Source: Pseudanabaena galeata CCNP1313 (lineage in GTDB: Bacteria > Cyanobacteriota > Cyanobacteriia > Pseudanabaenales > Pseudanabaenaceae). From it: a stretch of DNA of 64,000 nt. The stretch's first letter is position 1, and each line of letters begins with the position of its first letter. This document shows, piece by piece, positions 1 to 64,000 of this stretch. The DNA lies in the NCBI RefSeq assembly GCF_029910235.1, contig NZ_CP112874.1, positions 3,286,001 through 3,350,000 of the forward strand. The letters are read 5' to 3'. The translations under genes were made by a program, and so were the position numbers. Below the pieces are notes generated by a model that was not told the DNA's origin, did not search any database, and saw only the letters and a list, made by a program, of their open reading frames with translations.

Positions 1-590
1 TCTGTAATTATTTTCAGATATTGACTATGATAATTACAAAGCTTTTCTATAAAATTTAAGGTAGTTTCATCACAGTCTGTAAAAATCAATATTCTTTCAA
101 GAAAATCTATAAAAAAGCCTTCATCAAGAGCCGTAAATTCTCCAGCTTCTAAAAGATTAACAACATCCAAATCAATTAGACAACTAGAAACATATGCTTC
201 TTTTTTAATGAATAGATTGACAATGGAAATTAAGTTGTAAAAATTATGGGGATTGAGATCACGCAAAATATTACGAATTGGAATAGCAAGATCGTATCTT
301 TTCAGGTCTTTTTGTTTTTCGGCTTCTGCATCTAAAAAGTTGATAAATTGTTCATCGTCACTCTCAAGACTATCAATATCACTTTTGCCTAATGCTTTAA
401 GCCAATTTATTTCTGCTTCTGCAATTTCTCCTAACAAAAACAAACATAAACCTAAATAACAATAATCGGAACTACTACCATTACCAGAATTAATAATTTC
501 CTGAAAAATTATTTGTGCATCCTCATATTCTTGTTTTTCAAAGTGTGAATATGCTAAGTCTTGCAGTTGTTTATTTAATTTAAAGTTCAT
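1..590 (-). CDS. TPR-like protein, N-terminal part (cut by window edge)
   Basis: The reading frame opens with ATG at 590 and stays open to base 1, so about 196 residues are visible and the C-terminus lies outside the window. The first 60 residues look like tetratricopeptide helices, with small residues at spacings typical of TPR (a YEDAQIIFQEI segment and a LFLLGEIAEAEINWLKAL segment). The rest is acidic and helical with no motif I recognise. In cyanobacteria such TPR N-termini often precede a glycosyltransferase or methyltransferase domain, but that part cannot be seen. It lies 115 bp downstream of two pilin genes on the same strand. Confidence 0.6.
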   Translation of the reverse strand, partial: MNFKLNKQLQDLAYSHFEKQEYEDAQIIFQEIINSGNGSSSDYCYLGLCLFLLGEIAEAEINWLKALGKSDIDSLESDDEQFINFLDAEAEKQKDLKRYDLAIPIRNILRDLNPHNFYNLISIVNLFIKKEAYVSSCLIDLDVVNLLEAGEFTALDEGFFIDFLERILIFTDCDETTLNFIEKLCNYHSQYLKIIT

Positions 591-705
591 GATTTGATAC
601 CTTACCGCGCTTACTTAAAAATTGTTATATACATAGAATAAAGATGGGTAGAAGATATAAATCAACTACCCATCTCAATATATTTAGTGTAAACCAGTCT
701 AAAAA

Positions 706-1311
706 CTAGTTAACAGGAACAAAGCCAGTAGTATCAGCTTGGTTTGCACATACTGGAGCCAAGCTGGTGTTCAATACAAAACCAGCGGTGACACTCGCAG
801 CCGCAGTTGCGCCAGCAATACTAGAAGCACCGCCATTAACTGGAGGAAGTTTGCCTTCACAAAGGGCAGCTAAGGTTGTTGCTTCACCAGAACCCTGAGG
901 GGTTGCCAAATTAACTGCACCTACATAAGCCTTGATACTAGGTTCGCGGGGAACTGCACCACTGTAAGCATTAGCATCAGTACCAGTTGTTCCTCTAGAA
1001 GAACCTAATGTTGTGTAAGTGTAGTTTTCTGTAGTTGCGGCAACACCAATTGACAAGTTGGTTAAGCTATCAGCAAAGCGTTGCTTTTCTAGGTAGTAGG
1101 CTTGTTGAGCACGGTTTGCAGAACCAACATAGGTCTTAGCTTCAGACTGACGAGCTTTTGCAGCTTGATTAAGGAAAGAAGGAAGTGCGATCGCAGCAAG
1201 AATACCGATGATGATGATAACAACGAGAAGTTCGATCAGGGTGAAGCCCTTTTCGCCATTCTTCTTGTTGAGCATGTGTTGGATGAGCTTAGTCTTGAAT
1301 TCAGATTTCAT
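706..1311 (-). CDS. pilA: Type IV pilin, PilA-like
   Basis: Major-type pilin precursor of 201 residues. A short basic leader ends at Gly22, followed by the prepilin peptidase site and the N-methylated helix (G|FTLIELLVVIIIIGILAA, with the conserved Glu at mature position 5). The helix continues into QAAKARQSEAKTYVGSANRA, the usual cyanobacterial PilA stalk. The C-terminal region has two cysteines (LCEG and VCANQ) that could form the pilin disulfide loop. PilA is exported, cleaved and assembled into the surface fibre used for twitching and DNA uptake. A second pilin lies directly upstream on the same strand. Confidence 0.93.
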   Translation of the reverse strand: MKSEFKTKLIQHMLNKKNGEKGFTLIELLVVIIIIGILAAIALPSFLNQAAKARQSEAKTYVGSANRAQQAYYLEKQRFADSLTNLSIGVAATTENYTYTTLGSSRGTTGTDANAYSGAVPREPSIKAYVGAVNLATPQGSGEATTLAALCEGKLPPVNGGASSIAGATAAASVTAGFVLNTSLAPVCANQADTTGFVPVN

Positions 1312-1451
1312 AATTCTTTAATCCCGTGTATGTCAAGAAAGTTAACTTGTTGGGTTGTTGTGAAAGTAACTTACCCACAAAAAAACAGGATGATATCACT
1401 CTGACTAAAAATATTTTTGGCTGCGTAACATCTGTTAAAGCCAACTCGCTA

Positions 1452-2024
1452 TTACTGCAAAGAAAATCCCGTAGGGCAAACCATTGTCTGAGCTATAGGA
1501 TTCAAAGCCCCAGGAGGGATAGGACTAATATTTGGTGTATTCGCAAGGCAAAAAATAGTGTCAATCCGCACTATCCCCGGAATACCGACCACACCAACAA
1601 GTGACTTGAGGTATGGAGACGTAGGCACTGCCACATTAGTAATTAGCTGCTTGGGTTGCTGAGGCGTAAAGTTTCCATCCACACTACCCGCCAAAGCACT
1701 GTAAGTATAGGAAGAAGAAGCAGTATCTACCCCTAGCCCCAAGTCACCAATATTACTGGTAAATGTCCTTCTCTCTAAGTAATATGCTTGCTGTAATCGG
1801 CTCATGGTTCCGATATAAGCCTTTGCCTCGGCAAATCTTGCCTTGTCAGCTTGACTCAAAAATGAGGGTAGCGCGATCGCCGCCAGCAAACCAATAATGA
1901 TGATTACCACCAATAACTCAATCAGTGTAAAACCTTGGTCTTTCTCGTTATGGTTTTGGACGAAACAGCGATCGCGTAACCATAAACTGACAATACATTC
2001 CAATTCCAAATTATTAAAGTTCAC
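1452..2024 (-). CDS. Type IV pilin-like protein (second pilin)
   Basis: A 190-residue prepilin homologous to its neighbour. The cleavage site is at Gly31 (DQG|FTLIELLVVIIIIGLLAA) with Glu at mature position 5, then a KARFAEAKAYIGTMSRLQQA stalk like that of the neighbouring pilin. The leader as read is 31 residues, longer than the 22 of the neighbour. No ATG lies between residue 1 and the cleavage site, so the long leader may be real. Two C-terminal cysteines (FCLAN and VCPTG) match the disulfide pattern. The two genes look like a tandem duplication that has diverged strongly outside the N-terminal helix. Whether this one is a major or minor pilin cannot be told. Confidence 0.88.
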   Translation of the reverse strand: MNFNNLELECIVSLWLRDRCFVQNHNEKDQGFTLIELLVVIIIIGLLAAIALPSFLSQADKARFAEAKAYIGTMSRLQQAYYLERRTFTSNIGDLGLGVDTASSSYTYSALAGSVDGNFTPQQPKQLITNVAVPTSPYLKSLVGVVGIPGIVRIDTIFCLANTPNISPIPPGALNPIAQTMVCPTGFSLQ

Positions 2025-2172
2025 TTTCCCGCACCTACAGATAACTTTTACCCCTTGCCCTATAGATCAAGTTACCCATTTTTTCGAGATTTAAACCTCT
2101 CCAAAATATTCCAAAACATTAAGGATTCTCGTTTTTAGATCGATCGCATCTCAAGCATTACAAAACACATTA

Positions 2173-2270
2173 GGAATGAAAATTAATTAACTTGTGCAAT
2201 TAAAACCAAAATTTGTTGTGGCGGGCTTCGCCCGCCACAACAAATTTTGGTTTTAATTAATTTTCATTCC
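2173..2270. repeat. 98-bp palindromic intergenic element
   Basis: Outer inverted arms GGAATGAAAATTAATTA (2173-2189) and its complement (2254-2270) enclose a long hairpin whose arms meet at GGCGGGC-TTCG-CCCGCC. The hairpin is perfect over about 28 bp per side. Only a short stretch near 2190-2197 is unpaired. It belongs to the general class of GC-cored palindromes scattered between genes in this window and could also terminate transcription on either strand. Confidence 0.75.
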
Positions 2271-2292
2271 TTAGTCTTGAGACAAGTCCTGA

Positions 2293-2862
2293 CTATCCAA
2301 GAAAATTTACGTCTTCATAGATAGCCGCGATCGCACATTCAAAATCAATACTCGCAAGCTGCACCAAGTCACCATCTCCATAGGATGTTAATTCCCACTT
2401 ACCGCGCTCATTGAGGCGAAAGGCTTCGACACCAATTTGTTCTGAGCTAACCAACACGTATTCACATAAGCTGGTTAACTGACGATAACGGGCAAATTTA
2501 CCTCCTCGGTTGTAGGCTTCGGTACTAGGTGACAACACCTCAATGATTAGGGTTGGGTAAAACACAGCTTTGGCTAAACTGCGATCGCGATCGTCGCAAG
2601 TCACTAATAGATCAGGATAGAAAAACTCACCGTTCTTAGAAATTCCCACCTTCGCGTCCGAACCTAATACCCGACAATTACGTCCCCTAACATGTGGACG
2701 TAATAAAGAAATCAAATTAGCTGCGATCGCACTATGGTCAATTGTCCCACCCGCCATCGCAAATACATCACCATTGATGTACTCATATCTGACTTCTTGC
2801 TTTGCTTCCCATTCAAAATATTCATCAACCGAAATTTTGGGATTATTTGGAACAGCAATCAT
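2293..2862 (-). CDS. Uma2 family endonuclease (DUF820)
   Basis: Protein of 189 residues with the Uma2 fold of the PD-(D/E)XK superfamily. It shows the typical N-terminal [29 protein letters not shown], then a SDAKVGI strand, [11 protein letters not shown] with the metal-binding Asp, [20 protein letters not shown] with the Glu and downstream Lys, and [10 protein letters not shown]. Uma2 proteins are hugely amplified in cyanobacteria. Their biological role is unsettled, with nuclease activity inferred from the fold. The start ATG overlaps the stop of the upstream ATPase gene by 4 bp, which implies co-translation with it. Confidence 0.9.
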
Positions 2863-3434
2863 GATTTCGTCCTCAAAATATTATTAATTCTTAGATCAAT
2901 CGAGATCGCATCTCGCGCATTACAAAACACATTAGTCTTGAGCCGCGAATCATTACATAGCCCAATCACTAAAACATTAATATGCTCAATATATGCAGCA
3001 TTCAGCGCCGCCTTGCCCTCCTCATACACAAGCGGAATACCTGGTTGAATGATGGCGAGATTTTGAAAAAATTGGTTAGTACTAGCAAAACAGCGATCTA
3101 TGTATTGACTTAGCAGGTCGAAATCCACCTCAGTTTTACCTTGAATATCGCCTAGGGTATAAGCAATCATGTCAATTGGGGTGCGATCGCTAACAAATGG
3201 TGTTGCGGAATTTTGCCAAACCTGCTCGGCAGCATCCAAAACATGATTCTGCACAAACAGCCTTGTTTGAAAGTCCATTGGTTCCGCAGGATCTAAGCCA
3301 AGCTGGGCAAAAACTTGGCTGGTCGTAGTGCGGACAAAGGGGATATTTAAATGAGATGAGATGGCGATCGCTAATGTTGTTTTGCCTGTACGATGTGCGC
3401 CACAAAGTCCCAAATTGCCTGCAAGTTTAAACAT
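2859..3434 (-). CDS. P-loop ATPase / nucleoside-kinase-like protein
   Basis: Protein of 191 residues. A Walker A motif is visible near the N-terminus ([20 protein letters not shown]) and an [13 protein letters not shown] segment resembles the lid or Walker B region of AAA_28 and kinase-like ATPases. No fused second domain is present. It overlaps Uma2 genes on both sides (4 bp downstream, 8 bp upstream), so the three behave as one translational unit. The substrate is unknown. A small-molecule kinase or NadR-like activity is possible but not shown by the sequence. Confidence 0.75.
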
Positions 3435-4290
3435 CGTCTGGATCGATACCTAAAGCTCGTAAACGCTCAGCAAGACGATTAGCACGTAGACTTTCCTGCT
3501 CGGCGCGTAGACTTTCCTGCTCGGCGCGTAGGCTTTCCTGCTCAGCACGTAGACTTTCCTGCTCGGCACGTAGGCTTTCCTGCTCGGCGCGTAGACTTTC
3601 CTGCTCAGCGCGTTGCTGTTGAGTTTCAGCGCGTCTACGCTCTTGGGCGGTGCGTTGCTGTTCTTGCCAGACTTGGATTTCTGATTGCTGTAAACGTTGA
3701 CTTAGTTCCACAGGCGACAAAAATCTTTGACCATCGGGACGCAAGATAATTAAGCTCTGTCCGATCGCCCAATCAAATCTAATTCCTAACAATGGGCTGA
3801 CCCAATTGAGCATTGATGGAATTTGGACTAGGCGATCGCCAACTCGCTGCCAGCCTTCTAAGATCAAATCATCGGGATCGTAAATGTAATATTCCTGAAC
3901 CCCATAGGTTTGATAAAAGTCAAACTTATCTTCAAGGGAATCTTGCCCACGCCGATCTTTATTACTGGGTGACAGGATTTCAAAAACGACCTGTGGCGCA
4001 ATATTATCCTCTAGCCATTGTTTATAAGAGCCTCTGCGACCTTTGGGACGACCGAGAGCCACCATTACATCAGGGGCAACTCGTTTTTGAGTACGGCGCA
4101 CAGGATACCAAAGCAAATCTCCTGCCACAAATACATTGGGGTCATCGGCATACATGATCTCTAAATTTTCTTTGATGATCACAATCCAGCGATATTGTTC
4201 GGTATTGTCAGCCATAGGATTGCCGTCACTGTCAGGATAATCGATCTCTGGAGCGATCGTTTCTTCAGTTGTTAGAGGTTGCAGAGTCAT
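3427..4290 (-). CDS. Uma2 family endonuclease with heptad-repeat tail
   Basis: The Uma2 core is followed by a charged C-terminal coiled coil. I place the start at the ATG at 4290 (MTLQPLTTEETIAPE), giving 287 residues. The longer frame up to 4476 runs into a palindromic mobile element (4374-4504) and is unlikely to be coding. Core motifs are VAPDVMVALGRPKGRRGSYK, PQVVFEILSPSNK and VQEYYIYDPDD. The tail holds six exact RAEQESL heptads encoded by 21-bp tandem repeats (about 3483-3608). Heptads predict a long helix that could multimerise the enzyme. The gene overlaps the ATPase gene downstream by 8 bp. Confidence 0.88.
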   Translation of the reverse strand: MTLQPLTTEETIAPEIDYPDSDGNPMADNTEQYRWIVIIKENLEIMYADDPNVFVAGDLLWYPVRRTQKRVAPDVMVALGRPKGRRGSYKQWLEDNIAPQVVFEILSPSNKDRRGQDSLEDKFDFYQTYGVQEYYIYDPDDLILEGWQRVGDRLVQIPSMLNWVSPLLGIRFDWAIGQSLIILRPDGQRFLSPVELSQRLQQSEIQVWQEQQRTAQERRRAETQQQRAEQESLRAEQESLRAEQESLRAEQESLRAEQESLRAEQESLRANRLAERLRALGIDPDDV

Positions 4291-4373
4291 GGATTTACCC
4301 TCACCGAAACCTGTGCATGATTTATCCATTAAAACATAATCTCCCAAGCTCAGAAAGGCAGCGCAAGGCACGC

Positions 4374-4504
4374 CAGCAATTCTCATTATGAAACCGATTT
4401 TGGTATTTCCAGCGCCGAAGGCGCTGGAAATACCAAAATCGGTTTTTAGAAATCCCGCCGTTGGCGGGCTTTCCAAAAACCGATTTTTATAATGAGAATT
4501 GCTG
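4374..4504. mobile_element. 131-bp palindromic MITE-like element, copy 1
   Basis: Perfect 16-bp terminal inverted repeats CAGCAATTCTCATTAT / ATAATGAGAATTGCTG enclose two hairpins. The arm AAACCGATTTT occurs three times in alternating orientation, so the middle arm can pair with either neighbour. Hairpin cores are CCAGCGCC-GAA-GGCGCTGG and CCCGCC-GTT-GGCGGG. Flanking sequence gives a 9-bp direct repeat with one mismatch, aaggcacgc (4365-4373) and aaagcacgc (4505-4513), as expected for a target duplication. No coding capacity. Sister copies are at 12358-12488 and 20384-20522. Confidence 0.85.
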
Positions 4505-4515
4505 AAAGCACGCCT

Positions 4516-5133
4516 TCATTGATTTTGATTTTTCCTATGAACTGGTAAAAGCATAATTGCTAATATCATGCCGATTTGATTCACATAATATTCTTGAGAA
4601 TCAATAAAAACTCGGTTATCCTTCAAGGTTAGAAATTTCCAGACTGTTCCCGTAGAGACAACACCATAGATCTCTTCATAGTCCTGACCTTCTTGTTGAT
4701 TAAAGATTTGAGCAGCAACCATTTCAGCAATACATTGCCCTAGTCCATTTTTGATATTTTCATTTTTTGCTTCCACGATCGCCATAATTGGTGCTCGAAT
4801 AAAATACTGTTCTTTCGAGAAACTAATCAAATAATCACAATAGCCAGCTAAACCTTTTTCCTTATCAACATTAAATTCTGTACCAGAAAAGAGGCTGATT
4901 TGATAATTAGCTAAACGCCTCAACTCAGCAAGGATTGGCGCAATCAAAAATTCAGAACGTGATTTTTCTGTATTAATTGCTGTTGCTAGGGGTAAATATT
5001 CTGTGAGAGTTTGTTGCAAGTAGTCTGAAGGAGTAACACTTTCTAAAATTCCAAATAAATTACAATCTTCTTCGAGAATTAAATTAAAGGTATTTTGAAC
5101 CTTCTCAAGTGTAGTAAAGTCACTGTAGGACAT
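4516..5133 (-). CDS. PD-(D/E)XK nuclease-like hypothetical protein
   Basis: Conserved-looking protein of 205 residues without a clear name. The middle contains a plausible nuclease core: GYCDYLISF (Asp), then IMAIVEAKNENI (Glu-x-Lys), then LGQCIAEMVAAQIFNQ, with Gln and a helix as in the fourth motif of restriction-type PD-(D/E)XK proteins. The N-terminal half (LIAPILAELRR) resembles the start of type I restriction HsdR N-terminal domains. Stand-alone proteins of this kind are frequent in cyanobacteria. It is separated from the Uma2 gene downstream by the 131-bp element, so it is not clearly in the same operon. Confidence 0.6.
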   Translation of the reverse strand: MSYSDFTTLEKVQNTFNLILEEDCNLFGILESVTPSDYLQQTLTEYLPLATAINTEKSRSEFLIAPILAELRRLANYQISLFSGTEFNVDKEKGLAGYCDYLISFSKEQYFIRAPIMAIVEAKNENIKNGLGQCIAEMVAAQIFNQQEGQDYEEIYGVVSTGTVWKFLTLKDNRVFIDSQEYYVNQIGMILAIMLLPVHRKNQNQ

Positions 5134-5208
5134 GATTTCAGCTCCTTTTGTTGTTAATCCAATGCGTAGAGTCGCGACTCTCTAGAGCGCAACTTTACGG
5201 GTTGGGAG

Positions 5209-6474
5209 TTAGATTCCAAAAACTCTCTTAGCTCGAGACAGATAAGATCGGCGATCGGCTAACCCATTTGTGCCGCCGTTGATGATACGGGTAACAGTAA
5301 GGACATCATCGCGATCGGCATGATTATTAAGTTTGCGAGTATCCCAAAACCAACCTGCGCTTAGACAGGCTAGATCGAAATCCGCTAAACGTTGGGGATT
5401 ACTAATCAAATCCACACCCAATGCTCGACCACACTCAAGATAGTTGGCTCTTCCCGTAACTTGAATCAAGCCACGCCCCTTAAACCTCACACCGTCGCCA
5501 GCCTGAGTATTACCAAGATCTCTTCTTCCTTCGTAGGCTGCACCAGAGGCATATTCCTCGTTAGTGTTAAATCCATCGCTTTCATGTCCCAATTGAGCGA
5601 GGAAATGCGCTTTACGCAGAGGAGTCGTGATTGCGTAACGCTGCATTGTGTTATTCAAGTGAGGCAGTAGCTTCTCAAGGCGATCGCGTCGGGCATAGGG
5701 GGCGATCGCACTCAGTTGTGCTTGAGTAATCAAACCAGAAGTTGTAGCTAGACTAGTTGCGGTAGATCGGGGATATAAACCCTCATAAGGCTCTTGATCG
5801 AGACGACGTGGGGGCAGATTATTGAGAATCCGAATCGTGCTATCAACTAGTACATCCTTGGGGTTGAAATCATCTTTAAGTCCAGTAATCAATTGATCTA
5901 AGCGCCGCGCCGCTAATTTGCGATGCTCAGTCAGATTCGGTGCTTGGTAAAGTCCTTCATAGGGTTTTCGTAGGATGGGGCGCAAAGTTAAGCCACTCAT
6001 CACCCTAATCAAGTCATCAATGCGACCATCAGCACTATTATGTTTTGGATCGGTGATCCTACCGATCGCTGCTACTAAAGTCTGAGCTGCTTGTTTGCGC
6101 CATGTTGCCAAATCCGCCGCAGGGAAAAGTCCCGCATAGGGCGATCGCCCCGTTGGACGTGCGGGTAAATTACGTAAAAAACGGATCAAATCATCGATCG
6201 CCCCATCAAAAACGCTCCCTTCAACATCGGGAATCTTTGGCACGGAAGATTGAAGAGTTAACGCCGCCCGACTGCGCCATGTTGGTAAATCAGCCGCAGG
6301 CAAAATACCTGCATAGGGCTGTCGAGTTTCTGGACGTGCGGGTAAGTTGTTTAACACGCGCACTAGATCATCCACCAGCCCATCTTTATCATTGATCGTG
6401 CTGCCGACAATTTTGGGAACTAAAAAAGCAAGGGTTGCGGCTGCTTGCGATCGCCAAATCTCAACTTGTTTCAT
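5209..6474 (-). CDS. GH19 chitinase/lysozyme-like protein with four N-terminal repeats
   Basis: Protein of 421 residues. Residues 1-245 are four copies of a roughly 60-residue repeat with a W(R)xxAAxTL start, an IDDLIRxLxNLPxRP middle and a PYxGLxPA end. The C-terminal 170 residues are a glycoside hydrolase family 19 domain, with HFLAQLGHESDGF carrying the likely catalytic Glu298 and the family signature GRGLIQVTGRANY at 333-345. GH19 enzymes cleave chitin or, in many bacteria and phages, peptidoglycan. No signal peptide is visible, so export would need a phage-like or alternative route. The repeats may bind cell wall or assemble the protein; I do not recognise them. Confidence 0.85.
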   Translation of the reverse strand: MKQVEIWRSQAAATLAFLVPKIVGSTINDKDGLVDDLVRVLNNLPARPETRQPYAGILPAADLPTWRSRAALTLQSSVPKIPDVEGSVFDGAIDDLIRFLRNLPARPTGRSPYAGLFPAADLATWRKQAAQTLVAAIGRITDPKHNSADGRIDDLIRVMSGLTLRPILRKPYEGLYQAPNLTEHRKLAARRLDQLITGLKDDFNPKDVLVDSTIRILNNLPPRRLDQEPYEGLYPRSTATSLATTSGLITQAQLSAIAPYARRDRLEKLLPHLNNTMQRYAITTPLRKAHFLAQLGHESDGFNTNEEYASGAAYEGRRDLGNTQAGDGVRFKGRGLIQVTGRANYLECGRALGVDLISNPQRLADFDLACLSAGWFWDTRKLNNHADRDDVLTVTRIINGGTNGLADRRSYLSRAKRVFGI

Positions 6475-6511
6475 TGCCTTGATCGGGTAATTTCCACTTT
6501 GCGTAATACCA

Positions 6512-7456
6512 TCATCTTACGAAACGCCCAAAAATCAATTTGACGAAGAAGGGATAGCGGAAAAAGATTTTGCCTAATCCACTGACAATCCATTGGCGTA
6601 AACTAATGATCGCCACAGGCAAATATGGCTCCACCAAAGACTCAAGGGTAACGATGAAGCTATTTGCCCTTGCTTCGATAGGTATGGCAACTCTGATCGT
6701 AATCCAACAAAAAATTAAAATGATAACTACCGCGATCGCCACCAGCCGAAAAACTTGACTTTCTAGAAGACCGAGTAAATTTGTGAAAAATTTCTGGCTG
6801 GATTTTGGTAGCGATGGCAAGGTCAGATTTAGTTTGGAATAAATCCACCAAATCATTAAGACCACAATCGGAGCAGCGCTCGCCATCGCCCAACATTGAT
6901 TAGATAAATAAGCAGTTAAATCGGCTGAGAAACTAAATCTTTTCCCCAGATTTTGCAACGGATCACACCATGTGATTGTCGTTGTAAAAGATACAGTGGC
7001 GATCGCAAATGGTCGTAATTTTTGCTCAACATAATCAGAGATCGCTGTCAAAAGTTGCCGCGAAATTTGACCAACCACAAAACTATGAGTTGTTAAAATG
7101 CGATCGGCGCGAGGATGATACAAGATATCCTCACAAACCTTTTGACTAAGATCGCCATCTATATGTATCAAAGTTCGCAATATGGGTGAATCTGTCTCTG
7201 TTGTAGACAAATTACCCAAACTACCAATTTTATCTGTGTAATAAGTCCAAATGGCGATCGCCCCTTGTCGTTTGGCTGCCATTCCCACACTAGAGGCTAA
7301 TACTTTCAGTAAGTCTCGACTATTAACTCTATAAATAATCTCATTAGCATTGGCTAAATCCTGAGTATCCAGATAAATCTGGTCTATAACAGTGGGATTT
7401 AGCCACAAACTGATTTCGTCATCAATAATAGCCAACCAATCAGGCGTAGCCACCAT
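6512..7456 (-). CDS. Hypothetical membrane protein
   Basis: Protein of 314 residues that I cannot assign to a family. The first 170 residues are soluble in character, with a DTQDLANANEIIYRVNSRDL segment and no catalytic motif I can see. Two strongly hydrophobic segments follow (around ASAAPIVVLMIWWIYSKL and VAIAVVIILIFCWITI), and the C-terminus (LPVAIISLRQWIVSGLGKIF) may be a third membrane or amphipathic segment. It lies 37 bp upstream of the GH19 gene on the same strand, so the two may be co-transcribed. Confidence 0.6.
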   Translation of the reverse strand: MVATPDWLAIIDDEISLWLNPTVIDQIYLDTQDLANANEIIYRVNSRDLLKVLASSVGMAAKRQGAIAIWTYYTDKIGSLGNLSTTETDSPILRTLIHIDGDLSQKVCEDILYHPRADRILTTHSFVVGQISRQLLTAISDYVEQKLRPFAIATVSFTTTITWCDPLQNLGKRFSFSADLTAYLSNQCWAMASAAPIVVLMIWWIYSKLNLTLPSLPKSSQKFFTNLLGLLESQVFRLVAIAVVIILIFCWITIRVAIPIEARANSFIVTLESLVEPYLPVAIISLRQWIVSGLGKIFFRYPFFVKLIFGRFVR

Positions 7457-7468
7457 AATTATAAGTTA

Positions 7469-7656
7469 CCCAAATTTGCAAGGTTGCGCCACTTCGGGAC
7501 ACAACCTTGCGAACCCAAAATTGTAAAGTTGCGCCACTTCGGGACACAACCTTGCGAACCCAAATTGGTAAAGTTGCGTCTCTACGAAGCACAACCTTGC
7601 AAACCCAAATTGATAAAGTTGCGCCCCTGTGGGGCGCAACTTTATCAATTTGGGTT
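7469..7656. repeat. Four 45-bp tandem repeats ending in a hairpin
   Basis: Units begin at 7469, 7514, 7559 and 7604, each starting CCCAAA and containing AAGTTGCGCC or a close variant, then a loop, then CACAACCTTGCRAA. Units 1-3 are imperfect half-palindromes. The fourth closes a perfect hairpin, ATTGATAAAGTTGCGCCCC paired with its complement up to 7656. The array fills the intergenic space between the membrane-protein gene and the next minus-strand gene. A single hairpin of the same core occurs at 16265-16313. Confidence 0.85.
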
Positions 7657-7677
7657 CGCAATTAATTACGTTCATAA

Positions 7678-8526
7678 TTATTTTGCCCGAAACTGCATCA
7701 AGTCTTTGACTAGATTTACGCAAGTGAGGATCAATCCTGACCATTGTTTCTCAGCATTTTCGACCGCTTGATGATGCAAATCAAAAACTAACTTTGCCAT
7801 CTTGGGATCAATTTTGCTTCTAGCTGGCACAAACAAATCATCCAAAAATCGATTGGTCAAATCACCATCAAGTTCAAATCGAGTCTGAGCATAGACACGT
7901 TCACCATTCAAAATTGATTGTTCAAGCTCCCATAACTTTCGGAAGTAACGAATCATCGGCGCATCAGGAATTATTCGTCCTTCGGCATCCTTAGTAATAT
8001 CTAATTGCAATACCTTGTCCGCTAGTTCCTCATAATAAGCTTGTTCAATCTCAAATTGTTCCTTTTGCCTAGGCTCAGTCAAATTTTGACGATTGTTAAA
8101 AGATCGCTCTGCTCGTTTATAAATTTCTAAATCACGGTTGTATCGATCAAGCTCATTCTGAGAAGCTACCGATCCTTGCTTTTGAAGTTCTTTACTACGG
8201 TCAAGGAGAGATCTTCTGATGTCTTGCAGCCCCTCCTCTGTTTTGTACATGATGTTTTCAAGCAGATCAGAGTAAAACTGTCTTGCGTCAAATCTGGTGA
8301 TTGGAATGTGGCTAACAATCATGGTGTTGACTTCCAGCACCGTAATTTCTTCTAAAACATCTTTGATCGTTTCTCGAAATTTATTAAGGGTAGTACTTTC
8401 ACCAGCACCATCTTTTTTAGTCGGTATTGAGGGCTGAGTATTGTTAGCAAGTTTTACACGCCCCGATTTAATGCGAGTCGGTGCATTTTCGGCATTAACT
8501 TTGTTGTTTGTAGCCTGATCTTGCAT
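7678..8526 (-). CDS. Hypothetical protein, alpha-helical
   Basis: Protein of 282 residues, highly charged and predicted helical. The N-terminal 50 residues are low-complexity and basic, with many Asn, Lys and Thr. The middle has long Glu/Arg/Gln-rich stretches (RYNRDLEIYKRAERSFNNRQ) suggesting coiled coil. No membrane segment, signal peptide or known motif is visible. It is followed 40 bp away on the upstream side by another unknown gene on the same strand, and the pair are probably expressed together. Function unknown. Confidence 0.6.
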   Translation of the reverse strand: MQDQATNNKVNAENAPTRIKSGRVKLANNTQPSIPTKKDGAGESTTLNKFRETIKDVLEEITVLEVNTMIVSHIPITRFDARQFYSDLLENIMYKTEEGLQDIRRSLLDRSKELQKQGSVASQNELDRYNRDLEIYKRAERSFNNRQNLTEPRQKEQFEIEQAYYEELADKVLQLDITKDAEGRIIPDAPMIRYFRKLWELEQSILNGERVYAQTRFELDGDLTNRFLDDLFVPARSKIDPKMAKLVFDLHHQAVENAEKQWSGLILTCVNLVKDLMQFRAK

Positions 8527-8566
8527 ACAGATTCCCTTCGCGACAGGTCAAATAAATTAGACAGGA

Positions 8567-9007
8567 CTAGACTCGACTGAGAAAGCGATCGCTACTGAAA
8601 TCAACAGCATCTTCTGTCTCTGGCTCACTTTCACTAGTTAACAAACCTGTTAACTTTTGTCCAATATCGACGAGAGTTTTAAGATTATTAGCGATCGTTT
8701 CTGCACCCTTCTCCACTTGTACTTCATGGAAGCCCCGTAACTCTGCATAGGGCGAACCTTGCAAAAAGTCTGCTCCTAACTCATTTTCGATGTCACCATC
8801 AATCAGATTAATCGTTGTCCTCAAGCGATTACCCGCTCTATGGGTAGTATCACCTTCATGGGCTACCCAAGTCACAATTTCTAACTGCACAAGGTCAGAA
8901 AATATCTCTACCAAAGCATCACCGAAGTTTTTGTTTTCTTTGAGCTTGCTTTGAAAACGTACTGAAGCTGTAGCTGTGACTGATACCGAAGAACTTGCAT
9001 ACGTCAT
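8567..9007 (-). CDS. Hypothetical protein
   Basis: Protein of 146 residues. It begins with a Ser/Ala/Thr-rich strand-forming segment (SSSVSVTATASVRFQSKL) followed by a helical middle and an acidic C-terminus (ESEPETEDAVDF). No known motif. Codon use and the HIP1 sites inside it match the surrounding chromosome. The gene lies 40 bp upstream of the helical hypothetical protein and shares its strand. Confidence 0.6.
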   Translation of the reverse strand: MTYASSSVSVTATASVRFQSKLKENKNFGDALVEIFSDLVQLEIVTWVAHEGDTTHRAGNRLRTTINLIDGDIENELGADFLQGSPYAELRGFHEVQVEKGAETIANNLKTLVDIGQKLTGLLTSESEPETEDAVDFSSDRFLSRV

Positions 9008-9227
9008 AACTGATACCTAATAAGAATTTGAATAATTTCTGAGTCAAGTCAAATAGCTAGCTAAAATCTCAATCACTTAACAATAAACTTTATTCACAAT
9101 AGAGGTCTTTATAAATCGACATTTATAAAAAGTTATAAATATTCTATAATTTTTTTATAAATGTTTTATCAATTATTTTAAGCCAAAGTAACTTAGACCA
9201 CTTTAATTAAACAAGCATTCAATAAGT

Positions 9228-9491
9228 TTAATGATAATCAGATAGCTCAATTAATTCCATTGGCACAAAGCTTTCTTGTGGTAGCAAAATTAGTTGGGAG
9301 TAAATAAGTTTGCCAGTCATATCTATGCGGTTGATCGCTATTCCCATTGGACGTGGTAGCTGTGCTGCGTAGGAATCAGCATAGTAGCGATAAATCTGCT
9401 TAGCAGCTCTGATAATCATGGGATCGACTTTTTTGGCTACAGGTTCTGACTGTCGCTCTGGATATTCGAGGCGTTGGGCGGCATATGACAC
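9228..9491 (-). CDS. Small hypothetical protein
   Basis: Protein of 87 residues. The core reads IIRAAKQIYRYYADSYAAQLPRPMGIAINRIDMTGKLIYSQLILLP in character (positions about 26-72), a helix followed by two or three strands, compact enough to be a real domain. No known family. Flanking gaps of about 220 bp on one side and 150 bp on the other suggest it has its own promoter; the 9008-9227 gap is AT-rich with no repeat. Confidence 0.5.
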   Translation of the reverse strand: MSYAAQRLEYPERQSEPVAKKVDPMIIRAAKQIYRYYADSYAAQLPRPMGIAINRIDMTGKLIYSQLILLPQESFVPMELIELSDYH

Positions 9492-9645
9492 AATGAAAAC
9501 CCCTTAAATTTGACTATTCTTTTGCCTTATAAAAAGCTGCATCAGGACTTTAGCTGACTTTGTTTTTTTTAGCAAGATTTGAGCTTAGGATTATACATGA
9601 GTTGATATTTTTTGGGGGCAATCTGATCAAAAGTTAGTAAAAAAT

Positions 9646-10038
9646 TTAATTACCATCCACACTAGCTAATTTGATCCGAAACAACTTGCTGTAGAAGATT
9701 TGAGGGAAATCGACATAGCCCTTGTCACGAATATTTGAGACAACATCTATCAAATAGCCAACAAATTCTGAGTTTTCTAATGTCATTTCGTAGCTCATGT
9801 CAGCATCACCCTCAAAGGTCAAGCGACATAAGGCTAGATCCGATGGTAAGTTTGCCACGCGCCATACAGCCATAAAAGAAACGGCTGGACTTCCTTCGAT
9901 ATGTCGTTCACCCGTAATTTCGCCTTGTTTGTAAAGAGAAATAGCATAGGGGAGAGCTTGACGCTTGTTTGGCTCTCGATAATAGGGCATGTAGATGGAA
10001 ACTTCTTGTGGAGCAGCAGCTTTAAGTTCGATCGCCAT
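9646..10038 (-). CDS. ebsA: EbsA-like type IV pilus biogenesis protein
   Basis: Protein of 130 residues. The N-terminal AAPQEVSIYMPYY, the middle LPYAISLYKQGEITGERHIEG and VSFMAVWRVANLPSDLALCR, and the end GYLIDVVSNIRDKGYVDFPQIFYSKLFR resemble the cyanobacterial EbsA family as I remember it. EbsA was described in Synechococcus elongatus as needed for pilus assembly and biofilm self-suppression, acting with the PilB and Hfq homologues. The assignment rests on recalled family sequence, not on a search. Two pilin genes are in the same window but about 8 kb away. Confidence 0.6.
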   Translation of the reverse strand: MAIELKAAAPQEVSIYMPYYREPNKRQALPYAISLYKQGEITGERHIEGSPAVSFMAVWRVANLPSDLALCRLTFEGDADMSYEMTLENSEFVGYLIDVVSNIRDKGYVDFPQIFYSKLFRIKLASVDGN

Positions 10039-10106
10039 AGATATTGCGTCTCTATATGTAGGTAAAGGCGGAGATTTTTACAGAAAGATTAGCAGATTTT
10101 TTGTCT

Positions 10107-10141
10107 AAATTAGAGAGGACGCTTTGCTCCTTCTCTAATTT
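10107..10141. repeat. Intergenic hairpin
   Basis: AAATTAGAGAGGACGC and its approximate complement pair around a short TTT loop, with one or two mismatches. It lies between the EbsA-like gene and the terminator of the transporter gene. Confidence 0.5.
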
Positions 10142-10152
10142 AGCAGGATTGT

Positions 10153-10187
10153 AAAAACACAAAATGGCTAAGCCATTTTGTGTTTTG
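10153..10187 (-). terminator. Intrinsic terminator after the substrate-binding protein gene
   Basis: A perfect stem AAAACACAAAATGGC / GCCATTTTGTGTTTT with a TAA loop lies 4-6 bases past the stop codon of the minus-strand gene ending at 10191. A/T-rich flanks supply a U tract in either direction. Confidence 0.6.
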
Positions 10188-10190
10188 GGT

Positions 10191-11513
10191 TTAAGGTGAA
10201 ACGCGATCAATTACAGTGATTTTGCCGTCGGGTTGGACTTCCCATACGTCATAGCTGCCTTTAACATCGCCATATTCATCTAGATCTACATTGCCGCTTG
10301 CGCCTTGATAGTCAATGTCTGTGCCAGCTTTGACCAGCTTGATTGCTTCACAAACATCACTAACTTCTTGCCCAGGGGCATTGGCTACTTCACGGATTTT
10401 ACTCTTGATGCCATCACCAGTGCCATCTTTGGCAGCTTCGGCAGCGATCGCTATTAGAGCCGCCGCATCGTAGGAATGAGGTACAAAAGCACCTAAATCT
10501 TGACCTGTCTTTTCTTTGAAGCTTTTGGCAAATGTGTCAAGGGATTTTCCGTCAGCACCAGGAACTGTACCGATCGCACCTGCCAAAATTAATTTACCTT
10601 CAGGGGTATTACCAATTAACTTAGGAAAGTCTTCAGTCTTTACACCATCGGTAAGCAAAATCTTCACATCTTTGGTTAAGCCCTGTTCAAACGCAGCTTT
10701 AATTACCGCACCGCCAGAATCGGGATAGAGAATTGCGGCAACTGCATCAGGTTTAGTGCCAAAGGCTCCCTTAGCTTCAGCCTCAAAAGTCGCAGCCTTT
10801 GGATCGTAGCGAGTGGGGTTGATTTTGTTGACAATTGTGCCGCCGAGTTTTTCAAAGGCTTCGACAAAAGCTTTTTCAAAACCTACGCCATAGTCGTTGT
10901 TAATAACGAGGGTGGCAACTTTTCTTGCACCTTTTTTATAGGCAAGATTTGCTAGGGCTAAAGCTTGATAGGTATCAGGGGGAGCGGTGCGATACCAATA
11001 GCCATTAAATTCGCCTTTTTTGGCACGTTCGGTAAAGACAGGACTAGTGCTACCGGGGGAAATCATCACGACTTTGTTGGGAACCGCGATCGCTAGAGCC
11101 GCCGTAGAAACACTACTAGCAAATGCGCCAACCACCGCACCGACGTTATCAACTTTCACCAGTTTTGTCATGGCTTCAGCACCTGCGGGTGGATCGGTGC
11201 GATCGTCTTCCTTAAAGAAAGCGATCGGTTTGCCTAACACACCGCCACATTGATTAACGGTTTCGACCAGAAAATCAATGGATTTGATCATCGGTGCGCC
11301 AATTGATGACAGGTCACCTGTGGCAGGGAGAACTGCACCTAAACGGAGAGTATCTTTAACGCCGCCAGATCCTGAACTTGTTACGGGTGCTGTGGTATCC
11401 GCAGTGGGTTTAGAGTCTGTAACTGAAGTACTGGGCTGACAAGCCACAATCCAAATCGTTGTCACTGTTGCTAGCAAGGCTAGGCAGAGTGTAGAGAAAA
11501 ACCTTTTAGTCAT
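10191..11513 (-). CDS. ABC transporter substrate-binding lipoprotein (Leu/Ile/Val-binding type)
   Basis: Protein of 440 residues. A lipoprotein signal ends in the lipobox IVAC with Cys25, so the mature protein is anchored on the periplasmic side. After a Ser/Thr linker the type I periplasmic-binding fold begins with LRLGAVLPATGDLSSIGAPM, then GVLGKPIAFFKEDDRTDP, VGAVVGAFASSVSTAALAIA, and SYDAAALIAIAAEAA near the end. This is the family that binds branched-chain amino acids, amides or urea. No permease or ATPase gene is next to it, so it is an orphan component here. Its start lies 70 bp from the RNase III start on the opposite strand, giving a shared divergent promoter region. Confidence 0.9.
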   Translation of the reverse strand: MTKRFFSTLCLALLATVTTIWIVACQPSTSVTDSKPTADTTAPVTSSGSGGVKDTLRLGAVLPATGDLSSIGAPMIKSIDFLVETVNQCGGVLGKPIAFFKEDDRTDPPAGAEAMTKLVKVDNVGAVVGAFASSVSTAALAIAVPNKVVMISPGSTSPVFTERAKKGEFNGYWYRTAPPDTYQALALANLAYKKGARKVATLVINNDYGVGFEKAFVEAFEKLGGTIVNKINPTRYDPKAATFEAEAKGAFGTKPDAVAAILYPDSGGAVIKAAFEQGLTKDVKILLTDGVKTEDFPKLIGNTPEGKLILAGAIGTVPGADGKSLDTFAKSFKEKTGQDLGAFVPHSYDAAALIAIAAEAAKDGTGDGIKSKIREVANAPGQEVSDVCEAIKLVKAGTDIDYQGASGNVDLDEYGDVKGSYDVWEVQPDGKITVIDRVSP

Positions 11514-11583
11514 GGTTACGATGGACTACGATCATATTTACAAAGTTGCTGTAATTGTATCTGCAAAGTATCTGCCAAGTCTC

Positions 11584-12327
11584 ATGTCATCTACCATTGA
11601 TCCACGTCGTCAAAGAGAATTAGTCCGTTTATTAGAACAGATGGGACTAGAACAAGCAAAACTAGAGAAAATTAATCCAGCGATTAATCCTCAAGGTTTT
11701 GATTGGCTATTGATTGATCAATCTTTGGTACATCCCAGTTTTTCCAATACCTACAACAATGATCAGTTGGAGTTTGTAGGCGATAGTGTGCTGCGGTTGT
11801 CAGTGAGTTTGTTCTTGCAAGAAAGATATGGCGATCGCAAGGTGGGTGACTTAGCGGCTCTGCGATCGCATCTTGTCAGTGACAAAACCCTCGCCGAAAT
11901 CGCAGGGATTTACGATCTCCAAAAATATGTTGTGGTTTCTAATGCGGCTCGTAATGATTCGCAAGCTCTGCGATCGCTGCTAGCCGATGCCCTCGAAGCT
12001 TTAATGGCAGCCCTATACATTAATACTCAAGATTTAGCCTTCATCCGTAAATGGCTCGATCCGCATATGCAACGTTTTGCTGAGGCTTTGTTGGCAATTC
12101 CTGCACTGGGTAATTACAAGGTGGCGCTGCAAGAATTAACTCAAGGGCGCTGGAAACGTTTGCCTGAATATCGCAATGTTGACACAGCCGCTAACAATCC
12201 CAACAATCTCTTTTCTGTAGAAGTATGGTTTAACGATCGCTGCTGGGGTAAAGGACAGGGCAAAAGCATTAAAGCGGCTCAACAGGAGGCGGCGGCGATC
12301 GCATTACAACAAATGTCCCAGCTATGA
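11584..12327 (+). CDS. rnc: Ribonuclease III
   Basis: Double-strand-specific endoribonuclease that processes rRNA and other structured RNAs. I prefer the ATG at 11584 (247 residues). The upstream ATG at 11512 would overlap the divergent lipoprotein gene. The signature is at residues 60-69 (DQLEFVGDSVL), with further acidic residues in SLLADALEALMAALY (Asp135, Glu138). A double-stranded RNA-binding domain occupies about 177-247 and ends GKSIKAAQQEAAAIALQQM. Full length and all catalytic acids are present. Confidence 0.92.
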   Translation: MSSTIDPRRQRELVRLLEQMGLEQAKLEKINPAINPQGFDWLLIDQSLVHPSFSNTYNNDQLEFVGDSVLRLSVSLFLQERYGDRKVGDLAALRSHLVSDKTLAEIAGIYDLQKYVVVSNAARNDSQALRSLLADALEALMAALYINTQDLAFIRKWLDPHMQRFAEALLAIPALGNYKVALQELTQGRWKRLPEYRNVDTAANNPNNLFSVEVWFNDRCWGKGQGKSIKAAQQEAAAIALQQMSQL

Positions 12328-12330
12328 ACA

Positions 12331-12357
12331 AAATAGGGGCGCTTCGCGCCCCTATTT
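12331..12357 (+). terminator. Hairpin after rnc
   Basis: AAATAGGGGCGC-TTC-GCGCCCCTATTT begins a few bases after the rnc stop. The 131-bp element sits exactly at its right edge, and the CCCCTATTT of the right arm is duplicated on the far side of the element (12489-12497). Confidence 0.6.
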
Positions 12358-12488
12358 CAGCAATTCTCATTATGAAACCGATTTTGTTGTTTCCAGCGCC
12401 TTTGGCGCTGGAAACAACAAAATCGGTTTTTTGGAAGCCCGCCGACGGCGGGCTTCCAAAAAACCGATTTTTATAATGAGAATTGCTG
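12358..12488. mobile_element. 131-bp palindromic MITE-like element, copy 2
   Basis: Same length and same perfect 16-bp ends as the copy at 4374. The two internal hairpins are perfect here (second core GCCCGCCG-ACGGCGGGC). A 9-bp direct repeat cccctattt flanks it (12349-12357 and 12489-12497), the clearest target duplication of the family. The arm sequence between AAACCGATTTT and the core differs from copy 1 on both sides in a compensatory way. Confidence 0.88.
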
Positions 12489-12650
12489 CCCCTATTTTGT
12501 TTTTTTATTAAGATTTACGCATAGGTGTATAAATACTTAGCGTCAAATCGTAAATTTTTCTACAAATACAGGACAAGCGTCGTAATATTTCTTAGTGTGC
12601 TAATTCCGCTCGTTTGATCAATTTTTAAGATTAGTGCTTCGTGTGGTAAG

Positions 12651-12656
12651 AAGGAG
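12651..12656 (+). promoter_or_regulatory. Shine-Dalgarno AAGGAG that points to an unusual start
   Basis: AAGGAG at 12651-12656 is the only good ribosome binding site before the GT2 gene. Nine bases downstream in frame is ATT at 12666, followed by CTG at 12669. The first conventional start (GTG 12705) is 48 bases away from it. Confidence 0.4.
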
Positions 12657-12704
12657 TCAAGAGTCATTCTGATACTAATATCGATCCTAGCCGCCCTAAA
12701 TGCT

Positions 12705-14324
12705 GTGGCAGCAATGTGGCTATTACTTTATGGGCTAAATGCTTATTGGCTCACTGCTGTCCATAGGCCTAAGCTTTCTCTACGGAAAAAACTTGTTTTT
12801 CCGCAGCTTAATCCTGCGCGAGAATACCAAGTTGCTCAAGCCGCAACATCATCACCCAGTTCAGGTGCGATCGCTGTCAATAATTTTGATAACTTTCGCC
12901 TCGACAAACCTCTAACCAATAGCTTTCCTAGTTATGTTTTGGCAGTTGAGCCGCCTGAGCATCAAGCGATCGCCTTAGAAGATTTACCAATTGTCACCAT
13001 CCAATTACCAATTTTTAATGAGCGCTATGTTTCTCGCCGATTGGTAGATGCAGTTTGTCAGATGGACTACCCACGCGATCGAATGCAGATTCAAGTACTT
13101 GACGACTCCATTGACGACACGCAGGCGATTCTCAGCGAAACTGTCCAAGAATACCAAAATCAGGGCTTTTGGATTGAATATGTCCATCGCATTAATCGGG
13201 CTGGCTTCAAAGCAGGCGCTTTGCAAGATGCAATGCCCCTCGTTCAGGGCAATTACATTGCTATTTTTGATGCTGATTTCATTCCCTCAGCGAACTGGCT
13301 CAAGGATACTATTCGCCATTATGTAGAGAATCCTGATGCTAAGGTTGCCGTTGTCCAAACCCGTTGGGGCCATATCAATTCTGAATATTCGTTACTTACC
13401 AAGTTGCAATCGACTGGGATTGACGGACATTTTGCGATCGAGCAGCAGGCTCGATCGCAAAATGGCTATTTTCTAAACTTCAATGGGACTGCGGGTATTT
13501 GGAATCGGCAGGCGATTATTGATGCTGGTGGTTGGCACGCTGATACTTTAGCCGAAGATATGGACTTAAGTTATCGCGCTCAACTTAAGGGCTGGCAAGT
13601 GGTTTATGACAATAATATTGTCGCGCCTGCGGAGTTACCTGTTGCTATGCTAGCCTTCAAATTGCAGCAATTTCGCTGGGCTAAGGGCAGCATTCAATGT
13701 GCAAAGAAGTTAATTGCTCAAATCTGGAAAGCCGATCTGAGTCTGGCTGTAAAATTCCAAGCCACCATGCATTTGACGGGATATTCGGCACATCCTTTAA
13801 TGCTTCTCTTGGTTTTGCTCTCAATTCCCTTGATGTTGCTTATGCCTGATCAGGCGATCGCCATGCGGATTTCCTTTGAGAGCATTTGGTCAGTCTTTAT
13901 GCTACCTGCCACCTTTGGTCCCCCATTTTTGTATTTCCATGCCCAGCGTGAGTTGTATCCTAAGTCTTGGCAGCGCCGCCTTGGTCGGATTTTCCTATTA
14001 GCGGTTCTCGGTACGGGTATTTCTTGGAGCAATAGCCGTGCGGTATTTGCGGGCTTATCAAATACAGGGGCAAATTTTCGCCGTACACCCAAGTTTGATA
14101 TCAAACATAAGAGCGATCGCTGGGAAAATAAGGCTTATAAGATTCCCCTTGATGCCACCGCCGCTATTGAAATATGCCTATGTATTTACAGTGCGATCGC
14201 TGCCATGTTAGCTCTTAGTAAAGGACTATATGTAACTTTGCCCTTCATGGTCTTATATGCGTTGAGCTATGGCTATGTCGGCGGACTTACCCTCTGGCAA
14301 TCTTGGCAACAATCCCGTCACTAA
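12705..14324 (+). CDS. Processive GT2 glycosyltransferase (cellulose-synthase-like membrane enzyme)
   Basis: Membrane glycosyltransferase of 539 residues from GTG 12705. The frame is open further upstream, and a strong Shine-Dalgarno fits an ATT start at 12666 that would complete a first membrane helix (LISILAALNAVAAMWLLLYGL). GT2 motifs in order are VTIQLPIFNE, LDDSIDDT, DADF, TWAEDMDLSYR-like LAEDMDLSYRAQ, and QQFRWAKGS (the QxxRW motif). At least four hydrophobic segments follow. This arrangement fits beta-glucan, mannan or glucosylceramide-type synthases. The product cannot be told. A strong terminator follows directly, so it is probably monocistronic. Confidence 0.85.
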   Translation: MAAMWLLLYGLNAYWLTAVHRPKLSLRKKLVFPQLNPAREYQVAQAATSSPSSGAIAVNNFDNFRLDKPLTNSFPSYVLAVEPPEHQAIALEDLPIVTIQLPIFNERYVSRRLVDAVCQMDYPRDRMQIQVLDDSIDDTQAILSETVQEYQNQGFWIEYVHRINRAGFKAGALQDAMPLVQGNYIAIFDADFIPSANWLKDTIRHYVENPDAKVAVVQTRWGHINSEYSLLTKLQSTGIDGHFAIEQQARSQNGYFLNFNGTAGIWNRQAIIDAGGWHADTLAEDMDLSYRAQLKGWQVVYDNNIVAPAELPVAMLAFKLQQFRWAKGSIQCAKKLIAQIWKADLSLAVKFQATMHLTGYSAHPLMLLLVLLSIPLMLLMPDQAIAMRISFESIWSVFMLPATFGPPFLYFHAQRELYPKSWQRRLGRIFLLAVLGTGISWSNSRAVFAGLSNTGANFRRTPKFDIKHKSDRWENKAYKIPLDATAAIEICLCIYSAIAAMLALSKGLYVTLPFMVLYALSYGYVGGLTLWQSWQQSRH

Positions 14325-14360
14325 AATAAAAGGGTGCTAAAGCACCCTTTTATTTTTATT
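14323..14360 (+). terminator. Intrinsic terminator of the GT2 gene
   Basis: AAAATAAAAGGGTGCT-AA-AGCACCCTTTTATTTTT begins at the stop codon, with a GC core and T-rich tail. Confidence 0.85.
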
Positions 14361-14392
14361 GTTTTCCTACTAAAAATTGCTGCTTGTAATTA

Positions 14393-14425
14393 AAAAGTAG
14401 AGGACGCTAAGCGTCCTCTACTTTT
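14393..14425. repeat. Hairpin directly upstream of the second GT2 gene
   Basis: AAAAGTAGAGGACGC-TAA-GCGTCCTCTACTTTT is a perfect 15-bp stem ending 3 bases before the ATG at 14429. It would occlude the ribosome binding site region if the mRNA starts upstream. Confidence 0.65.
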
Positions 14426-14428
14426 ATA

Positions 14429-15349
14429 ATGGTCACTATGTGGTCAATTGTTATCCCAACTTATAACCGCTTACCAATCTTGCAAAAATGTTTGCAAGCG
14501 ATGGAAGCACAAAATTTTACCCAACCCTATGAGATTGTAGTGGTTGATGATGGCTCCACCGATGGCACGGTGGAATTTTTGCAAAGTCATGCTGATGAAT
14601 TTCCTCACGTTCGTTTATTTCTGCAAAACCATGAAGGGGCGGCGATCGCCAGAAATACGGGCATAGATCTAGCACAGGGTGACACCATCGTATTTATTGA
14701 TAGCGATCTTGTCGTTACGCCAGTATTTTTGTCAGCCCATGCTAAGGCTCTGGCAAAAGCTTCTAAAATTGGCGATCGCGCCTTTACCTATGGGCTGGTG
14801 ATTAATACCAGCAATTTTGAAAATCCTTCTTCGGAGCCACTGAAAATCACTGATATTTCTCAAGCTTTTTTTGCGACGGGGAATGTGGCGATCGCTAAGC
14901 ATTGGTTAATTGAGGCAGGGAAGTTTGACACTAGCTTCCGTCAGTATGGTTGGGAAGATTTAGAGCTAGGTGTGCGCCTCAAAAAATTGGGCTTAAAACT
15001 AATTAAATGTCCTGAAGCCGTTGGTTATCATTGGCATCCCGCCTTTACGATTGAGCAATTACCACGCCTTGTTGATGTCGAAGCTCAACGTGGACGCATG
15101 GGTGTTGTCTTTTATCAAAAGCATCCGACATGGGAAGTCAAATTGATGATCCAGATGACGTGGCTGCATGTACTTTTGTGGGGAACATTGTCTTTGGGTG
15201 GATTGCTAAATGAGCGATCGCTTCGTCCGCTTTTAAAATGGCTAATTGATCAAGGTAAACCCCAATTAGCCCTAGAAATAGCTAGAATTTTCTTGAATTG
15301 GTACAACGTCAAGGGCGTATACGCCGCTTATCGCGAATCCATTAATTAA
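14429..15349 (+). CDS. Glycosyltransferase family 2 protein
   Basis: Soluble-type GT-A glycosyltransferase of 306 residues. The N-terminus is WSIVIPTYNRLPILQKCLQA, the nucleotide-binding DDGSTDGTVEFL follows, then IVFIDSDLVV with the DxD-like motif, and FRQYGWEDLELGVRLKKLG with the ED acceptor-binding motif of the galactosyltransferase C-terminal subfamily. No membrane helix is obvious. ATG 14429 and ATG 14438 are both possible starts. It transfers a sugar from a nucleotide donor, probably in cell-surface polysaccharide synthesis, judging by the family and the neighbouring processive GT2. Confidence 0.88.
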   Translation: MVTMWSIVIPTYNRLPILQKCLQAMEAQNFTQPYEIVVVDDGSTDGTVEFLQSHADEFPHVRLFLQNHEGAAIARNTGIDLAQGDTIVFIDSDLVVTPVFLSAHAKALAKASKIGDRAFTYGLVINTSNFENPSSEPLKITDISQAFFATGNVAIAKHWLIEAGKFDTSFRQYGWEDLELGVRLKKLGLKLIKCPEAVGYHWHPAFTIEQLPRLVDVEAQRGRMGVVFYQKHPTWEVKLMIQMTWLHVLLWGTLSLGGLLNERSLRPLLKWLIDQGKPQLALEIARIFLNWYNVKGVYAAYRESIN

Positions 15350-15379
15350 AAAAGATACAAAGTATCTTTTTTAATTAAC
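15345..15379 (+). terminator. AT-rich hairpin terminator
   Basis: TTAATTAAAAAAGATAC-AAA-GTATCTTTTTTAATTAA overlaps the stop codon of the GT2 gene and lies just before the next Uma2 gene. Confidence 0.6.
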
Positions 15380-15395
15380 TAGCTGAGATATCAAA

Positions 15396-15989
15396 ATGCT
15401 ACAAACCAAACCTAAAACCCAACCTGAAATTAGAATTGAGCAGCCCTTAATCACATGGGAACAGTTCAAGCTGATTCAACGCGGTTTTGCTGATGCTAGA
15501 GGAATTCGGCTAGCCTATTACGAGGGAATTTTAGAGATTGTGTCTACGTCAGTCGATCATGAGCTAATTAAAACGATTATTGGCGCATTGTTGGAATTGT
15601 ATTTTTTGGAAAAGGAAATTGAGTTTTTCCCAATGGGGCAAGCAAATCAAGAAAAAGCTGAACAGGTATCTTTGCAGCCCGATGAGTCCTATAGCTTTGG
15701 TAGTCCCAAAAAAATTCCCGATCTCGCCATTGAAGTAATTTTGACTAGCGGCAATACTGAGAAATTGAAGAAATATTATTTGCTTGGAGTCCCTGAAGTT
15801 TGGTTATGGGAGGATGGAGTGCTTGATATTTATCACCTAGATACTCAAAGAGATCGCCAATATTGCAAATCAACTACTAGCAAATTTTTACCAAACCTCG
15901 ACATGGCAACATTGCAACGTTGTATTTTATTTACATCACCACTTGAAGCCCTGAAAACTTTTAGACAGGCTTTTCGGCAAAGTCTATGA
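15396..15989 (+). CDS. Uma2 family endonuclease
   Basis: Protein of 197 residues of the shorter Uma2 subgroup. It starts with ITWEQFKLIQRGFADARGIRLAYYEGILEI in character. The nuclease motifs are KKIPDLAIEVILTSGNTEKL (Asp and Glu, then a downstream Lys) and GVPEVWLWEDGVLDIY. The same subgroup recurs at 59740-60312, which shares the WEQFK start and the VVTSG and PEVWFWQDG motifs. Its stop overlaps the start of a zinc-ribbon gene by 4 bp, so the two are translationally coupled. Confidence 0.88.
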   Translation: MLQTKPKTQPEIRIEQPLITWEQFKLIQRGFADARGIRLAYYEGILEIVSTSVDHELIKTIIGALLELYFLEKEIEFFPMGQANQEKAEQVSLQPDESYSFGSPKKIPDLAIEVILTSGNTEKLKKYYLLGVPEVWLWEDGVLDIYHLDTQRDRQYCKSTTSKFLPNLDMATLQRCILFTSPLEALKTFRQAFRQSL

Positions 15990-16189
15990 AAGTTTCCTTA
16001 GAATTCCTCTACCATTTTCATTGCGATCGCTGTCGTAAATGGTGGAGCCGTGCGGACATTGAGCCACAAATTGGTGAGCAGGTTTACTGCCCCTATTGTG
16101 GGCACATTAATACAGTGGAAGCAGTGCAAACTTTTCGGAATGCAGCACGCGGAGGCAGTTGTCTTAGTCAACGTCCTGACGAAATTTAG
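15986..16189 (+). CDS. Small zinc-ribbon protein
   Basis: Protein of 67 residues with two CxxC knuckles, CDRCRKWW near residue 13 and CPYCGH near residue 36, spaced as in a zinc ribbon. The rest is polar and ends in SCLSQRPDEI. It overlaps the preceding Uma2 stop by 4 bp (ATGA). Cyanobacterial genomes carry similar short zinc-ribbon proteins of unknown role; binding of nucleic acid or protein is a reasonable guess only. Confidence 0.7.
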   Translation: MKVSLEFLYHFHCDRCRKWWSRADIEPQIGEQVYCPYCGHINTVEAVQTFRNAARGGSCLSQRPDEI

Positions 16190-16264
16190 TACTTTGCGCT
16201 TTAAAGTAAAGAGGTCGCTTTGCGTCCTTTCTACTTTGATCAGTAATTGTGCAAAATAAATTAT

Positions 16265-16313
16265 CAAAACCCATAAAGTTGCGCCCCTACGGGGCGCAAC
16301 TTTATGGGTTTTG
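16265..16313. repeat. Intergenic hairpin, TTGCGCCCC core
   Basis: CAAAACCCATAAAGTTGCGC and its complement form a perfect stem of about 23 bp. The AAAGTTGCGCCCC core is the same as in the last unit of the 45-bp array at 7604-7656. Confidence 0.75.
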
Positions 16314-16330
16314 GATTAGTAATTAATTAA

Positions 16331-16439
16331 CGTCAGTTCGACGAAAGCGAAAAATGGTAAGAATCGCTAAGCGATTCTTACCATTTTTCGCCATTTGCGG
16401 CGTGCTTCGCACGCCGCAAATGGCTATATCGAACTCACG
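16331..16439. mobile_element. 109-bp MITE with the ends of the IS982-family element
   Basis: The left end CGTCAGTTCGACGAA matches the left end of the IS at 47421 (CGTGAGTTCGACGAA, one mismatch). The right end, read inward, CGTGAGTTCGAT, matches the right end of that IS. Inside are two perfect hairpins, AAAAATGGTAAGAATCGC / GCGATTCTTACCATTTTT and CCATTTGCGGCGTGC / GCACGCCGCAAATGG. TTAATTAA lies at both sides, but as it is itself palindromic it is weak evidence for a target duplication. Likely moved in trans by an IS982-type transposase. Confidence 0.75.
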
Positions 16440-16469
16440 TTTAATTAAGCTTATATACTTAGTAAATAT

Positions 16470-17144
16470 ATGAATACTCCAAATATAATTCTGGCGGGAT
16501 ATCTTGCGGGAGCTACCGATTACATCCCGATCGCCAAAAAATTACAAAGTAAAAACTTATCGGCAACAGTCGTCCCTTTGAAATGGACGGACTGGATTCC
16601 AACGGTGGGCGGACGCTCGATCGCGCCAATTTTAGAAAAGCTTGACCAAACCGTAAATCAAGAATTAGAAAAATCAGGTGCATCGAAAGTAAATATCATT
16701 GCCCATTCCGCAGGGGGCTGGCTCTCACGCATTTATCTAGGCGATCGCCCCTATTACGACAAGGTTTGGAATGCGCGTTCTAAGGTTGCCAAACTGGTTT
16801 GTCTGGGAACTCCTCAACGAAGCCTCGAACCTTGGTCACTGCCAAATTTAGGTTTTGTCAATGACAATTATCCTGATGCTTTTTATGATGATATTGAATA
16901 TATCTGTGTGGCGGGAAATGCGGTGCAGGGCAAAAAATATACACCAAAACAATGGCTTGCCTATAGTAGCTACGAACTCACGATTGGGCAAGGCGATGTC
17001 TGGGGCGATGGCATAATTCCGATTGAGGCGGCTTATTTGGATGGAGCGAAGAATATGGCGATCGATGGTGTTTATCATTCGCCGCGATCGGGTAAATGGT
17101 ATGGCTCTCAAGAGGTGGTTGATATCTGGGCAGAGTATCTATAG
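16470..17144 (+). CDS. Alpha/beta hydrolase, lipase-like
   Basis: Protein of 224 residues. The nucleophile elbow is IIAHSAGGWLSRIYLG, the GHSxGG-type motif of lipases and PGAP1-like hydrolases, with Ser as nucleophile. A later GDGIIPIEAAYLDGA segment supplies a likely Asp, and VYHSPRSGKWY a likely His, so the triad order Ser-Asp-His is complete. No signal peptide, so probably cytoplasmic. Substrate unknown. It lies alone after the 109-bp element. Confidence 0.8.
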   Translation: MNTPNIILAGYLAGATDYIPIAKKLQSKNLSATVVPLKWTDWIPTVGGRSIAPILEKLDQTVNQELEKSGASKVNIIAHSAGGWLSRIYLGDRPYYDKVWNARSKVAKLVCLGTPQRSLEPWSLPNLGFVNDNYPDAFYDDIEYICVAGNAVQGKKYTPKQWLAYSSYELTIGQGDVWGDGIIPIEAAYLDGAKNMAIDGVYHSPRSGKWYGSQEVVDIWAEYL

Positions 17145-17250
17145 ATTTTGATATTTTGCTTTGAGGCGATCGCCTCTCTAATCTCTAAGCAAGTAAGGGG
17201 CGATCGCCAGCAAGTAAAATAAAGTAAGCAGTTATTCTAAGTTTACAATT

Positions 17251-17502
17251 ATGACTTTCACCGAGTTATTGCCGAATCTGCAAAAACTAAACTCTTCCGA
17301 TAAGCTTAGGGTTATCCAATTTCTGGCGACTGAATTATCAAAGACAGAAAATTTTGCTGATAATGATATAGAGTCTAAATCTTGGTTAGAAGCAGATTTG
17401 GTCGATGACTTGCCTGAGTATAACTGGGGAGAAGGTGGGATACCAAGTATGAAGCCTGTGAAATATGTTTCTGGTGTTGGTCTAGGGATAAAGGCGGGAT
17501 AG
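17251..17502 (+). CDS. Putative antitoxin upstream of a MazF-type toxin
   Basis: Protein of 83 residues, acidic. The first half is a helix-rich segment (TELLPNLQKLNSSDKLRVIQ) and the second half has DDLPEYNWGEGGIP. It ends 5 bp before the toxin frame. Small acidic genes in this position with this start are common antitoxins of MazF/PemK toxins in cyanobacteria. No DNA-binding motif is evident. Assignment is by position and size. Confidence 0.65.
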   Translation: MTFTELLPNLQKLNSSDKLRVIQFLATELSKTENFADNDIESKSWLEADLVDDLPEYNWGEGGIPSMKPVKYVSGVGLGIKAG

Positions 17503-17507
17503 AGATT

Positions 17508-17873
17508 TTGAATGGTCAGCTTCTCAAATGTGGTGATGTTGTTTTTGTTAATCTGCCGTCTCAAAATCTTAAAGGACATGAACAGGAAGGAAGAAGACCT
17601 GCTGTAATTGTTGGTGTACCGTTGGAAAATGTACGTTATCCTGTGGTGGTGGTAGTCCCATTAACTACTCAGTTCGGCGGCTGGGTAGATAGAAATTCTG
17701 CACTGTATCCAATTATTCAAGCTGGAACTGCGGGATTACCTCAGAAATCAGTTGCCTTGTGCGATCAAATAAGGGCGGTGGATATCCAGAGAGTAATTGG
17801 ATATTTGGGTAGCCTAAGTTTTGATCAATATTTGCCAATTATTGGTGGAGTAAGACGGGTTTTGGATTTGTAA
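17508..17873 (+). CDS. MazF/PemK-family endoribonuclease toxin
   Basis: Protein of 121 residues starting from TTG at 17508. An ATG at 17512 is out of frame. The PemK-type SH3-like fold is visible: GDVVFVNLP at the start, then GRRPAVIVGVP, YPVVVVVPLTT, and QKSVALCDQIRAVDIQRVIGYLG. These toxins cleave single-stranded mRNA and are held inactive by the antitoxin, here the gene immediately upstream. Full length for the family. Confidence 0.88.
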   Translation: MNGQLLKCGDVVFVNLPSQNLKGHEQEGRRPAVIVGVPLENVRYPVVVVVPLTTQFGGWVDRNSALYPIIQAGTAGLPQKSVALCDQIRAVDIQRVIGYLGSLSFDQYLPIIGGVRRVLDL

Positions 17874-17981
17874 TAATTTATAAGGCGATCGCCCGTTTAA
17901 TCTCTGTGAAAGTAAAGGGCGATCGCATATGAGCAAAGAGGAAATCTCATCCAATATTCTGGTAAATTTTTTTTTACAATC

Positions 17982-18020
17982 TTTAATATGATAATATTTA
18001 TAAAAAATTATCATATTAAA
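17982..18020 (+). promoter_or_regulatory. 14-bp inverted repeat in front of a zinc-ribbon gene
   Basis: TTTAATATGATAAT (17982-17995) and ATTATCATATTAAA (18007-18020) are perfect complements around an 11-base AT loop, ending 3 bases before the ATG at 18024. This is AT-only with no GC core, unlike the mobile palindromes, so an operator or a start-occluding mRNA hairpin is more likely. Confidence 0.5.
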
Positions 18021-18023
18021 TCT

Positions 18024-18689
18024 ATGGCGATTGTTTCATGTCCCGAATGTGGTAGACAGGTTTCCGACAAAGCTCTCAAATGTCCACAGTGCGCTCATCC
18101 TATTGCAAATCCTGAAACCAGAGATCAATTATTACCGCCTAAGCCCTTACAAAAAGAGCCTGAAAGTGTTGCGGCGATAATGCAAGAGTGGTCAACGCAA
18201 AAGTGGCTAAAACTATTAGGGATATCTGTAGCAGGAACAATCGTTTTTATAACTTCAAGCGTGCTTTTGGGGAAAGGAATAGAAGCAAGTAGAGAGGCAA
18301 GTAGAAAGAAGGAATTAATAGAGGAACAGAAGCAGTTAAAAGAAGAAGTAAGTAAACCAACTTATTCAGTCAATCCTTCAACCAACAGCCCATCAACTCG
18401 TAGTCCAGAATATCTTTTAGCTGGTATAGATAAACAGTCTAAGGATGTATCAGCAAGTGAATTAGCACCATATACACAAGCATTAGATCAACTAGAGTCT
18501 AAGTGCCAAGAGTCTCGCATGGCATTAGCAGATATGTCTGCCGCAACTAAGGAGATATTGACAAAAAAAGGTGCTAAAGCAACTAACCTTGAACTTCTAA
18601 ACGGTGTATATCAGGCTGTTCAATCATATGCAACCCCTCAAAAATGTGCAGCAGGGTTTGCTTTGTTTGCAACGTATGTTGATAAGTAA
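18024..18689 (+). CDS. Zinc-ribbon protein with one membrane segment
   Basis: Start placed at ATG 18024 (221 residues), since the upstream 36 bases are the inverted repeat. The N-terminus is a zinc ribbon, VSCPECGRQVSDKALKCPQC, with two CPxC knuckles. A transmembrane helix follows at about 70-90 (LGISVAGTIVFITSSVLLG), then a charged linker and a Ser/Thr/Pro-rich spacer. The C-terminal domain of about 85 residues has two cysteines and no known motif. This is the usual layout of zinc-ribbon single-pass proteins in bacteria. Function unknown. Confidence 0.7.
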   Translation: MAIVSCPECGRQVSDKALKCPQCAHPIANPETRDQLLPPKPLQKEPESVAAIMQEWSTQKWLKLLGISVAGTIVFITSSVLLGKGIEASREASRKKELIEEQKQLKEEVSKPTYSVNPSTNSPSTRSPEYLLAGIDKQSKDVSASELAPYTQALDQLESKCQESRMALADMSAATKEILTKKGAKATNLELLNGVYQAVQSYATPQKCAAGFALFATYVDK

Positions 18690-18718
18690 GATTTAGCGAG
18701 TGATCTATCTCACAAGAA

Positions 18719-18750
18719 AAGCAACCTTATCTAATTGGTTAAGGTTGCTT
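18719..18750 (+). terminator. Hairpin after the zinc-ribbon gene
   Basis: AAGCAACCTTA / TAAGGTTGCTT, 11-bp stem with a 10-base loop, 29 bases after the stop codon. Confidence 0.65.
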
Positions 18751-18761
18751 ATGTTTAAGAA

Positions 18762-18908
18762 GGGTGCGACTTCCACTTGATAAACCCTTACTACGCATGG
18801 ATTCTGACTTTCCCTAACTCAGGGACTAACTTGTGAGCCGATTTGATGAAATCTTTACTGCGAAAGGGTTTTGATGATTTGCGAAGGTGTCAAATGAAGG
18901 TCGCACCC
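18762..18908. mobile_element. 147-bp MITE-like element with GGGTGCGAC ends
   Basis: Terminal inverted repeats GGGTGCGACTTCCACTTGA and, read from the right end, GGGTGCGACCTTCATTTGA agree over most positions. No coding frame. Inside, CCTTACTACGC and GCGAAAGGG-type segments form a weaker second inverted pair. A target duplication is not evident. Confidence 0.5.
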
Positions 18909-18922
18909 ATCTTGCGTAAGTC

Positions 18923-19210
18923 CTAAATAGATTCAATACTGTCAAGGCGCTTTAACACTTCTTTGGCAAAAGAATTTTCTTCCCCCCACCAATTTAATTC
19001 AGTATGAACAGTGTCAAGTTTGTCTAGTTGCTCTAATACTCTTTTAGAAAACGAGTTTTCTTCCCCCCACCAATTTAACTCAGTATGGATACTTGATACC
19101 GATGCCTCAAGATTCCCAATGCTTGCAATCAATTCGTCTTGCTTTTCTAGAAATTCATCTTGCTTAGCCAGTAGTTGTTCAATTAGAGCCTCAAGTTTTG
19201 AAGTGTTCAT
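18923..19210 (-). CDS. Small protein with a duplicated WWGEENSF motif
   Basis: Protein of 95 residues. The N-terminal half is a coiled coil (LEALIEQLLAKQDEFLEKQ). The C-terminal half contains two copies of HTELNWWGEENSF followed by a helix (SKRVLEQLDKLD and AKEVLKRLDSIE), 33 residues apart, an obvious internal duplication that is also visible at DNA level (18961-19006 and 19035-19082). I do not recognise the family. It may be a small structural or adaptor protein. Confidence 0.55.
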   Translation of the reverse strand: MNTSKLEALIEQLLAKQDEFLEKQDELIASIGNLEASVSSIHTELNWWGEENSFSKRVLEQLDKLDTVHTELNWWGEENSFAKEVLKRLDSIESI

Positions 19211-19280
19211 AAATAAGTTGAATATTTTGGTTTAAACTTTCACTTTAATGATAGATAGTTTATCTTGCAACTTAGTATAT

Positions 19281-19429
19281 CGCCTTTACTGCGCTTATTC
19301 AAATAGCGATTTAGCTAAAATCTCATAAACCAAGCATTTGTTTAACATCATTTAAAGCGATCATCGCGGTTTTACATTTAGCAAATAGTGATCGCCTTGT
19401 GATGTGCTTATTTGAGAAGCGATCGCTGT
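19281..19429. repeat. Direct repeat A, left of the winged-helix gene
   Basis: About 149 bp with high identity to 19957-20104. Shared landmarks in order are TTTACTGC, ATTTAGCTAAAA, CTCATAAACCAAGCATTTG, ATTTAAAGCGATC, TTTTAGCA-like and CTTGTGATGTG followed by TTATTTGAGA. A third, shorter copy of the end (GGCTTGTGATGTGATTATTT and beyond) is at 19450-19481. Confidence 0.7.
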
Positions 19430-19541
19430 TTATGGGATGAATAGGCGATCGGCTTGTGATGTGATTATTTGAGAGGCGATCTACCTATAATAACAACTAT
19501 ATAACCTCTATAATAGGTAAATAATCTCAGGCTTAAAACCT

Positions 19542-19898
19542 ATGCTAAAAGAACTTTTTGGTGGTAAAACACCCGAACAGGTTTTGCTATATCTGGAAAA
19601 TTATGAAGAAGGCTACGGCAAAGCGATCGCCGATACCTTTGAGATATCCTTGAGTTCAGTACAGAAACAACTCCAAAAATTTGAAGATTCAGGATTATTA
19701 GTTAGTCGATCAGTCGGCAAAACTCTCCTCTATACATGGAACCCGCGATCGCCTTTTGTAACCCCAGTTAGAAATCTATTAGCCCAACGACTCAAAATCA
19801 CAGCACCCGAAGAAATCAAAGCCTACTATCGCCAACGCCGTCGCCCTCGTAAAGCGGATAAACCCATTGGAAATACACAAAACCTCATCCCTAGCTGA
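19542..19898 (+). CDS. Winged-helix DNA-binding protein
   Basis: Protein of 118 residues. Residues 8-70 have the winged-helix pattern: YLENYEEGYGKAIADTFEI (helix), LSSVQKQLQKFEDSGLLVS (recognition helix), then a wing SRSVGKTLLYTWNP. The C-terminus is basic (YRQRRRPRKADK). Similar small regulators in cyanobacteria often precede a nucleotidyltransferase gene, but none is found here. The gene is bracketed by 150-bp direct repeats, which suggests it arrived or was retained as a cassette. Confidence 0.7.
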   Translation: MLKELFGGKTPEQVLLYLENYEEGYGKAIADTFEISLSSVQKQLQKFEDSGLLVSRSVGKTLLYTWNPRSPFVTPVRNLLAQRLKITAPEEIKAYYRQRRRPRKADKPIGNTQNLIPS

Positions 19899-19956
19899 GA
19901 TCAAAGCAGCAGAAAAAATATCAAGACTTTTTAGAAAGGCTACAAGATTAGCGATC

Positions 19957-20104
19957 TCCTTTACTGCACTTGACTTCAAATAGTCATTTAGCTAAAACCT
20001 CATAAACCAAGCATTTGCTTAGCATTATTATTTAAAGCGATCGCATTTTTACTTTTAGCAGCTAGCGATCACCTTGTGATGTGATTATTTGAGAGGCGAT
20101 CGCT
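19957..20104. repeat. Direct repeat B, right of the winged-helix gene
   Basis: Partner of 19281-19429 in the same orientation. It differs by scattered substitutions and small indels, which argues for an old duplication. Confidence 0.7.
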
Positions 20105-20257
20105 ATACAAATTAAGGCTTTGCGCCTCACCTAAATGGGTAGCGATCGCGATAAATAGCCAATAAAAGTGCAAACATCAGCCAAAAGGCTTACGAAAAAT
20201 CTCAATATTGCTCGACAAACTAGTAGACATTTTAGAAAGAGGCATGTATAGTATAGA

Positions 20258-20328
20258 GGTGTGAGGAGCGAACAAAAGAAAAAGCCTAGGAACGAAACAG
20301 GGAAAGTAACCTAGGCTTTTTCTTTTGG
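20258..20328 (+). ncRNA. Candidate small RNA with an anti-Yfr1 stretch
   Basis: A -10-like TATAGT (20247-20252) precedes GGTGTGAGGAGCGAAC, then a strong stem AAAGAAAAAGCCTAGG / CCTAGGCTTTTTCTTT (about 20274-20326) whose T-rich 3' arm can act as terminator. The 21-base loop contains GAAACAGGGAAAG. No open reading frame. GUGUGAGGAG is exactly complementary to CUCCUCACAC, the conserved unpaired core of cyanobacterial Yfr1. Size and layout resemble the Yfr2-type small RNAs, but I could not compare with a covariance model. Confidence 0.45.
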
Positions 20329-20339
20329 TTACTGTTAAT

Positions 20340-20380
20340 AAAAAAGAGAGATCAGTTAAAAGCTGATCTCTCTTTTTTTG
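20340..20380 (+). terminator. Intrinsic terminator
   Basis: AAAAAAGAGAGATCAG-TTAAAAG-CTGATCTCTCTTTTTTT is a perfect stem with a run of seven T, downstream of the candidate small RNA. No gene ends here on the plus strand, which supports a noncoding transcript. Confidence 0.75.
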
Positions 20381-20383
20381 TAA

Positions 20384-20522
20384 GCAAAATACTCATTATA
20401 AAAATAGGTTTTTTGAAAGCCCGCCGTTGGCGGGCTTTCAAAAAACCTATTTTGGTGTTTCCAGTGCCTTCGGCGCTGGAAACACCAAAATAGGTTTCAT
20501 AATGAGAATTGCTGTATTTTGC
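20384..20522. mobile_element. 131-bp MITE-like element, copy 3 (inverted, left end altered)
   Basis: The right end ATAATGAGAATTGCTG (20499-20514) is intact. On the left only CTCATTAT (20392-20399) is kept, with GCAAAATA in place of the outer eight bases. The three alternating arms read AAACCTATTTT instead of AAACCGATTTT in all three places. Outside the right end lies TATTTTGC, the complement of the odd left end. Confidence 0.8.
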
Positions 20523-20526
20523 CCAT

Positions 20527-20831
20527 TAGAGCGCGTTTGAGAAGTCTCTTATTTAGCATAAATTTCTACTTTTACCCCCTTAATCCCCCCTTTGCAAGGC
20601 TAACGTGTACACACAAGTCTCTCTGTCTACGTTTGAGGGTTTAGATCCCCCCCAGCCCCCCTTAAAAAGGGGGGAGAATTATTTTCTTCTTCCCCCTTTT
20701 TAAGGGGGATTGAGGGGGATCATTAGTAACTCACGCTATAGCTGATGACTTGTGTATACACGGTAGCCTTGCAAAGGGGGGAAACTCAGATCCTCCATTA
20801 AGGGGGGGAAAACTTCTCAAAAACGCTCTTA
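20527..20831. mobile_element. 305-bp nested inverted-repeat element
   Basis: Outer ends AGAGCGCGTTTGAGAAGT (20528) and, read inward from the right, AAGAGCGTTTTTGAGAAGT are near-complementary. Inside is a second inverted pair, CCCCCCTTTGCAAGGCTA...ACAAGT against its complement ending at 20780. The innermost pair is two CCCCCTT-AAGGGGG hairpins (20649-20719). The right end overlaps the stop codon of the DUF2288 gene. No coding capacity. Confidence 0.7.
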
Positions 20832-21116
20832 GTCAATCCTTGCAAGAACAAAGGGTGGCACAACAAGACTAGTAAACTCTCTTTCTTTATCAGCATTCCA
20901 AGCGCTAAGCTCCTCAGCAGTTGGATGACGCAGCCAACCATCTTCGATCCATGACTGCACTAACTTTGTATTGTCCTCAGTGAGCGCAATCCCCACATCG
21001 ACGAGATCTAGCTTTGCCCCAACTAAAATTACTCTAGCTCTAGCTGCATGGGGGGACAACCATTCCCACTGCGCCACATCCACCATTTCCTCTAAATCTT
21101 TTCTTGAATTACTCAC
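20829..21116 (-). CDS. DUF2288 family protein
   Basis: Protein of 95 residues from a GTG start at 21116. The pattern EEMVDVAQWEWLSPHAARARVILV, LDLVDVGIALTEDNTKLVQSWI and EELSAWNADKEREFTSLVVPPFVL is that of DUF2288, a small cyanobacterial and proteobacterial family without known function. The start overlaps the stop of the UDG gene by one base (TAGTG), so translation is coupled. The stop codon falls in the end of a 305-bp repeat element. Confidence 0.85.
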   Translation of the reverse strand: MSNSRKDLEEMVDVAQWEWLSPHAARARVILVGAKLDLVDVGIALTEDNTKLVQSWIEDGWLRHPTAEELSAWNADKEREFTSLVVPPFVLARID

Positions 21117-21895
21117 TAAAACTCCTCATCTTCACCAATTACGTTATCAGTACCGATAATTTCTAGATACTTAGCTTTGATCGCTTTAACATCTTGCCAT
21201 GTTAACCACTTCGGACTGCCCTGTTCGCGGCTCTGATTTCGCAATAAATAGGAGGGGTGGAATATCGGCATCACTAACCGACCTTCCCACTCGTACCATT
21301 TGCCACGCACCTTAGTAATGCCTAATTTTTCACCCAATATTGATTTGAGTGATGTGGCTCCCGTCAACAAAATAATTTTAGGATCAACGAGACGAATTTG
21401 CTCCAGCAAGTAAGGCTTACAGGTTGTTGTTTCTACTTCAGTAGGAACACGATTATTGGGCGGACGGCATTTGACTGTATTGCAAATGTAAACATCTTTG
21501 CTCGTGTCAAATCCTACGGATTCTAAGATTTTGTCTAAAAGCTGTCCTGATTTACCGACAAAGGGCAATCCTGATAGATCTTCCTGCTCCCCAGGAGCTT
21601 CACCGATAATCAAAATTTTGGCGTTGCGATCGCCTCTTTCAACCACCACATTAGTCCGAGTTGGGGCAAGTGGACATTTTTGGCAACTGCAAGCAACTTC
21701 GCGCAATGCATCGAGACTGGCAAACTGCTCACTTACTGGTACTGTGGCGGCAGGTATGGGGGTAGCATTTTTAGCAGAACGCGCAGTTTTTTTCGCAGGT
21801 GGAGCATCAGCAGTTCCCTCGGCGTGGGGAAGCTCTACCAAAGGAACCTCCGATGGTGTCAGATCAAATAGGCTCATTTGTTCTTTGTCAGTCAT
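21116..21895 (-). CDS. Uracil-DNA glycosylase, family 4/5 type
   Basis: Protein of 259 residues. After a low-complexity N-terminus of about 65 residues comes the iron-sulfur-type UDG fold: CSCQKCPLAPTRTNVV with two of the cluster cysteines, IIGEAPGEQEDLSGLPFVG (the water-activating motif), VYICNTVKCRPPNNR, and the second motif IFHPSYLLRNQ. Cysteines occur at spacings fitting a 4Fe-4S cluster. The enzyme removes uracil from DNA to start base excision repair. Followed by a coupled DUF2288 gene. Confidence 0.93.
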   Translation of the reverse strand: MTDKEQMSLFDLTPSEVPLVELPHAEGTADAPPAKKTARSAKNATPIPAATVPVSEQFASLDALREVACSCQKCPLAPTRTNVVVERGDRNAKILIIGEAPGEQEDLSGLPFVGKSGQLLDKILESVGFDTSKDVYICNTVKCRPPNNRVPTEVETTTCKPYLLEQIRLVDPKIILLTGATSLKSILGEKLGITKVRGKWYEWEGRLVMPIFHPSYLLRNQSREQGSPKWLTWQDVKAIKAKYLEIIGTDNVIGEDEEF

Positions 21896-21973
21896 AGACA
21901 GGATATGCGCCCCAAATCAGTACTTATTGCTAATATCTTACCTGTGTCAGCAATATATTGAACCTGAAGTTAT

Positions 21974-23137
21974 CTAGACTTTTAGCATTACTTGCTCAAT
22001 CACCGCATTTCTCGCCCATTTATCGGCTTCGAGAATATCCTCAAGCTCTGGCTTAGAAACACATTTATGCCGATCGCATACATATTTAATCAAATCTGCA
22101 ATCTGGACATACCGAATTCGCTCTTGGAGGAATAGTTCCACTACTTGCTCATTAGCTGCGTTCAACACCGCAGGCATAGTTCCACCTGCACGACCTGCGG
22201 CGTAGGCTAGCTCCATACAGGGATATTTCTGGTGATCGGGTTCGCGGAAGGTCAGAGTGCCACATTTGACGAGATCGAGGCGTTCCCATTGGGTAGGAAT
22301 GCGATCGGGATAGGAGAGAGAATAGAGCAGGGGCAAACGCATATCAGGAATCCCCAGTTGTGCGAGTACAGAAGTATCTTCCAATTCAATTAGAGAATGA
22401 ATAATACTTTGAGGATGAATCACAATCTCGATCTGGTCATAATCCACACCAAAGAGATAATGGGCTTCGATCACTTCCAATCCCTTATTCATTAGGGTGG
22501 CTGAGTCGATGGTGATCTTCTTACCCATTGCCCAGTTAGGATGCTTGAGCGCATCAGCTACTGTTACCAGTTCTAGCTCTTCCGTAGGGCGATCGCGAAA
22601 TGCACCACCAGAAGCTGTAAGAATAATCCGCCGCAGTCCGCCTTCAGGTACGCCTTGTAAGCATTGAAAAATTGCTGAATGTTCCGAATCCGCAGGCAAT
22701 AACTTCACGCCATGTTTTTTCACCAATGGCACGACCACTTCACCACCTGCAATTAAAGTCTCTTTATTCGCCAGCGCAATATTTTTACCTGCTTTAATCG
22801 CGGCGATGGTGGGCAGTAGTCCTGCACAGCCAACGATTCCTGTTACTACTGCCTCCGAGTCTCCATAGGCAGCAACAGTTTCCACACCCTCGGCTCCAGC
22901 TAACATAATTGGCTTGACGGCTAGATCAGCGATCGCCTCTTTAAGTTCAGGGAGCTTTTTTTCGCTAGCGATCGCCACAATTTCAGGTTGAAATTGGCGA
23001 ATTTGTTTTGCTAAAAGATCAATATTTCCCCCTGCTGTCATTCCCACAACCTGAAATTTGTCAGGATACTCCGCGACGATATCCAAGGTTTGTGTGCCAA
23101 TTGAGCCAGTGGAGCCAAGCAGAGTAATGCGTTTCAT
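21974..23137 (-). CDS. dxr: 1-deoxy-D-xylulose 5-phosphate reductoisomerase
   Basis: Second enzyme of the MEP isoprenoid pathway, converting DXP to 2-C-methyl-D-erythritol 4-phosphate with NADPH. The 387-residue protein has the NADPH motif [16 protein letters not shown] at residue 4, [42 protein letters not shown] (metal-binding Asp and Glu), [30 protein letters not shown] and the [10 protein letters not shown] segment. Length is normal. In cyanobacteria this pathway supplies carotenoids, phytol and quinone tails. It stands alone with its own start. Confidence 0.97.
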
Positions 23138-23207
23138 AGGATGAAGCTTATTGATATTGATTATTTAATAATCAAAGTCTTGCATAGTTTTTTGAGCGAT
23201 CGCGATC

Positions 23208-23260
23208 AAAATATAAAAAGTTGGGGCAGCGCGATGCGCCGCCCCAACTTTTTATATTTT
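23208..23260. repeat. Intergenic hairpin upstream of dxr
   Basis: AAAATATAAAAAGTTGGGGC and its complement flank an AGCGCGATGCGCC centre; long near-perfect stem of the same GC-cored kind as others in the window. Confidence 0.65.
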
Positions 23261-23272
23261 GTTTCCAGTTAT

Positions 23273-23386
23273 AGCTATAGCAACCTGTATCAGGACAAAT
23301 CAAAACCCAGATAGTGTGAGGCGGCGCTTCGCGCCGCCTCACACTATCTGGGTTTTATGTCCTAACAAGAATGGCGACAGCTATAT
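23273..23386. repeat. TATAGC-ended palindromic element, copy 1
   Basis: Ends with CTATAG and CTATAT, with GGACAAATCAAAACCC on the left and GGGTTTTATGTCC on the right of a perfect hairpin GATAGTGTGAGGCGGCGC-TTC and its complement. The same plan recurs at 30682-30792 (inverted), 59635-59709 and 60373-60491. Confidence 0.8.
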
Positions 23387-23467
23387 ATAAAATTGTGGCA
23401 AAAATTGTGACAAAAACTTGATCCTAGGCTCAAATATTAATTTGTTTTAAGTTATCTCACAATCTAA

Positions 23468-23812
<345 letters not shown>

Positions 23813-23898
23813 TTTTATAGTTTTTATAATTATTTTTAGTTAGATAAGATTCTTGTTTATTTTTCATTAAGTGCAATTATTCTTTATCCTGCATTTAG

Positions 23899-23936
23899 AT
23901 TTAGGCGTACCAATTGGTGCGCCTAAATTGTTTTTA
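23899..23936 (+). terminator. Terminator of psaC
   Basis: TTTAGGCGTACC-AA-TTGGTGCGCCTAAA followed by TTGTTTTT; stem with one mismatch and a T tract, about 90 bases after the psaC stop. Confidence 0.75.
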
Positions 23937-24000
23937 AAAACCAAAAGGCACGCATAGCGTGCCTTTTGGTTTAATAGAGACGACGCTACGCGCCGTCTCT
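23936..24000. repeat. Two adjacent hairpins before the M14-like gene
   Basis: AAACCAAAAGGCACGC-ATA-GCGTGCCTTTTGGTTT, then AGAGACGGCG-type stem AGAGACGACGCTACGCGCCGTCTCT. The second ends 2 bases before the ATG at 24003, so no Shine-Dalgarno is free in that folded state. Confidence 0.6.
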
Positions 24001-24002
24001 AT

Positions 24003-25031
24003 ATGAATATTTTTATGCTTGATATTTTCGATTACCTACCCAATGGCTTACTAGAGCTTGAATCTACGCAACTTTGGCAATTACTCGATCGCCCCACACT
24101 AATCCACCTAGAAGGCGATCGCCAACCAGCATTATTTGTTTCGATTTTGTTACATGGCAATGAAACAACTAGTTGGTTAGCGATGCGCGAGTTACTTCGC
24201 AAATATCAACACAAAAAGCTGCCCCGATCGCTTTCTTTGTTTATTGGCAATATTGAAGGTGCGAGATATCGCCAAAGGCATTTAGCCCATCAACCTGACT
24301 ACAATCGCATTTGGCAAATTGGGGATGCATCTGAGCCATTACCAGAGCAAATCATGGCGCAAAAGGTCATTGCCGAAATGCGATCACGGGGAGTATTCGC
24401 CAGCATCGATATTCACAACAATACGGGCAAAAATCCTCACTATGGCTGTATTACGCAGTTAGATAAGCATTCTCGACACTTAGCGCGGCTATTCGATAAA
24501 ACGGTGGTGTACTACACCAGCCCCAAAACAGTGCAATCCTATGCCTTTAGTAAATTTTGCCCTGCGATCGTTTTGGAATGTGGACAGCCTGACATCCCCG
24601 ATGGCACGGCTCATGCACTGGAATATGTAGAAACTTGTCTGAATCTTGATAGTTTCGATAATTTGCCTGATTCGGCGATCGCTGATATTGATTTGTTTCA
24701 CACGGTAGCGATCGTCAAAGTCCCCGAACAGATTAATTTCAGCTTCACTGGCAAACCTGACGATGACATCACTTTTCCAGCCGAGATGGATTGTTTGAAT
24801 TTTTGTGAATTACCAATTGGGGCAAACTTTGGTGCAGCGAAAACGGAGAAAGCCTATTTGTCTGCTGTGAGTGAAGAGGGTGAAGAAAAAGGCGATCGCT
24901 ATTTCCAAATCGAAAATGGCGAAATTCTTTTAAAAGCGCCTGTTATGCCGTCAATGCTGACTCTCAATACTGACATTGTGCGTCAAGATTGCCTCTGTTA
25001 TTTGATGGAACGTTTCCCAACCCCAGAATAA
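24003..25031 (+). CDS. M14-family metallopeptidase / succinylglutamate desuccinylase-like
   Basis: Protein of 342 residues. The zinc ligands of the carboxypeptidase A/AstE fold are visible: His51 and Glu54 in LLHGNETTSW, a third His in IDIHNNTGKNPHYGC, and a likely catalytic Glu in IVLECGQPD. Arg residues in FIGNIEGARYRQR fit substrate binding. Enzymes of this kind hydrolyse amide bonds of small acylated amino acids or peptides; substrate not determined. A terminator follows directly, so it is a single-gene unit. An alternative start is ATG 24015, 12 bases further downstream. Confidence 0.8.
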   Translation: MNIFMLDIFDYLPNGLLELESTQLWQLLDRPTLIHLEGDRQPALFVSILLHGNETTSWLAMRELLRKYQHKKLPRSLSLFIGNIEGARYRQRHLAHQPDYNRIWQIGDASEPLPEQIMAQKVIAEMRSRGVFASIDIHNNTGKNPHYGCITQLDKHSRHLARLFDKTVVYYTSPKTVQSYAFSKFCPAIVLECGQPDIPDGTAHALEYVETCLNLDSFDNLPDSAIADIDLFHTVAIVKVPEQINFSFTGKPDDDITFPAEMDCLNFCELPIGANFGAAKTEKAYLSAVSEEGEEKGDRYFQIENGEILLKAPVMPSMLTLNTDIVRQDCLCYLMERFPTPE

Positions 25032-25065
25032 AAAAGCTGGTGCAAAGCACCAGCTTTTTTATTCG
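25029..25065 (+). terminator. Terminator between convergent genes
   Basis: AAAAAAGCTGGTGC-AAA-GCACCAGCTTTTTT overlaps the stop codon of the M14-like gene; a smaller AGAGCGC-TTT-GCGCTCT stem at 25073-25089 faces the IMPase gene. Confidence 0.8.
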
Positions 25066-25093
25066 GTTTTTTAGAGCGCTTTGCGCTCTAAAG

Positions 25094-25945
25094 TTAACGT
25101 CCAAAGGGAAACTTAAATGGCAAAGGCTTGATTAATGCTAACTCTGCAACCATTTGTTCATGCAAATGACCATTAGTAGCAAGCAACCTTCCAGACTTGG
25201 GGATATGTTCGCTGCCATCGTAAGCAGTCACAACTCCACCAGCCTCACGCACAATCACCACACCCGCAGCCAAGTCCCATAGCGATAAACCGCGCTCCCA
25301 ATAGCCATCTAAGCGACCACAGGCTACATAAGCTAAGTCCATCGCCGCCGAGCCTCCACGTCTCACACCTTGGGTGATGTGTGTGAAATGGCAGAACTCC
25401 GCATAGTTATTGTCCTCAACGAGAGTGCGATCATAGGCAAAGCCAGTTACGAGCAAACTACGACTCAATTCTGTGGTTTTAGAGACATGAATTGGTAAAC
25501 GATTACGAGTTGCACCTAAGCCTGTCGCCGCTCGAAATATCTCATCGCGAAAAGGATCATAAATCGCACCTACGGCAGGAATTCCATCAATCAATAAAGC
25601 GATCGACACGGATGAAAATGGATATTGATGAGCATAGTTAGTTGTGCCATCCAGAGGGTCGATCGCCCATAAATATTGACTTTCGGTATTTCCCAATACA
25701 CCCGATTCTTCTGCCAAAATTCCGTGATCAGGAAAATGTCTTTGCAAAATAGAGAGAACCATTGCTTCTGATTCTTTATCGGCGATCGTCACCAAATCCC
25801 CTGGACGCTTTTCTTCGACTTCCCTATCCTTAAGATTTCCCTGATAGAATTTCAGGACTGCACCACCTGCACAAGCCGCTTCAGTAGCAATATCTAGGAA
25901 GGTTTGTAGTTGCTCTTTACTAACAGAGGCTAGTGAATTTGTCAT
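25094..25945 (-). CDS. Inositol monophosphatase family protein
   Basis: Protein of 283 residues with all Mg-binding motifs of the IMPase superfamily: DLVTIADKESEAMV, ILAEESG (Glu79/Glu80), WAIDPLDGTTNYAH (Asp96 and Asp99), and near the C-terminus GYWERGLSLWDLAAGVVIVREAGG with the last Asp. Family members dephosphorylate inositol-1-phosphate, and some act on PAP or fructose bisphosphate. The sequence alone favours an IMPase-type substrate. Length is normal. It faces the upstream M14-like gene and shares a terminator region with it. Confidence 0.93.
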   Translation of the reverse strand: MTNSLASVSKEQLQTFLDIATEAACAGGAVLKFYQGNLKDREVEEKRPGDLVTIADKESEAMVLSILQRHFPDHGILAEESGVLGNTESQYLWAIDPLDGTTNYAHQYPFSSVSIALLIDGIPAVGAIYDPFRDEIFRAATGLGATRNRLPIHVSKTTELSRSLLVTGFAYDRTLVEDNNYAEFCHFTHITQGVRRGGSAAMDLAYVACGRLDGYWERGLSLWDLAAGVVIVREAGGVVTAYDGSEHIPKSGRLLATNGHLHEQMVAELALIKPLPFKFPFGR

Positions 25946-26158
25946 GATCTTAAAAAGTGTGTTGTTTGATCGGTAATTGCTGTAATTTCACCATATTGGT
26001 GGTGTCTATAAAGGGGCGATCGCTGCGAAAATATTTAAGCATTTCTTTTGTGAAGATTCTTGTCGCAATTCTTCATCTTTTGTTACTTTTTTATCAAATC
26101 ACAAATTTAGCCTCTTACTGTCCCACATATCTCTCACATATATCTCAAGTAACACTCC

Positions 26159-27118
26159 ATGAAGCCGTCTTGGAAAATATCCCTGCTCCCAGTTTTAATC
26201 GCCAGTGCGATCGCTAGTTTATTTCCCTCAGTCGTACATGCAACCACCTCACCCCCATCTACCCCCATTGATCAATCCAATGCGAAAGAGGCGGAAGAAC
26301 TTTGTGGCAAGCCAACCCTTGATGATCTGTCTCAGCACAAGGTTAAGCAAGGGGAGACTCTTGAAGCGATCGCCAAGCAATACGAACTTAAAACTGCAAC
26401 CCTGATGGGGCTGAACCCCGAAGTTCGTAACGGTGAAGTCAAGGTTGGTCAAACCCTATCAATTCCGCCTCTAGATGGCTTGACCTATCGTTTCCAAAAT
26501 GAGGAGAACTACACCACTGTTGCCAAGAAATTTAAGATTCGTGCTGATGTCCTGTTCGAGCGTAATGGCTGTCAACGTAAGCCCAAAGTTGTATTCGTCC
26601 CTGGGGCAATCTGGAAGCCCGATCCTGTTCCTTTCAATCCTGCGATCGCTTCTAGAGGCTCAGACAATCCTACAGTCATTATGCAAACAGGAGGCTATCC
26701 CCTACCTTACGCTGTGCCTGTTACCTCCAACTATGGCTGGCGTATTAATCCTGTAACAGGTATTTGGTCTTTTCATAGTGGCATTGACCTTGGCGCACCT
26801 TTTGGCACTCCCGTACTCGCCGCCAAATCAGGTCGTGTCGAATATGCAGGCTGGGGCGATGGTTATGGCAATCTTATTGAACTCGATCATGGCTCTACAG
26901 GCACAAGGTATGCCCACCTAGAAGCCATTTATGTATATCAAGGTCAAAGTGTTGTTCAAGGTCAGCAACTGGGCATTGTCGGTTCAACAGGACGTTCTAC
27001 TGGGCCCCATCTGCACTTTGAGATCATGGTCTCATCGGGAGATGGTTGGGTAGCTCTTGACCCAGCCCCATATCTCAATCGGATAGCTGCTTCTATGACT
27101 AATTTATTTGCGCTTTAA
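26159..27118 (+). CDS. LysM and M23 peptidase domain protein
   Basis: Exported cell-wall endopeptidase of 319 residues. A signal peptide covers 1-28 and ends in VVHA. One LysM repeat is clear (HKVKQGETLEAIAKQYEL... to TLSIPP) and a second, weaker one follows (YTTVAKKFKIRADVLFERNG). The C-terminal M23 domain has HSGIDLGAPFGTPV (His, Asp ligands), GYGNLIELDHG, TRYAHL and GPHLHFEI (HxH). All zinc ligands are present, so it is likely active rather than a regulatory LytM-type relative. It cuts peptide cross-links in peptidoglycan. Confidence 0.94.
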   Translation: MKPSWKISLLPVLIASAIASLFPSVVHATTSPPSTPIDQSNAKEAEELCGKPTLDDLSQHKVKQGETLEAIAKQYELKTATLMGLNPEVRNGEVKVGQTLSIPPLDGLTYRFQNEENYTTVAKKFKIRADVLFERNGCQRKPKVVFVPGAIWKPDPVPFNPAIASRGSDNPTVIMQTGGYPLPYAVPVTSNYGWRINPVTGIWSFHSGIDLGAPFGTPVLAAKSGRVEYAGWGDGYGNLIELDHGSTGTRYAHLEAIYVYQGQSVVQGQQLGIVGSTGRSTGPHLHFEIMVSSGDGWVALDPAPYLNRIAASMTNLFAL

Positions 27119-27128
27119 GCAAGCTTTT

Positions 27129-27167
27129 AAAAAAGAGGGGATGCGCTAAGCGCATCCCCTCTTTTTT
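27129..27167 (+). terminator. Terminator of the M23 peptidase gene
   Basis: AAAAAAGAGGGGATGCGC-TAA-GCGCATCCCCTCTTTTTT, 11 bases after the stop codon; perfect stem and T run. Confidence 0.9.
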
Positions 27168-27279
27168 CTTTTTTGATTGTAACGGTATGTAACTAAAGTT
27201 TTGAGTTAGCGATCGTCCAGAAATGCATTTCGCTAGCATGGTTTGTAATATTTCTTACAACGCTTTGCGTTCAAACTCA

Positions 27280-27336
27280 ACCCAAGTAATGTTGTGAAAG
27301 TGATGCTTCGCATCACTTTCACAACATTACTTGGGT
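27280..27336. repeat. 57-bp perfect palindrome
   Basis: ACCCAAGTAATGTTGTGAAA continues into GTGATGC-TTC-GCATCAC and the full complement, a 27-bp perfect stem in the 27119-27390 gap. Confidence 0.8.
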
Positions 27337-27390
27337 GGTTGCTCGATAGCTGCTGTAATTCATTAGTTTGAAAACTTATTAAACATAACT

Positions 27391-27705
27391 ATGACCTTTT
27401 CGCCAAGCACCATTGCCTTATTTATTTATGGAGTTATCGCAATTGTTGGTGGCTTCATCGGTTTTGCTAAAAGCCAAAGCAAAGCATCGCTCATCTCAGG
27501 CAGTATTAGCGGGCTTGGATTACTTGTCGCAGGAACCGCCGCCGCGCAAAACCAAGAGTGGGGAAAAATAACTGGCATGGCGATCACAGTTTTGCTAGTG
27601 ATCGTCTTCATCGTGCGTCTGATCAAAACAAAAAAATTTATGCCCGCAGGCTTAATGATCCTTGGAGGTGTCATAACCCTTGGAGTAGCAATACTTTTAG
27701 CCTAA
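27391..27705 (+). CDS. TMEM14-family small membrane protein
   Basis: Protein of 104 residues with four hydrophobic segments: FIYGVIAIVGGFIGFAKSQS, LISGSISGLGLLVAGTAAA, GMAITVLLVIVFIVRLIKT and LMILGGVITLGVAILLA. The GG-rich first helix with the SQSKASL loop is characteristic of TMEM14/UPF0136. Plant and mitochondrial relatives move fatty acids or porphyrins. The cyanobacterial role is not known. It lies 250 bp upstream of apcA on the same strand but is probably not part of that operon. Confidence 0.85.
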   Translation: MTFSPSTIALFIYGVIAIVGGFIGFAKSQSKASLISGSISGLGLLVAGTAAAQNQEWGKITGMAITVLLVIVFIVRLIKTKKFMPAGLMILGGVITLGVAILLA

Positions 27706-27956
27706 TTGATCTCGGTTTTCACCTCTAGTGATAACATATGAAATGTTAAGAAGTGTGATGAAGAAAAGCTTGTGGACAACGCAATGCTTCAAAATGTTTT
27801 GGTAATCATTGCTTTGACAAAGAAACCCTCCATGTCAGATCAGCCCCAACCTTTTAGTAATTGTCCCTAGGACATAGCTAAAGCAAAGGAATTTCTGCAT
27901 GGTACGGCATCACATCAATCGTTTTTATTCACATTTTTGATTGGAGAAAAAATTAA

Positions 27957-28442
27957 ATGAGCGTAGTCACGAAGTCCATCGTGAATGCAGATGCTGAAGC
28001 ACGTTACCTCAGCCCTGGTGAACTAGATCGCATTAAGGGCTTTGTAAGCTCTGGCGAGCGCCGTCTTCGCATTGCCCAAACTTTGACCGAATCCCGCGAG
28101 CGCATCGTTAAGCAAGCTGGCGATCAACTTTTCCAAAAGCGTCCTGATGTTGTTTCTCCTGGTGGAAATGCATACGGTGAACAAATGACCGCAACTTGCC
28201 TACGTGACCTCGACTACTACCTCCGCCTAGTAACCTACGGAGTTGTATCTGGTGATGTCACCCCTATCGAAGAAATCGGTCTAGTTGGCGTTAAGGAAAT
28301 GTACAACTCTTTAGGCACTCCTATTCCTGGTGTTGTTGAAGGTGTCCGTGGTCTTAAGAATGCAGCAGCTTCCTTGTTGTCTGGTGAAGATGCAGCCGAA
28401 GCTGGTTACTACTTTGACTACGTCATCGGTGCAATGCAGTAA
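27957..28442 (+). CDS. apcA: Allophycocyanin alpha subunit
   Basis: Core pigment protein of the phycobilisome, 161 residues. The chromophore Cys81 lies in [18 protein letters not shown], and the N-terminus [20 protein letters not shown] and C-terminus [11 protein letters not shown] are family standards. It pairs with ApcB and binds phycocyanobilin, passing energy to the reaction centres. It begins an apcA-apcB-apcC cluster with gaps of 135 and 194 bp. The 27706-27956 region upstream is the likely promoter region; I see no unambiguous -35/-10 pair. Confidence 0.98.
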
Positions 28443-28577
28443 GGCGATTTCCGAACTCTCTTAGATTGTTATCGGATTGTTCTCAAATCGATTGTATTTA
28501 AAAACAGAATTTAAGCTATTCAGAATTCTGAATCCGTAATTCAAAAAACTAATTGCAAACCTAAAAGATATACAAAA

Positions 28578-29063
28578 ATGCAAGACGCAATTACTTCCGT
28601 CATCAATTCTTCTGACGTTCAAGGCAAGTACCTTGATGCCGCTTCTCTAGAAAAGCTAAAGAGCTACTTTGCAACTGGCGAACTTCGCGTTCGTGCTTCT
28701 GCTGCGATCGCTGCTAACTCTGCAACCATCGTTAAAGAAGCCGTTGCTAAGTCCTTGTTGTACTCAGATGTTACCCGTCCCGGCGGCAACATGTACACTA
28801 CCCGTCGTTATGCTGCATGTATCCGCGACCTCGACTACTACCTACGCTATGCAACCTATGCAATGCTTGCTGGTGATGCTTCGATCCTTGATGAGCGCGT
28901 CCTCAATGGCTTGAAAGAAACCTACAACTCCCTTGGAGTACCTGTAGTTTCTACCATTCAAGCTATCCAAGCAATCAAAGAAGTTGCAGCTAGCATCGTT
29001 GGTTCTGACGCTGGCAAGGAATTGGGTGTATACCTCGATTACATCAGCTCTGGCTTGAGCTAA
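28578..29063 (+). CDS. apcB: Allophycocyanin beta subunit
   Basis: Partner of ApcA, 161 residues. Chromophore Cys81 is in [19 protein letters not shown]. Asn71 in [11 protein letters not shown] is the residue that becomes gamma-N-methylasparagine in this subunit. ApcA and ApcB heterodimers stack into the trimers of the phycobilisome core. The gene follows apcA on the same strand. Confidence 0.98.
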
Positions 29064-29130
29064 TTACCGATATAGCGTTAGTTGCTATCTATTTATTAAT
29101 TCAATTTCTAAATTAATTAATATTTACTAA

Positions 29131-29172
29131 GGCGGCGGAGGTAGGTTAGCTTGAGCTTCCTATCTCGCCGCC
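29131..29172 (+). terminator. Stem-loop between apcB and apcC
   Basis: GGCGGCGGAGGTAGG and CCTATCTCGCCGCC can pair with a G-T wobble and a small bulge. There is no long T run, so it is more likely a partial terminator or RNA-stabilising element that sets a lower apcC level than a full stop. Confidence 0.5.
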
Positions 29173-29257
29173 AACGCTTATATCAGTCTAGAAATATTTC
29201 TTTGAAATTAACTTCTAATTAATCTTTAAATAACTGGCTCTGAAGGAGATCGCCGCT

Positions 29258-29461
29258 ATGCGGACTTTTAAAATCACTGCTTGTGTACCTAGCCAAACTC
29301 GCATTCGTACACAACGAGAGTTGCAAAATACCTATTTCACGAAGTTAGTGTCCTATGACAACTGGTTCGCTGAACAGCAACGCATTATGAAAATGGGTGG
29401 CAAGATTGTAAAAGTTGAACTAGCTACAGGCAAGCAAGGCACAAATACTGGCTTACTTTAG
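29258..29461 (+). CDS. apcC: Phycobilisome core linker ApcC
   Basis: Small core-capping linker of 67 residues (7.8 kDa type) that binds the end trimer of the allophycocyanin core. The CpcD-like fold is recognisable from RTFKITACVPSQTRIRTQRE, NTYFTKLVSYDNWFAEQQRI and GGKIVKVELATGKQG. A good Shine-Dalgarno (AAGGAG at 29242) precedes the ATG. It ends at a strong terminator. Confidence 0.97.
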   Translation: MRTFKITACVPSQTRIRTQRELQNTYFTKLVSYDNWFAEQQRIMKMGGKIVKVELATGKQGTNTGLL

Positions 29462-29471
29462 TTTTTTTCTT

Positions 29472-29520
29472 ATCCCCAAACAAAAAAGGCTCGCTAAGCG
29501 AGCCTTTTTTGTTTGGGGAT
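29472..29520 (+). terminator. Terminator of the apc operon
   Basis: ATCCCCAAACAAAAAAGGCT-CGCTAAGCG-AGCCTTTTTTGTTTGGGGAT, a perfect long stem directly after apcC. Confidence 0.9.
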
Positions 29521-29647
29521 TTGCTTATGATTGTCATAAGGAATACTTTTATGACTTTTTGTCGAAAATGCTTCTTTGGGTATATCTAGAAAAAATGTTT
29601 ATCGTGATACAGTTTTTTTAATAACTTTAAAGTATTGTTACGTTATG

Positions 29648-29676
29648 TTGACACGGTGACTAATATCTACTGTTAA
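29648..29676 (+). promoter_or_regulatory. Possible promoter of the NblA-like gene
   Basis: TTGACA at 29648-29653 with TGTTAA 17 bases downstream. The -10 box is a poor match, so this is only a candidate. Confidence 0.25.
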
Positions 29677-29742
29677 GCAACTTCAATGCCTTAGTTATTG
29701 TCATAGTTTAGTGTCATTGGTTGATCCGTAAAAGAGGTACTT

Positions 29743-29916
29743 ATGAGTGACTTACCTATCGAGAAGCAATTTACCCACATGATGTTTTGCCAGCAGATCC
29801 AAAACATCGATCTAGATGCAGCTAAGCAACTCCTGACTGAGTTGCACATGCTTTATCTTGGTCAACAAGCTGTTATGGTGAAAATTGCGAAGCAAGAGTT
29901 TTTAGGGGGAATGTAA
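29743..29916 (+). CDS. nblA: NblA-like phycobilisome degradation protein
   Basis: A short gene of 57 residues starting ATG 29743 and ending TAA 29914-29916. The pattern IEKQFTHMMFCQQIQNIDLD, AAKQLLTELHMLYLGQQAVM and VKIAKQEFLGG matches the two-helix NblA fold (helix, LxxLHxxYL-type core, basic C-terminal helix). NblA binds phycobiliproteins and the ClpC protease and triggers phycobilisome breakdown under nitrogen or sulfur starvation. Placing it 280 bp behind apcABC fits that function. A terminator at 29927 closes it. No NtcA box GTA-N8-TAC was found upstream. Confidence 0.85.
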   Translation: MSDLPIEKQFTHMMFCQQIQNIDLDAAKQLLTELHMLYLGQQAVMVKIAKQEFLGGM

Positions 29917-29926
29917 TCTGAAAACC

Positions 29927-29973
29927 CATAAATCATAAAAAGCAGCGCAATGCGCTGCTTTTTATGATTTATG
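29927..29973. terminator. Bidirectional terminator between nblA and the HAD gene
   Basis: CATAAATCATAAAAAGCAGC-GCAATGC-GCTGCTTTTTATGATTTATG, a perfect stem with A and T tracts on both sides, shared by convergent genes; it overlaps the last bases of the HAD gene. Confidence 0.85.
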
Positions 29974-30655
29974 GCTCTAAAATCGTGTCTATCGATGAGA
30001 GTAAGTTAGGAAGTATTTGATTTGGTTTGTACTTTTCTAATTGGGTTTGATTACGGATACCACTTAAAACACCAATTACAGGAACATCATAGGTTTGGGC
30101 TGCGATAATATCTGCTTCAGTATCCCCAACCATCCATTGTTGCTGAACTTCTGGCAGATTAGCTTGAGCAAGCTTCATTAATTTGGGCTTGTCTTGAGTA
30201 TCGACAGTTTTTATATAGTCGTCATCAAGGCAAAAAATGCGATCGCTAGCAAAAAAGCGCCTTAAGTTGTATTTGTCCAATACAGGTTCTAGCTCACGAC
30301 GACGACGCATGGTCATGACCGCAAGATCGACTCCTGACTGTTGAGCTTTTTCTAGTGCGGGTATGGCACTTGCGATGAGCTGATCATGCTCAAAATAGGG
30401 ATCTGTATGGACAGTAGCCCGACGCAGGTGAGCAAAGGCAATGGATTGTTTCTCGTCGGCAAAGCCTGAGAGCTTAGCAATTTCTTTCTCAGGTACTTGC
30501 GATCGCTTTAATTCCCAAAATTCACTCTTGGATAAGGTTGTGACTATCTGATCTGATTTCCGAATCTTATCTAGACAATATAAATAAACTTGGTAATAGC
30601 GCTCTGATACGTCCATGATTGGACCGTCGAAATCAGTAAATATGCGTTTTTTCAT
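29969..30655 (-). CDS. HAD family hydrolase
   Basis: Protein of 228 residues with the HAD core: FTDFDGPIMD (nucleophile Asp8 and Asp10), a cap-domain helix region, DLAVMTMRRRRELEP carrying the Thr of motif II, KPKLMKLAQANLP with the conserved Lys, and WMVGDTEADIIAAQ (motif IV). It resembles phosphoglycolate phosphatase-type HADs in layout, but DFDGP instead of DLDGT and the unusual TMRRR stretch leave the substrate open. It stands convergent to nblA. Confidence 0.85.
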   Translation of the reverse strand: MKKRIFTDFDGPIMDVSERYYQVYLYCLDKIRKSDQIVTTLSKSEFWELKRSQVPEKEIAKLSGFADEKQSIAFAHLRRATVHTDPYFEHDQLIASAIPALEKAQQSGVDLAVMTMRRRRELEPVLDKYNLRRFFASDRIFCLDDDYIKTVDTQDKPKLMKLAQANLPEVQQQWMVGDTEADIIAAQTYDVPVIGVLSGIRNQTQLEKYKPNQILPNLLSSIDTILEP

Positions 30656-30681
30656 AGTTTTAAAAATAACTTAAAAGCCAA

Positions 30682-30792
30682 TATAGCTGTCGCCATTCTT
30701 GTTAGGACATAAAACCCAAATAGTGTGAGGCGGCGCGAAGCGCCGCCTCACACTATTTGGGTTGTGATTTGTCCTGATACAGGTGGCTATAG
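30682..30792. repeat. TATAGC-ended palindromic element, copy 2 (inverted)
   Basis: TATAGCTGTCGCCATTCTTG and TTAGGACATAAAACCC on the left, TGTGATTTGTCCTGATACAG on the right. The hairpin AAATAGTGTGAGGCGGCGC-GAA differs from copy 1 (GATAGTG) only by a paired change in both arms. A further AT-rich hairpin ending in AGCCAATAATTCATAATGCG (30791-30836) follows. Confidence 0.8.
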
Positions 30793-30836
30793 CCAATAAT
30801 TCATAATGCGCGAAGCGCACTATGAATCATTGGCTT
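30791..30836 (-). terminator. Hairpin after the small hypothetical gene
   Basis: AGCCAATAATTCATAATGCGC-GAA-GCGCACTATGAATCATTGGCT lies directly downstream of the minus-strand stop at 30837 and is nearly perfect. Confidence 0.6.
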
Positions 30837-31127
30837 TTAAAAGTTAATGGCTAAATTGGGTTCAGAAGCCCAAACCCCATAGTGGTTCAAAATTTTTTTG
30901 ATTAAAACTTGGAATTGCTCAGGAATGGATTGCGGGTATGTAAGCCACAATCCTCCAATTTGACTACCTAAGTAACTAAATTCAGTACTTTCTTGCCAAA
31001 ATAATTCAGCATTAATATTTTCGTCAATTTGTTCGAGATGGGATGCTAACTCTCGATACATAGCTAAAGCAATATCGGGACTGTAAACAATCCTGTAGCG
31101 ATTAAGCTCTAAGTTACCACTAGGCAC
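30837..31127 (-). CDS. Hypothetical protein, conserved-looking
   Basis: Protein of 96 residues. It has an RIVYSPDIALAMYRELASHLEQI helix, a QESTEFSYLGSQIGGLWLTYP middle and a KKILNHYGVWASEPNL end. It resembles other short cyanobacterial proteins of unknown role. Its start overlaps the stop of the PedR-like gene by 8 bp, so the two are translated together. Confidence 0.6.
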   Translation of the reverse strand: MPSGNLELNRYRIVYSPDIALAMYRELASHLEQIDENINAELFWQESTEFSYLGSQIGGLWLTYPQSIPEQFQVLIKKILNHYGVWASEPNLAINF

Positions 31128-31452
31128 TTTCTAATTCCTGCTCTAAATCTTTTGCATCTAAAACTCTACCAACCGTATGTGTCCCGATTAGGCAGCAGTT
31201 AACTTCATCAATGCATACTTTCCCCCATTGCAAAGCCCAACGTACTAGTGAAACCCGATTGTCGGTCTTAGTTTTAGTTAAAATGTTGCTGATGTGATTA
31301 TCGACAGTACGCTTGCTAATCGCTAGTTTGACTGCGATATCTTGGTTAGTTAAGCCCGCAGCTACTAATTCAATCACTTGCAATTCTCTTTCAGATAGAG
31401 CAATTGATGAGCTAGAAATGACAGTTTGATTTGATTCGGCAGGGTTGGTCAT
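31120..31452 (-). CDS. pedR: LuxR-type regulator, PedR-like
   Basis: Start preferred at ATG 31452 (110 residues). The protein is a LuxR DNA-binding domain with no receiver: ALSERELQVIELVAAGLTNQDIAVKLAISKRTVDNHISNILTK in character at about 24-66, then VSLVRWALQWGKVCIDEVNCC. The adjacent cysteine pair and short length resemble PedR of Synechocystis, which responds to photosynthetic electron flow through redox-active cysteine. This is recalled similarity, not searched. The stop overlaps the next gene, hinting at one unit. Confidence 0.65.
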   Translation of the reverse strand: MTNPAESNQTVISSSSIALSERELQVIELVAAGLTNQDIAVKLAISKRTVDNHISNILTKTKTDNRVSLVRWALQWGKVCIDEVNCCLIGTHTVGRVLDAKDLEQELESA

Positions 31453-31630
31453 GGTAACGAAAATGATTTGCGCCAATATTTCAGAATTATACTCATTCTG
31501 GCGGATAACTAATGAGTATAATTTCTTATTCGAGATTGTGTCAATTAATTAAGTTTTTCCAAAGATTGTCTTAGCTATGCTCATGTATAGGATAAAAATT
31601 CGTTTAAGTGGTTATTTTATGGATGTAGTC

Positions 31631-31694
31631 AATCAAACCCAATAGAGAGTTGCGGCGCAAAGCGCCGCAACTCTCTATTGGGTTTTAGGCTATA
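31631..31694. repeat. Palindrome related to the TATAGC elements
   Basis: AATCAAACCCAATAGAGAGT continues into TGCGGCGC-AAA-GCGCCGCA and the complement, followed by GGGTTTTAGGCTATA. It shares the AATCAAACCC / GGGTTTT flanks and the CTATA end, but lacks the left end. Confidence 0.6.
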
Positions 31695-31696
31695 GT

Positions 31697-32323
31697 TCAA
31701 GCTAATAAAGATTCTATCCATTTTGGGGGACTAGGAATGGGATTACCTAGTCGATCAAGCACAATCCAAGCAACTAGATGCACAAGTAATTGATATGCGA
31801 AATTACTAAAGATAATTGCGGCGATCGCAAAGGTTTGGATGGCAGCAAAATCTGGTTGTTCTAATGATCCAAAAAGTTGTAGTAGCCAATTGAGTAGTCC
31901 TGTAACCTGCACAATTGAATAATTCCAAACATTTTCACCTAATAAAATTGATAAAAAAGCAAATTGAAAAGCCGTACCAATTGAGCCAATCATCGTCGCA
32001 ATGCTCAGTGAACCCGACCAAGGAAAATCCCGTTTCCACAAATAGCCCAATGTGACTCCGACTAAACCATGGGGAACAATATACTGAATGCTGCGGGTTG
32101 GCCCCATCAGAATTGCCAAAAGTAGGGCGGTTACAACCATCGCCATCCATGCAGCCCGACTATTCCACCGTAAATAGGCTAAAGCTGTGGGCAAAGGGAA
32201 TAGCATTCGTAGTAGCGGGCCCAAAGGAAAGTAAAAGTTAATTAAAAACAACATGGCGGTAGTACTTGCCAGAAAGGCAGTTTCTACCATTTCGCGAGGA
32301 TCGGTATGGGGCAATTTGGTCAT
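31697..32323 (-). CDS. DUF2232 family membrane protein
   Basis: Protein of 208 residues with five or six membrane segments, for instance [36 protein letters not shown] and [19 protein letters not shown]. The [18 protein letters not shown] segment is the type seen in DUF2232, which is fused or adjacent to lipid and cell-wall genes in cyanobacteria. No enzymatic motif. It overlaps lgt by 4 bp, so the two are co-translated. Confidence 0.8.
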
Positions 32324-33171
32324 AGATTTTCGGACGGAATTTCTTTGGGTGTGGTATCAGGAAAACGCCGACGCAATCCGTATAGCCACACTAAACCAAA
32401 AACACCTGCGGCGATCGCGGCAAGACTAATCATCTGGGCAGTGCGAAGCCCACCCACCATCAAACTATCGGTGCGTAAACCCTCAATCCAAAATCGACCG
32501 AGACTATAGGCGATCGCATAGATCATCGTGATCGTGCCAGTCCTCAGTTTCGGAAATCGCAAGAAGGCAAAGATTAAAATCGCAAATACACCAAGATTCC
32601 ACAGGGATTCATAGAGGAATGTGGGATGAAAGTATGCCTCATTTACGAATTCAGGGGGGCGACGATTGATCGGAATCAATAATTTCCAAGGTAAATCCGT
32701 GGGACTACCAAAAGCTTCAGAATTAAAAAAGTTGCCCCAACGCCCGATCGCTTGTCCCAAAATTACCGCAGGCATGATGATATCAGCCATCATCCATGTG
32801 GAAATTTTTTGACGCTTACAAAATATAGTTGCGGCGATCGCCCCACCGATAATTGCCCCATGAATCGCAATCCCGCCTTCCCAGATCGCAAAGACTTTGT
32901 ACCATTCCTGAGTCTGAAAGCGAGGCCATTCAAAGAGGACATAGTAAAAACGGGCGCAGGGAATCGCACCAACTACGAGCCAAATCGCCAAATCGCCCAC
33001 TAGCTCTGGATCGACATTACGTTTTTGGGCAAGAGTTTGCGCCAAAACAGTCCCAAAAATAATTGCCGAGGCAATCAACAGTCCATACCAACGGATCGAA
33101 AGTGGTCCAATCTCAAAGGCGATCGGACCCGGAGATGTAAATTCAAAAGCAAGAGGCAACAGATTAAACAC
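32320..33171 (-). CDS. lgt: Prolipoprotein diacylglyceryl transferase
   Basis: Inner-membrane enzyme of 283 residues that transfers diacylglyceryl to the lipobox cysteine of lipoproteins. Family motifs are [19 protein letters not shown], the [14 protein letters not shown] loop, the essential [17 protein letters not shown] signature, and [14 protein letters not shown], with [13 protein letters not shown] late in the sequence. About seven membrane helices. The downstream gene (DUF2232) overlaps by 4 bp. One clear substrate in this window is the substrate-binding lipoprotein at 10191-11513. Confidence 0.96.
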
Positions 33172-33188
33172 TTTTTCCTTTTTCCTTT

Positions 33189-34370
33189 TTACTTGAACCT
33201 TATTCCTGCTTGCTTAAGACGATTCAGCGCCTCGCCCAAGCGATCGCAGTCCGCGATCAAACTGATTCTGACATAGCCTTCACCGCCTTGTCCAAAGGCA
33301 CTACCAGGAGTAAATACTACACCCGTACTCTCCAGTACTTTAAGAGCAAAGTCGGCGGAAGTCATACCCACAGGTACAGGAATCCAGAGATACATGGTGG
33401 CATAGGTTTTCGGAATATTCCAGCCCAGTTCGCCTAAACCTGAGATTAGGAAATCACGCCGCTCTTTGTAGCGATCGCAAACTTCTTCGAGATATTTGTC
33501 TGGCAGTTGCAGCGCAGTTTCAGCCGCTACTTGAATTGCGGAGAAGATGCCGTAATCGAGGTTGGTTTTGAGGGTACGTAAACCTTGGATTACATGGCGA
33601 TTGCCGACTACAAAGCCCACACGCCAGCCCGCCATATTATAGGTTTTGGAAAGGGTATGAAATTCTACACCCACATCTTTGCCGCCTTCGATTTCCAGCA
33701 AACTGGTGGGTGTATAGCCATCAAAGGCAAGCTCGGCATAGCAGAGATCGTGAACTAATAAAATCTCGTATTTCTTAGCAAAGGCAACTACTTCTTCAAA
33801 AAATTCACGGGGAGCGATCGCCCCTGTGGGATTGGCTGGGTAATTAAAATACATCACCTTGGCGCGTTTTGCCACATCTTCGGGAATCGCATCTAAATCA
33901 ATTAGCCAGTCCTTTTCTGGACTAAGGATCATTTCATAGATTTCGCCACCAGCTAACATGGGACCTCGAAAATGGGCGGGATAGGCGGGACTTGGCACAA
34001 GCACAAGATCACCTGGATCGATATAGGCGATCGCTAAATGTCCTAAACCTTCCTTAGAGCCAATTAATGGTAAAGCTTCACCTTCAGAGTCAAGCTGGAC
34101 ATTGTAACGACGCTTGTACCAATCCGTAATCGCGCGACGAAAACTTGCCGTGCCTTCAAAGGGAGGGTAGCCATGATTTTTGGGGTTTTTCAAAGCAGCG
34201 ATCGCTGCTTCGACTACTGGAGCAGGAGTAGGTCCATCAGGATTGCCCATGCCCAGATCGATCAAATCGAGACCTTGCTCTTTCGCTCGTAACTTCAACT
34301 CATCTAGACGTGCAAAAACATATGGGGGGAGTTTTCCTAGTCGTTGAGCAGGTTTGAGCCAAGTCTTCAT
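33189..34370 (-). CDS. Class I/II PLP aminotransferase (aspartate-aminotransferase type)
   Basis: Fold-type I aminotransferase of 393 residues. It has the PLP-phosphate region [17 protein letters not shown], the [15 protein letters not shown] signature with the Asn contact to PLP, and the Schiff-base Lys in [18 protein letters not shown]. The C-terminal [20 protein letters not shown] carries the Arg for the substrate carboxylate. Substrates may be aspartate, alanine or LL-diaminopimelate; closest family resemblance is to cyanobacterial enzymes annotated as aspartate aminotransferase. It ends 17 bp from lgt on the same strand, so they may form one transcript. Confidence 0.9.
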
Positions 34371-34747
34371 TTGTGTTGTGAGAGCGTATAAGGTGAATTT
34401 ATGGAGTCGTTATAGCGTAGCTACAACAACTCAACTGGTGTTGTTATAGAAATTTGATCTTAATAGAAATTGTCTCGCGATCGCACTTGTGATCAAGAAA
34501 CTAGCAAGGGGGACAAATTGTTGTTTCTAGTTTTAAGGTTTAACGATAGTAATAAAGCGATGATATTCATTATTTGGATGACAATTTATAGATGTATATC
34601 AATCTAAATCCCAGAAAACAAGTGTGGATATAGAATTGAGCCTATCTTGATGATTTGACAATTTGTTAACTTTTATATCAAAAGACTTAACACAAGTTTA
34701 CAAATTCTTAATACAATTGAATCAACGAGTAAGTATTTATCCTTATC
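34371..34747. other. 377-bp intergenic region between divergent genes
   Basis: No coding frame or hairpin family. A short imperfect palindrome, GTAGCTACAACAACTCAACT and its surroundings, is at 34421-34450. The AT-rich end (34650-34747) with TTGACAATTTG near 34654 and TTAACACAAG near 34688 may hold the ndhD promoter, but no well-spaced -35/-10 pair can be fixed. I see nothing else in it. Confidence 0.4.
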
Positions 34748-36364
34748 ATGTCTGTTGCAGAATTTCCTTGGCTTACCACAATTCTTTTGTTACCCCTTGT
34801 AGCAGCTTTTGCAATTCCTTTTATTCCTGACAAATACGGTAATGCCAAGAATGTGCGATCGTATTCGATGGCAGTAGGTTTTATTGAATTGTCATTAATG
34901 ATCTATGCATTTTGGAGCCAATACAATTTGCATGAAGCATCGTTTCAAATGGCAGAAACATACGCTTGGATTCCTCAGCTTGGCTTGAACTGGTCATTGG
35001 CGGTTGACGGCTTATCAATGCCGCTCATTTTATTGACGGGCTTAATCACCACCTTAGCAATTTTTGCCAGTTGGAATGTCAAGCACAAGTCACGCCTCTT
35101 CTATTTCTTGATGCTTTGCTTGTATAGCGCTCAGATTGGCGTATTTGCTGCTCAAGATTTATTACTATTCTTTTTTATGTGGGAATTAGAACTGATTCCC
35201 GTTTACTTACTGATTTCGATTTGGGGTGGACCAAAGCGTCTTTACGCAGCAACCAAGTTTATTCTCTACACAGCATTGGGTTCGATTTTTATCCTTGTCG
35301 CTGGGTTAGCGATGGCTTTTTACGGGGATACCACTACCTTTAATATGGCAGAACTGGGAATGAAGCAGTACCCGATCGCCTTTGAGCTACTTGCCTATGC
35401 AGGTTTCTTGATTGCCTTTGGTGTGAAATTGCCAATTTTCCCTTTACATACATGGTTACCAGATGCTCACGGGGAAGCCTCTGCGCCAGTATCGATGGTA
35501 CTAGCTGGGGTCTTATTGAAAATGGGGGGATATGCCTTAATCCGTTTCAATATTGAAATGTTGCCCAATGCCCATGTTTACTTCGCGCCTTTGTTAGCAG
35601 TTCTCGGTGTAGTCGGCATCGTTTATGGTGCAATGGCAGCTTTCGCGCAACAAAATCTCAAACGTCGCTTAGCCTATTCTTCGATTTCACACATGGGCTT
35701 TATTCTGGTGGGATTAGCTTCTTTCAATGATTTGGGCGTAAGTGGAGCGGTTTTACAAATGCTATCTCACGGCTTGATTGCGGCAGCTCTATTCTTTTTA
35801 GCAGGGGTTACCTACGATCGCACCCATACCTTAATGATGGACGAAATGGGCGGTATCGCGAAAATCATGCCCAAGGCTTTCGCTTTGATGACTGCTTCGG
35901 CTATGGCTTCTTTGGCTCTTCCTGGAATGAGTGGATTTGTGAGCGAGTTGAAGATTTTCCTTGGCATTACGACCAGTGATGTCTATGCCTCTAATTTCAA
36001 GGTTGTGATGATTGGTTTAGCCGCCGTTGGCGTAATTATCACGCCAATTTATCTACTCTCAACTTTGCGTCAAGTTTTCTACGGTCAGCCTAATCCTGCT
36101 TTGCAATTCGATAAATATGTCAGCGATGCTAAACCTCGCGAAGTATTTATTGCCGCTTGCTTACTTGTACCAATTGTGGCGATCGGGCTTTATCCGAAAT
36201 TAGCAACTCAGACCTATGATGTAAAAACTGTAGCGGTAACTGAACAAGCGCGTGGAGCCTTTAGTTTAGTAGCACAGACTAATCCGCATCTTTATTCGTC
36301 AGGTTTGCTTGCTCCAAATCTATTTCACCCCAAGCCTCAAACTCTTTTGGGAATAGTTGAGTAG
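34748..36364 (+). CDS. ndhD: NAD(P)H-quinone oxidoreductase chain 4 (NdhD)
   Basis: Proton-pumping membrane subunit of cyanobacterial NDH-1, 538 residues with about 14 hydrophobic segments. The conserved [20 protein letters not shown] (with the functional Glu in TMH5), [21 protein letters not shown] and [13 protein letters not shown] are all present, as is [20 protein letters not shown] with the pumping Lys. The NdhD1-type enzyme complex serves respiration and cyclic electron flow. This copy is intact. NdhF is not beside it, unlike some ndhF-ndhD pairs. Confidence 0.96.
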
Positions 36365-36385
36365 TCAAGAAGAAATTCTGTACAG

Positions 36386-36415
36386 AAAAAAAGAGCGCTA
36401 AGCGCTCTTTTTTTT
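36386..36415. terminator. Shared terminator of ndhD and the FkbM gene
   Basis: AAAAAAAGAGCGC-TAA-GCGCTCTTTTTTT between convergent stops (36364 and 36418). Confidence 0.9.
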
Positions 36416-36417
36416 AA

Positions 36418-37401
36418 CTATGCCATCATCATCACCACATTTCGCTGAATATTGGTGTTTAAGTCTTCCAGCGCAAAAGTGCGATCGCGATCGGCTATCT
36501 CTGCATAATATTTATAACCAAGCTCCTGCAATAGTTTCTTAAGTTGATCTCCCGTGGCTCCTGCGGCTCTAAGACTGGTGGGATGGACTTCAATGATCAG
36601 AGTTGGTTTTAAAGCCGTAATCATTTTCCTAGCCCCTGAGAGAAAAGCACATTCACTACCTTCCACATCCAGTTTTAGTACAACTTTGCCAGTAAAATTT
36701 TGCCAATCGACCAATTCATCAAACCGTTTGAGTGGAACTGTGAAGGTTTTGTATTGATGGGTTGCGGAATGTTCTGGAAATATACCTGCTGAGCCAGAAG
36801 TGCCAATGGGTACTAATAGCTCTATTTCACCGTCAGTATCACCAACGGCTAGATTATAAATCTGGAATTTGCAGAGCGCATTGGCAGTTAGAGATTTTCC
36901 TAAAGCCTTGGCTAAACGAGGTTGTGGCTCCACCGCGAGGACAAAACCTTTTTCGCCAACCATCTTACTTGCCACGATCGCAAAGCTCCCATGATTTGCG
37001 CCAACATCTAGGAAAGTATCACCCTCAGACAGTAATCCTGATAAAACTCGCGTGTCGGTTTCTTCACTAGCTAGTTCATTGACAACTTGAAAAAGTCGCA
37101 TATCTGTGGGATTGAGAAATACTTGATAGCCTGATAGTTTTAGCTCTAGGTATTGATCGGGTGAAAGCCTATAGAAAATATTGGATAGAAATCTAAATAA
37201 CTCTCGTCCACCGAGGAGATAGCTCTTGCCAGTGAGACTAAAATACAATTTGCAGTACCAACCAAAGAGGCGATACAGAAATGGTAATTGCTTCCTCAGA
37301 TTTGGATTGAGTATCCATCCTAAAACTGAGCGATCGTATAGCCAATCATCGGGTTGAGTTCGGCTGCGATCTGGGTTTTCCGTGGGAGAATTCGTAACCA
37401 T
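36418..37401 (-). CDS. FkbM family methyltransferase
   Basis: Protein of 327 residues. The SAM-binding site is TFLDVGANHGSFAIVASKM (motif I), followed by VLAVEPQPRLAKALGKSL (motif II) and VVLKLDVEGSECAFLSGA (post motif with the LDVEG signature of FkbM). The first 100 residues are an N-terminal extension rich in aromatics. FkbM proteins O-methylate sugars or glycolipids; the acceptor here is unknown. It is a single gene, convergent to ndhD. Confidence 0.9.
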   Translation of the reverse strand: MVTNSPTENPDRSRTQPDDWLYDRSVLGWILNPNLRKQLPFLYRLFGWYCKLYFSLTGKSYLLGGRELFRFLSNIFYRLSPDQYLELKLSGYQVFLNPTDMRLFQVVNELASEETDTRVLSGLLSEGDTFLDVGANHGSFAIVASKMVGEKGFVLAVEPQPRLAKALGKSLTANALCKFQIYNLAVGDTDGEIELLVPIGTSGSAGIFPEHSATHQYKTFTVPLKRFDELVDWQNFTGKVVLKLDVEGSECAFLSGARKMITALKPTLIIEVHPTSLRAAGATGDQLKKLLQELGYKYYAEIADRDRTFALEDLNTNIQRNVVMMMA

Positions 37402-37522
37402 AAAAATTGTGTTAGTTTCGCAGACAAATCACCTATGAGTTTACGTTACATTACGATAAAGAAAGTGCGATCTCTTGACATTTTCATTTAAAATCTCTGT
37501 AGAGATACCCTGCCCCGAGCGC

Positions 37523-39130
37523 ATGATAGATAAGAAAAAAGTACTGCTGCTGTCTGCTAATCCTGCGAATACTGATCGCTTGCGGGTTGAGGCGGAATTT
37601 CGGGAAATTGAGGAATGTTGTCAGAAATCGAGTTTGCGCGATCGCTTTGTGATCGTTACTAAAGGCGCAGTCCGAATTGATGACTTGCAGCCAATTTTGC
37701 TGCAAGAAGTGCCGCGTGTGGTGCATTTCTCAGGACATGGGGCGGCGGAAAATGGTTTGGTTTTAGAACATGATGATGGTAGTTGGCAACTCGCACCCAC
37801 TGAGGCTCTAGCAGATTTGTTTCGGATTCTCCAAAATGGCATCGACTGCGTGGTGCTGAATGCTTGTTTCTCACAGGTGCAAGCAGAAGCGATCGCCCGT
37901 TATGTGCCGTATGTGTTGGGTATGAATCAGGCGATCGGTGATGTGGCGGCGATCGAGTTTGCTAAAGGATTTTATGGGGCATTGTTTGAAGGGAAATCGG
38001 TTAAAGATGCCTTTGAGTTGGGTAAAAATCTGATTGCGCTCAAAAATATTCCTGAAGCGCAAACGCCAGTGCTGTTGGAACGCCGTTATGAAAGTCAGGT
38101 TTTACCGAAGGTAAATATCGCGATCGAAGAACCTGAAGGCGCGGTGCGGATTGGTTCCGAGTTTTATATTCCGCGATCGCCTCAACAGGAACAATGCTTT
38201 AAAGCGATCGCCATGCCCCATGCCTTGCTGCGTTTAAAATCTCCTGACCGCATGGGTAAGTCTTCGCTATTGGTGCGAGTCTTAGAAGAAGCGCGGCGGC
38301 TGGATAATCGCACCACATGGCTAGATTTACAAAAGTGCGATCGCAAGTTCTTTGAAAATATGGATCGCTTCTTGCAGTGGTTTTGTGCGGTGATTGGGCG
38401 GGATTTGGGAGTGAAGGCTAAACCTAATGATGATTGGGATGAAATGTTTGGCGCAAACAGCAACTGCGAGGAATTTTTTGAAAGATATTTGTTAAATGAC
38501 GACGATCGCCCGTTGGTGATTGCCATTGAAAATCTGGATCGCATATTTCTTCATGAAGCGATCGAGGTGGATTTTTGCGGTTTATTGCGCGGTTGGCATG
38601 AGCAGGGCAAGCATGACAAAAGATGGGGTAAGTTGCGGCTAGTGCTTGCCTATTCGATGGAATCTTTTACGACTAAGGATATTAATCAATCACCTTTTAA
38701 TGTAGGTACGCCCATTGATTTGGATGAATTCACCATTGCTCAAGTGCAGGAACTTGCCGCATTGCATGGATTCTCACCTACACAAATCGAACCAATATCA
38801 GAATTAATTGGTGGACATCCCTATCTAGTACGACTAGCTTTCTATAATTTAGCTAGTGGCGCAAATTCTCTTGAGCAAATCATCCAAGCTGCGGCGACGG
38901 AAGTGGGACTTTTTGGCAAACATCTCACTACACGTTTAGCCAAGGTCGAAAAAGATGCTCATCTTACGGAAGTTTTGCGATCGCTGGTTAATTCACCGCA
39001 ACCAATCCGTTTTGATCTAGCGACTACGGCAAAATTAGATGGAATGGGTTTAATATTACGCACAGAGACTGGTGTAAAGATCCGCAATGAGCTATATCGG
39101 CGCTATTTCCAAAACCGTTTAGGAGTGTAA
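37523..39130 (+). CDS. CHAT-domain protease fused to an AAA-like ATPase
   Basis: I place the start at ATG 37523 (535 residues); ATG 37475 would add 16 residues unlike any CHAT start. Residues 1-185 are a CHAT caspase-like domain with the dyad His72 (VVHFSGHGAAENGL) and Cys115 (CVVLNACFSQ). Residues about 200-535 are an AAA_35-like P-loop ATPase (IPRSPQQEQCFKAI, then RLKSPDRMGKSSLLVRVLEE as Walker A, which lacks the first Gly, and PLVIAIENLDRIF as Walker B). It opens a tight seven-gene run ending in an ATPase-WD40 giant. CHAT proteases partnered with ATPases and nucleases occur in anti-phage systems. Confidence 0.85.
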   Translation: MIDKKKVLLLSANPANTDRLRVEAEFREIEECCQKSSLRDRFVIVTKGAVRIDDLQPILLQEVPRVVHFSGHGAAENGLVLEHDDGSWQLAPTEALADLFRILQNGIDCVVLNACFSQVQAEAIARYVPYVLGMNQAIGDVAAIEFAKGFYGALFEGKSVKDAFELGKNLIALKNIPEAQTPVLLERRYESQVLPKVNIAIEEPEGAVRIGSEFYIPRSPQQEQCFKAIAMPHALLRLKSPDRMGKSSLLVRVLEEARRLDNRTTWLDLQKCDRKFFENMDRFLQWFCAVIGRDLGVKAKPNDDWDEMFGANSNCEEFFERYLLNDDDRPLVIAIENLDRIFLHEAIEVDFCGLLRGWHEQGKHDKRWGKLRLVLAYSMESFTTKDINQSPFNVGTPIDLDEFTIAQVQELAALHGFSPTQIEPISELIGGHPYLVRLAFYNLASGANSLEQIIQAAATEVGLFGKHLTTRLAKVEKDAHLTEVLRSLVNSPQPIRFDLATTAKLDGMGLILRTETGVKIRNELYRRYFQNRLGV

Positions 39131-39133
39131 CCA

Positions 39134-39754
39134 ATGCCTAAAACTTTACAAGCATCAGAAATTGATCTGGCAAAGCTAGAGGAACTTTTTGCGATCGCCC
39201 AGTCACGGGATGCAGAATTTTTTGATGAATGGCGCGATGACTTACCTAAACTTACTGAAAACGAACAGTTAAGCCTTGACGATCTCAAAGCAGATTATCT
39301 ACACCTGTCGAAACATTCTCTATTGGAACCGCTTGTAAAAATGGTGGTGCTATCGCCGATTTTGAAACTAGCAGGTTTCTATCGCGATCCTTTCTATCTC
39401 AAAGCCGAACAGGTAGTGAATATTCTCTCCCAAGATCAAGATATTCTTGTTCAAGGAAGAATTGATGTTTTAGTATTTAATCCGCCTTTTTGGGTGGTCG
39501 TAATCGAAGCTAAGAGAGCGGCTTATTCTGTAGAAGTTGGCATTCCTCAAGCCTTGACTTACATGATGGCAAATCCCCATCCTGATCGCCCTGTTTTTGG
39601 ACTGGTCACGAATGGCAGTGAGTTTATCTTTCTAAAACTTCAGCTTCAAGACAGCCTAAAATATGCTGAGTCAGAACTATTCTCAATCAAGCGTGGCAAT
39701 GATTTATACACAGTTGTCAGTATTTTGAAACATCTTGCTCAATTAGCCATATGA
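39134..39754 (+). CDS. PD-(D/E)XK nuclease-like protein
   Basis: Protein of 206 residues starting 3 bp after the CHAT gene. The C-terminal part carries a restriction-type core: GRIDVLVFNP (Asp), WVVVIEAKRAAYSVE (Glu-x-Lys) and VGIPQALTYMMANP (Gln with helix), then FGLVTNGSEFIFLKL. This resembles the HsdR N-terminal/type I restriction fold as a stand-alone protein. It is predicted to cut or bind DNA. The N-terminal 60 residues are acidic and helical. Confidence 0.75.
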   Translation: MPKTLQASEIDLAKLEELFAIAQSRDAEFFDEWRDDLPKLTENEQLSLDDLKADYLHLSKHSLLEPLVKMVVLSPILKLAGFYRDPFYLKAEQVVNILSQDQDILVQGRIDVLVFNPPFWVVVIEAKRAAYSVEVGIPQALTYMMANPHPDRPVFGLVTNGSEFIFLKLQLQDSLKYAESELFSIKRGNDLYTVVSILKHLAQLAI

Positions 39755-39787
39755 AAACTCCCAAACCTCAATCTTAATCAGGAGAAC

Positions 39788-40351
39788 ATGATGAACAGTG
39801 CCACTATCGAAACCATTGAGCTAAAAAGACACCATTTTAATGTTCAGCAATACCACCAAATGTATGAGGCAGGGATCTTCTCAGAGAGCGATCGCCTTGA
39901 ATTAATTTATGGAGAGCTAGTAACTATGTCCCCAATTAATCGCCGTCATGCTGCTTGTGTGAATCGGCTGACTTATTTACTCAGTCGGATCATGGGCAAC
40001 CGTGCGATCGTTGCTGTCCAAAATCCTATTCGCCTATCCGATGACTCAGAGCCGCAGCCTGATGTCGCGATTCTTAAATGGCAAGATGATTTTTATATTT
40101 CTGGACATCCCACCGCATCGGATATCCATTGGCTAATTGAAGTTTCCGATACGACTATTGGAATTGATCGCCGCGTTAAAGTGCCACTCTATACTGAGTC
40201 TGGAATTGCGGAAACATGGCTAGTGAATCTCAATGAAGATTGCCTTGAAGTTTACAGAGGGAGCAAGGAGTTGATTTTGCAAAGGGGAGATCGCATTGCC
40301 TCCCTTGCTTTTCCCGATGTAGTATTTGCAGTAACCGATATCTTGGGATAA
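39788..40351 (+). CDS. Uma2 family endonuclease
   Basis: Protein of 187 residues (two adjacent ATG codons, 39788 and 39791). Typical Uma2 features are FNVQQYHQMYEAGIFSESDRLELIYGE in character, SEPQPDVAILKW with the metal Asp, IHWLIEVSDTTI with the Glu, a Lys further on (VKVPLYTESGIAE), and TWLVNLNEDCLEVY. Longest gap in the gene run is 33 bp upstream of it; 5 bp separate it from the next Uma2 gene. Confidence 0.9.
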   Translation: MMNSATIETIELKRHHFNVQQYHQMYEAGIFSESDRLELIYGELVTMSPINRRHAACVNRLTYLLSRIMGNRAIVAVQNPIRLSDDSEPQPDVAILKWQDDFYISGHPTASDIHWLIEVSDTTIGIDRRVKVPLYTESGIAETWLVNLNEDCLEVYRGSKELILQRGDRIASLAFPDVVFAVTDILG

Positions 40352-40356
40352 AAACT

Positions 40357-41016
40357 ATGGTAATTTCATCACCTGCGATTAAATCAGTCAACCCAATCGA
40401 ATATCCCTCTGGTGATGGTGAGCCTGTGGCGGAAACTTATGACCATTTTTATGCGATCGCCGTACTTTTAGAAATGCTACGGCAATATTTAACAGGCAGA
40501 CAAGCGACGGTTTTGGGCAATCAGTTTCTCTACTATGCCCAAGGATTGCCCAGAATGCGTGTGGCTCCCGATGTGATGGTGATTTTTGATGTGGCGGCTG
40601 GCGGTCGCGACAATTATAAAATTTGGGAAGAGGGACAAGTGCCTGCGGTGGTTTTTGAAATTACCTCCAAAAGTACGCAGATTACTGATATTGGCTTTAA
40701 GCGAGATCTCTATGCTCAGATGGGTGTGCAGGAATATTGGCTATTTGACCCGAAAAATGAATGGTTAGAGCAGCAACTACAAGGTTATCGCCTCAAGGGT
40801 GAAGAATATGAGCCGATTATCGACGGACAGAGTTTAGTCCTAGGTTTGCAGCTATCGATTGAGGACAAAAAAATTGCCTTGCATCGTCTGGACAACGGCG
40901 AAAAGTTGCCTTTCCCTTCTGAGCTTGCCGAACAAGTGGCTCAAGAGCGTCAAGCTAAACAGGAACTTGAGGTATTATTGCAGCGCTACCGAGATCGCTA
41001 TGGAGATCTTGAATAA
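40357..41016 (+). CDS. Uma2 family endonuclease with coiled-coil tail
   Basis: Protein of 219 residues, homologous to the Uma2 protein at 3427-4290 rather than to its neighbour. It shows IEYPSGDGEPVAETYDHFYA, MRVAPDVMVIFDVAAGGRDN, PAVVFEITSKSTQITDIGFK and VQEYWLFDPKNEWLEQQL. The C-terminus is a short helix LAEQVAQERQAKQELEVLLQ. Two distinct Uma2 subgroups side by side suggest a pair acting together rather than a recent duplication. Confidence 0.9.
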   Translation: MVISSPAIKSVNPIEYPSGDGEPVAETYDHFYAIAVLLEMLRQYLTGRQATVLGNQFLYYAQGLPRMRVAPDVMVIFDVAAGGRDNYKIWEEGQVPAVVFEITSKSTQITDIGFKRDLYAQMGVQEYWLFDPKNEWLEQQLQGYRLKGEEYEPIIDGQSLVLGLQLSIEDKKIALHRLDNGEKLPFPSELAEQVAQERQAKQELEVLLQRYRDRYGDLE

Positions 41017-41028
41017 CTAACTAAAATT

Positions 41029-41427
41029 ATGAGTCAAATTACCGTTCAAACTCAACTTCCCTTTGAGCAGCTTATTCAAACTGTAGAGCAGCTAGATGCG
41101 TCTGAGCTAGAACAATTGATTGCCCAAGCCATCCGAGTTCAGAATAAGCGCAAAATTCTTAGTTTGCCAAAGGATCAATCTCTGCTATTGCAACAAATTA
41201 CTCAATGTATTCCCAATGATTTACAAGAACGCTATAACTTTCTCATTAGTAAACGTCAAGATAACTCTCTTACAGATGAAGAATATCAAGAGTTAATCAA
41301 CTTAGGAGAACATATTGAGGCGATCGATGTTAAAAGATTAGAAAATTTAACCGAACTTGCGAAAATCCGACAAACGTCTTTAAATTCTGTGATCGAAGAA
41401 TTCCAACTACAGCCACGAGCCTCATGA
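41029..41427 (+). CDS. Small helical protein preceding an HNH nuclease
   Basis: Protein of 132 residues, nearly all helix: FEQLIQTVEQLDASELEQLI at the start, PNDLQERYNFLISKRQDNSL and LTELAKIRQTSLNSVIEEFQ in the rest. It overlaps the HNH gene by 4 bp. Small helical genes that are fused by overlap to HNH genes occur in cyanobacteria and may regulate them like antitoxins; this is inferred from position only. Confidence 0.65.
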   Translation: MSQITVQTQLPFEQLIQTVEQLDASELEQLIAQAIRVQNKRKILSLPKDQSLLLQQITQCIPNDLQERYNFLISKRQDNSLTDEEYQELINLGEHIEAIDVKRLENLTELAKIRQTSLNSVIEEFQLQPRAS

Positions 41428-41849
41428 CCACCAAACCAATTAGCGCCAAACTTAGGCAAATAGTTTCGGAAAGAGCAAAAGGTTGTTGTGAATATTGTCT
41501 TAGCCAAGAGACTTACTCTACACAGAGGCTTTCGGTTGAGCATATTATTCCGATTTGGAAAAATGGTGAAACTACGGTTGATAATCTTGCTCTCGCTTGT
41601 CAAGGATGCAACAATTACAAACACACTAAAACTCAAGCAATCGATCCTATAACTTCACAAGTAACGGATCTTTATCATCCTAGACAACAGCAATGGAAAG
41701 ATCACTTTACTTGGAATGATGACTACAGCGAAATCATTGGTTTAACGCCCACAGGACGAGTAACTGTGGAACTGCTTAAACTCAATCGCGAAGGAGTTGT
41801 CAATCTTCGCCGTATTCTATATGCAACAGGAAATCACCCGCCGTTATGA
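41424..41849 (+). CDS. HNH endonuclease
   Basis: Protein of 141 residues. The HNH core is CCEYCLSQETYSTQRLSVEH, then IIPIWKNGETTVDNLALACQ and GCNNYKHTKTQ: two CxxC-like zinc knuckles (CEYC and CQGC) and the His-Asn-Asn/His catalytic motif. The enzyme would nick or cut DNA. The start overlaps the preceding gene by 4 bp, and its stop overlaps the start of the ATPase-WD40 giant by 4 bp. Confidence 0.88.
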   Translation: MTTKPISAKLRQIVSERAKGCCEYCLSQETYSTQRLSVEHIIPIWKNGETTVDNLALACQGCNNYKHTKTQAIDPITSQVTDLYHPRQQQWKDHFTWNDDYSEIIGLTPTGRVTVELLKLNREGVVNLRRILYATGNHPPL

Positions 41850-44470
41850 CTAGTTCAAGCTCTTTTAATTATCAAGTTGGTGGTAGTCTTCCTGCTGATG
41901 CGCCTAGCTATGTCGAGCGCCAATGCGATCGCGACTATTACGAGTTGCTCAAGGAGCGGAAATATTGCTATGTGTTTAACTGTCGGCAGATGGGGAAATC
42001 GAGTTTGCGGGTGCGGGTGACGCATAAGTTGCAAGCGGAGGGGGTTGTGTGCGCGACGATTGATCCGCAGAAAATCGGGGTGGAGGTGACCTGTGAACAG
42101 TGGTATGCCAGCGCGATTCGGAGTTTGGTGGGGGATTTGGATTTAAAAAGTAAGTTTGATTTGCGGAGTTGGATTAGGGAACGGGAATTGCTGTCGCCTG
42201 TGCAGCGCTTTGCAGAGTTTATTGAGACGGTAGTGTTGCAAGAGATTGACGCGCCGATTGTGATTTTTGTCGAAGAAATTGATCGCCTCTTGAGTCTCAA
42301 GTTTGGGATGGATGATTTCTTTGGTTTGGTAAGGTCATTTTTTGAAGATCGTCCTACTAAGCCTGACTATAATCGACTCACTTTTTCGTTTTTGGGTGTG
42401 GCGACACCGACGGATTTGATTCAGAGTCATAATGCCTCGGCTTTTAATATTGGTTATGCAGTCGAGATGGCTGGGTTTACTATGTCTGAGGCATTGCCTT
42501 TGATGCAGGCTTTAGCAAATAAGGTGACAAATCCTCAGGACTATCTAAAAGAGGCTGTTAAGTGGACAGGTGGACAACCTTTTCTGATTCAGCGATTGCT
42601 GGGAATGATGGAGAAGGAATTAGATAGAGTTACTCCACCTGAGAAGATTGTGGACTGGGTTGAGAATTTAGTACAGGAGCGCATTGTCACGAATTGGGAA
42701 TCACAGGATACTCCGCCACATTTGACGACGATTAGGGATCGCGTGCTGAGTGTGGAGGAGAAGTTGCGGGGACGAATGTTGGGTTGCTATCAGCAGGTAT
42801 TGGCAAATGGGGAGTTAGAGGATGATCGCAGTGAGGAGCGATCAAAGTTACGGTTGACGGGATTAGTGGTGCGAAGGGATGGGCGGTTGATTTCCTATAA
42901 TCCGATCTATAAGTTAGTGTTTAGCTACGATTGGGCAAAGAAACAGTTAGCAGATTTACGTCCTCCACTCTATGCTGAGGCTTTTCGTGCATGGCAGGAA
43001 TCTGAATTTAATGAAACTTTTCTATTGCAGGGGCAAGCCTTACAAGATGCAAAAATTTGGTCAAAATCAAAATATCTCAGTGATAAAGATCAGCAGTTTT
43101 TGCAGGAAAGCCAAGATCGAGAAACTAATCTTAAGCTGGAAGTCGAGCGTCAAGCTAGAGAACGAGCAGAACAAGCCCGTGAAATCGAGCAGCAGAAAAG
43201 AGAGTTTAGCGAGCAAGAACGTAAAATCGAAATACAAAAACAAAAAGCTGAATCTCTTCTGTTAGCTCAACGTCAGAGAGCAGAGGTTGCTGAACAAGCA
43301 CAAGAAATCGAACGCCAAAAACGAGCGGTTACGGAAGAGTCAAACCAATTGTTGAAAAAAGCAACTAAAAGAGTCAAAATTGGTTCTTTGATACTAGCTG
43401 TAGGACTTTTAGGAGCTGCAATCGCTTTAGTATGGAGTACTCAAAAAGTTAAAGAGTCAGATGGAGATATTCACGTCGCTCAAGTCAGGCTAAAAAGCTC
43501 TGAAGCCAGCTCTAATTTTCAGATTGATCGGAAGTTTAACTCCCTGCTTCAAGCATTAAGTGCAGGTCGAAGAGTCAAGGCATTCAATCTATCTTCTATC
43601 CAAATAAAAGATAATACCGATATGTACGTTTTATCAAGTTTGTCTCAGGCAATTTATGGTATCAATGAATTAAATCAACTTAATCATAAGGAATTAGTTC
43701 ATAGCGTAGCCGTTAGTCCCGATGGCAGGACAATTGTCACTGGTAGTAGTGATAAAACTGCTAAATTATGGAATCTAGAAGGGAAATTACTGCAAACCTT
43801 AAATGGACATACAGATAAAGTCTGGAGCGTAGCTTTTAGTCCCGATGGCAAGATGATTGCTACGGGTAGTAGAGACAAAACAGCTAAACTATGGAACCTA
43901 GAAGGGAAAGAACTACAAACCCTAAAAGGGCATAAAAATTCAGTCTGGAGCGTAGCTTTTAGTCCCGCTGGTGAGACAATTGCTACAGGTAGTGGTGATA
44001 ACACAGCTAAACTATGGAATCTAGAAGGCAAATTACTGCGAACAATAACAGGGCATACAGATAATGTGCAAAGCTTAGCTTTTAGTCGTGATGGCAAGAT
44101 AATGGCTACGGGCAGCAGCGATAAAACCGTAAAATTATGGAATCCGAAAAATGGGAATAAATTGCAAACACTTCAAGGACATACAAATGGGGTCAATAGC
44201 GTAGCTTTTAGTCGCGACGGTAAGATGATAGCCACAGGGAGTAGCGATAAAACCGTAAAATTGTGGGATCTAAGAGGCAAATATCTAAAAGAGTTCAAAG
44301 GACATACAGGGGTAATTTTTGGTGTATCCTTTAGTCACGATAGTAAGATGCTTGCAACAGCCAGTGACGATCGCACAACGAAATTATGGAATCTGAAAGA
44401 CAGACAGGAAGTACAAACCTTCGGCAATAGTAATATCGTTAATAGCGTAGCTTTTAGTCGCGATGCTTAG
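41846..44470 (+). pseudogene. AAA-like ATPase/WD40 giant, 5' part (split by IS)
   Basis: This half encodes 874 residues before a stop in the IS. Residues 1-360 are an AAA_35-like domain with CYVFNCRQMGKSSLRVRVTH (Walker A region) and PIVIFVEEIDRLL (Walker B). A coiled coil (residues about 425-505, many EIxxQKR-type heptads) and a membrane helix IGSLILAVGLLGAAIALVW follow, then WD40 repeats 1-6 and the start of repeat 7. The IS lies in repeat 7 at SRD^D. Removing the IS and one target copy restores a 1227-residue frame with no other defect. The truncated product keeps all but half of its sensor, so partial function is conceivable. Confidence 0.9.
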
Positions 44471-45606
44471 TACAGGACAAAAAGTTGCAAAAGTAGACAG
44501 GAAGGGGTTTTATAAAAGATAACCACATCACAAATAAAACCCCTATGAAAGAGATTAGCGTATTTTGCGAAAAGTTACATGAACATCTGCAATGGAATGG
44601 AGCAAGACTCTTATTTGTGTCGATGTTCCTGATCGCACTAATGCGAGTAAAGACAGTAAACCTAGCGGAAATCGCGACAGGATTTAGTGGAGAAGCCAAA
44701 GTCGAATCACACTATAAGCGGTTACAGAGATTTTTTCGAGAGTTTGAAGTGGACTATGAAAGCATCGCTTTAATGGTCGTCAAAGTGATGAAAATACCTG
44801 AACCATGGGTAATCAGTATCGACCGCACCGATTGGAGATTTGGTAAGACGGTATTTAATGTGCTGACATTGGGAGTAGTGCATCACGGTATCGCATTCCC
44901 GTTGGTCTGGATGATGCTGGACAAAAAAGGTAACTCGAACACCCGTGAACGTTGTGAATTGTGTAATCGATTTCTGGAAATATTTGGAGATCGCAAAATC
45001 GACTTTTTGACCGCAGACCGAGAATTTGTGGGGGAAGAATGGTTTGATTACTTGCTGTGTGACCCATGTACCCACTTTCGTATCCGTATTCGCAAAAACA
45101 CCTTGCTTGACGATGGGCAGAAGCAACTACGGGCTGACGTTTGTTTCCAAGATCTCCAAGTTGGTCAATCGAAAGTATTGTCTAAGCCGAGGCTTGTTTG
45201 GCAACATTGGCTCTATATTGCGGCAATGCGTCTGGAGGATGGCGATTTGTTAATTGTAGCAACCGCTCATGACCCTAATACCGCTATTGCTGACTATGCC
45301 AAACGTTGGGCGATTGAGACTTTGTTTGGCTGTTTTAAATCCCGTGGCTTTTGTTTGGAGGCTACTCACCTTCAAGCCCCTGAACGCCTTTCTAAACTTA
45401 TTGCTTTACTCACCCTCGCTTTATGTTGGGCTTTTTCTTCGGGGCTTTGGCTTGCTCAGCTCAATCCCCTCAAACCTAAAAAGCACGGTCGCTTACCTAA
45501 AAGCATTTTTCGTCTTGGTTTTGATTTTCTGCGTCATATCATCTTTGACATCCATCTCAATTCCGAGGCTTTCTTCAACTCCATTAAATTTTTGTCCTGT
45601 ACTTAG
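44466..45606 (+). mobile_element. IS4-family insertion sequence, copy 1 (1141 bp)
   Basis: The element runs from CTTAGTACAGGACAAAAA to its near-complement at the right end, with one mismatch over 18 bp. A 9-bp target duplication gtcgcgatg is at 44457-44465 and 45607-45615. One intact transposase gene fills it. A second copy with an identical transposase lies at 48167-49307. It splits an ATPase-WD40 gene. Confidence 0.95.
44545..45606 (+). CDS. IS4-family transposase, copy 1
   Basis: DDE transposase of 353 residues. Catalytic residues are Asp93 (SIDRTDWRFG), Asp158 (TADREFVG) and Glu258 in YAKRWAIETLFGCFK, which fits the IS4-family signature Y-x2-R-x3-E-x6-K (Tyr251, Arg254, Glu258, Lys265). 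The stop codon lies in the right terminal repeat. The gene appears complete and active by sequence. It is identical in sequence to the protein encoded at 48246-49307. Confidence 0.95.
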   Translation: MKEISVFCEKLHEHLQWNGARLLFVSMFLIALMRVKTVNLAEIATGFSGEAKVESHYKRLQRFFREFEVDYESIALMVVKVMKIPEPWVISIDRTDWRFGKTVFNVLTLGVVHHGIAFPLVWMMLDKKGNSNTRERCELCNRFLEIFGDRKIDFLTADREFVGEEWFDYLLCDPCTHFRIRIRKNTLLDDGQKQLRADVCFQDLQVGQSKVLSKPRLVWQHWLYIAAMRLEDGDLLIVATAHDPNTAIADYAKRWAIETLFGCFKSRGFCLEATHLQAPERLSKLIALLTLALCWAFSSGLWLAQLNPLKPKKHGRLPKSIFRLGFDFLRHIIFDIHLNSEAFFNSIKFLSCT

Positions 45607-46679
45607 GTCGCGATGACAAAAAGATTTTTACTGCAAACAACAATAAGATGGTGCAATTATGGAGTTTGGAAAAACTGGAAAGAAAAACTTTTACCCCTCA
45701 AAAGCCTCTCAAATTTTTAACCTATAGTCCCGATGGTAAGATAATCGCAATCACTGGCAATGGAAATGCAATTAAATTGACAAGCCCAGAAGGAAAAGTA
45801 CTTAAAACGTTAACAAGTGATAATCCTAAAGATGTTATTTGGAGTGTAGCATTTAGTCCAGATGGCAACATGATTGCTAATACTAGTAATGAATGGAGTG
45901 AAATTGCCACAACTAGTAAGGTCGGAGTGGTGATATTGTGGGATCGAGAAGGAAAGAAACTTCATACTTTAAGAGGTCATAAGGATGAAGTCTATAGTGT
46001 AGCTTTTAGTCACGATGGCAAGACAATCGCTACTGGTAGTAAAGATAAGACAGTAAAGTTATGGGATCTGAATGGAAAATTATTGAACACTTTAACAGGA
46101 CACGAAAAAGAAGTCCTGAGCGTTGCTTTTAGTCATGACAACAAAACGCTCGCGACAGGCAGTGGAGACTATAAAGTAAAATTATGGAATAGAGAGAACG
46201 GACAACTATTGAATATATTTGACAATAAGGATGTTGTGTGGAACTTAGCTTTTAGTCCAGACGATAAGGTGATCGCTACTGGCGGTGGAGACAACACTGT
46301 AAAATTATGGAAGTTAGATAATGGAACCACAGAAATCTTCCAAGGACATGGCAATGTTGTCATGGGAGTTGCCTTTAGTCCTAATGGAAAAACCATTGCC
46401 TCTGGTAGTCAAGACAACACTGTGAAATTATGGAGTTTGGACGGTAGTGAAATCCAAACTTTTCAAGGACATAAAGATCAGATCTATAGCGTTTCCTTTA
46501 GTCCTGATGGCAAAACTCTTGCCTCTGGAAGTAAAGATGGAACCGTGATTTTATGGAATTTAGATTTAGATGATTTAATGGCGAAAGGTTGCGCGTGGCT
46601 CCACGACTATCTTGTTAATAATCCCAACGCCAGTGATGAAGACAGACAGATGTGTGGCATAGCTCCAAGGCAAAAGTAA
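45607..46679 (+). pseudogene. ATPase/WD40 giant, 3' part
   Basis: In frame with the 5' part from 45616 after removal of the IS. It encodes the end of WD40 repeat 7 and repeats 8-14, making 14 repeats overall, enough for two seven-bladed propellers. Typical units are SVAFSPDGKTIASGSQDNTV in style. The end, DDLMAKGCAWLHDYLVNNPN, is the usual C-terminal cap of cyanobacterial WD40 giants. The reading frame stays clean up to TAA at 46679, which says the insertion is recent. Confidence 0.88.
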
Positions 46680-46766
46680 AAAGGTAAAAGGAAAGATCTG
46701 TCGTTTTTTTGTTTCGATTATTGCGTTTGATGTATTAGATTGGGAGCTATCTACCGTCAACTAGCC

Positions 46767-47210
46767 ATGATTTCTGCATACATTCCTAACGACGACGATA
46801 CAAAACTCTCCTTAGTGAGTAGCCGTATTTTGGCTGCCCATATTCACAATAAAGTTCGCAAGCTGAGATTTTTTGAAGAAGATGGCAGCGAACAAGATGC
46901 AGAAATTCCCGCAGCCGCCTATCAAATGCTCGTGGATGCTCTAACCCTAATGTCACAAGGCAACGGCGTAAGCCTCATACCCATTCAAGCCGAACTAACC
47001 ACCCAAGAAGCAGCCGACATGCTAAATGTGTCTCGCCCCTTTGTGATTAAACTACTTGAAACTGGTGAAATCCCTTATCGCAAAGTCGGAACGCACCGCC
47101 GCATTCACCTTAAAGACGCGATCGCTTACAAACAACAGATAGATATAGAGAAGTCTAGTGCCTTAGACGAGTTAGTAAAGCAATCTCAAGAACTAGGGCT
47201 TTATGACTAG
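46767..47210 (+). CDS. Helix-turn-helix (excisionase-type) antitoxin-like protein
   Basis: Preferred start ATG 46767 (147 residues); 46740 adds nine. The N-terminal half is a globular part with no match. The second half has the MerR/Xis-type DNA-binding unit LTTQEAADMLNVSRPFVIKLLETGEIPYRKVGTHRRIHLKDAI in character. Such proteins in cyanobacteria are antitoxins for a PIN-domain toxin directly downstream, and the toxin start here overlaps by 8 bp. The toxin is decayed, so this antitoxin appears to be an orphan. Confidence 0.8.
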   Translation: MISAYIPNDDDTKLSLVSSRILAAHIHNKVRKLRFFEEDGSEQDAEIPAAAYQMLVDALTLMSQGNGVSLIPIQAELTTQEAADMLNVSRPFVIKLLETGEIPYRKVGTHRRIHLKDAIAYKQQIDIEKSSALDELVKQSQELGLYD

Positions 47211-47419
47211 GTTTGTGGCTCTCCTTGATGCTTGCGTTCTCTATCCCAATTACCTGCGATTTAAACCCATTGAAAATAATGACAGCTTTGGAAACTGCTA
47301 AAAGGCGTTTCAAAAATCCTCCCAAAACCTTTGAGGAATACATGGAGATTCTCGTAAAGCAAGAACTACCAAAATCAGTGACTATTTTTCGAGAGTTGCA
47401 TTCAGAAGAGAGTAAATAA
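47203..47419 (+). pseudogene. PIN-domain toxin remnant
   Basis: ATG 47203 begins TRFVALLDACVLYPNYLRF, the start of a PIN toxin, and stops at 47301. In another frame, 47290-47419 encodes KRRFKNPPKTFEEYMEILVKQELPKSVTIFREL in character, the usual C-terminal end of the same toxin family. About 110 central residues with most active-site acids are missing, and the frame is shifted. The IS982-family element begins right at the end of the remnant. Confidence 0.75.
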
Positions 47420-47435
47420 ACGTGAGTTCGACGAA

Positions 47436-48166
47436 CTAAAAGATGGCAGGAGGAAGAGCAGGTAAGCCTTTGAAGAGAAGATCTAAAGCAGGTTTAGTCT
47501 CTCGATATGTATAAGCAACCAACCCAGCTAAAAGGTTGACAAGAAAATTAAAAAAACTGCGATGTCTTGAATGCTCAATCTGAGAAATGTTTTTGAGTTG
47601 ATCATTGACGGACTCAATAATTGCGCGCTTACGCAGCAAAATCTTATCAATCAACTTGACCAAACAGTTTTTCATATTTTTCTTGCGCTTAGTAATCAGT
47701 TGTAAACCTTGTTCATAGAGCTTCTCAAACAACTTTTGGGAGATATAACCACGGTCACCAAACAATTGACCAAAGAGGTCTTGAGCCATCTCAGGCACAG
47801 GTTGTCGGTCATCAACATTGGCTGGTGTGAGCTTGAAGGCAAGCAATTCCCCTTTGTCATTGATAATCAAATGTAGCTTGAAGCCAAAGTGCCATCCCAC
47901 TGAGTTTTTGCCCCAATTGACCATACCTTTGAATACTTTATGGGCATGGGCACGGCATGGTACACAGACATTGATCGGTGTGGAGTCGATGAATGATATT
48001 CCTGTCACTTCGCCTTTGCGGGTATGCAGAAAGCAACATAACAACATCATTGTCCAAGGCATTAGCTCCACAAAGCGGGTGTAGCTTACCAAGTGGGGAA
48101 ATGCTTTCCGCCAAAACGGTATTACAGTTAGGGTATAGAAGTCTTTGAAGGTCTTGTATCCTGACC
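47436..48166 (-). pseudogene. IS982-family transposase, C-terminal part
   Basis: Residues about 61-303 of the transposase. Recognisable motifs are FIDSTPINVC (catalytic Asp region), GKNSVGWHFGFKLHLIINDK, FGDRGYISQKLFEKLYEQG (second Asp) and RAIIESVNDQLKNISQIEHS (catalytic Glu). The N-terminal 60 residues continue at 49317-49497 beyond the inserted IS. The join restores HGSG-YKTFKDFYTLTVIPF without frameshift. Confidence 0.9.
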
Positions 48167-49307
48167 CTTAGTACAGGACAAAAAGTTGCAAAAGTAGACA
48201 GGAAGGGGTTTTATAAAAGATAACCACATCACAAATAAAACCCCTATGAAAGAGATTAGCGTATTTTGCGAAAAGTTACATGAACATCTGCAATGGAATG
48301 GAGCAAGACTCTTATTTGTGTCGATGTTCCTGATCGCACTAATGCGAGTAAAGACAGTAAACCTAGCGGAAATCGCGACAGGATTTAGTGGAGAAGCCAA
48401 AGTCGAATCACACTATAAGCGGTTACAGAGATTTTTTCGAGAGTTTGAAGTGGACTATGAAAGCATCGCTTTAATGGTCGTCAAAGTGATGAAAATACCT
48501 GAACCATGGGTAATCAGTATCGACCGCACCGATTGGAGATTTGGTAAGACGGTATTTAATGTGCTGACATTGGGAGTAGTGCATCACGGTATCGCATTCC
48601 CGTTGGTCTGGATGATGCTGGACAAAAAAGGTAACTCGAACACCCGTGAACGTTGTGAATTGTGTAATCGATTTCTGGAAATATTTGGAGATCGCAAAAT
48701 CGACTTTTTGACCGCAGACCGAGAATTTGTGGGGGAAGAATGGTTTGATTACTTGCTGTGTGACCCATGTACCCACTTTCGTATCCGTATTCGCAAAAAC
48801 ACCTTGCTTGACGATGGGCAGAAGCAACTACGGGCTGACGTTTGTTTCCAAGATCTCCAAGTTGGTCAATCGAAAGTATTGTCTAAGCCGAGGCTTGTTT
48901 GGCAACATTGGCTCTATATTGCGGCAATGCGTCTGGAGGATGGCGATTTGTTAATTGTAGCAACCGCTCATGACCCTAATACCGCTATTGCTGACTATGC
49001 CAAACGTTGGGCGATTGAGACTTTGTTTGGCTGTTTTAAATCCCGTGGCTTTTGTTTGGAGGCTACTCACCTTCAAGCCCCTGAACGCCTTTCTAAACTT
49101 ATTGCTTTACTCACCCTCGCTTTATGTTGGGCTTTTTCTTCGGGGCTTTGGCTTGCTCAGCTCAATCCCCTCAAACCTAAAAAGCACGGTCGCTTACCTA
49201 AAAGCATTTTTCGTCTTGGTTTTGATTTTCTGCGTCATATCATCTTTGACATCCATCTCAATTCCGAGGCTTTCTTCAACTCCATTAAATTTTTGTCCTG
49301 TACTTAG
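48167..49307 (+). mobile_element. IS4-family insertion sequence, copy 2 (1141 bp, nested)
   Basis: Same ends and length as the copy at 44466. The 9-bp duplication atcctgacc is at 48158-48166 and 49308-49316. It interrupts the IS982-family transposase gene in the opposite orientation. Confidence 0.95.
48246..49307 (+). CDS. IS4-family transposase, copy 2
   Basis: Same 353-residue protein as at 44545-45606, residue for residue, including Asp93, Asp158 and Glu258. The lack of any difference between copies implies very recent transposition or gene conversion. It lies in an insertion sequence that has no passenger gene. Confidence 0.95.
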   Translation: MKEISVFCEKLHEHLQWNGARLLFVSMFLIALMRVKTVNLAEIATGFSGEAKVESHYKRLQRFFREFEVDYESIALMVVKVMKIPEPWVISIDRTDWRFGKTVFNVLTLGVVHHGIAFPLVWMMLDKKGNSNTRERCELCNRFLEIFGDRKIDFLTADREFVGEEWFDYLLCDPCTHFRIRIRKNTLLDDGQKQLRADVCFQDLQVGQSKVLSKPRLVWQHWLYIAAMRLEDGDLLIVATAHDPNTAIADYAKRWAIETLFGCFKSRGFCLEATHLQAPERLSKLIALLTLALCWAFSSGLWLAQLNPLKPKKHGRLPKSIFRLGFDFLRHIIFDIHLNSEAFFNSIKFLSCT

Positions 49308-49316
49308 ATCCTGACC

Positions 49317-49497
49317 CATGAAAGGCGATCGCGATGGTCATCACTTCACTCAACCTCATTCTTGAGCGACTTTTCCTTTCTCCCTGCATTGATGGCAACA
49401 TTGGTTGCTCTTGCCAGTGTTTTTCAAAGCTTTGGCAAAAATCATCCACTTCACAGAAGATTCGCGTGATATCCAAGTGCGATACGATACTGTTCAT
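49317..49497 (-). pseudogene. IS982-family transposase, N-terminal part
   Basis: Residues 1-60, with the family-typical RIFCEVDDFCQSFEKHW and SRMRLSEVMTIAIAFHGSG. It is cut by the nested IS at 49308 and resumes at 48166. Confidence 0.88.
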
Positions 49498-49711
49498 ATT
49501 GCTGAGGCTTTTAGTTTGTCAAACCTAGTCTCAGCTTTTCTTTTGCTTTTGTCTACTCCATCGAACTCACGTTTGCTTGCAGCGTTGGGATAATTGAGTT
49601 TGATGCTATCCGACATCAATCAATAAATGATCTTTTAGCAGATGGAGATCGCCTAATGTACACATAAAAACATGATAAACGCACAGGGGAAACTGTTGCC
49701 AAATAAGCTTT

Positions 49712-49750
49712 AAAAGTATAAGGCGGCACTTCGTGCCGCCTTATACTTTT
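49712..49750. terminator. Terminator at the end of glmU
   Basis: AAAAGTATAAGGCGGCAC-TTC-GTGCCGCCTTATACTTTT overlaps the last two bases of the glmU stop codon region and is perfect over 18 bp. Confidence 0.8.
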
Positions 49751-51131
49751 AGTTCTTCTTGCGACCTTCTTGATCATAATAATCAGGTTTAATGACCTGC
49801 TTCGCTCTGGCGATCGCTAAAGCGTTAGAATCCACATTTTCTACAATTGTCGAGCCTGCGGCAATATTGACATTCTCACCAATTTGAATTGGTGCAACTA
49901 GAACCGAGTTAGAACCAGTTTTGCTGCGATCGCCGATTACAGTTTGATGCTTTTTAAAGCCGTCATAGTTAGCCGTAATCGTACCTGCACCGATGTTTAC
50001 TTGTTTACCGAGCGTAGCATCGCCGAGATAGCTAAGATGAGCAGCGTTGGTGCGATCGCCTACCTTGGCATTCTTCAACTCCACAAAGTTCCCAATCCGA
50101 CATTTTTCACCCACCATTGACTCACCACGAATCCGCGCAAATGGCCCGATCCGACAGTTATCCGCAATTTGACTATCTTCAATCACCGAGAATTGCACAG
50201 TGCAGTTCTCGCCAACCATGCTATTTGACAACATACTCGAAGGTCCAATCGTTGTACCTGAACCAACTTTAGTGTTACCGCGCAAATGGGAATGTGGCTC
50301 GATAATCACATTAGGAGCTAGTTCCACTTCATCATCAATGGTAATCGTTTCAGGAAGTAGCATGGTGACACCAGCACGCATCCATTTTTCTCGCGCTCTT
50401 TTTTGCAAGACATCATAGGCATGGGATAGCTGGATGCGATCGTTAATGCCCAGACTCTCATCGGGATCTTCTAAATCACTGGCATAAACTGATTTGAGAT
50501 AGTCAAAAACTTCAGTCAGATAATATTCCTGTTGAGCGTTATTGGTGGTGAGTTTCGGTAGAGCCTGAGCTAATTCTTGCCAATCGAAGCAATAAACACC
50601 CGTACTAACACGCTGATTGAGAAGCTGTTCAGGATTACAGTCACGATGTTCGATGATGCGTTCGATCTTCATATCGCGATCGCAGAATACACGACCATAG
50701 CCCGTCGGATTGGGCAGAATAGCTGTGAGTACAGTAGCAGAAGCTTTGTGTTGACGATGACTATCGATTAAAGCTTGAATTGTTTCTGTTCGCATTAGAG
50801 GTGAGTCACCCGTAAGTACAACTAGTTCACCTGCAAAATCTGCTAAAGGTTCCAATAATTGCTGAATTGCATGACCCGTTCCTAATTGCTCCGTTTGTTC
50901 TGCAAATTCTAGTTGCGGATAATCTGCGAGCGCAGCCCGAACCTGATCGCTACAATAACCAATAATCGCAATACGGCGATCGGCTTTGAGAGAGTCTGTA
51001 GCATTGAGAACACGCTCAACTAATGATTTTCCTCCTAGTGGTTGTAATACTTTGGGTAACGCGGACTTCATGCGCGTTCCTTTACCCGCCGCTAAGACTG
51101 CTACTGCTAACATATTTTTCTCTTTCTCCAT
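49749..51131 (-). CDS. glmU: Bifunctional GlmU (N-acetylglucosamine-1-phosphate uridyltransferase / glucosamine-1-phosphate acetyltransferase)
   Basis: Two-domain cytoplasmic enzyme (460 residues) making UDP-GlcNAc for peptidoglycan and lipopolysaccharide. The N-terminal uridyltransferase has AVLAAGKGTRMKSALPKVLQ and later LTGDSPLMR. The C-terminal half is a left-handed beta-helix of hexapeptide repeats (VIIEPHSHLRG and onwards), with NFVELKNAKVG, HLSYLGDATLG and NIGAGTITANYDG (acetyl-CoA and substrate contacts). ATG 51131 and ATG 51113 (MLAVAV) are both possible starts; the second matches the family better. Confidence 0.96.
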   Translation of the reverse strand: MEKEKNMLAVAVLAAGKGTRMKSALPKVLQPLGGKSLVERVLNATDSLKADRRIAIIGYCSDQVRAALADYPQLEFAEQTEQLGTGHAIQQLLEPLADFAGELVVLTGDSPLMRTETIQALIDSHRQHKASATVLTAILPNPTGYGRVFCDRDMKIERIIEHRDCNPEQLLNQRVSTGVYCFDWQELAQALPKLTTNNAQQEYYLTEVFDYLKSVYASDLEDPDESLGINDRIQLSHAYDVLQKRAREKWMRAGVTMLLPETITIDDEVELAPNVIIEPHSHLRGNTKVGSGTTIGPSSMLSNSMVGENCTVQFSVIEDSQIADNCRIGPFARIRGESMVGEKCRIGNFVELKNAKVGDRTNAAHLSYLGDATLGKQVNIGAGTITANYDGFKKHQTVIGDRSKTGSNSVLVAPIQIGENVNIAAGSTIVENVDSNALAIARAKQVIKPDYYDQEGRKKN

Positions 51132-51255
51132 TGATAATAACTATTGGGGCTTGGAGACCAAGCCCCTACCTTTGATAATAACTATTGGGGCTTGGAGACC
51201 AAGCCCCTACCTTTGATAATAACTATTGGGGCTTGGAGACCAAGCCCCTACCTTT
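51131..51255. repeat. Three 42-bp tandem repeats before glmU
   Basis: Unit starts at 51131, 51173 and 51215, identical and each holding TTGGGGCTTGGAGACCAAGC. Directly after it (51262-51294), ATGTAGAGATTTGGTCTCCA and onwards. The same two blocks, TTGGAGACCAAGCCCCTAC and TGGTCTCCAAATCCTCTTT, are combined again at 60507-60570. Near the glmU start it could carry promoter-distance effects. Confidence 0.9.
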
Positions 51256-51320
51256 ACAAAAATATGTAGAGATTTGGTCTCCAAATCCTCTTTTAAAATG
51301 ACATAGAAAAATCATGAGTG

Positions 51321-52709
51321 CTATCCATTAGGACGACTCATTTGCTCAAGATTGAGAACTTCTGCTAGCTTTTCTTCGGTCATCAATCCCTTGTCCAAAA
51401 CCACTTGACGTAGAGATTTACCTGTTGCTAGGGATTCCTTGGCGACATCAGCAGCATTGAGATAACCGATGTGGGTATTTAAGGCGGTCACCAGAGAAAG
51501 GCTACCTTCGGCATAGGCTACACATCGATCTTCAACCGCCACGATTCCTCTAATACATTTTGTCGCAAGAGTATCGATCGCATTACCCAAAATCTCAATA
51601 CTCTGAATCAAATCGTAGGCAATCAAAGGCATCATCACATTTAGTTCCAATTGACCCGCTTGAGCTGCAAAGGCGATCGCTGTGTCGTAACCGATGACTT
51701 GATAACAAACCATATTTGTCATTTCGGCAATCACGGGATTATATTTGCCTGGCATGATGGATGAGCCTGGTTGTACTGGTGGTAATTGAATCTCGCGCAA
51801 ACCTGTCTTAGGACCCGAATCCATCAAGCGCAAGTCATTGGCAATTTTGCAAGTATCTTGGGCAAGGTTGCGGATTGCACCCGAAACATTCACAAAGGGA
51901 GCCATACTCTGCATTGCAGCCATCAAGTTACTAGCGGGCTTCAGTTCAAATCCTGTAATCTCGCTTAGTTTTTCAGCAACGCGATCGCAATACTGCGGAT
52001 GCGTATTTAGTCCTGTACCTGACGCACTCCCGCCTAAACCCAAGGTTTTTAAATCATTAGCTGCTAGGTGAATGCGTTTAATATGATCGCTAATAATCTG
52101 AGCATAGGCTTGAAATTCATCACCAAGTCTGACGGGGACAGCATCCTGTAAATGGGTACGTCCAGATTTGACGATTCCTGCAAAGGCGATCGCTTTAATC
52201 CGTAACTGTTCACTGAGATTTGCTAAAGCAGGAAATAGGACATGATCAAGGGCTAATAATGCACCAATCCGAATCGCTGTGGGAATTACATCATTAGTAG
52301 ACTGTCCATAATTCACATGATCGTTAGGGTTTACATTTTGGTAATTACCCTTAACGTCACCCAAAATCTCTAGGGCGCGATTGGCTAATACTTCATTGAT
52401 ATTCATGTGATGCGATGTACCAGCACCCGCCTGATAGACATCCACAACAAACTGATCCCGTAACTGTCCATCTAATATTTCATCTGTCGCCGCCGCGATC
52501 GCCATGCCCATCCCCACAGGAATACAACCGAGTTCAGCATTAACTAATGCTGTAGCTTTTTTGATCAGCAAACAAGCGTCCACAAAGGTGGGCAGGGGCT
52601 TAAGTCCACTAATTTTAAAGTTATCGATCGCCCTTACAGTTTGAATACCATAGTAAACATCATCGGGCAGGGACATTTCCCCCATAGAGTCGCGTTCGGT
52701 TCTAGTCAT
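51321..52709 (-). CDS. aspA: Aspartate ammonia-lyase
   Basis: Enzyme of the fumarase/aspartase superfamily, 462 residues, converting aspartate to fumarate and ammonia. The start RTERDSMGEMSLPDDVYYGI and QAGAGTSHHMNINEVLANRA fit aspartase, as does HVNYGQSTNDVIPTAIR. The family signature is GSSIMPGKYNPV, with the catalytic Ser on the preceding loop. Fumarase class II is the main alternative; the N-terminal ERDSMGEM style favours AspA. It lies alone with a 185-bp gap on the upstream side. Confidence 0.88.
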   Translation of the reverse strand: MTRTERDSMGEMSLPDDVYYGIQTVRAIDNFKISGLKPLPTFVDACLLIKKATALVNAELGCIPVGMGMAIAAATDEILDGQLRDQFVVDVYQAGAGTSHHMNINEVLANRALEILGDVKGNYQNVNPNDHVNYGQSTNDVIPTAIRIGALLALDHVLFPALANLSEQLRIKAIAFAGIVKSGRTHLQDAVPVRLGDEFQAYAQIISDHIKRIHLAANDLKTLGLGGSASGTGLNTHPQYCDRVAEKLSEITGFELKPASNLMAAMQSMAPFVNVSGAIRNLAQDTCKIANDLRLMDSGPKTGLREIQLPPVQPGSSIMPGKYNPVIAEMTNMVCYQVIGYDTAIAFAAQAGQLELNVMMPLIAYDLIQSIEILGNAIDTLATKCIRGIVAVEDRCVAYAEGSLSLVTALNTHIGYLNAADVAKESLATGKSLRQVVLDKGLMTEEKLAEVLNLEQMSRPNG

Positions 52710-52893
52710 AGGAATCTTGTGATCGGCTGTTTTTTTAGATATGCGTTATAGCTTAATGTTAACTTGGCAAGTCGAGATTAAATTCATTTATTTGCCCTAA
52801 AGAATGGCGATCGCTATCGAACATATCAAGTTGAGAGTAATGTTATAGATTAGCGATCACGCTTATCAGGTGATCGCGCAATAGCTTCTAAAT

Positions 52894-53322
52894 TTAAATC
52901 TTTATGATCTCATCCCAAAAAGTGCGTGGATTGATAACTGAAGTATTTTGAATTGGTTTCAGTACAAGCAAGTCACTGTCTCCAGTAATCAGATAAGAAG
53001 CTTCACCATTTAGCGCTAAGTCGATAAATTTATCATCTTTCGGATCTCGACATAATTGAACTTGATTCAAAATCTCGACAAACAACCATACCGTTTTGAT
53101 GCGGATAGATAATCCATCAATATCGTCACGATCAATGTACTTAGAAAATTTTGAGCGTCCTAAAACAGATAAAACTTCGGTGAGAGTAGCAGTAGAGTAT
53201 AAAATAACGCCATTGTCTTCTCCCCAATTTAGGATTTTGGCTGAAATAGACGCTGGGGATAAAATGGCGCTGACTAAGACATTTGTATCAAGAACTAAGC
53301 GTATAGAACTATTCGTCATCAC
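52894..53322 (-). CDS. PIN-domain toxin (putative toxin-antitoxin ribonuclease)
   Basis: Protein of 142 residues (starts at 53322 or 53319). The PIN acids are in RLVLDTNVLVSAIL (first Asp), a Glu in LTEVLSVLGR, and CRDPKDDKFIDLALNGEASYLITGDSDLL (two further Asp). It is of the COG1569-type PIN subgroup. The start overlaps the end of the Phd-type antitoxin gene by 14 bp, so the two form a module. Active as an RNase if the antitoxin is lost, according to the family. Confidence 0.85.
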   Translation of the reverse strand: MMTNSSIRLVLDTNVLVSAILSPASISAKILNWGEDNGVILYSTATLTEVLSVLGRSKFSKYIDRDDIDGLSIRIKTVWLFVEILNQVQLCRDPKDDKFIDLALNGEASYLITGDSDLLVLKPIQNTSVINPRTFWDEIIKI

Positions 53323-53560
53323 TCAACAGTTCATTTAACTTTTCTTCCGTTAAGCCACGTTTTTGTGCTTTTTTTGCAATACTAGCCCTGAATTGTTGAA
53401 ATTCTTGAATATTAATACGAGTAATGCGTTTATAGTCTTCAATAGACATAATTACAGCAACATCACGATTCTGTTTGCGGATCATCACAGGTTCACGCTG
53501 GGCTTTATCAATGACTGCGCCAAAAGACTGTTTGGCTTCTGTTGCTGAAACAATTTGCAT
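53309..53560 (-). CDS. Phd/YefM-type antitoxin
   Basis: Start preferred at ATG 53560 (83 residues; the frame up to 53650 is open). The N-terminal MQIVSATEAKQSFGAVIDKA and REPVMIRKQNRDVAVIMSIE form the Phd/YefM DNA-binding fold. The C-terminal helix (ASIAKKAQKRGLTEEKLNELL) would bind the toxin. Overlap with the PIN gene by 14 bp. Confidence 0.88.
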   Translation of the reverse strand: MQIVSATEAKQSFGAVIDKAQREPVMIRKQNRDVAVIMSIEDYKRITRINIQEFQQFRASIAKKAQKRGLTEEKLNELLSDDE

Positions 53561-53713
53561 AGCTTTAGCTCTTTTTCTTACATTATAGACAAAATAGACA
53601 GTTTGTCCATAATTATGAACGCGATCGCTCTTAGTTAGGCGATTATTCAAATATCTCCATCTTGAATGCTTTTGGTATAATTACCGATAATCAAATGGCT
53701 TAGGATGTAAATC

Positions 53714-53980
53714 ATGAGTATTGCCTTAAAAATTGAGCAAGAGCAGTTTATTCAAAAGAAGCTCAATAGTGGTAAGTATAGCTCTGCTGATGAGGTGATT
53801 TTTGAGGCGTTTCGGTTGCTTGAGGAAAGAGATCAGCATTACGAGCAATGGCTGCAAGATACTCGGCAAAAGGTAGCTGAAGGTTTAGCTCAATTAGATC
53901 GGGGTGAAGGCCTGGATAGTGAGCTTGTTATAGCAAGATTGAAAGAAAGGGTTCGTAATGCTCGTGAGAATCTTCAATGA
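53714..53980 (+). CDS. ParD-type antitoxin
   Basis: Protein of 88 residues. The ribbon-helix-helix start is ALKIEQEQFIQKKLNSGKYSS, then ADEVIFEAFRLLEERD, the common ParD/CopG N-terminus, with a helical C-terminus LDSELVIARLKERVRNAREN that binds the toxin. The stop overlaps the ParE start by 4 bp. It stands divergent to the Phd module, 154 bp apart. Confidence 0.9.
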   Translation: MSIALKIEQEQFIQKKLNSGKYSSADEVIFEAFRLLEERDQHYEQWLQDTRQKVAEGLAQLDRGEGLDSELVIARLKERVRNARENLQ

Positions 53981-54285
53981 CAAGCTACATTATTTCTCCA
54001 TTAGCAAGTCGAGATTTGGATGATATCTTTGACTATTTTGCAGAGTTTAGTGTTGATGCTGGCGAGAGATTTGTTGATGACTTCAATAAGAAATGTCGTA
54101 ACTTAGTCGCTTTTCCTAGTATTGGTCGTGCCTATACTGAGATAGATACTTCTTTGCGTGGTATTCCTTTGAGTGGCTATATCATCTTCTATCGAGTGAA
54201 CGAGAACTTAATTGAGATTGTCCGAGTGGTAAGTGGGCATAGAGATTTGGCTTCTTTATTCAGAGGAAGTAGTGATATAGATTAG
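53977..54285 (+). CDS. ParE/RelE-superfamily toxin
   Basis: Protein of 102 residues. ParE motifs are ISPLASRDLDDIFDYFAEFS, AFPSIGRAYTEIDTSLRGIP and GYIIFYRVNENLIEIVRVVS, with GHRDL at the end. ParE toxins inhibit DNA gyrase; close relatives in this superfamily act on mRNA. The assignment to ParE follows its ParD partner. Convergent to the restriction gene, sharing a hairpin. Confidence 0.9.
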   Translation: MTSYIISPLASRDLDDIFDYFAEFSVDAGERFVDDFNKKCRNLVAFPSIGRAYTEIDTSLRGIPLSGYIIFYRVNENLIEIVRVVSGHRDLASLFRGSSDID

Positions 54286-54308
54286 AGATCGCCACATCAG
54301 ACAATTAA

Positions 54309-54344
54309 AAACGTAGGGGCAATTCATGAATTGCCCCTACGTTT
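54309..54344. terminator. Hairpin between parE and the restriction gene
   Basis: AAACGTAGGGGCAATTCATG and its complement pair perfectly over 18 bp (an uninterrupted palindrome). It contains the last 8 bases of the restriction-gene frame. Confidence 0.7.
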
Positions 54345-57090
54345 CAGGGTTTTTCTTAACCCGTTTTTTCTTCTCGACTTTGAGCAATGGCGCAGTTAGG
54401 GCCTCATAGAGGCTAAATAAATATTCGATGCGGTTTAGTTCGCTAACGAAGGGCTGGGGACGATAGCAAAGGTCTACGGCTTTGTCTAGGGTTTGATGTG
54501 CCTTTACCAAGTCGGGCGGCATGGTGACAGGATCATAGAGATCAGCAAGGCTGCTATCGGGATATTTTGCCCTTGTGTCTAATACTGCTTGCGCGGCAGT
54601 TTCCACTTTTTGCTTTTGTTTGTTACTAACGTTTTCAGGGAATGGATAGTTGTTGTAAACGATTGTATTGGAATAGCGAAAATCGCTCTTTAATCTTCCA
54701 CAGACATATCTCACCCAAGTCATATGCATTTCCGAAGTGAGCATACCGAAATGATAGATAGTCGCGTTAGGTAAAGCAATACAACTATCATTTACAATAA
54801 AGTCTTTTGAATAAAAGCTAAATGGAATATATTTCCTTGTTTCAGAAGAAGTTCGAGGAACTAGCAAGAAATCACTGTTAGGTTGCCTTGGTTCAGCAAA
54901 AAGAGTAGGCAAGTTTGCCATGTCACGAGTTTGAGGTTTTAGACTTTCTAGGCGATACTTTTTAACAGATTCAATTCTTTCTAGGATCTTGGGTAGCTTC
55001 TTGATTTCGCTTGGTGGTATATCTCGTAAATAGAGAACCCATCTATTTTTACCATTTAAAAACTCTTCGCCGCTCAAAATTGGACGGAAAAATTTAACCG
55101 ATTCTGGTTCTTTAGATATAAAATCTTGTTTCTCATCGTCATTAAAAAGATAAAATCCTCCATCAACAATTTTATTGCCATAAAGCATTTCAGGAATATT
55201 ACAAATCGGTTTAGTCTTTTTTAGGATGACTAAATCATTTCCTTCGACTAAATAAGAATTGATGTTTTTAACTTTTCTTTCTGTTGGCTCACCTTTAATA
55301 TCTAGATAATCAAAAATCATTTTGTTCTCAACATCCTGTAAACCAAATCCAATAATCACACAATGCACTGCCGCATTACCTTTCGCCTCATTGCTCCAAC
55401 GAAAAGTTCGATGAGCAAAATGAATTTTTATCTTGTAATTGTTATAAAGTTCTTGCCAAAGAATTCCCACCTGTTCTCCTTGGGCAATTGAATTTGTACT
55501 GACAAAAGCACAGTAAATATTAGTTTTTTGGATAAATTGAGCAGCTTTAAGATACCAAGCTGCTACATAATCCAAGACACCTGCACCTTTAACTTCTGCA
55601 AAAACACTCTGTATATCGTCTTTCTGCTCCTTGCTTTTCTCTTGTTTGCCAACAAATGGTGGATTTCCTAAAATAAAATGCAGTTTCTCTTTGGGAATAA
55701 CTGAATGCCAATCAATTCTTAACGAATTACCATGTATGATTTTGGCAGCTTTCTCTAGTGGCAGTCTGGTAAAATACTGCCCAAACTCATTACTCACCTT
55801 CAAATTCATTTGATGATCGATCAACCACATCGCCACCTCAGCCACCCGCACCGCAAACTCATCATACTCAATCCCCGCAAACTGATCCACATCGACTTGA
55901 ATAATTGAGCTAACATCAGTCACCAACTGCCCCTTCTTATTCAATTCCAGTAAAATCAATATTTCTAAATCTCGCAACTCCCGATAAGTGATAATCAAAA
56001 AATTACCGCAACCACAGGCAGGATCGAGAAATTGCAAATCTGCAATCTTTTGATGTAACTCCTCTAGCTTATTGCGACTACCCTTCGCTTTCTCAAACTC
56101 AACATACAAATCATCCAAAAAAAGCGGTCTAATCAGCTTTTGGATATTCTTTTCAGAAGTATAATGCGCCCCCAAATTGCGCCGTTCCGTCTGATTCATC
56201 ACCGCCTGAAACATCGACCCAAAAATTGCAGGAGAAATCTTACCCCAATCAAAGGCACAAGCCTCAAGCAACATTTCACGCATCTGCCGATCAAACGCCG
56301 CAGGTTGCAAAGGTTCATCAAATAACTTCCCATTCACATAGGGAAACTGCATCAAACTCTCATCTAAATTCTTTAATCGCTTCTCTTTTGGCGTATTCAA
56401 AACATGGAAAATCGAAGCAATATGCATCGCCAAATCGCTACCATCTTCCTTAGTGTGGCGATCGACATATTCCCAGAAAATCCCCTTCTCAAAAATGCTC
56501 GTATCATCAGCAAATAGACAAAATAACAGCCGTACCAGATACACCTCTAAGTCATGCCCACTATAGCCAATGTCTTTTAGGCGATCGTGTAGTTTCCCCA
56601 TCAACTCCGCCGCCGCAATATTAACAGGATCTTCATCCTTATAAACCCGTTTCTCATATCCCGCCATAAAGCCGAATAGATGCACATGGTTTACAAAATC
56701 CTTTAGCTCAAATTCTGAACTAGCATTTGTATCCAAATCGTAGAGCCTGAATTTCTGGAAATCCGACACCAAAATATATTTGGGTAACTCATGCTCCTTT
56801 AAATTGGGAAAATAATCCTTAGCTTGTTGGGTCGCCTTGTCTAAGTCCTTGCCCCTAGACTTATGCTCCACCAAAATCGTCCCCTTCCAAAGCAAATCAA
56901 TAAACCCTTGCTTGTTATCTGCCTTCTTAATCGGTAGCTCAAAACTTCCCACCCGCCGCCGCGAAATGCCAAACACATTAAAAAAGTCATTCCAAAAAGA
57001 CTGTGACTCTGACTTCTCTGAAGTCTCACTTTCCCACTCCTTAGAAAAGGCGATCGCCCTTTGCTTAATCTCATTCCAACTTAGCGGCAT
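54337..57090 (-). CDS. MmeI-like type IIL restriction-modification enzyme
   Basis: Single-chain enzyme of 917 residues. N-terminal endonuclease: Asp65 in QGFIDLLWKG and Glu75-x-Lys77 in TILVEHKSRG. A helical linker follows, then the adenine methyltransferase with motif I LDPACGCGNFLIITYR at 355-370 and motif IV ILGNPPFVG at about 474-481. The target-recognition region is between about 600 and 830. Such enzymes methylate one strand and cut at a distance from the site with no separate specificity subunit. The protein appears full length and undamaged. It sits next to two toxin-antitoxin pairs. Confidence 0.9.
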   Translation of the reverse strand: MPLSWNEIKQRAIAFSKEWESETSEKSESQSFWNDFFNVFGISRRRVGSFELPIKKADNKQGFIDLLWKGTILVEHKSRGKDLDKATQQAKDYFPNLKEHELPKYILVSDFQKFRLYDLDTNASSEFELKDFVNHVHLFGFMAGYEKRVYKDEDPVNIAAAELMGKLHDRLKDIGYSGHDLEVYLVRLLFCLFADDTSIFEKGIFWEYVDRHTKEDGSDLAMHIASIFHVLNTPKEKRLKNLDESLMQFPYVNGKLFDEPLQPAAFDRQMREMLLEACAFDWGKISPAIFGSMFQAVMNQTERRNLGAHYTSEKNIQKLIRPLFLDDLYVEFEKAKGSRNKLEELHQKIADLQFLDPACGCGNFLIITYRELRDLEILILLELNKKGQLVTDVSSIIQVDVDQFAGIEYDEFAVRVAEVAMWLIDHQMNLKVSNEFGQYFTRLPLEKAAKIIHGNSLRIDWHSVIPKEKLHFILGNPPFVGKQEKSKEQKDDIQSVFAEVKGAGVLDYVAAWYLKAAQFIQKTNIYCAFVSTNSIAQGEQVGILWQELYNNYKIKIHFAHRTFRWSNEAKGNAAVHCVIIGFGLQDVENKMIFDYLDIKGEPTERKVKNINSYLVEGNDLVILKKTKPICNIPEMLYGNKIVDGGFYLFNDDEKQDFISKEPESVKFFRPILSGEEFLNGKNRWVLYLRDIPPSEIKKLPKILERIESVKKYRLESLKPQTRDMANLPTLFAEPRQPNSDFLLVPRTSSETRKYIPFSFYSKDFIVNDSCIALPNATIYHFGMLTSEMHMTWVRYVCGRLKSDFRYSNTIVYNNYPFPENVSNKQKQKVETAAQAVLDTRAKYPDSSLADLYDPVTMPPDLVKAHQTLDKAVDLCYRPQPFVSELNRIEYLFSLYEALTAPLLKVEKKKRVKKNPET

Positions 57091-57388
57091 ATCTGGAAAC
57101 GTTACGACATAATTTTAGATAATATTTATACTAGCATTCGTTTTATAAAACTACCTATAATTAACTTGAGGAGAGAAAACAACGGTCAGAAGGCGATCGC
57201 TTACTTTCTTCAATTTTTTGCAAACAACAAAAATCTAAAAAAATCTCTGATTGCACTCAGGAAAACTCAGTATTAAACAGCCTGACTGAAAAAGCATTCT
57301 TTAGAATTATGCTTTTTTGTATTAAGAGATGACCACTATAGTATGATCCTCTCAGTCCACAGCGAACGATCCCATACAGCTATAACAT

Positions 57389-58516
57389 ATGCGTATCGCC
57401 ATATTTACCGAGACATTCCTGCCAAAAGTTGATGGCATCGTTACTCGCCTCAAATATACCGTCGAATATCTAGTTAAACTCGGTAATCAAGTATTGGTGT
57501 TTTCGCCTGACGGTGGACTTAAAGAATATTGTGGTGCAGAGATTTATGGAGTATCAGCCTTTGACTTCCCACTATATCCAGAACTAAAACTAGCCCTGCC
57601 TCGCCCTTCAATTGGTCATGCTCTAGAACAGTTCAAACCTGACATTGTGCATATCGTCAATCCTGCAATTTTGGGAATGGCAGGACTGTACTATGCCAAA
57701 TCGATGAACTATCCACTGATGGCTTCCTATCACACGCATTTACCCCAATATTTACAGCATTACGGTTTGGGGTTTCTGGAGGGATTGATGTGGGAATTAG
57801 TCAAAAACACCCACAATCAAGCAGCATTAAATCTTTGTACTTCGACAGCGATGATTGAAGAGCTGCGATCGCATGGTGTCGAACGCCTTGATCTATGGCA
57901 GCGTGGTGTGGATACAGTGCAGTTTCACCCTAAGTTTAAAAGTGCGGAAATGCGATCGCGCCTTACCCAAGGACATCCTGAAGACACTCTATTTCTGTAT
58001 GTGGGCAGACTTTCGGCAGAAAAGGAAATTCAGCAAATTTTGCCAGTACTCAACGCCATCCCCAATAGTCGCCTTGCCTTAGTGGGCAATGGTCCCTATC
58101 GCCAAGAGTTGGAGAAAATTTTTGCAGGGACAAATACCCATTTTGTGGGTTATTTGCATGGTGACGATCTTGCCTCGGCGTTTGCCTCTAGTGATGCGTT
58201 TTTATTCCCATCGCGTACAGAAACTCTCGGCTTAGTCTTGCTCGAAGCGATGGCAGCAGGTTGTCCTGTGGTTGCGGCAAATTCAGGCGGTATTCCCGAT
58301 ATTGTCACCAATGGGATCAATGGTTATTTGTTCGAGCCGAATGACAGCAATGGTTTGTCTCTGGCAGCTCAAAATCTTTTGCAAAATCGCAATGAATATA
58401 TGTGCATCGAAGCCCGTCTAGAAGCTGAAAAATGGGGTTGGGATGCAGCGACGCGACAATTACAAAACTACTATGAGCAAACGATCGCCGCTTGTAAACC
58501 CGTTTTAATTAATTAA
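57389..58516 (+). CDS. sqdX: SQDG synthase-type glycosyltransferase (GT4)
   Basis: Protein of 375 residues. RIAIFTETFLPKVDGIVTRL at the start, ASYHTHLPQYLQHYGLGFLE, LYVGRLSAEKEIQQILPVLN, VGNGPYRQELEK and FPSRTETLGLVLLEAMAAGC with the E-x7-E GT4 motif are all present. SqdX moves sulfoquinovose from UDP-sulfoquinovose to diacylglycerol, the last step of sulfolipid synthesis. The partner sqdB is not in this window. A -10-like TATAGTATGAT is at 57337 in the 298-bp gap upstream, which holds no other feature. Confidence 0.93.
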   Translation: MRIAIFTETFLPKVDGIVTRLKYTVEYLVKLGNQVLVFSPDGGLKEYCGAEIYGVSAFDFPLYPELKLALPRPSIGHALEQFKPDIVHIVNPAILGMAGLYYAKSMNYPLMASYHTHLPQYLQHYGLGFLEGLMWELVKNTHNQAALNLCTSTAMIEELRSHGVERLDLWQRGVDTVQFHPKFKSAEMRSRLTQGHPEDTLFLYVGRLSAEKEIQQILPVLNAIPNSRLALVGNGPYRQELEKIFAGTNTHFVGYLHGDDLASAFASSDAFLFPSRTETLGLVLLEAMAAGCPVVAANSGGIPDIVTNGINGYLFEPNDSNGLSLAAQNLLQNRNEYMCIEARLEAEKWGWDAATRQLQNYYEQTIAACKPVLIN

Positions 58517-58529
58517 TGGCATACTCCCT

Positions 58530-58572
58530 CAAAAATTATTAAGGCGGGCTACGCCCGCCTTAATAATTTTTG
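58530..58572 (+). terminator. Hairpin after sqdX
   Basis: CAAAAATTATTAAGGCGGGC-TAC-GCCCGCCTTAATAATTTTTG, perfect 20-bp stem, 14 bases after the stop. Confidence 0.8.
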
Positions 58573-58672
58573 GGTTTGTTTTTAAAGAAGTATTGCGATC
58601 GCGTCCTAAAGCGGTATTCCTTCGCAGTACAATGGCGATCGCCATCATTATGTCATAAGTATAAATACTCTC

Positions 58673-59611
58673 TTGATTTCCCTTGAACTCGCTACCGAAA
58701 TTTACCATCGCCCTTTGCTTTCTCTAGTTTTTGAGGCTCAGACGATCCATCGCCAGTATCACCAAACCGATGCTGTCCAGATGTGTACGCTCTCAAACAT
58801 TAAGTCAGGTCGTTGTCCTGAAGATTGCAAATATTGTCCTCAAAGCGCTCGCTATCCGACAGGAGTAGAGACTTATCCTCTATTGCCATTGGCTGAAGTG
58901 ATCAGTCAAGCAGAAGAGGCAAAACAGCATGGTGCAACGAGATTTTGTATGGGGGCGGCTTGGCGCAATGCTCCTGAAGGGGAAGAGTTTGAGCGCGTGT
59001 TACAAATGGTCGAAGCCGTCGCAGGAATGGGAATGGAAGCCTGCGTAACCATGGGAATGCTGCGCCCAGAGCAGGCTCAACAGCTAGCAAAAGCGGGGCT
59101 AACTGCCTATAACCATAATCTTGATACTTCCGAAAGCTTCTATCCTGAAATTATTACAACCCGCACCTATCGCGATCGCCTCGAAACGATCCAGCATGTT
59201 TCAGAAGCAGGCATTCAAGTTTGCTGTGGTGGCATTGTCGGCATGGGTGAGACTGACAGCGATCGCATTGATCTTTTGCATACTCTCGCTAATCTCTCAC
59301 CACAACCAGAGTCAGTACCAATTAATGCGCTATCGGCGGTAGAAGGAACTCCCTTTGGCGATCTACCAGCGATCGATCCTTTGGTTTTAGTGCGGATGGT
59401 AGCGACGGCAAGAATCCTGATGCCCAAAGCTGTGGTGAGACTTTCCGCAGGACGCGATCGGCTCAGTGTCTCCGATCAAGCTTTATGCTTCCTCGCAGGT
59501 GCAAATTCTATCTTCTCCAGTGAGAAATTGCTCACTACAGCAAATCCAGACTGGCAAGATGATGCAGCAATGTTTGCGAGACTGGGTATTATGCCAAAAG
59601 AGTTAGTATAA
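58673..59611 (+). CDS. bioB: Biotin synthase
   Basis: Radical SAM enzyme of 312 residues that inserts sulfur into dethiobiotin. It starts at TTG 58673 since no ATG in frame lies nearby (the ATG at 58650 stops after one codon). The SAM cluster motif is in CTLSNIKSGRCPEDCKYCPQ (CxxxCxxC). Cluster-2 residues lie in AACVTMGMLRPE (Cys), VCCGGIVGMGE, and the Arg in VRLSAGRDRL. Length is normal. It is a single gene between two hairpins. Confidence 0.96.
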   Translation: MISLELATEIYHRPLLSLVFEAQTIHRQYHQTDAVQMCTLSNIKSGRCPEDCKYCPQSARYPTGVETYPLLPLAEVISQAEEAKQHGATRFCMGAAWRNAPEGEEFERVLQMVEAVAGMGMEACVTMGMLRPEQAQQLAKAGLTAYNHNLDTSESFYPEIITTRTYRDRLETIQHVSEAGIQVCCGGIVGMGETDSDRIDLLHTLANLSPQPESVPINALSAVEGTPFGDLPAIDPLVLVRMVATARILMPKAVVRLSAGRDRLSVSDQALCFLAGANSIFSSEKLLTTANPDWQDDAAMFARLGIMPKELV

Positions 59612-59634
59612 TCCTTGAAAGATTGAAATTTTCA

Positions 59635-59709
59635 TTAGGACATAAAACCCAAGAATTGACTGGCGGCGCGGAGCGCCGCCAGTCAATTCTTGGGTTTTGA
59701 TTAGCTATA
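59635..59709. repeat. TATAGC-type palindromic element, copy 3 (right half shortened)
   Basis: TTAGGACATAAAACCCAAGA into TTGACTGGCGGCGC-GGA and the complement, then TTGATTAGCTATA. The arm AAGAATTGACT differs from all other copies, yet both strands agree. Confidence 0.75.
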
Positions 59710-59739
59710 CTGACAATAACTAGCAGCAAAGGTAAAGCG

Positions 59740-60312
59740 ATGATCCAAACTTTAGCTAAGGCAGAAAATCAATATCTCATTAAACGAGCTGTAACTTGGG
59801 AGCAATTTAAAACCTTGCAATCCGCCTTTGATGAAATTGGTGGTACGCGGATGATTTATTGCGAGGGAGAACTAGAAATAATGGGCATTGGTTTACTTCA
59901 TGAAATGATGTCCAGTTTGCTTGGGATGTTGTTAGGCTATTACTTTACAATTAAACGCATTCGTTTCACAGCGACAGGAGCTTATACACAAACGATTGAA
60001 CCGAGGCTTGAGTTTCAGTCTGATTTATCCTTTGCTTTTGGTAATGATCCCGCAAAGACTGATCTATGCATCGAAGTTGTTGTTACTAGCGGAAGTGTTA
60101 AAAAGCTAAGGAAATATCAATTAAGAGGTATTCCTGAAGTTTGGTTCTGGCAAGATGGCAAAATAAGTATTTATCGCTTAGAGAATAGCGAATATGTGAA
60201 AGTTAAAACTAGTGTCTGGTTACCTGATTTAGATATTGAACATTTAGAACAATGTTTGTTAATGGATTCGCAGTTGGATGCTATGAGCGCTTTTGAAGAA
60301 AAATATGCTTAA
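59740..60312 (+). CDS. Uma2 family endonuclease
   Basis: Protein of 190 residues of the same subgroup as 15396-15989. It starts with VTWEQFKTLQSAFDEIGGTR. The nuclease core is TDLCIEVVVTSGSVKKLRKY (Asp, Glu, then Lys) and GIPEVWFWQDGKISIYRL. Sixth Uma2 gene of the window. Isolated between palindromic elements, and no partner gene is coupled to it, unlike the copy at 15396. Confidence 0.88.
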   Translation: MIQTLAKAENQYLIKRAVTWEQFKTLQSAFDEIGGTRMIYCEGELEIMGIGLLHEMMSSLLGMLLGYYFTIKRIRFTATGAYTQTIEPRLEFQSDLSFAFGNDPAKTDLCIEVVVTSGSVKKLRKYQLRGIPEVWFWQDGKISIYRLENSEYVKVKTSVWLPDLDIEHLEQCLLMDSQLDAMSAFEEKYA

Positions 60313-60315
60313 TAC

Positions 60316-60350
60316 CAAAGCACAAAATGACTACGCCATTTTGTGCTTTT
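60316..60350 (+). terminator. Hairpin after Uma2
   Basis: AAAGCACAAAATGACTACGCCATTTTGTGCTTT forms a 13-bp stem with a 7-base loop, a few bases after the stop. Confidence 0.65.
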
Positions 60351-60372
60351 AAAACCCTGACTGGATTTAGTA

Positions 60373-60491
60373 CTATAGCAATGTAAGAGATAGCTCGGAC
60401 AAAAATCAAAACCAAAAAGATGAGTGGCGGCGCTTCGCGCCGCCACTCATCTTTTTGGTTTTATGTCCTAAGCAAAACTTACATTGCTATA
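60373..60491. repeat. TATAGC-ended palindromic element, copy 4
   Basis: Perfect 14-bp ends TATAGCAATGTAAG / CTTACATTGCTATA. Inside, GGACAAAAATCAAAACC left and GGTTTTATGTCC right of AAAAGATGAGTGGCGGCGC-TTC and its complement. Same plan as 23273-23386 with a different arm. Confidence 0.8.
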
Positions 60492-60495
60492 AATC

Positions 60496-60575
60496 TAGGG
60501 ATTTGGGCTTGGAGACCAAGCCCCTACAGGTGCGAAATGTTGTAGGGATGTGGTCTCCAAATCCTCTTTCAAGAC
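60496..60575. repeat. GCTTGGAGACCAAGC block, second location
   Basis: TTGGGCTTGGAGACCAAGCC and then TGTAGGGATGTGGTCTCCAA are the same blocks as at 51131-51300 next to glmU. Confidence 0.75.
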
Positions 60576-60579
60576 AAAT

Positions 60580-60624
60580 TTGCATAATAAAAAAGCTCCC
60601 AAAGGGAGCTTTTTTATTATGCAA
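60580..60624. terminator. Terminator of ppk
   Basis: TTGCATAATAAAAAAGCTCC-CAAA-GGGAGCTTTTTTATTATGCAA; the stem reaches into the last codons of ppk. Confidence 0.85.
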
Positions 60625-62833
60625 ATTCTGGTCTACCCTGTGACATGAAATGCTTTTGTGAACTCATTTCAGGTTCTCCATCATTAGGGACTCTCTGGAT
60701 ATAAGTTCCATCTGCCTTGAGATCCCAAGCTTGGCGATTGTCAGCAAGGATGATTTCCAGAATCTGCTTGAGTTCTTTAACTAGAGAGCCTTCCACAATA
60801 GGAGTAATCACCTCAACACGCGCATCAAGGTTGCGTGGCATCCAGTCAGCACTGCCGATGTAGACCTGTTCTTCTCCTCCATTACTGAAGTAGAAGATGC
60901 GTGAATGTTCGAGAAAGCGCCCGATCACACTAATTACTCTGATGCGATCGCTTAAGCCCTTAACTTTAGGACGAATACAACAGATCCCACGAATGATTAG
61001 ATCAATATTCACTCCGACTTGTGAAGCCTCATATAGAGCCGAGATAATCTCAGGATCAACTAGTGAGTTCATCTTGGCAATGATATAGGAAGGATAGCCT
61101 TGCTTTTGATGTTCGATTTCGCGTTGAATTAACTTCAAAAACTTCTCTCGCATATTCACAGGCGCAACTAACAACTTGCGATAATCACGCTGACGAGAGT
61201 AACCAGTGAGATAGTTAAATAGATCCGTTAAATCTGCGCCCAAATCATCATTACAGCTAAAAATACCAAGATCACTGTAAAATCTCGCTGTTTTTGGGTT
61301 GTAATTGCCAGTACCGATATGCACATAACGAACTAGGCGATCGCCTTCTTGCCGCACCACTAGAGCCGTCTTAGTATGAGTTTTGAGATTCTTTAACCCA
61401 TAGACTACATGTACACCAGAATTCTCCAGTTTCTTTGCCCAGAGAATATTATTCGCCTCATCAAATCTTGCCTTTAGCTCTACCAATACCGCTACCTGCT
61501 TGCCATTCTCCGCAGCTCTTACTAATGCATGGACAATTGGCGAATCCCCAGAAGTTCGATATAGAGTCTGTTTAATTGCTAGAACATCAGGATCGTTAGC
61601 CGCCTCTTCAATAAATCGCTGCACTGTGGTTGTAAAGGACTGATAGGGATGATGAACTAGAAAATCGCCCTCTTGAATAATTTCAAAAAAACTTTTCCCC
61701 TGCTCATATCCTTCCTTCAATCGTGGATGGGTAACTGATTTCCAAGGCTTATCTTGATGTTCGGGCATGGGCAAAAAAGCGAGGGACATCAGACCGCCTA
61801 GTCCAATGAGACCAGGGATATCATATACATCAGCTTCTGTAATTCCCAATTGTGCAATTAGCTCTTTGCGGATTTCTGGAGGGATATCCCTAGCAATTTC
61901 CATTCGTACAACTGAGCCAAACTTCTGCTTGCGTAGCTCTTCTTGTAAAGCGGAAATCAAGTCATCGGCTTCTTCTTCTTCGATATCCAGTTCTGCATCA
62001 CGAGTAATCCGAAATGGATAATAACTGAGAATCTCCATTCCTGGAAATAACGCATCAAGGTTATGGGCAATGACCTGTTCTAAAGGTACAAAGGTATGAT
62101 CATCGGTCTCAGGAATTTTGACAAACCTTGGTAATACATTAGGTACTTTCACCCGCGCAAAGTTCTTTTCCTTAGTTTCGCGATCGCGCACAATCACAAC
62201 TAAATTTAAACTCAGGTTGGAGATGTAAGGGAATGGGTGAGCAGGATCGACGGCTAAGGGAGTGAGTACGGGAAATAACTTTTCTTGAAAATAGGTTTTG
62301 AGATAGCGCTGATGTTTCTTATCAATATTTTTGTAGTCTAAGAGTTTTACTCCATGTCTATGCAACTCTGGACGCAGGGTATTCTCGAAAAACTCATGCT
62401 GCATCGTTACTAATGGTACAAGCGCTTCCCGAATTACTTGCAACTGCTTTTCTGGACTCAGCCCATCATCGGAAATAATATCCATCTGCTCCGAAAACTT
62501 TTTCTTCACCCTTGCAACTCTAACCATGAAAAACTCATCAAGGTTAGTACTAAAAATTGCGAAAAATTTAGCGCGTTCTAGTAGTGAGGTTCGCGAGTCA
62601 ATGCCTTCACTTAAAACTCTTTTGTTGAATGCAACCCAGCTTAGTTCGCGATTAAAAAAATACATGGAGCGATCGACGGAATCAGCATCAGACTTTGCAT
62701 GTTGCTTACCAATTGTCTCTGAATTCTCTGGCAAAGATTCTAAAATTTCTCCCAAGTCCGTATTGATGATGTCAACTTCTTCTGGAGAGCTATCGGCATT
62801 TTTCTGAACTAAATCTTTTTTGGTTCTGGTCAT
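60617..62833 (-). CDS. ppk: Polyphosphate kinase 1
   Basis: Protein of 738 residues, close to the family norm of about 700 with an acidic N-terminal extension. It makes polyphosphate from ATP. The N-terminal helical domain has FNRELSWVAFNKRVL and FFMVRVARVKKKF. Later motifs are HPFPYISNLSLNLVV, IKQTLYRTSGDSPIVHALVR, LKARFDEANNILWAKKLENS, and the phosphorylated-histidine region LKNLKTHTKTALVVR. The second His-Lys-Asp half (TGNYNPKTARFYSDLGIFS, VRVISVIGRFLEHSRIFYF) is intact. In cyanobacteria polyphosphate granules store phosphate. Confidence 0.96.
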   Translation of the reverse strand: MTRTKKDLVQKNADSSPEEVDIINTDLGEILESLPENSETIGKQHAKSDADSVDRSMYFFNRELSWVAFNKRVLSEGIDSRTSLLERAKFFAIFSTNLDEFFMVRVARVKKKFSEQMDIISDDGLSPEKQLQVIREALVPLVTMQHEFFENTLRPELHRHGVKLLDYKNIDKKHQRYLKTYFQEKLFPVLTPLAVDPAHPFPYISNLSLNLVVIVRDRETKEKNFARVKVPNVLPRFVKIPETDDHTFVPLEQVIAHNLDALFPGMEILSYYPFRITRDAELDIEEEEADDLISALQEELRKQKFGSVVRMEIARDIPPEIRKELIAQLGITEADVYDIPGLIGLGGLMSLAFLPMPEHQDKPWKSVTHPRLKEGYEQGKSFFEIIQEGDFLVHHPYQSFTTTVQRFIEEAANDPDVLAIKQTLYRTSGDSPIVHALVRAAENGKQVAVLVELKARFDEANNILWAKKLENSGVHVVYGLKNLKTHTKTALVVRQEGDRLVRYVHIGTGNYNPKTARFYSDLGIFSCNDDLGADLTDLFNYLTGYSRQRDYRKLLVAPVNMREKFLKLIQREIEHQKQGYPSYIIAKMNSLVDPEIISALYEASQVGVNIDLIIRGICCIRPKVKGLSDRIRVISVIGRFLEHSRIFYFSNGGEEQVYIGSADWMPRNLDARVEVITPIVEGSLVKELKQILEIILADNRQAWDLKADGTYIQRVPNDGEPEMSSQKHFMSQGRPEFA

Positions 62834-62938
62834 AGGAGCAAATCTTTCATCTTGCGTAAAATCAGTTAAGTACTAGATTACCGAAGTATCGGTCATTGCT
62901 ATGTGAGCTTAAACACTTCACCACAATAAACCAACTTA

Positions 62939-62979
62939 AAGATCTAAGGATGGTTCGTTAGCACCATCCTTAGATCTAC
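62939..62979. repeat. Hairpin upstream of ppk
   Basis: AGATCTAAGGATGGT-TCGTTAGC-ACCATCCTTAGATCT, 15-bp perfect stem between ppk and the peroxidase gene. Confidence 0.7.
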
Positions 62980-63005
62980 CACAATCACCGATCAAACAAA
63001 CCATG

Positions 63006-63048
63006 AGATTTTTTGAAAGTGTTACGTTTCTACACTTTTAAAAAATCT
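63006..63048 (-). terminator. Hairpin terminator of the peroxidase gene
   Basis: AGATTTTTTGAAAGTGT and ACACTTTTAAAAAATCT pair nearly perfectly, with the last bases in the stop codon. Confidence 0.7.
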
Positions 63049-63520
63049 AGCCCAAGAGTGCCTCAATATCTTTACGCAAATCTGCATCTTCAGGCGCAAC
63101 ACTAGAAGGGTAGTATTTCACGACTTTACCTTCTTTATCAACTAGAAACTTATTGAAGTTCCATTTTACTTGGCTACCTGTAGTTTCAGTAAGGTATTTG
63201 TAAGCATCTGTCATGTCACTCCCGCTTACTTTTACCTTGCTAAACATGTCGAAGGTGACATCGTAGGTGAGAGAGCAGAAGCTCTTGATTTCTGCTTCAG
63301 TCCCTGGCTCCTGTGCGCCAAAATCGTTACTAGGAAAGCCAAGAATCTCAAAACCCTTGTCTTTGTATTCACGATAAAGAGACTCTAGCCCTTTGTATTG
63401 CTTGGTGTAGCCACATTTAGAGGCTACGTTGACAACTAAGGCGACTTTGCCTTTGTACTGAGCGAGATCAACTGGTTGATCATCGATGTTGGTGAGCTTG
63501 AAATCGTAAAGTGTGGACAT
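63047..63520 (-). CDS. Glutathione peroxidase family protein
   Basis: Protein of 157 residues. The peroxidatic site is VNVASKCGYTKQYKGLESLY with Cys in place of selenocysteine, followed by LGFPSNDFGAQEPGTEAEI (Gln of the tetrad) and VKWNFNKFLVDKEG (Trp and Asn). A Cys at position about 80 (IKSFCSLTYD) could be the resolving cysteine, as in thioredoxin-dependent relatives. It reduces lipid or hydrogen peroxides. In cyanobacteria NADPH- or thioredoxin-dependent use is known, so the electron donor here is an inference. Confidence 0.93.
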   Translation of the reverse strand: MSTLYDFKLTNIDDQPVDLAQYKGKVALVVNVASKCGYTKQYKGLESLYREYKDKGFEILGFPSNDFGAQEPGTEAEIKSFCSLTYDVTFDMFSKVKVSGSDMTDAYKYLTETTGSQVKWNFNKFLVDKEGKVVKYYPSSVAPEDADLRKDIEALLG

Positions 63521-63617
63521 ATTTCAGATTATTAGGGTTTATATGGGAGTTGTTTTTGAGGTTGCTATAGTTAGTAAAGACTGATTTCATAACTATTTAG
63601 CAATTTGCAGCGATCGC

Positions 63618-64000
63618 ATGGCAAGTGTAATTATCCTAATTGGTGTACCCGCTAGTGGCAAATCTAGCCTTGCTGAGAAGATGCTATATGCTTCTAGTCA
63701 GAATAGTAGCAGCCTAACTTATGGGGCAACTCAACTAATCAGCCCCGATCGCATCCGAGCTTCACTCTATGGATCAGCATCTACGCAGGGAGATTGGGCG
63801 GAGATTTGGGAGCAGGTACAACAGTCATTTGCCAATGCCGCGAAATCGCAACAATCTGTAATATATGATGCCACAAATTATAAACGCGAGTATCGCAAAG
63901 ATGTTATCGACCTCGCTAAGGCTCATGGGTTTAAGCCAATTACGGGTATTTGGCTAGATGTGCCACTCTGGATTTGCCTATCCCGTAATGAGGTACGCGA
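63618..64000 (+). CDS. P-loop kinase-like protein (cut by window edge)
   Basis: ATG 63618 opens a frame that runs off the end of the window (about 127 residues visible). The Walker A motif is VIILIGVPASGKSSLAEKML. A TQLISPDRIRASLYG segment follows, with the SxDxIR motif of AAA_33-type polynucleotide and small-molecule kinases, then SVIYDATNYKREYRKDVI (Walker B-like with the DATN of this family) and WLDVPLWICLSRN. These enzymes phosphorylate RNA ends or small molecules; specificity cannot be read from the fragment. Confidence 0.8.
   Translation, partial: MASVIILIGVPASGKSSLAEKMLYASSQNSSSLTYGATQLISPDRIRASLYGSASTQGDWAEIWEQVQQSFANAAKSQQSVIYDATNYKREYRKDVIDLAKAHGFKPITGIWLDVPLWICLSRNEVR

Follow-up and report, generated by a model that had tools for sequence, protein, structure and literature searches.

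The window, which is the whole 64,000-nucleotide stretch of Pseudanabaena galeata DNA analysed here, contains three copies of a 131-bp element (Table 1). In the consensus of this MITE, the ends occupy columns 1-16 and 116-131, hairpin 1 is formed by columns 18-43 paired with 72-47 around a loop at 44-46, and hairpin 2 is formed by columns 62-86 paired with 114-90 around a loop at 87-89, with arm 2 (62-72) common to both hairpins. The arm AAACCGATTTT is found as arm 1 and arm 3 in the copies of the window, and its reverse complement as arm 2. A preliminary description of this DNA had proposed three arms in alternating orientation and two alternative folds; the sequence bears this out, and the predicted consensus fold energies are nearly equal (-62.9 kcal/mol with arm 2 paired to arm 1 vs -62.1 kcal/mol with arm 2 paired to arm 3, DNA parameters).

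Table 1. Coordinates of the MITE copies in the window and of their parts.
Feature	Position	Strand	Remarks
Left target duplication, copy 1	4365..4373	.	AAGGCACGC
MITE copy 1	4374..4504	+	131 bp; perfect 16-bp terminal inverted repeats at both ends
Right target duplication, copy 1	4505-4513		AAAGCACGC; agrees with left at 8/9
Left 9-bp target duplication, copy 2	12349..12357	.	CCCCTATTT; single 9-bp target in empty sites
MITE copy 2	12358..12488	+	131 bp; both ends perfect
Arm 1, copy 2	12375..12385	+	Columns 18-28; alignment to consensus
Loop of hairpin 1, copy 2	12401..12403	+	TTT; commonest forms in the family TTC and its reverse complement GAA
Arm 2, copy 2	12419..12429	+	Columns 62-72; reverse complement of arms 1 and 3, pairs with either
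Loop of hairpin 2, copy 2	12444..12446	+	GAC; commonest forms in the family AAC and its reverse complement GTT
Arm 3, copy 2	12461..12471	+	Columns 104-114; alignment to consensus
Right 9-bp target duplication, copy 2	12489..12497	.	CCCCTATTT; exact match to left
MITE copy 3	20384..20514	-	Reversed relative to copies 1 and 2; perfect at 20514 but degraded at 20384; no duplication recognised

The preliminary description had also given 16-bp ends to all three copies and a 9-bp target duplication to the element. The ends hold on both sides of copies 1 and 2 and on one side of copy 3; the duplication is exact in copy 2, nearly so in copy 1, and unrecognisable in copy 3. A change from CGAT to CTAT in all three arms of copy 3 can be read directly from the sequence, as had been claimed, and copy 3 is alone in this state among 212 copies from three genomes, with one further copy carrying the change in arms 1 and 2 only. 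The two-sided difference next to the core between copies 1 and 2 was likewise recovered, as two stem pairs that each differ on both sides (columns 30/60 and 32/58).

The target of copy 2 appears by eye to be the 3' arm of a terminator-like hairpin (12331-12357), the loop of which is AAA in the empty site of the sister genome G018 and TTC here. Copy 3 sits just after another terminator-like hairpin (20340-20379; by eye), and a second dispersed repeat with several matches in related genomes lies beside it (20586-20782).

Family and mobility

A covariance model places the MITE at 96 positions in the 5.84-Mb genome when the best orientation is taken, some of them partial and a few overlapping; these derive from 133 matches counted on both strands, with 150 of 4082 candidates scored. 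Exact 16-bp ends were found 51 times in the genome, as compared with 0 for a reversed-pattern control, and 16 of 26 genomes of the genus (this one counted) match the MITE at E<=1e-20. The sister genomes G009 and G018 lack the element at the site of copy 2, their flanks joining on a single 9-bp target. Copy 3 is absent from both genomes along with the neighbouring repeat at 20586-20782, as judged from the gap between flank matches (43 and 41 bases instead of 446). The element is a non-autonomous MITE: at 131 bp it is too short for a transposase gene, it is dispersed, and it has target duplications and an empty site.

Paired and three-arm changes among copies

Copies from G009 and G018 were collected from sequence matches at E<=1e-14 together with others in the same loci. 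After alignment to the consensus, copies with at most 4 gap or insert positions and at most 35 differences were kept, which left 162 of 212 (69/100 from P. galeata, 29/35 from G009, and 64/77 from G018), the others being dropped before counting. The sample holds one genome per species, with drafts as partner genomes, and the copies share ancestry.

Complementary double changes in the stems of the 69 P. galeata copies were 5- to 6-fold above the expectation of a column shuffle. Paired changes numbered 42 between arms 1 and 2 (7.6 expected), 36 between arms 2 and 3 (7.1 expected), 74 in the inner stem of hairpin 1 (11.9 expected), and 39 in the inner stem of hairpin 2 (6.7 expected), while one-sided stem changes were still frequent, at 42-67 cells per class. 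The distant terminal repeats, taken as a control, showed little coupling of changes, with 9 paired changes vs 8.6 expected and 243 one-sided changes in P. galeata, and a weak paired excess in G009 (7 vs 2.6 expected) and G018 (6 vs 4.3 expected).

The preliminary description had looked to genome-wide copies for concerted change of the arms, with independent changes as the pattern that would speak against it. Concerted change is what the 162 copies contain: 44 arm-column cells carry a change common to all three arms, as compared with 1.3 expected from the shuffle. These cells are copies and not independent events, and the allele 21 C>A makes up 13 of the 44; 13 different changes occur within the class. 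Changes in arms 1 and 2 only were found in 34 cells (8.8 expected), in arms 2 and 3 only in 18 (9.4 expected), and in arms 1 and 3 without arm 2 in 3 (8.9 expected). The direct contrast of 34 and 18 with 3 is firmer than the comparison with the shuffle, the expectation of which is overstated for the two-arm classes because the letters of three-arm copies are redistributed as well. Single-arm changes amounted to 29 cells for arm 1, 16 for arm 2, and 50 for arm 3, with 7 mixed and 1549 unchanged cells; arm 3 has the most single changes and is therefore taken to be the arm corrected least.

By genome, the cells with changes in arms 1 and 2, arms 2 and 3, and arms 1 and 3 numbered 16, 13, and 1 in P. 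galeata, 4, 4, and 0 in G009, and 14, 1, and 2 in G018. In G018 alone, the single cell for arms 2 and 3 (2.3 expected) and the two for arms 1 and 3 (2.4 expected) do not exceed the shuffle, and thus the two-arm contrast comes mainly from the P. galeata genome. The two-arm states of G018 support copying between arms 1 and 2, not between arms 2 and 3.

Being direct repeats, arms 1 and 3 are unable to pair with one another, which fits stepwise copying through hairpin pairing with arm 2. As two-arm states including arm 2 are common and those without it rare, a single three-way event is unnecessary and was set aside; changes seem to travel between paired arms, by way of the middle one.

Loop inversion at shared insertions

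Matching of both flanks gave 30 ortholog pairs, of which 24 had both copies past the filter and 20 agreed in their duplication bases (<=5/18 bases different), representing 14 sites; copies 1, 2, and 3 of the window had no partner among these both-flank pairs. With one pair taken per site, 13 of the 28 loops were exactly inverted, 8 were unchanged, and 7 were otherwise changed. As a control, exact inversion of 3-bp flank windows with >=2 differences was seen in 5 of 13,721. At the shared insertions, divergence was 4.8% in the flanks, 7.4% in the terminal repeats, about 8% in the stems, and 59.5% in the loops. Since 13 of the 21 loops that were either unchanged or inverted had been inverted, loop orientation is near random at 4.8% flank divergence. 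Exact loop inversion is the clearest trace of the process, and the preliminary description had made no mention of it.

In the pair G018_L365 and own_L234 (P. galeata), the flanks are 99.4% identical. Both loops are inverted (AAA/TTT and TAC/GTA), and a stem mismatch, 84A.92C in one, appears as 84G.92T in the other, which is what an inversion of the hairpin centre in situ would produce. Arms also differ at the same insertion: three-arm differences were found at three shared sites, between L295 and L327 and between L313 and both L334 and L160 (columns 21/69/107), and between L350 and L012 (columns 23/67/109).

Hairpins outside the MITE

Hairpins with no match to the MITE model were compared in a 178-kb alignment of the P. 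galeata and G018 genomes at 6.6% divergence, with twelve hairpins containing gaps and one with a palindromic loop set aside. Inversion depended on close geometry. Among hairpins with stems of >=15 bp and loops of 3-4 bases, 13 of 44 loops were exactly inverted, with 13 the same, 9 otherwise changed, 5 inverted with one change, and 4 ambiguous; with loops of 5-8 bases the same stems gave 0/3. Stems of 10-14 bp gave 1/11 for loops of 3-4 bases and 0/3 for loops of 5-8, and stems of 8-9 bp gave 0/14 and 0/9, respectively (0/23 together). With ambiguous cases left out, long and short stems with loops of 3-4 bases differed at 13/40 vs 0/14 (p = 0.013). The control of all 3-bp windows in the hairpin alignments had 45 inversions in 203,322, and in the smaller comparison with G009, 2 of 7 hairpins outside the MITE with long stems and loops of 3-4 bases were inverted.

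The stems of these long hairpins also carry paired changes, in 15 of 900 pairs with 60 one-sided changes, as compared with 22 of 377 pairs and 13 one-sided changes in MITE stems; an offset flank control had 5 double and 186 single changes in 1446. The process apparently acts beyond the MITE, as a host process on other long-stem, short-loop hairpins of the genome. Copying encoded by the element or linked to its transposition is unnecessary, as hairpins outside the MITE model show the same traces.

Mechanism and alternatives

The changes in the arms of the MITE and the flips of its loops are, in our view, probably explained by template switching between hairpin arms at replication. The MITE would have been moved by the transposase of an insertion sequence, likely of the DDE type and annotated ISNCY in one record, of which only a remnant is found in the P. 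galeata genome. After insertion, its hairpins would form where the DNA is single-stranded, most probably at the replication fork, with the polymerase switching template between the two arms of one hairpin. One arm would then be copied from the other, turning a point mutation into a complementary change in both, and a switch across the loop would leave the loop inverted. Arm 2, which can pair with arm 1 or arm 3, could relay a change in two steps to all three arms. The preliminary description had called for conversion inside the element or, alternatively, for a copying mechanism acting on a folded single strand; this inference is supported, with three amendments: a single three-way event is unnecessary, the process is not confined to the element, and there is no sign of single-strand transposition.

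Recombination or cruciform processing between the arms could invert a loop and convert arms without replication, and such cruciform inversion or arm recombination would leave traces similar to those of template switching. At L365/L234, at least columns 84-92 have been inverted along with the mismatch, as in a true inversion, and long stems with short loops favour a process of this kind. However, many corrected pairs and the stepwise states shared by arms 1 and 2 or by arms 2 and 3 fit the copying of one arm at least equally well. We regard this alternative as possible but doubtful, and we infer that the step is instead a template switch during replication.

It is unlikely that conversion between dispersed copies, with recombination exchanging their interiors, delivered the paired and three-arm changes ready-made. 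The 20 ortholog pairs, which overlap in part, hold 42 paired differences: alleles common in the family account for 24 of them, rare alleles for 15, and private alleles for 3. The three-arm change of L327 uses a common allele, and 9 of 212 copies have a TAC or GTA loop, which makes these loops uncommon but not private. Given the 24 common alleles and these 9 copies, conversion from another copy is possible for some of the differences. Against it stand the hairpins outside the MITE model, which flip too (counted without regard to copy number), and the joint flip of loop and stem mismatch at L365/L234 within nearly identical flanks. Moreover, the three-arm allele of copy 3 is present in all three arms of no other copy, and L290 and L159 keep a common terminal-repeat mutation while the interior changes.

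Selection on RNA or DNA structure, in which a harmful one-sided mutation is compensated by a second mutation, would account for stable folds and for stems that mostly stay paired despite sequence variation, yet it does not predict exact loop inversion, and the stems diverge more than the flanks. The G.T and A.C mismatches in the stems are also balanced (120 vs 131), and therefore indicate no tolerance of G.U on one strand. No Rfam match was found in window positions 3000-22000. On the absent G.U bias and the lack of an Rfam match in 3000-22000, selection on RNA structure was rejected, and structural selection in general is very improbable.

That assemblers chose the orientation of hairpin loops at random is hardly credible: the compared genomes are drafts (about 260 contigs for G009 and 90 for G018), but the inversions occur at stems of 14-18 bp, below the usual assembly k-mers, an artefact cannot produce paired base changes, and the P. 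galeata genome is in 6 contigs. It is also most unlikely that the concerted arms are only old variants inherited in subfamilies and spread by transposition, as the prevalence of 21 C>A in three-arm cells might suggest; the number of different three-arm changes and the two-arm states speak against this, the first origin of a three-arm state would be left unexplained, and arms differ at the same insertion across sister species, so that inherited subfamilies alone are insufficient.

Relation to known systems

Quasipalindrome correction and template switching at inverted repeats have reportedly been treated in an E. coli study, and small inversions at hairpins in plastid DNA are said to have been described by Kelchner and Wendel in 1996. 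Such small hairpin inversions are a known nuisance in plastids. In yeast, template switching at inverted repeats combines homogenisation of arms with reversible inversion of the spacer, which is described only where the arms exceed 9 bp (PMC8604942), and a template-switch mechanism has been put forward for the hairpins of RNA genes (PMC8794818). In plastid trnH-psbA, loops flanked by inverted repeats have flipped many times, including within species (PMC2903610).

The MITE resembles template switching at inverted repeats in its arm homogenisation, exact spacer inversion, dependence on stem length, and multi-base changes. It differs from the known template-switch cases in being mobile, in its three mutually complementary arms with a relay through the middle arm, and in having loop orientations that, in a cyanobacterium, are already close to equilibrium at about 5% divergence. 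The small inversions of plastid trnH-psbA are the closest natural parallel to the loop flips, although the MITE resides in dispersed copies in a free-living bacterium, and arm homogenisation is measured here along with inversion. Like other bacterial MITEs, including the cyanobacterial Nezha, the element is short and non-coding, with terminal inverted repeats, target duplications, and a high copy number; unlike them it has three interchangeable arms, Nezha being compared by general MITE features only. Titles and the openings of abstracts listed by searches of one open-access library revealed no description of template switching for bacterial MITEs or for Pseudanabaena. Template switching at inverted repeats is known; the three-arm relay is new, as is the apparently high rate for a cyanobacterium living freely.

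Matching changes on the two sides of a stem are commonly accepted as proof that an RNA structure is under selection. In this case the paired changes accompany loop inversions, both in a mobile element and in hairpins outside it, with no sign of RNA selection, and therefore covariation alone can mislead. The three-arm design offers an internal control, as the two arms in direct repeat seldom agree unless the complementary arm agrees as well, and it allows template switching to be measured from the genome sequence of a free-living organism related to plastids. If template switching is indeed responsible, the MITE copies are a built-in record of it, in which arm 2 links two arms that do not pair. 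We lean slightly towards the wider view that hairpin DNA in the genus is rewritten faster than point mutation proceeds, with two-state loops equilibrating genome-wide by about 5% divergence and the MITE acting as a relay that records template switching.

Partner insertion sequences and spread of the ends

The preliminary description had suggested looking for a transposase gene with the same ends and 9-bp duplications. Full-length insertion sequences with ends the same or nearly the same as those of the MITE were found in the genus and in other cyanobacteria; these partners are autonomous and 1.4-1.9 kb long. L384 (1418 bp) has 16-bp ends identical to those of the MITE and an exact 9-bp duplication, GAGATTTAT, and L196 and L198 have exact 9-bp duplications with ends one base off. 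L383 has a 10-bp rather than a 9-bp duplication, and none was seen around the insertion sequence in L067, L195, and L385. Against PF01609 (cut-off 23), L198 scored 24.1 bits, and L384, L195, and L067 scored 17.7-21 bits. From these sequences, the ends and duplications of the MITE appear to be those of insertion sequences with a putative DDE-type transposase. As they are of insertion-sequence type, nothing points to single-strand transposition. IS200-type (HUH) single-strand transposons are not known to have terminal inverted repeats or target duplications, and the terminal repeats and 9-bp duplications of the MITE speak against this identity.

A relative of L384, L196, and L198 in Gloeothece verrucosa has ends CAGCAATTCTCATT(A/T)T, like the MITE, and its transposase (WP_013335080.1) is labelled 'ISNCY family' by the record annotation alone; by eye, this insertion sequence and the MITE have only about the first 20 bp in common. 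A Fischerella transposase query matched 12 of 26 genomes of the genus (P. galeata counted), with 21 places in one. Its single match in the P. galeata genome covers 45 residues in a stop-containing frame, and this remnant (G000:C1:2280578-2280712) lies about 0.2 kb from a degraded MITE copy.

The exact 16-bp end occurs in at least 119 stretches of a wider DNA collection. As about 120 hits are expected by chance in its 257 billion bases, single end matches are uninformative and only loci with two ends were counted. Among the matches listed, 45 of 119 had both ends, 60-420 bp apart with <=2 mismatches each, and 16 of these were flanked by an exact 9-bp duplication; two ends in the wrong order, the control, were seen in 1 of 119. 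The two-ended loci include Verrucomicrobia, Methylococcaceae, and others, with interiors that seem unrelated by eye, and one transposase group may drive many MITE families. In Geobacteraceae, a 374-bp element with MITE ends (L124:1404-1777) seems by eye to contain a fragment of the related transposase, and may thus represent a stage between an insertion sequence and a MITE. Genes for group II intron reverse transcriptases, or pieces of them, directly adjoin the related transposase at L197:2763-3405, where the assignment is annotated, and at L384:1976-3016 and L067:5207-5605, where it was made by eye only.
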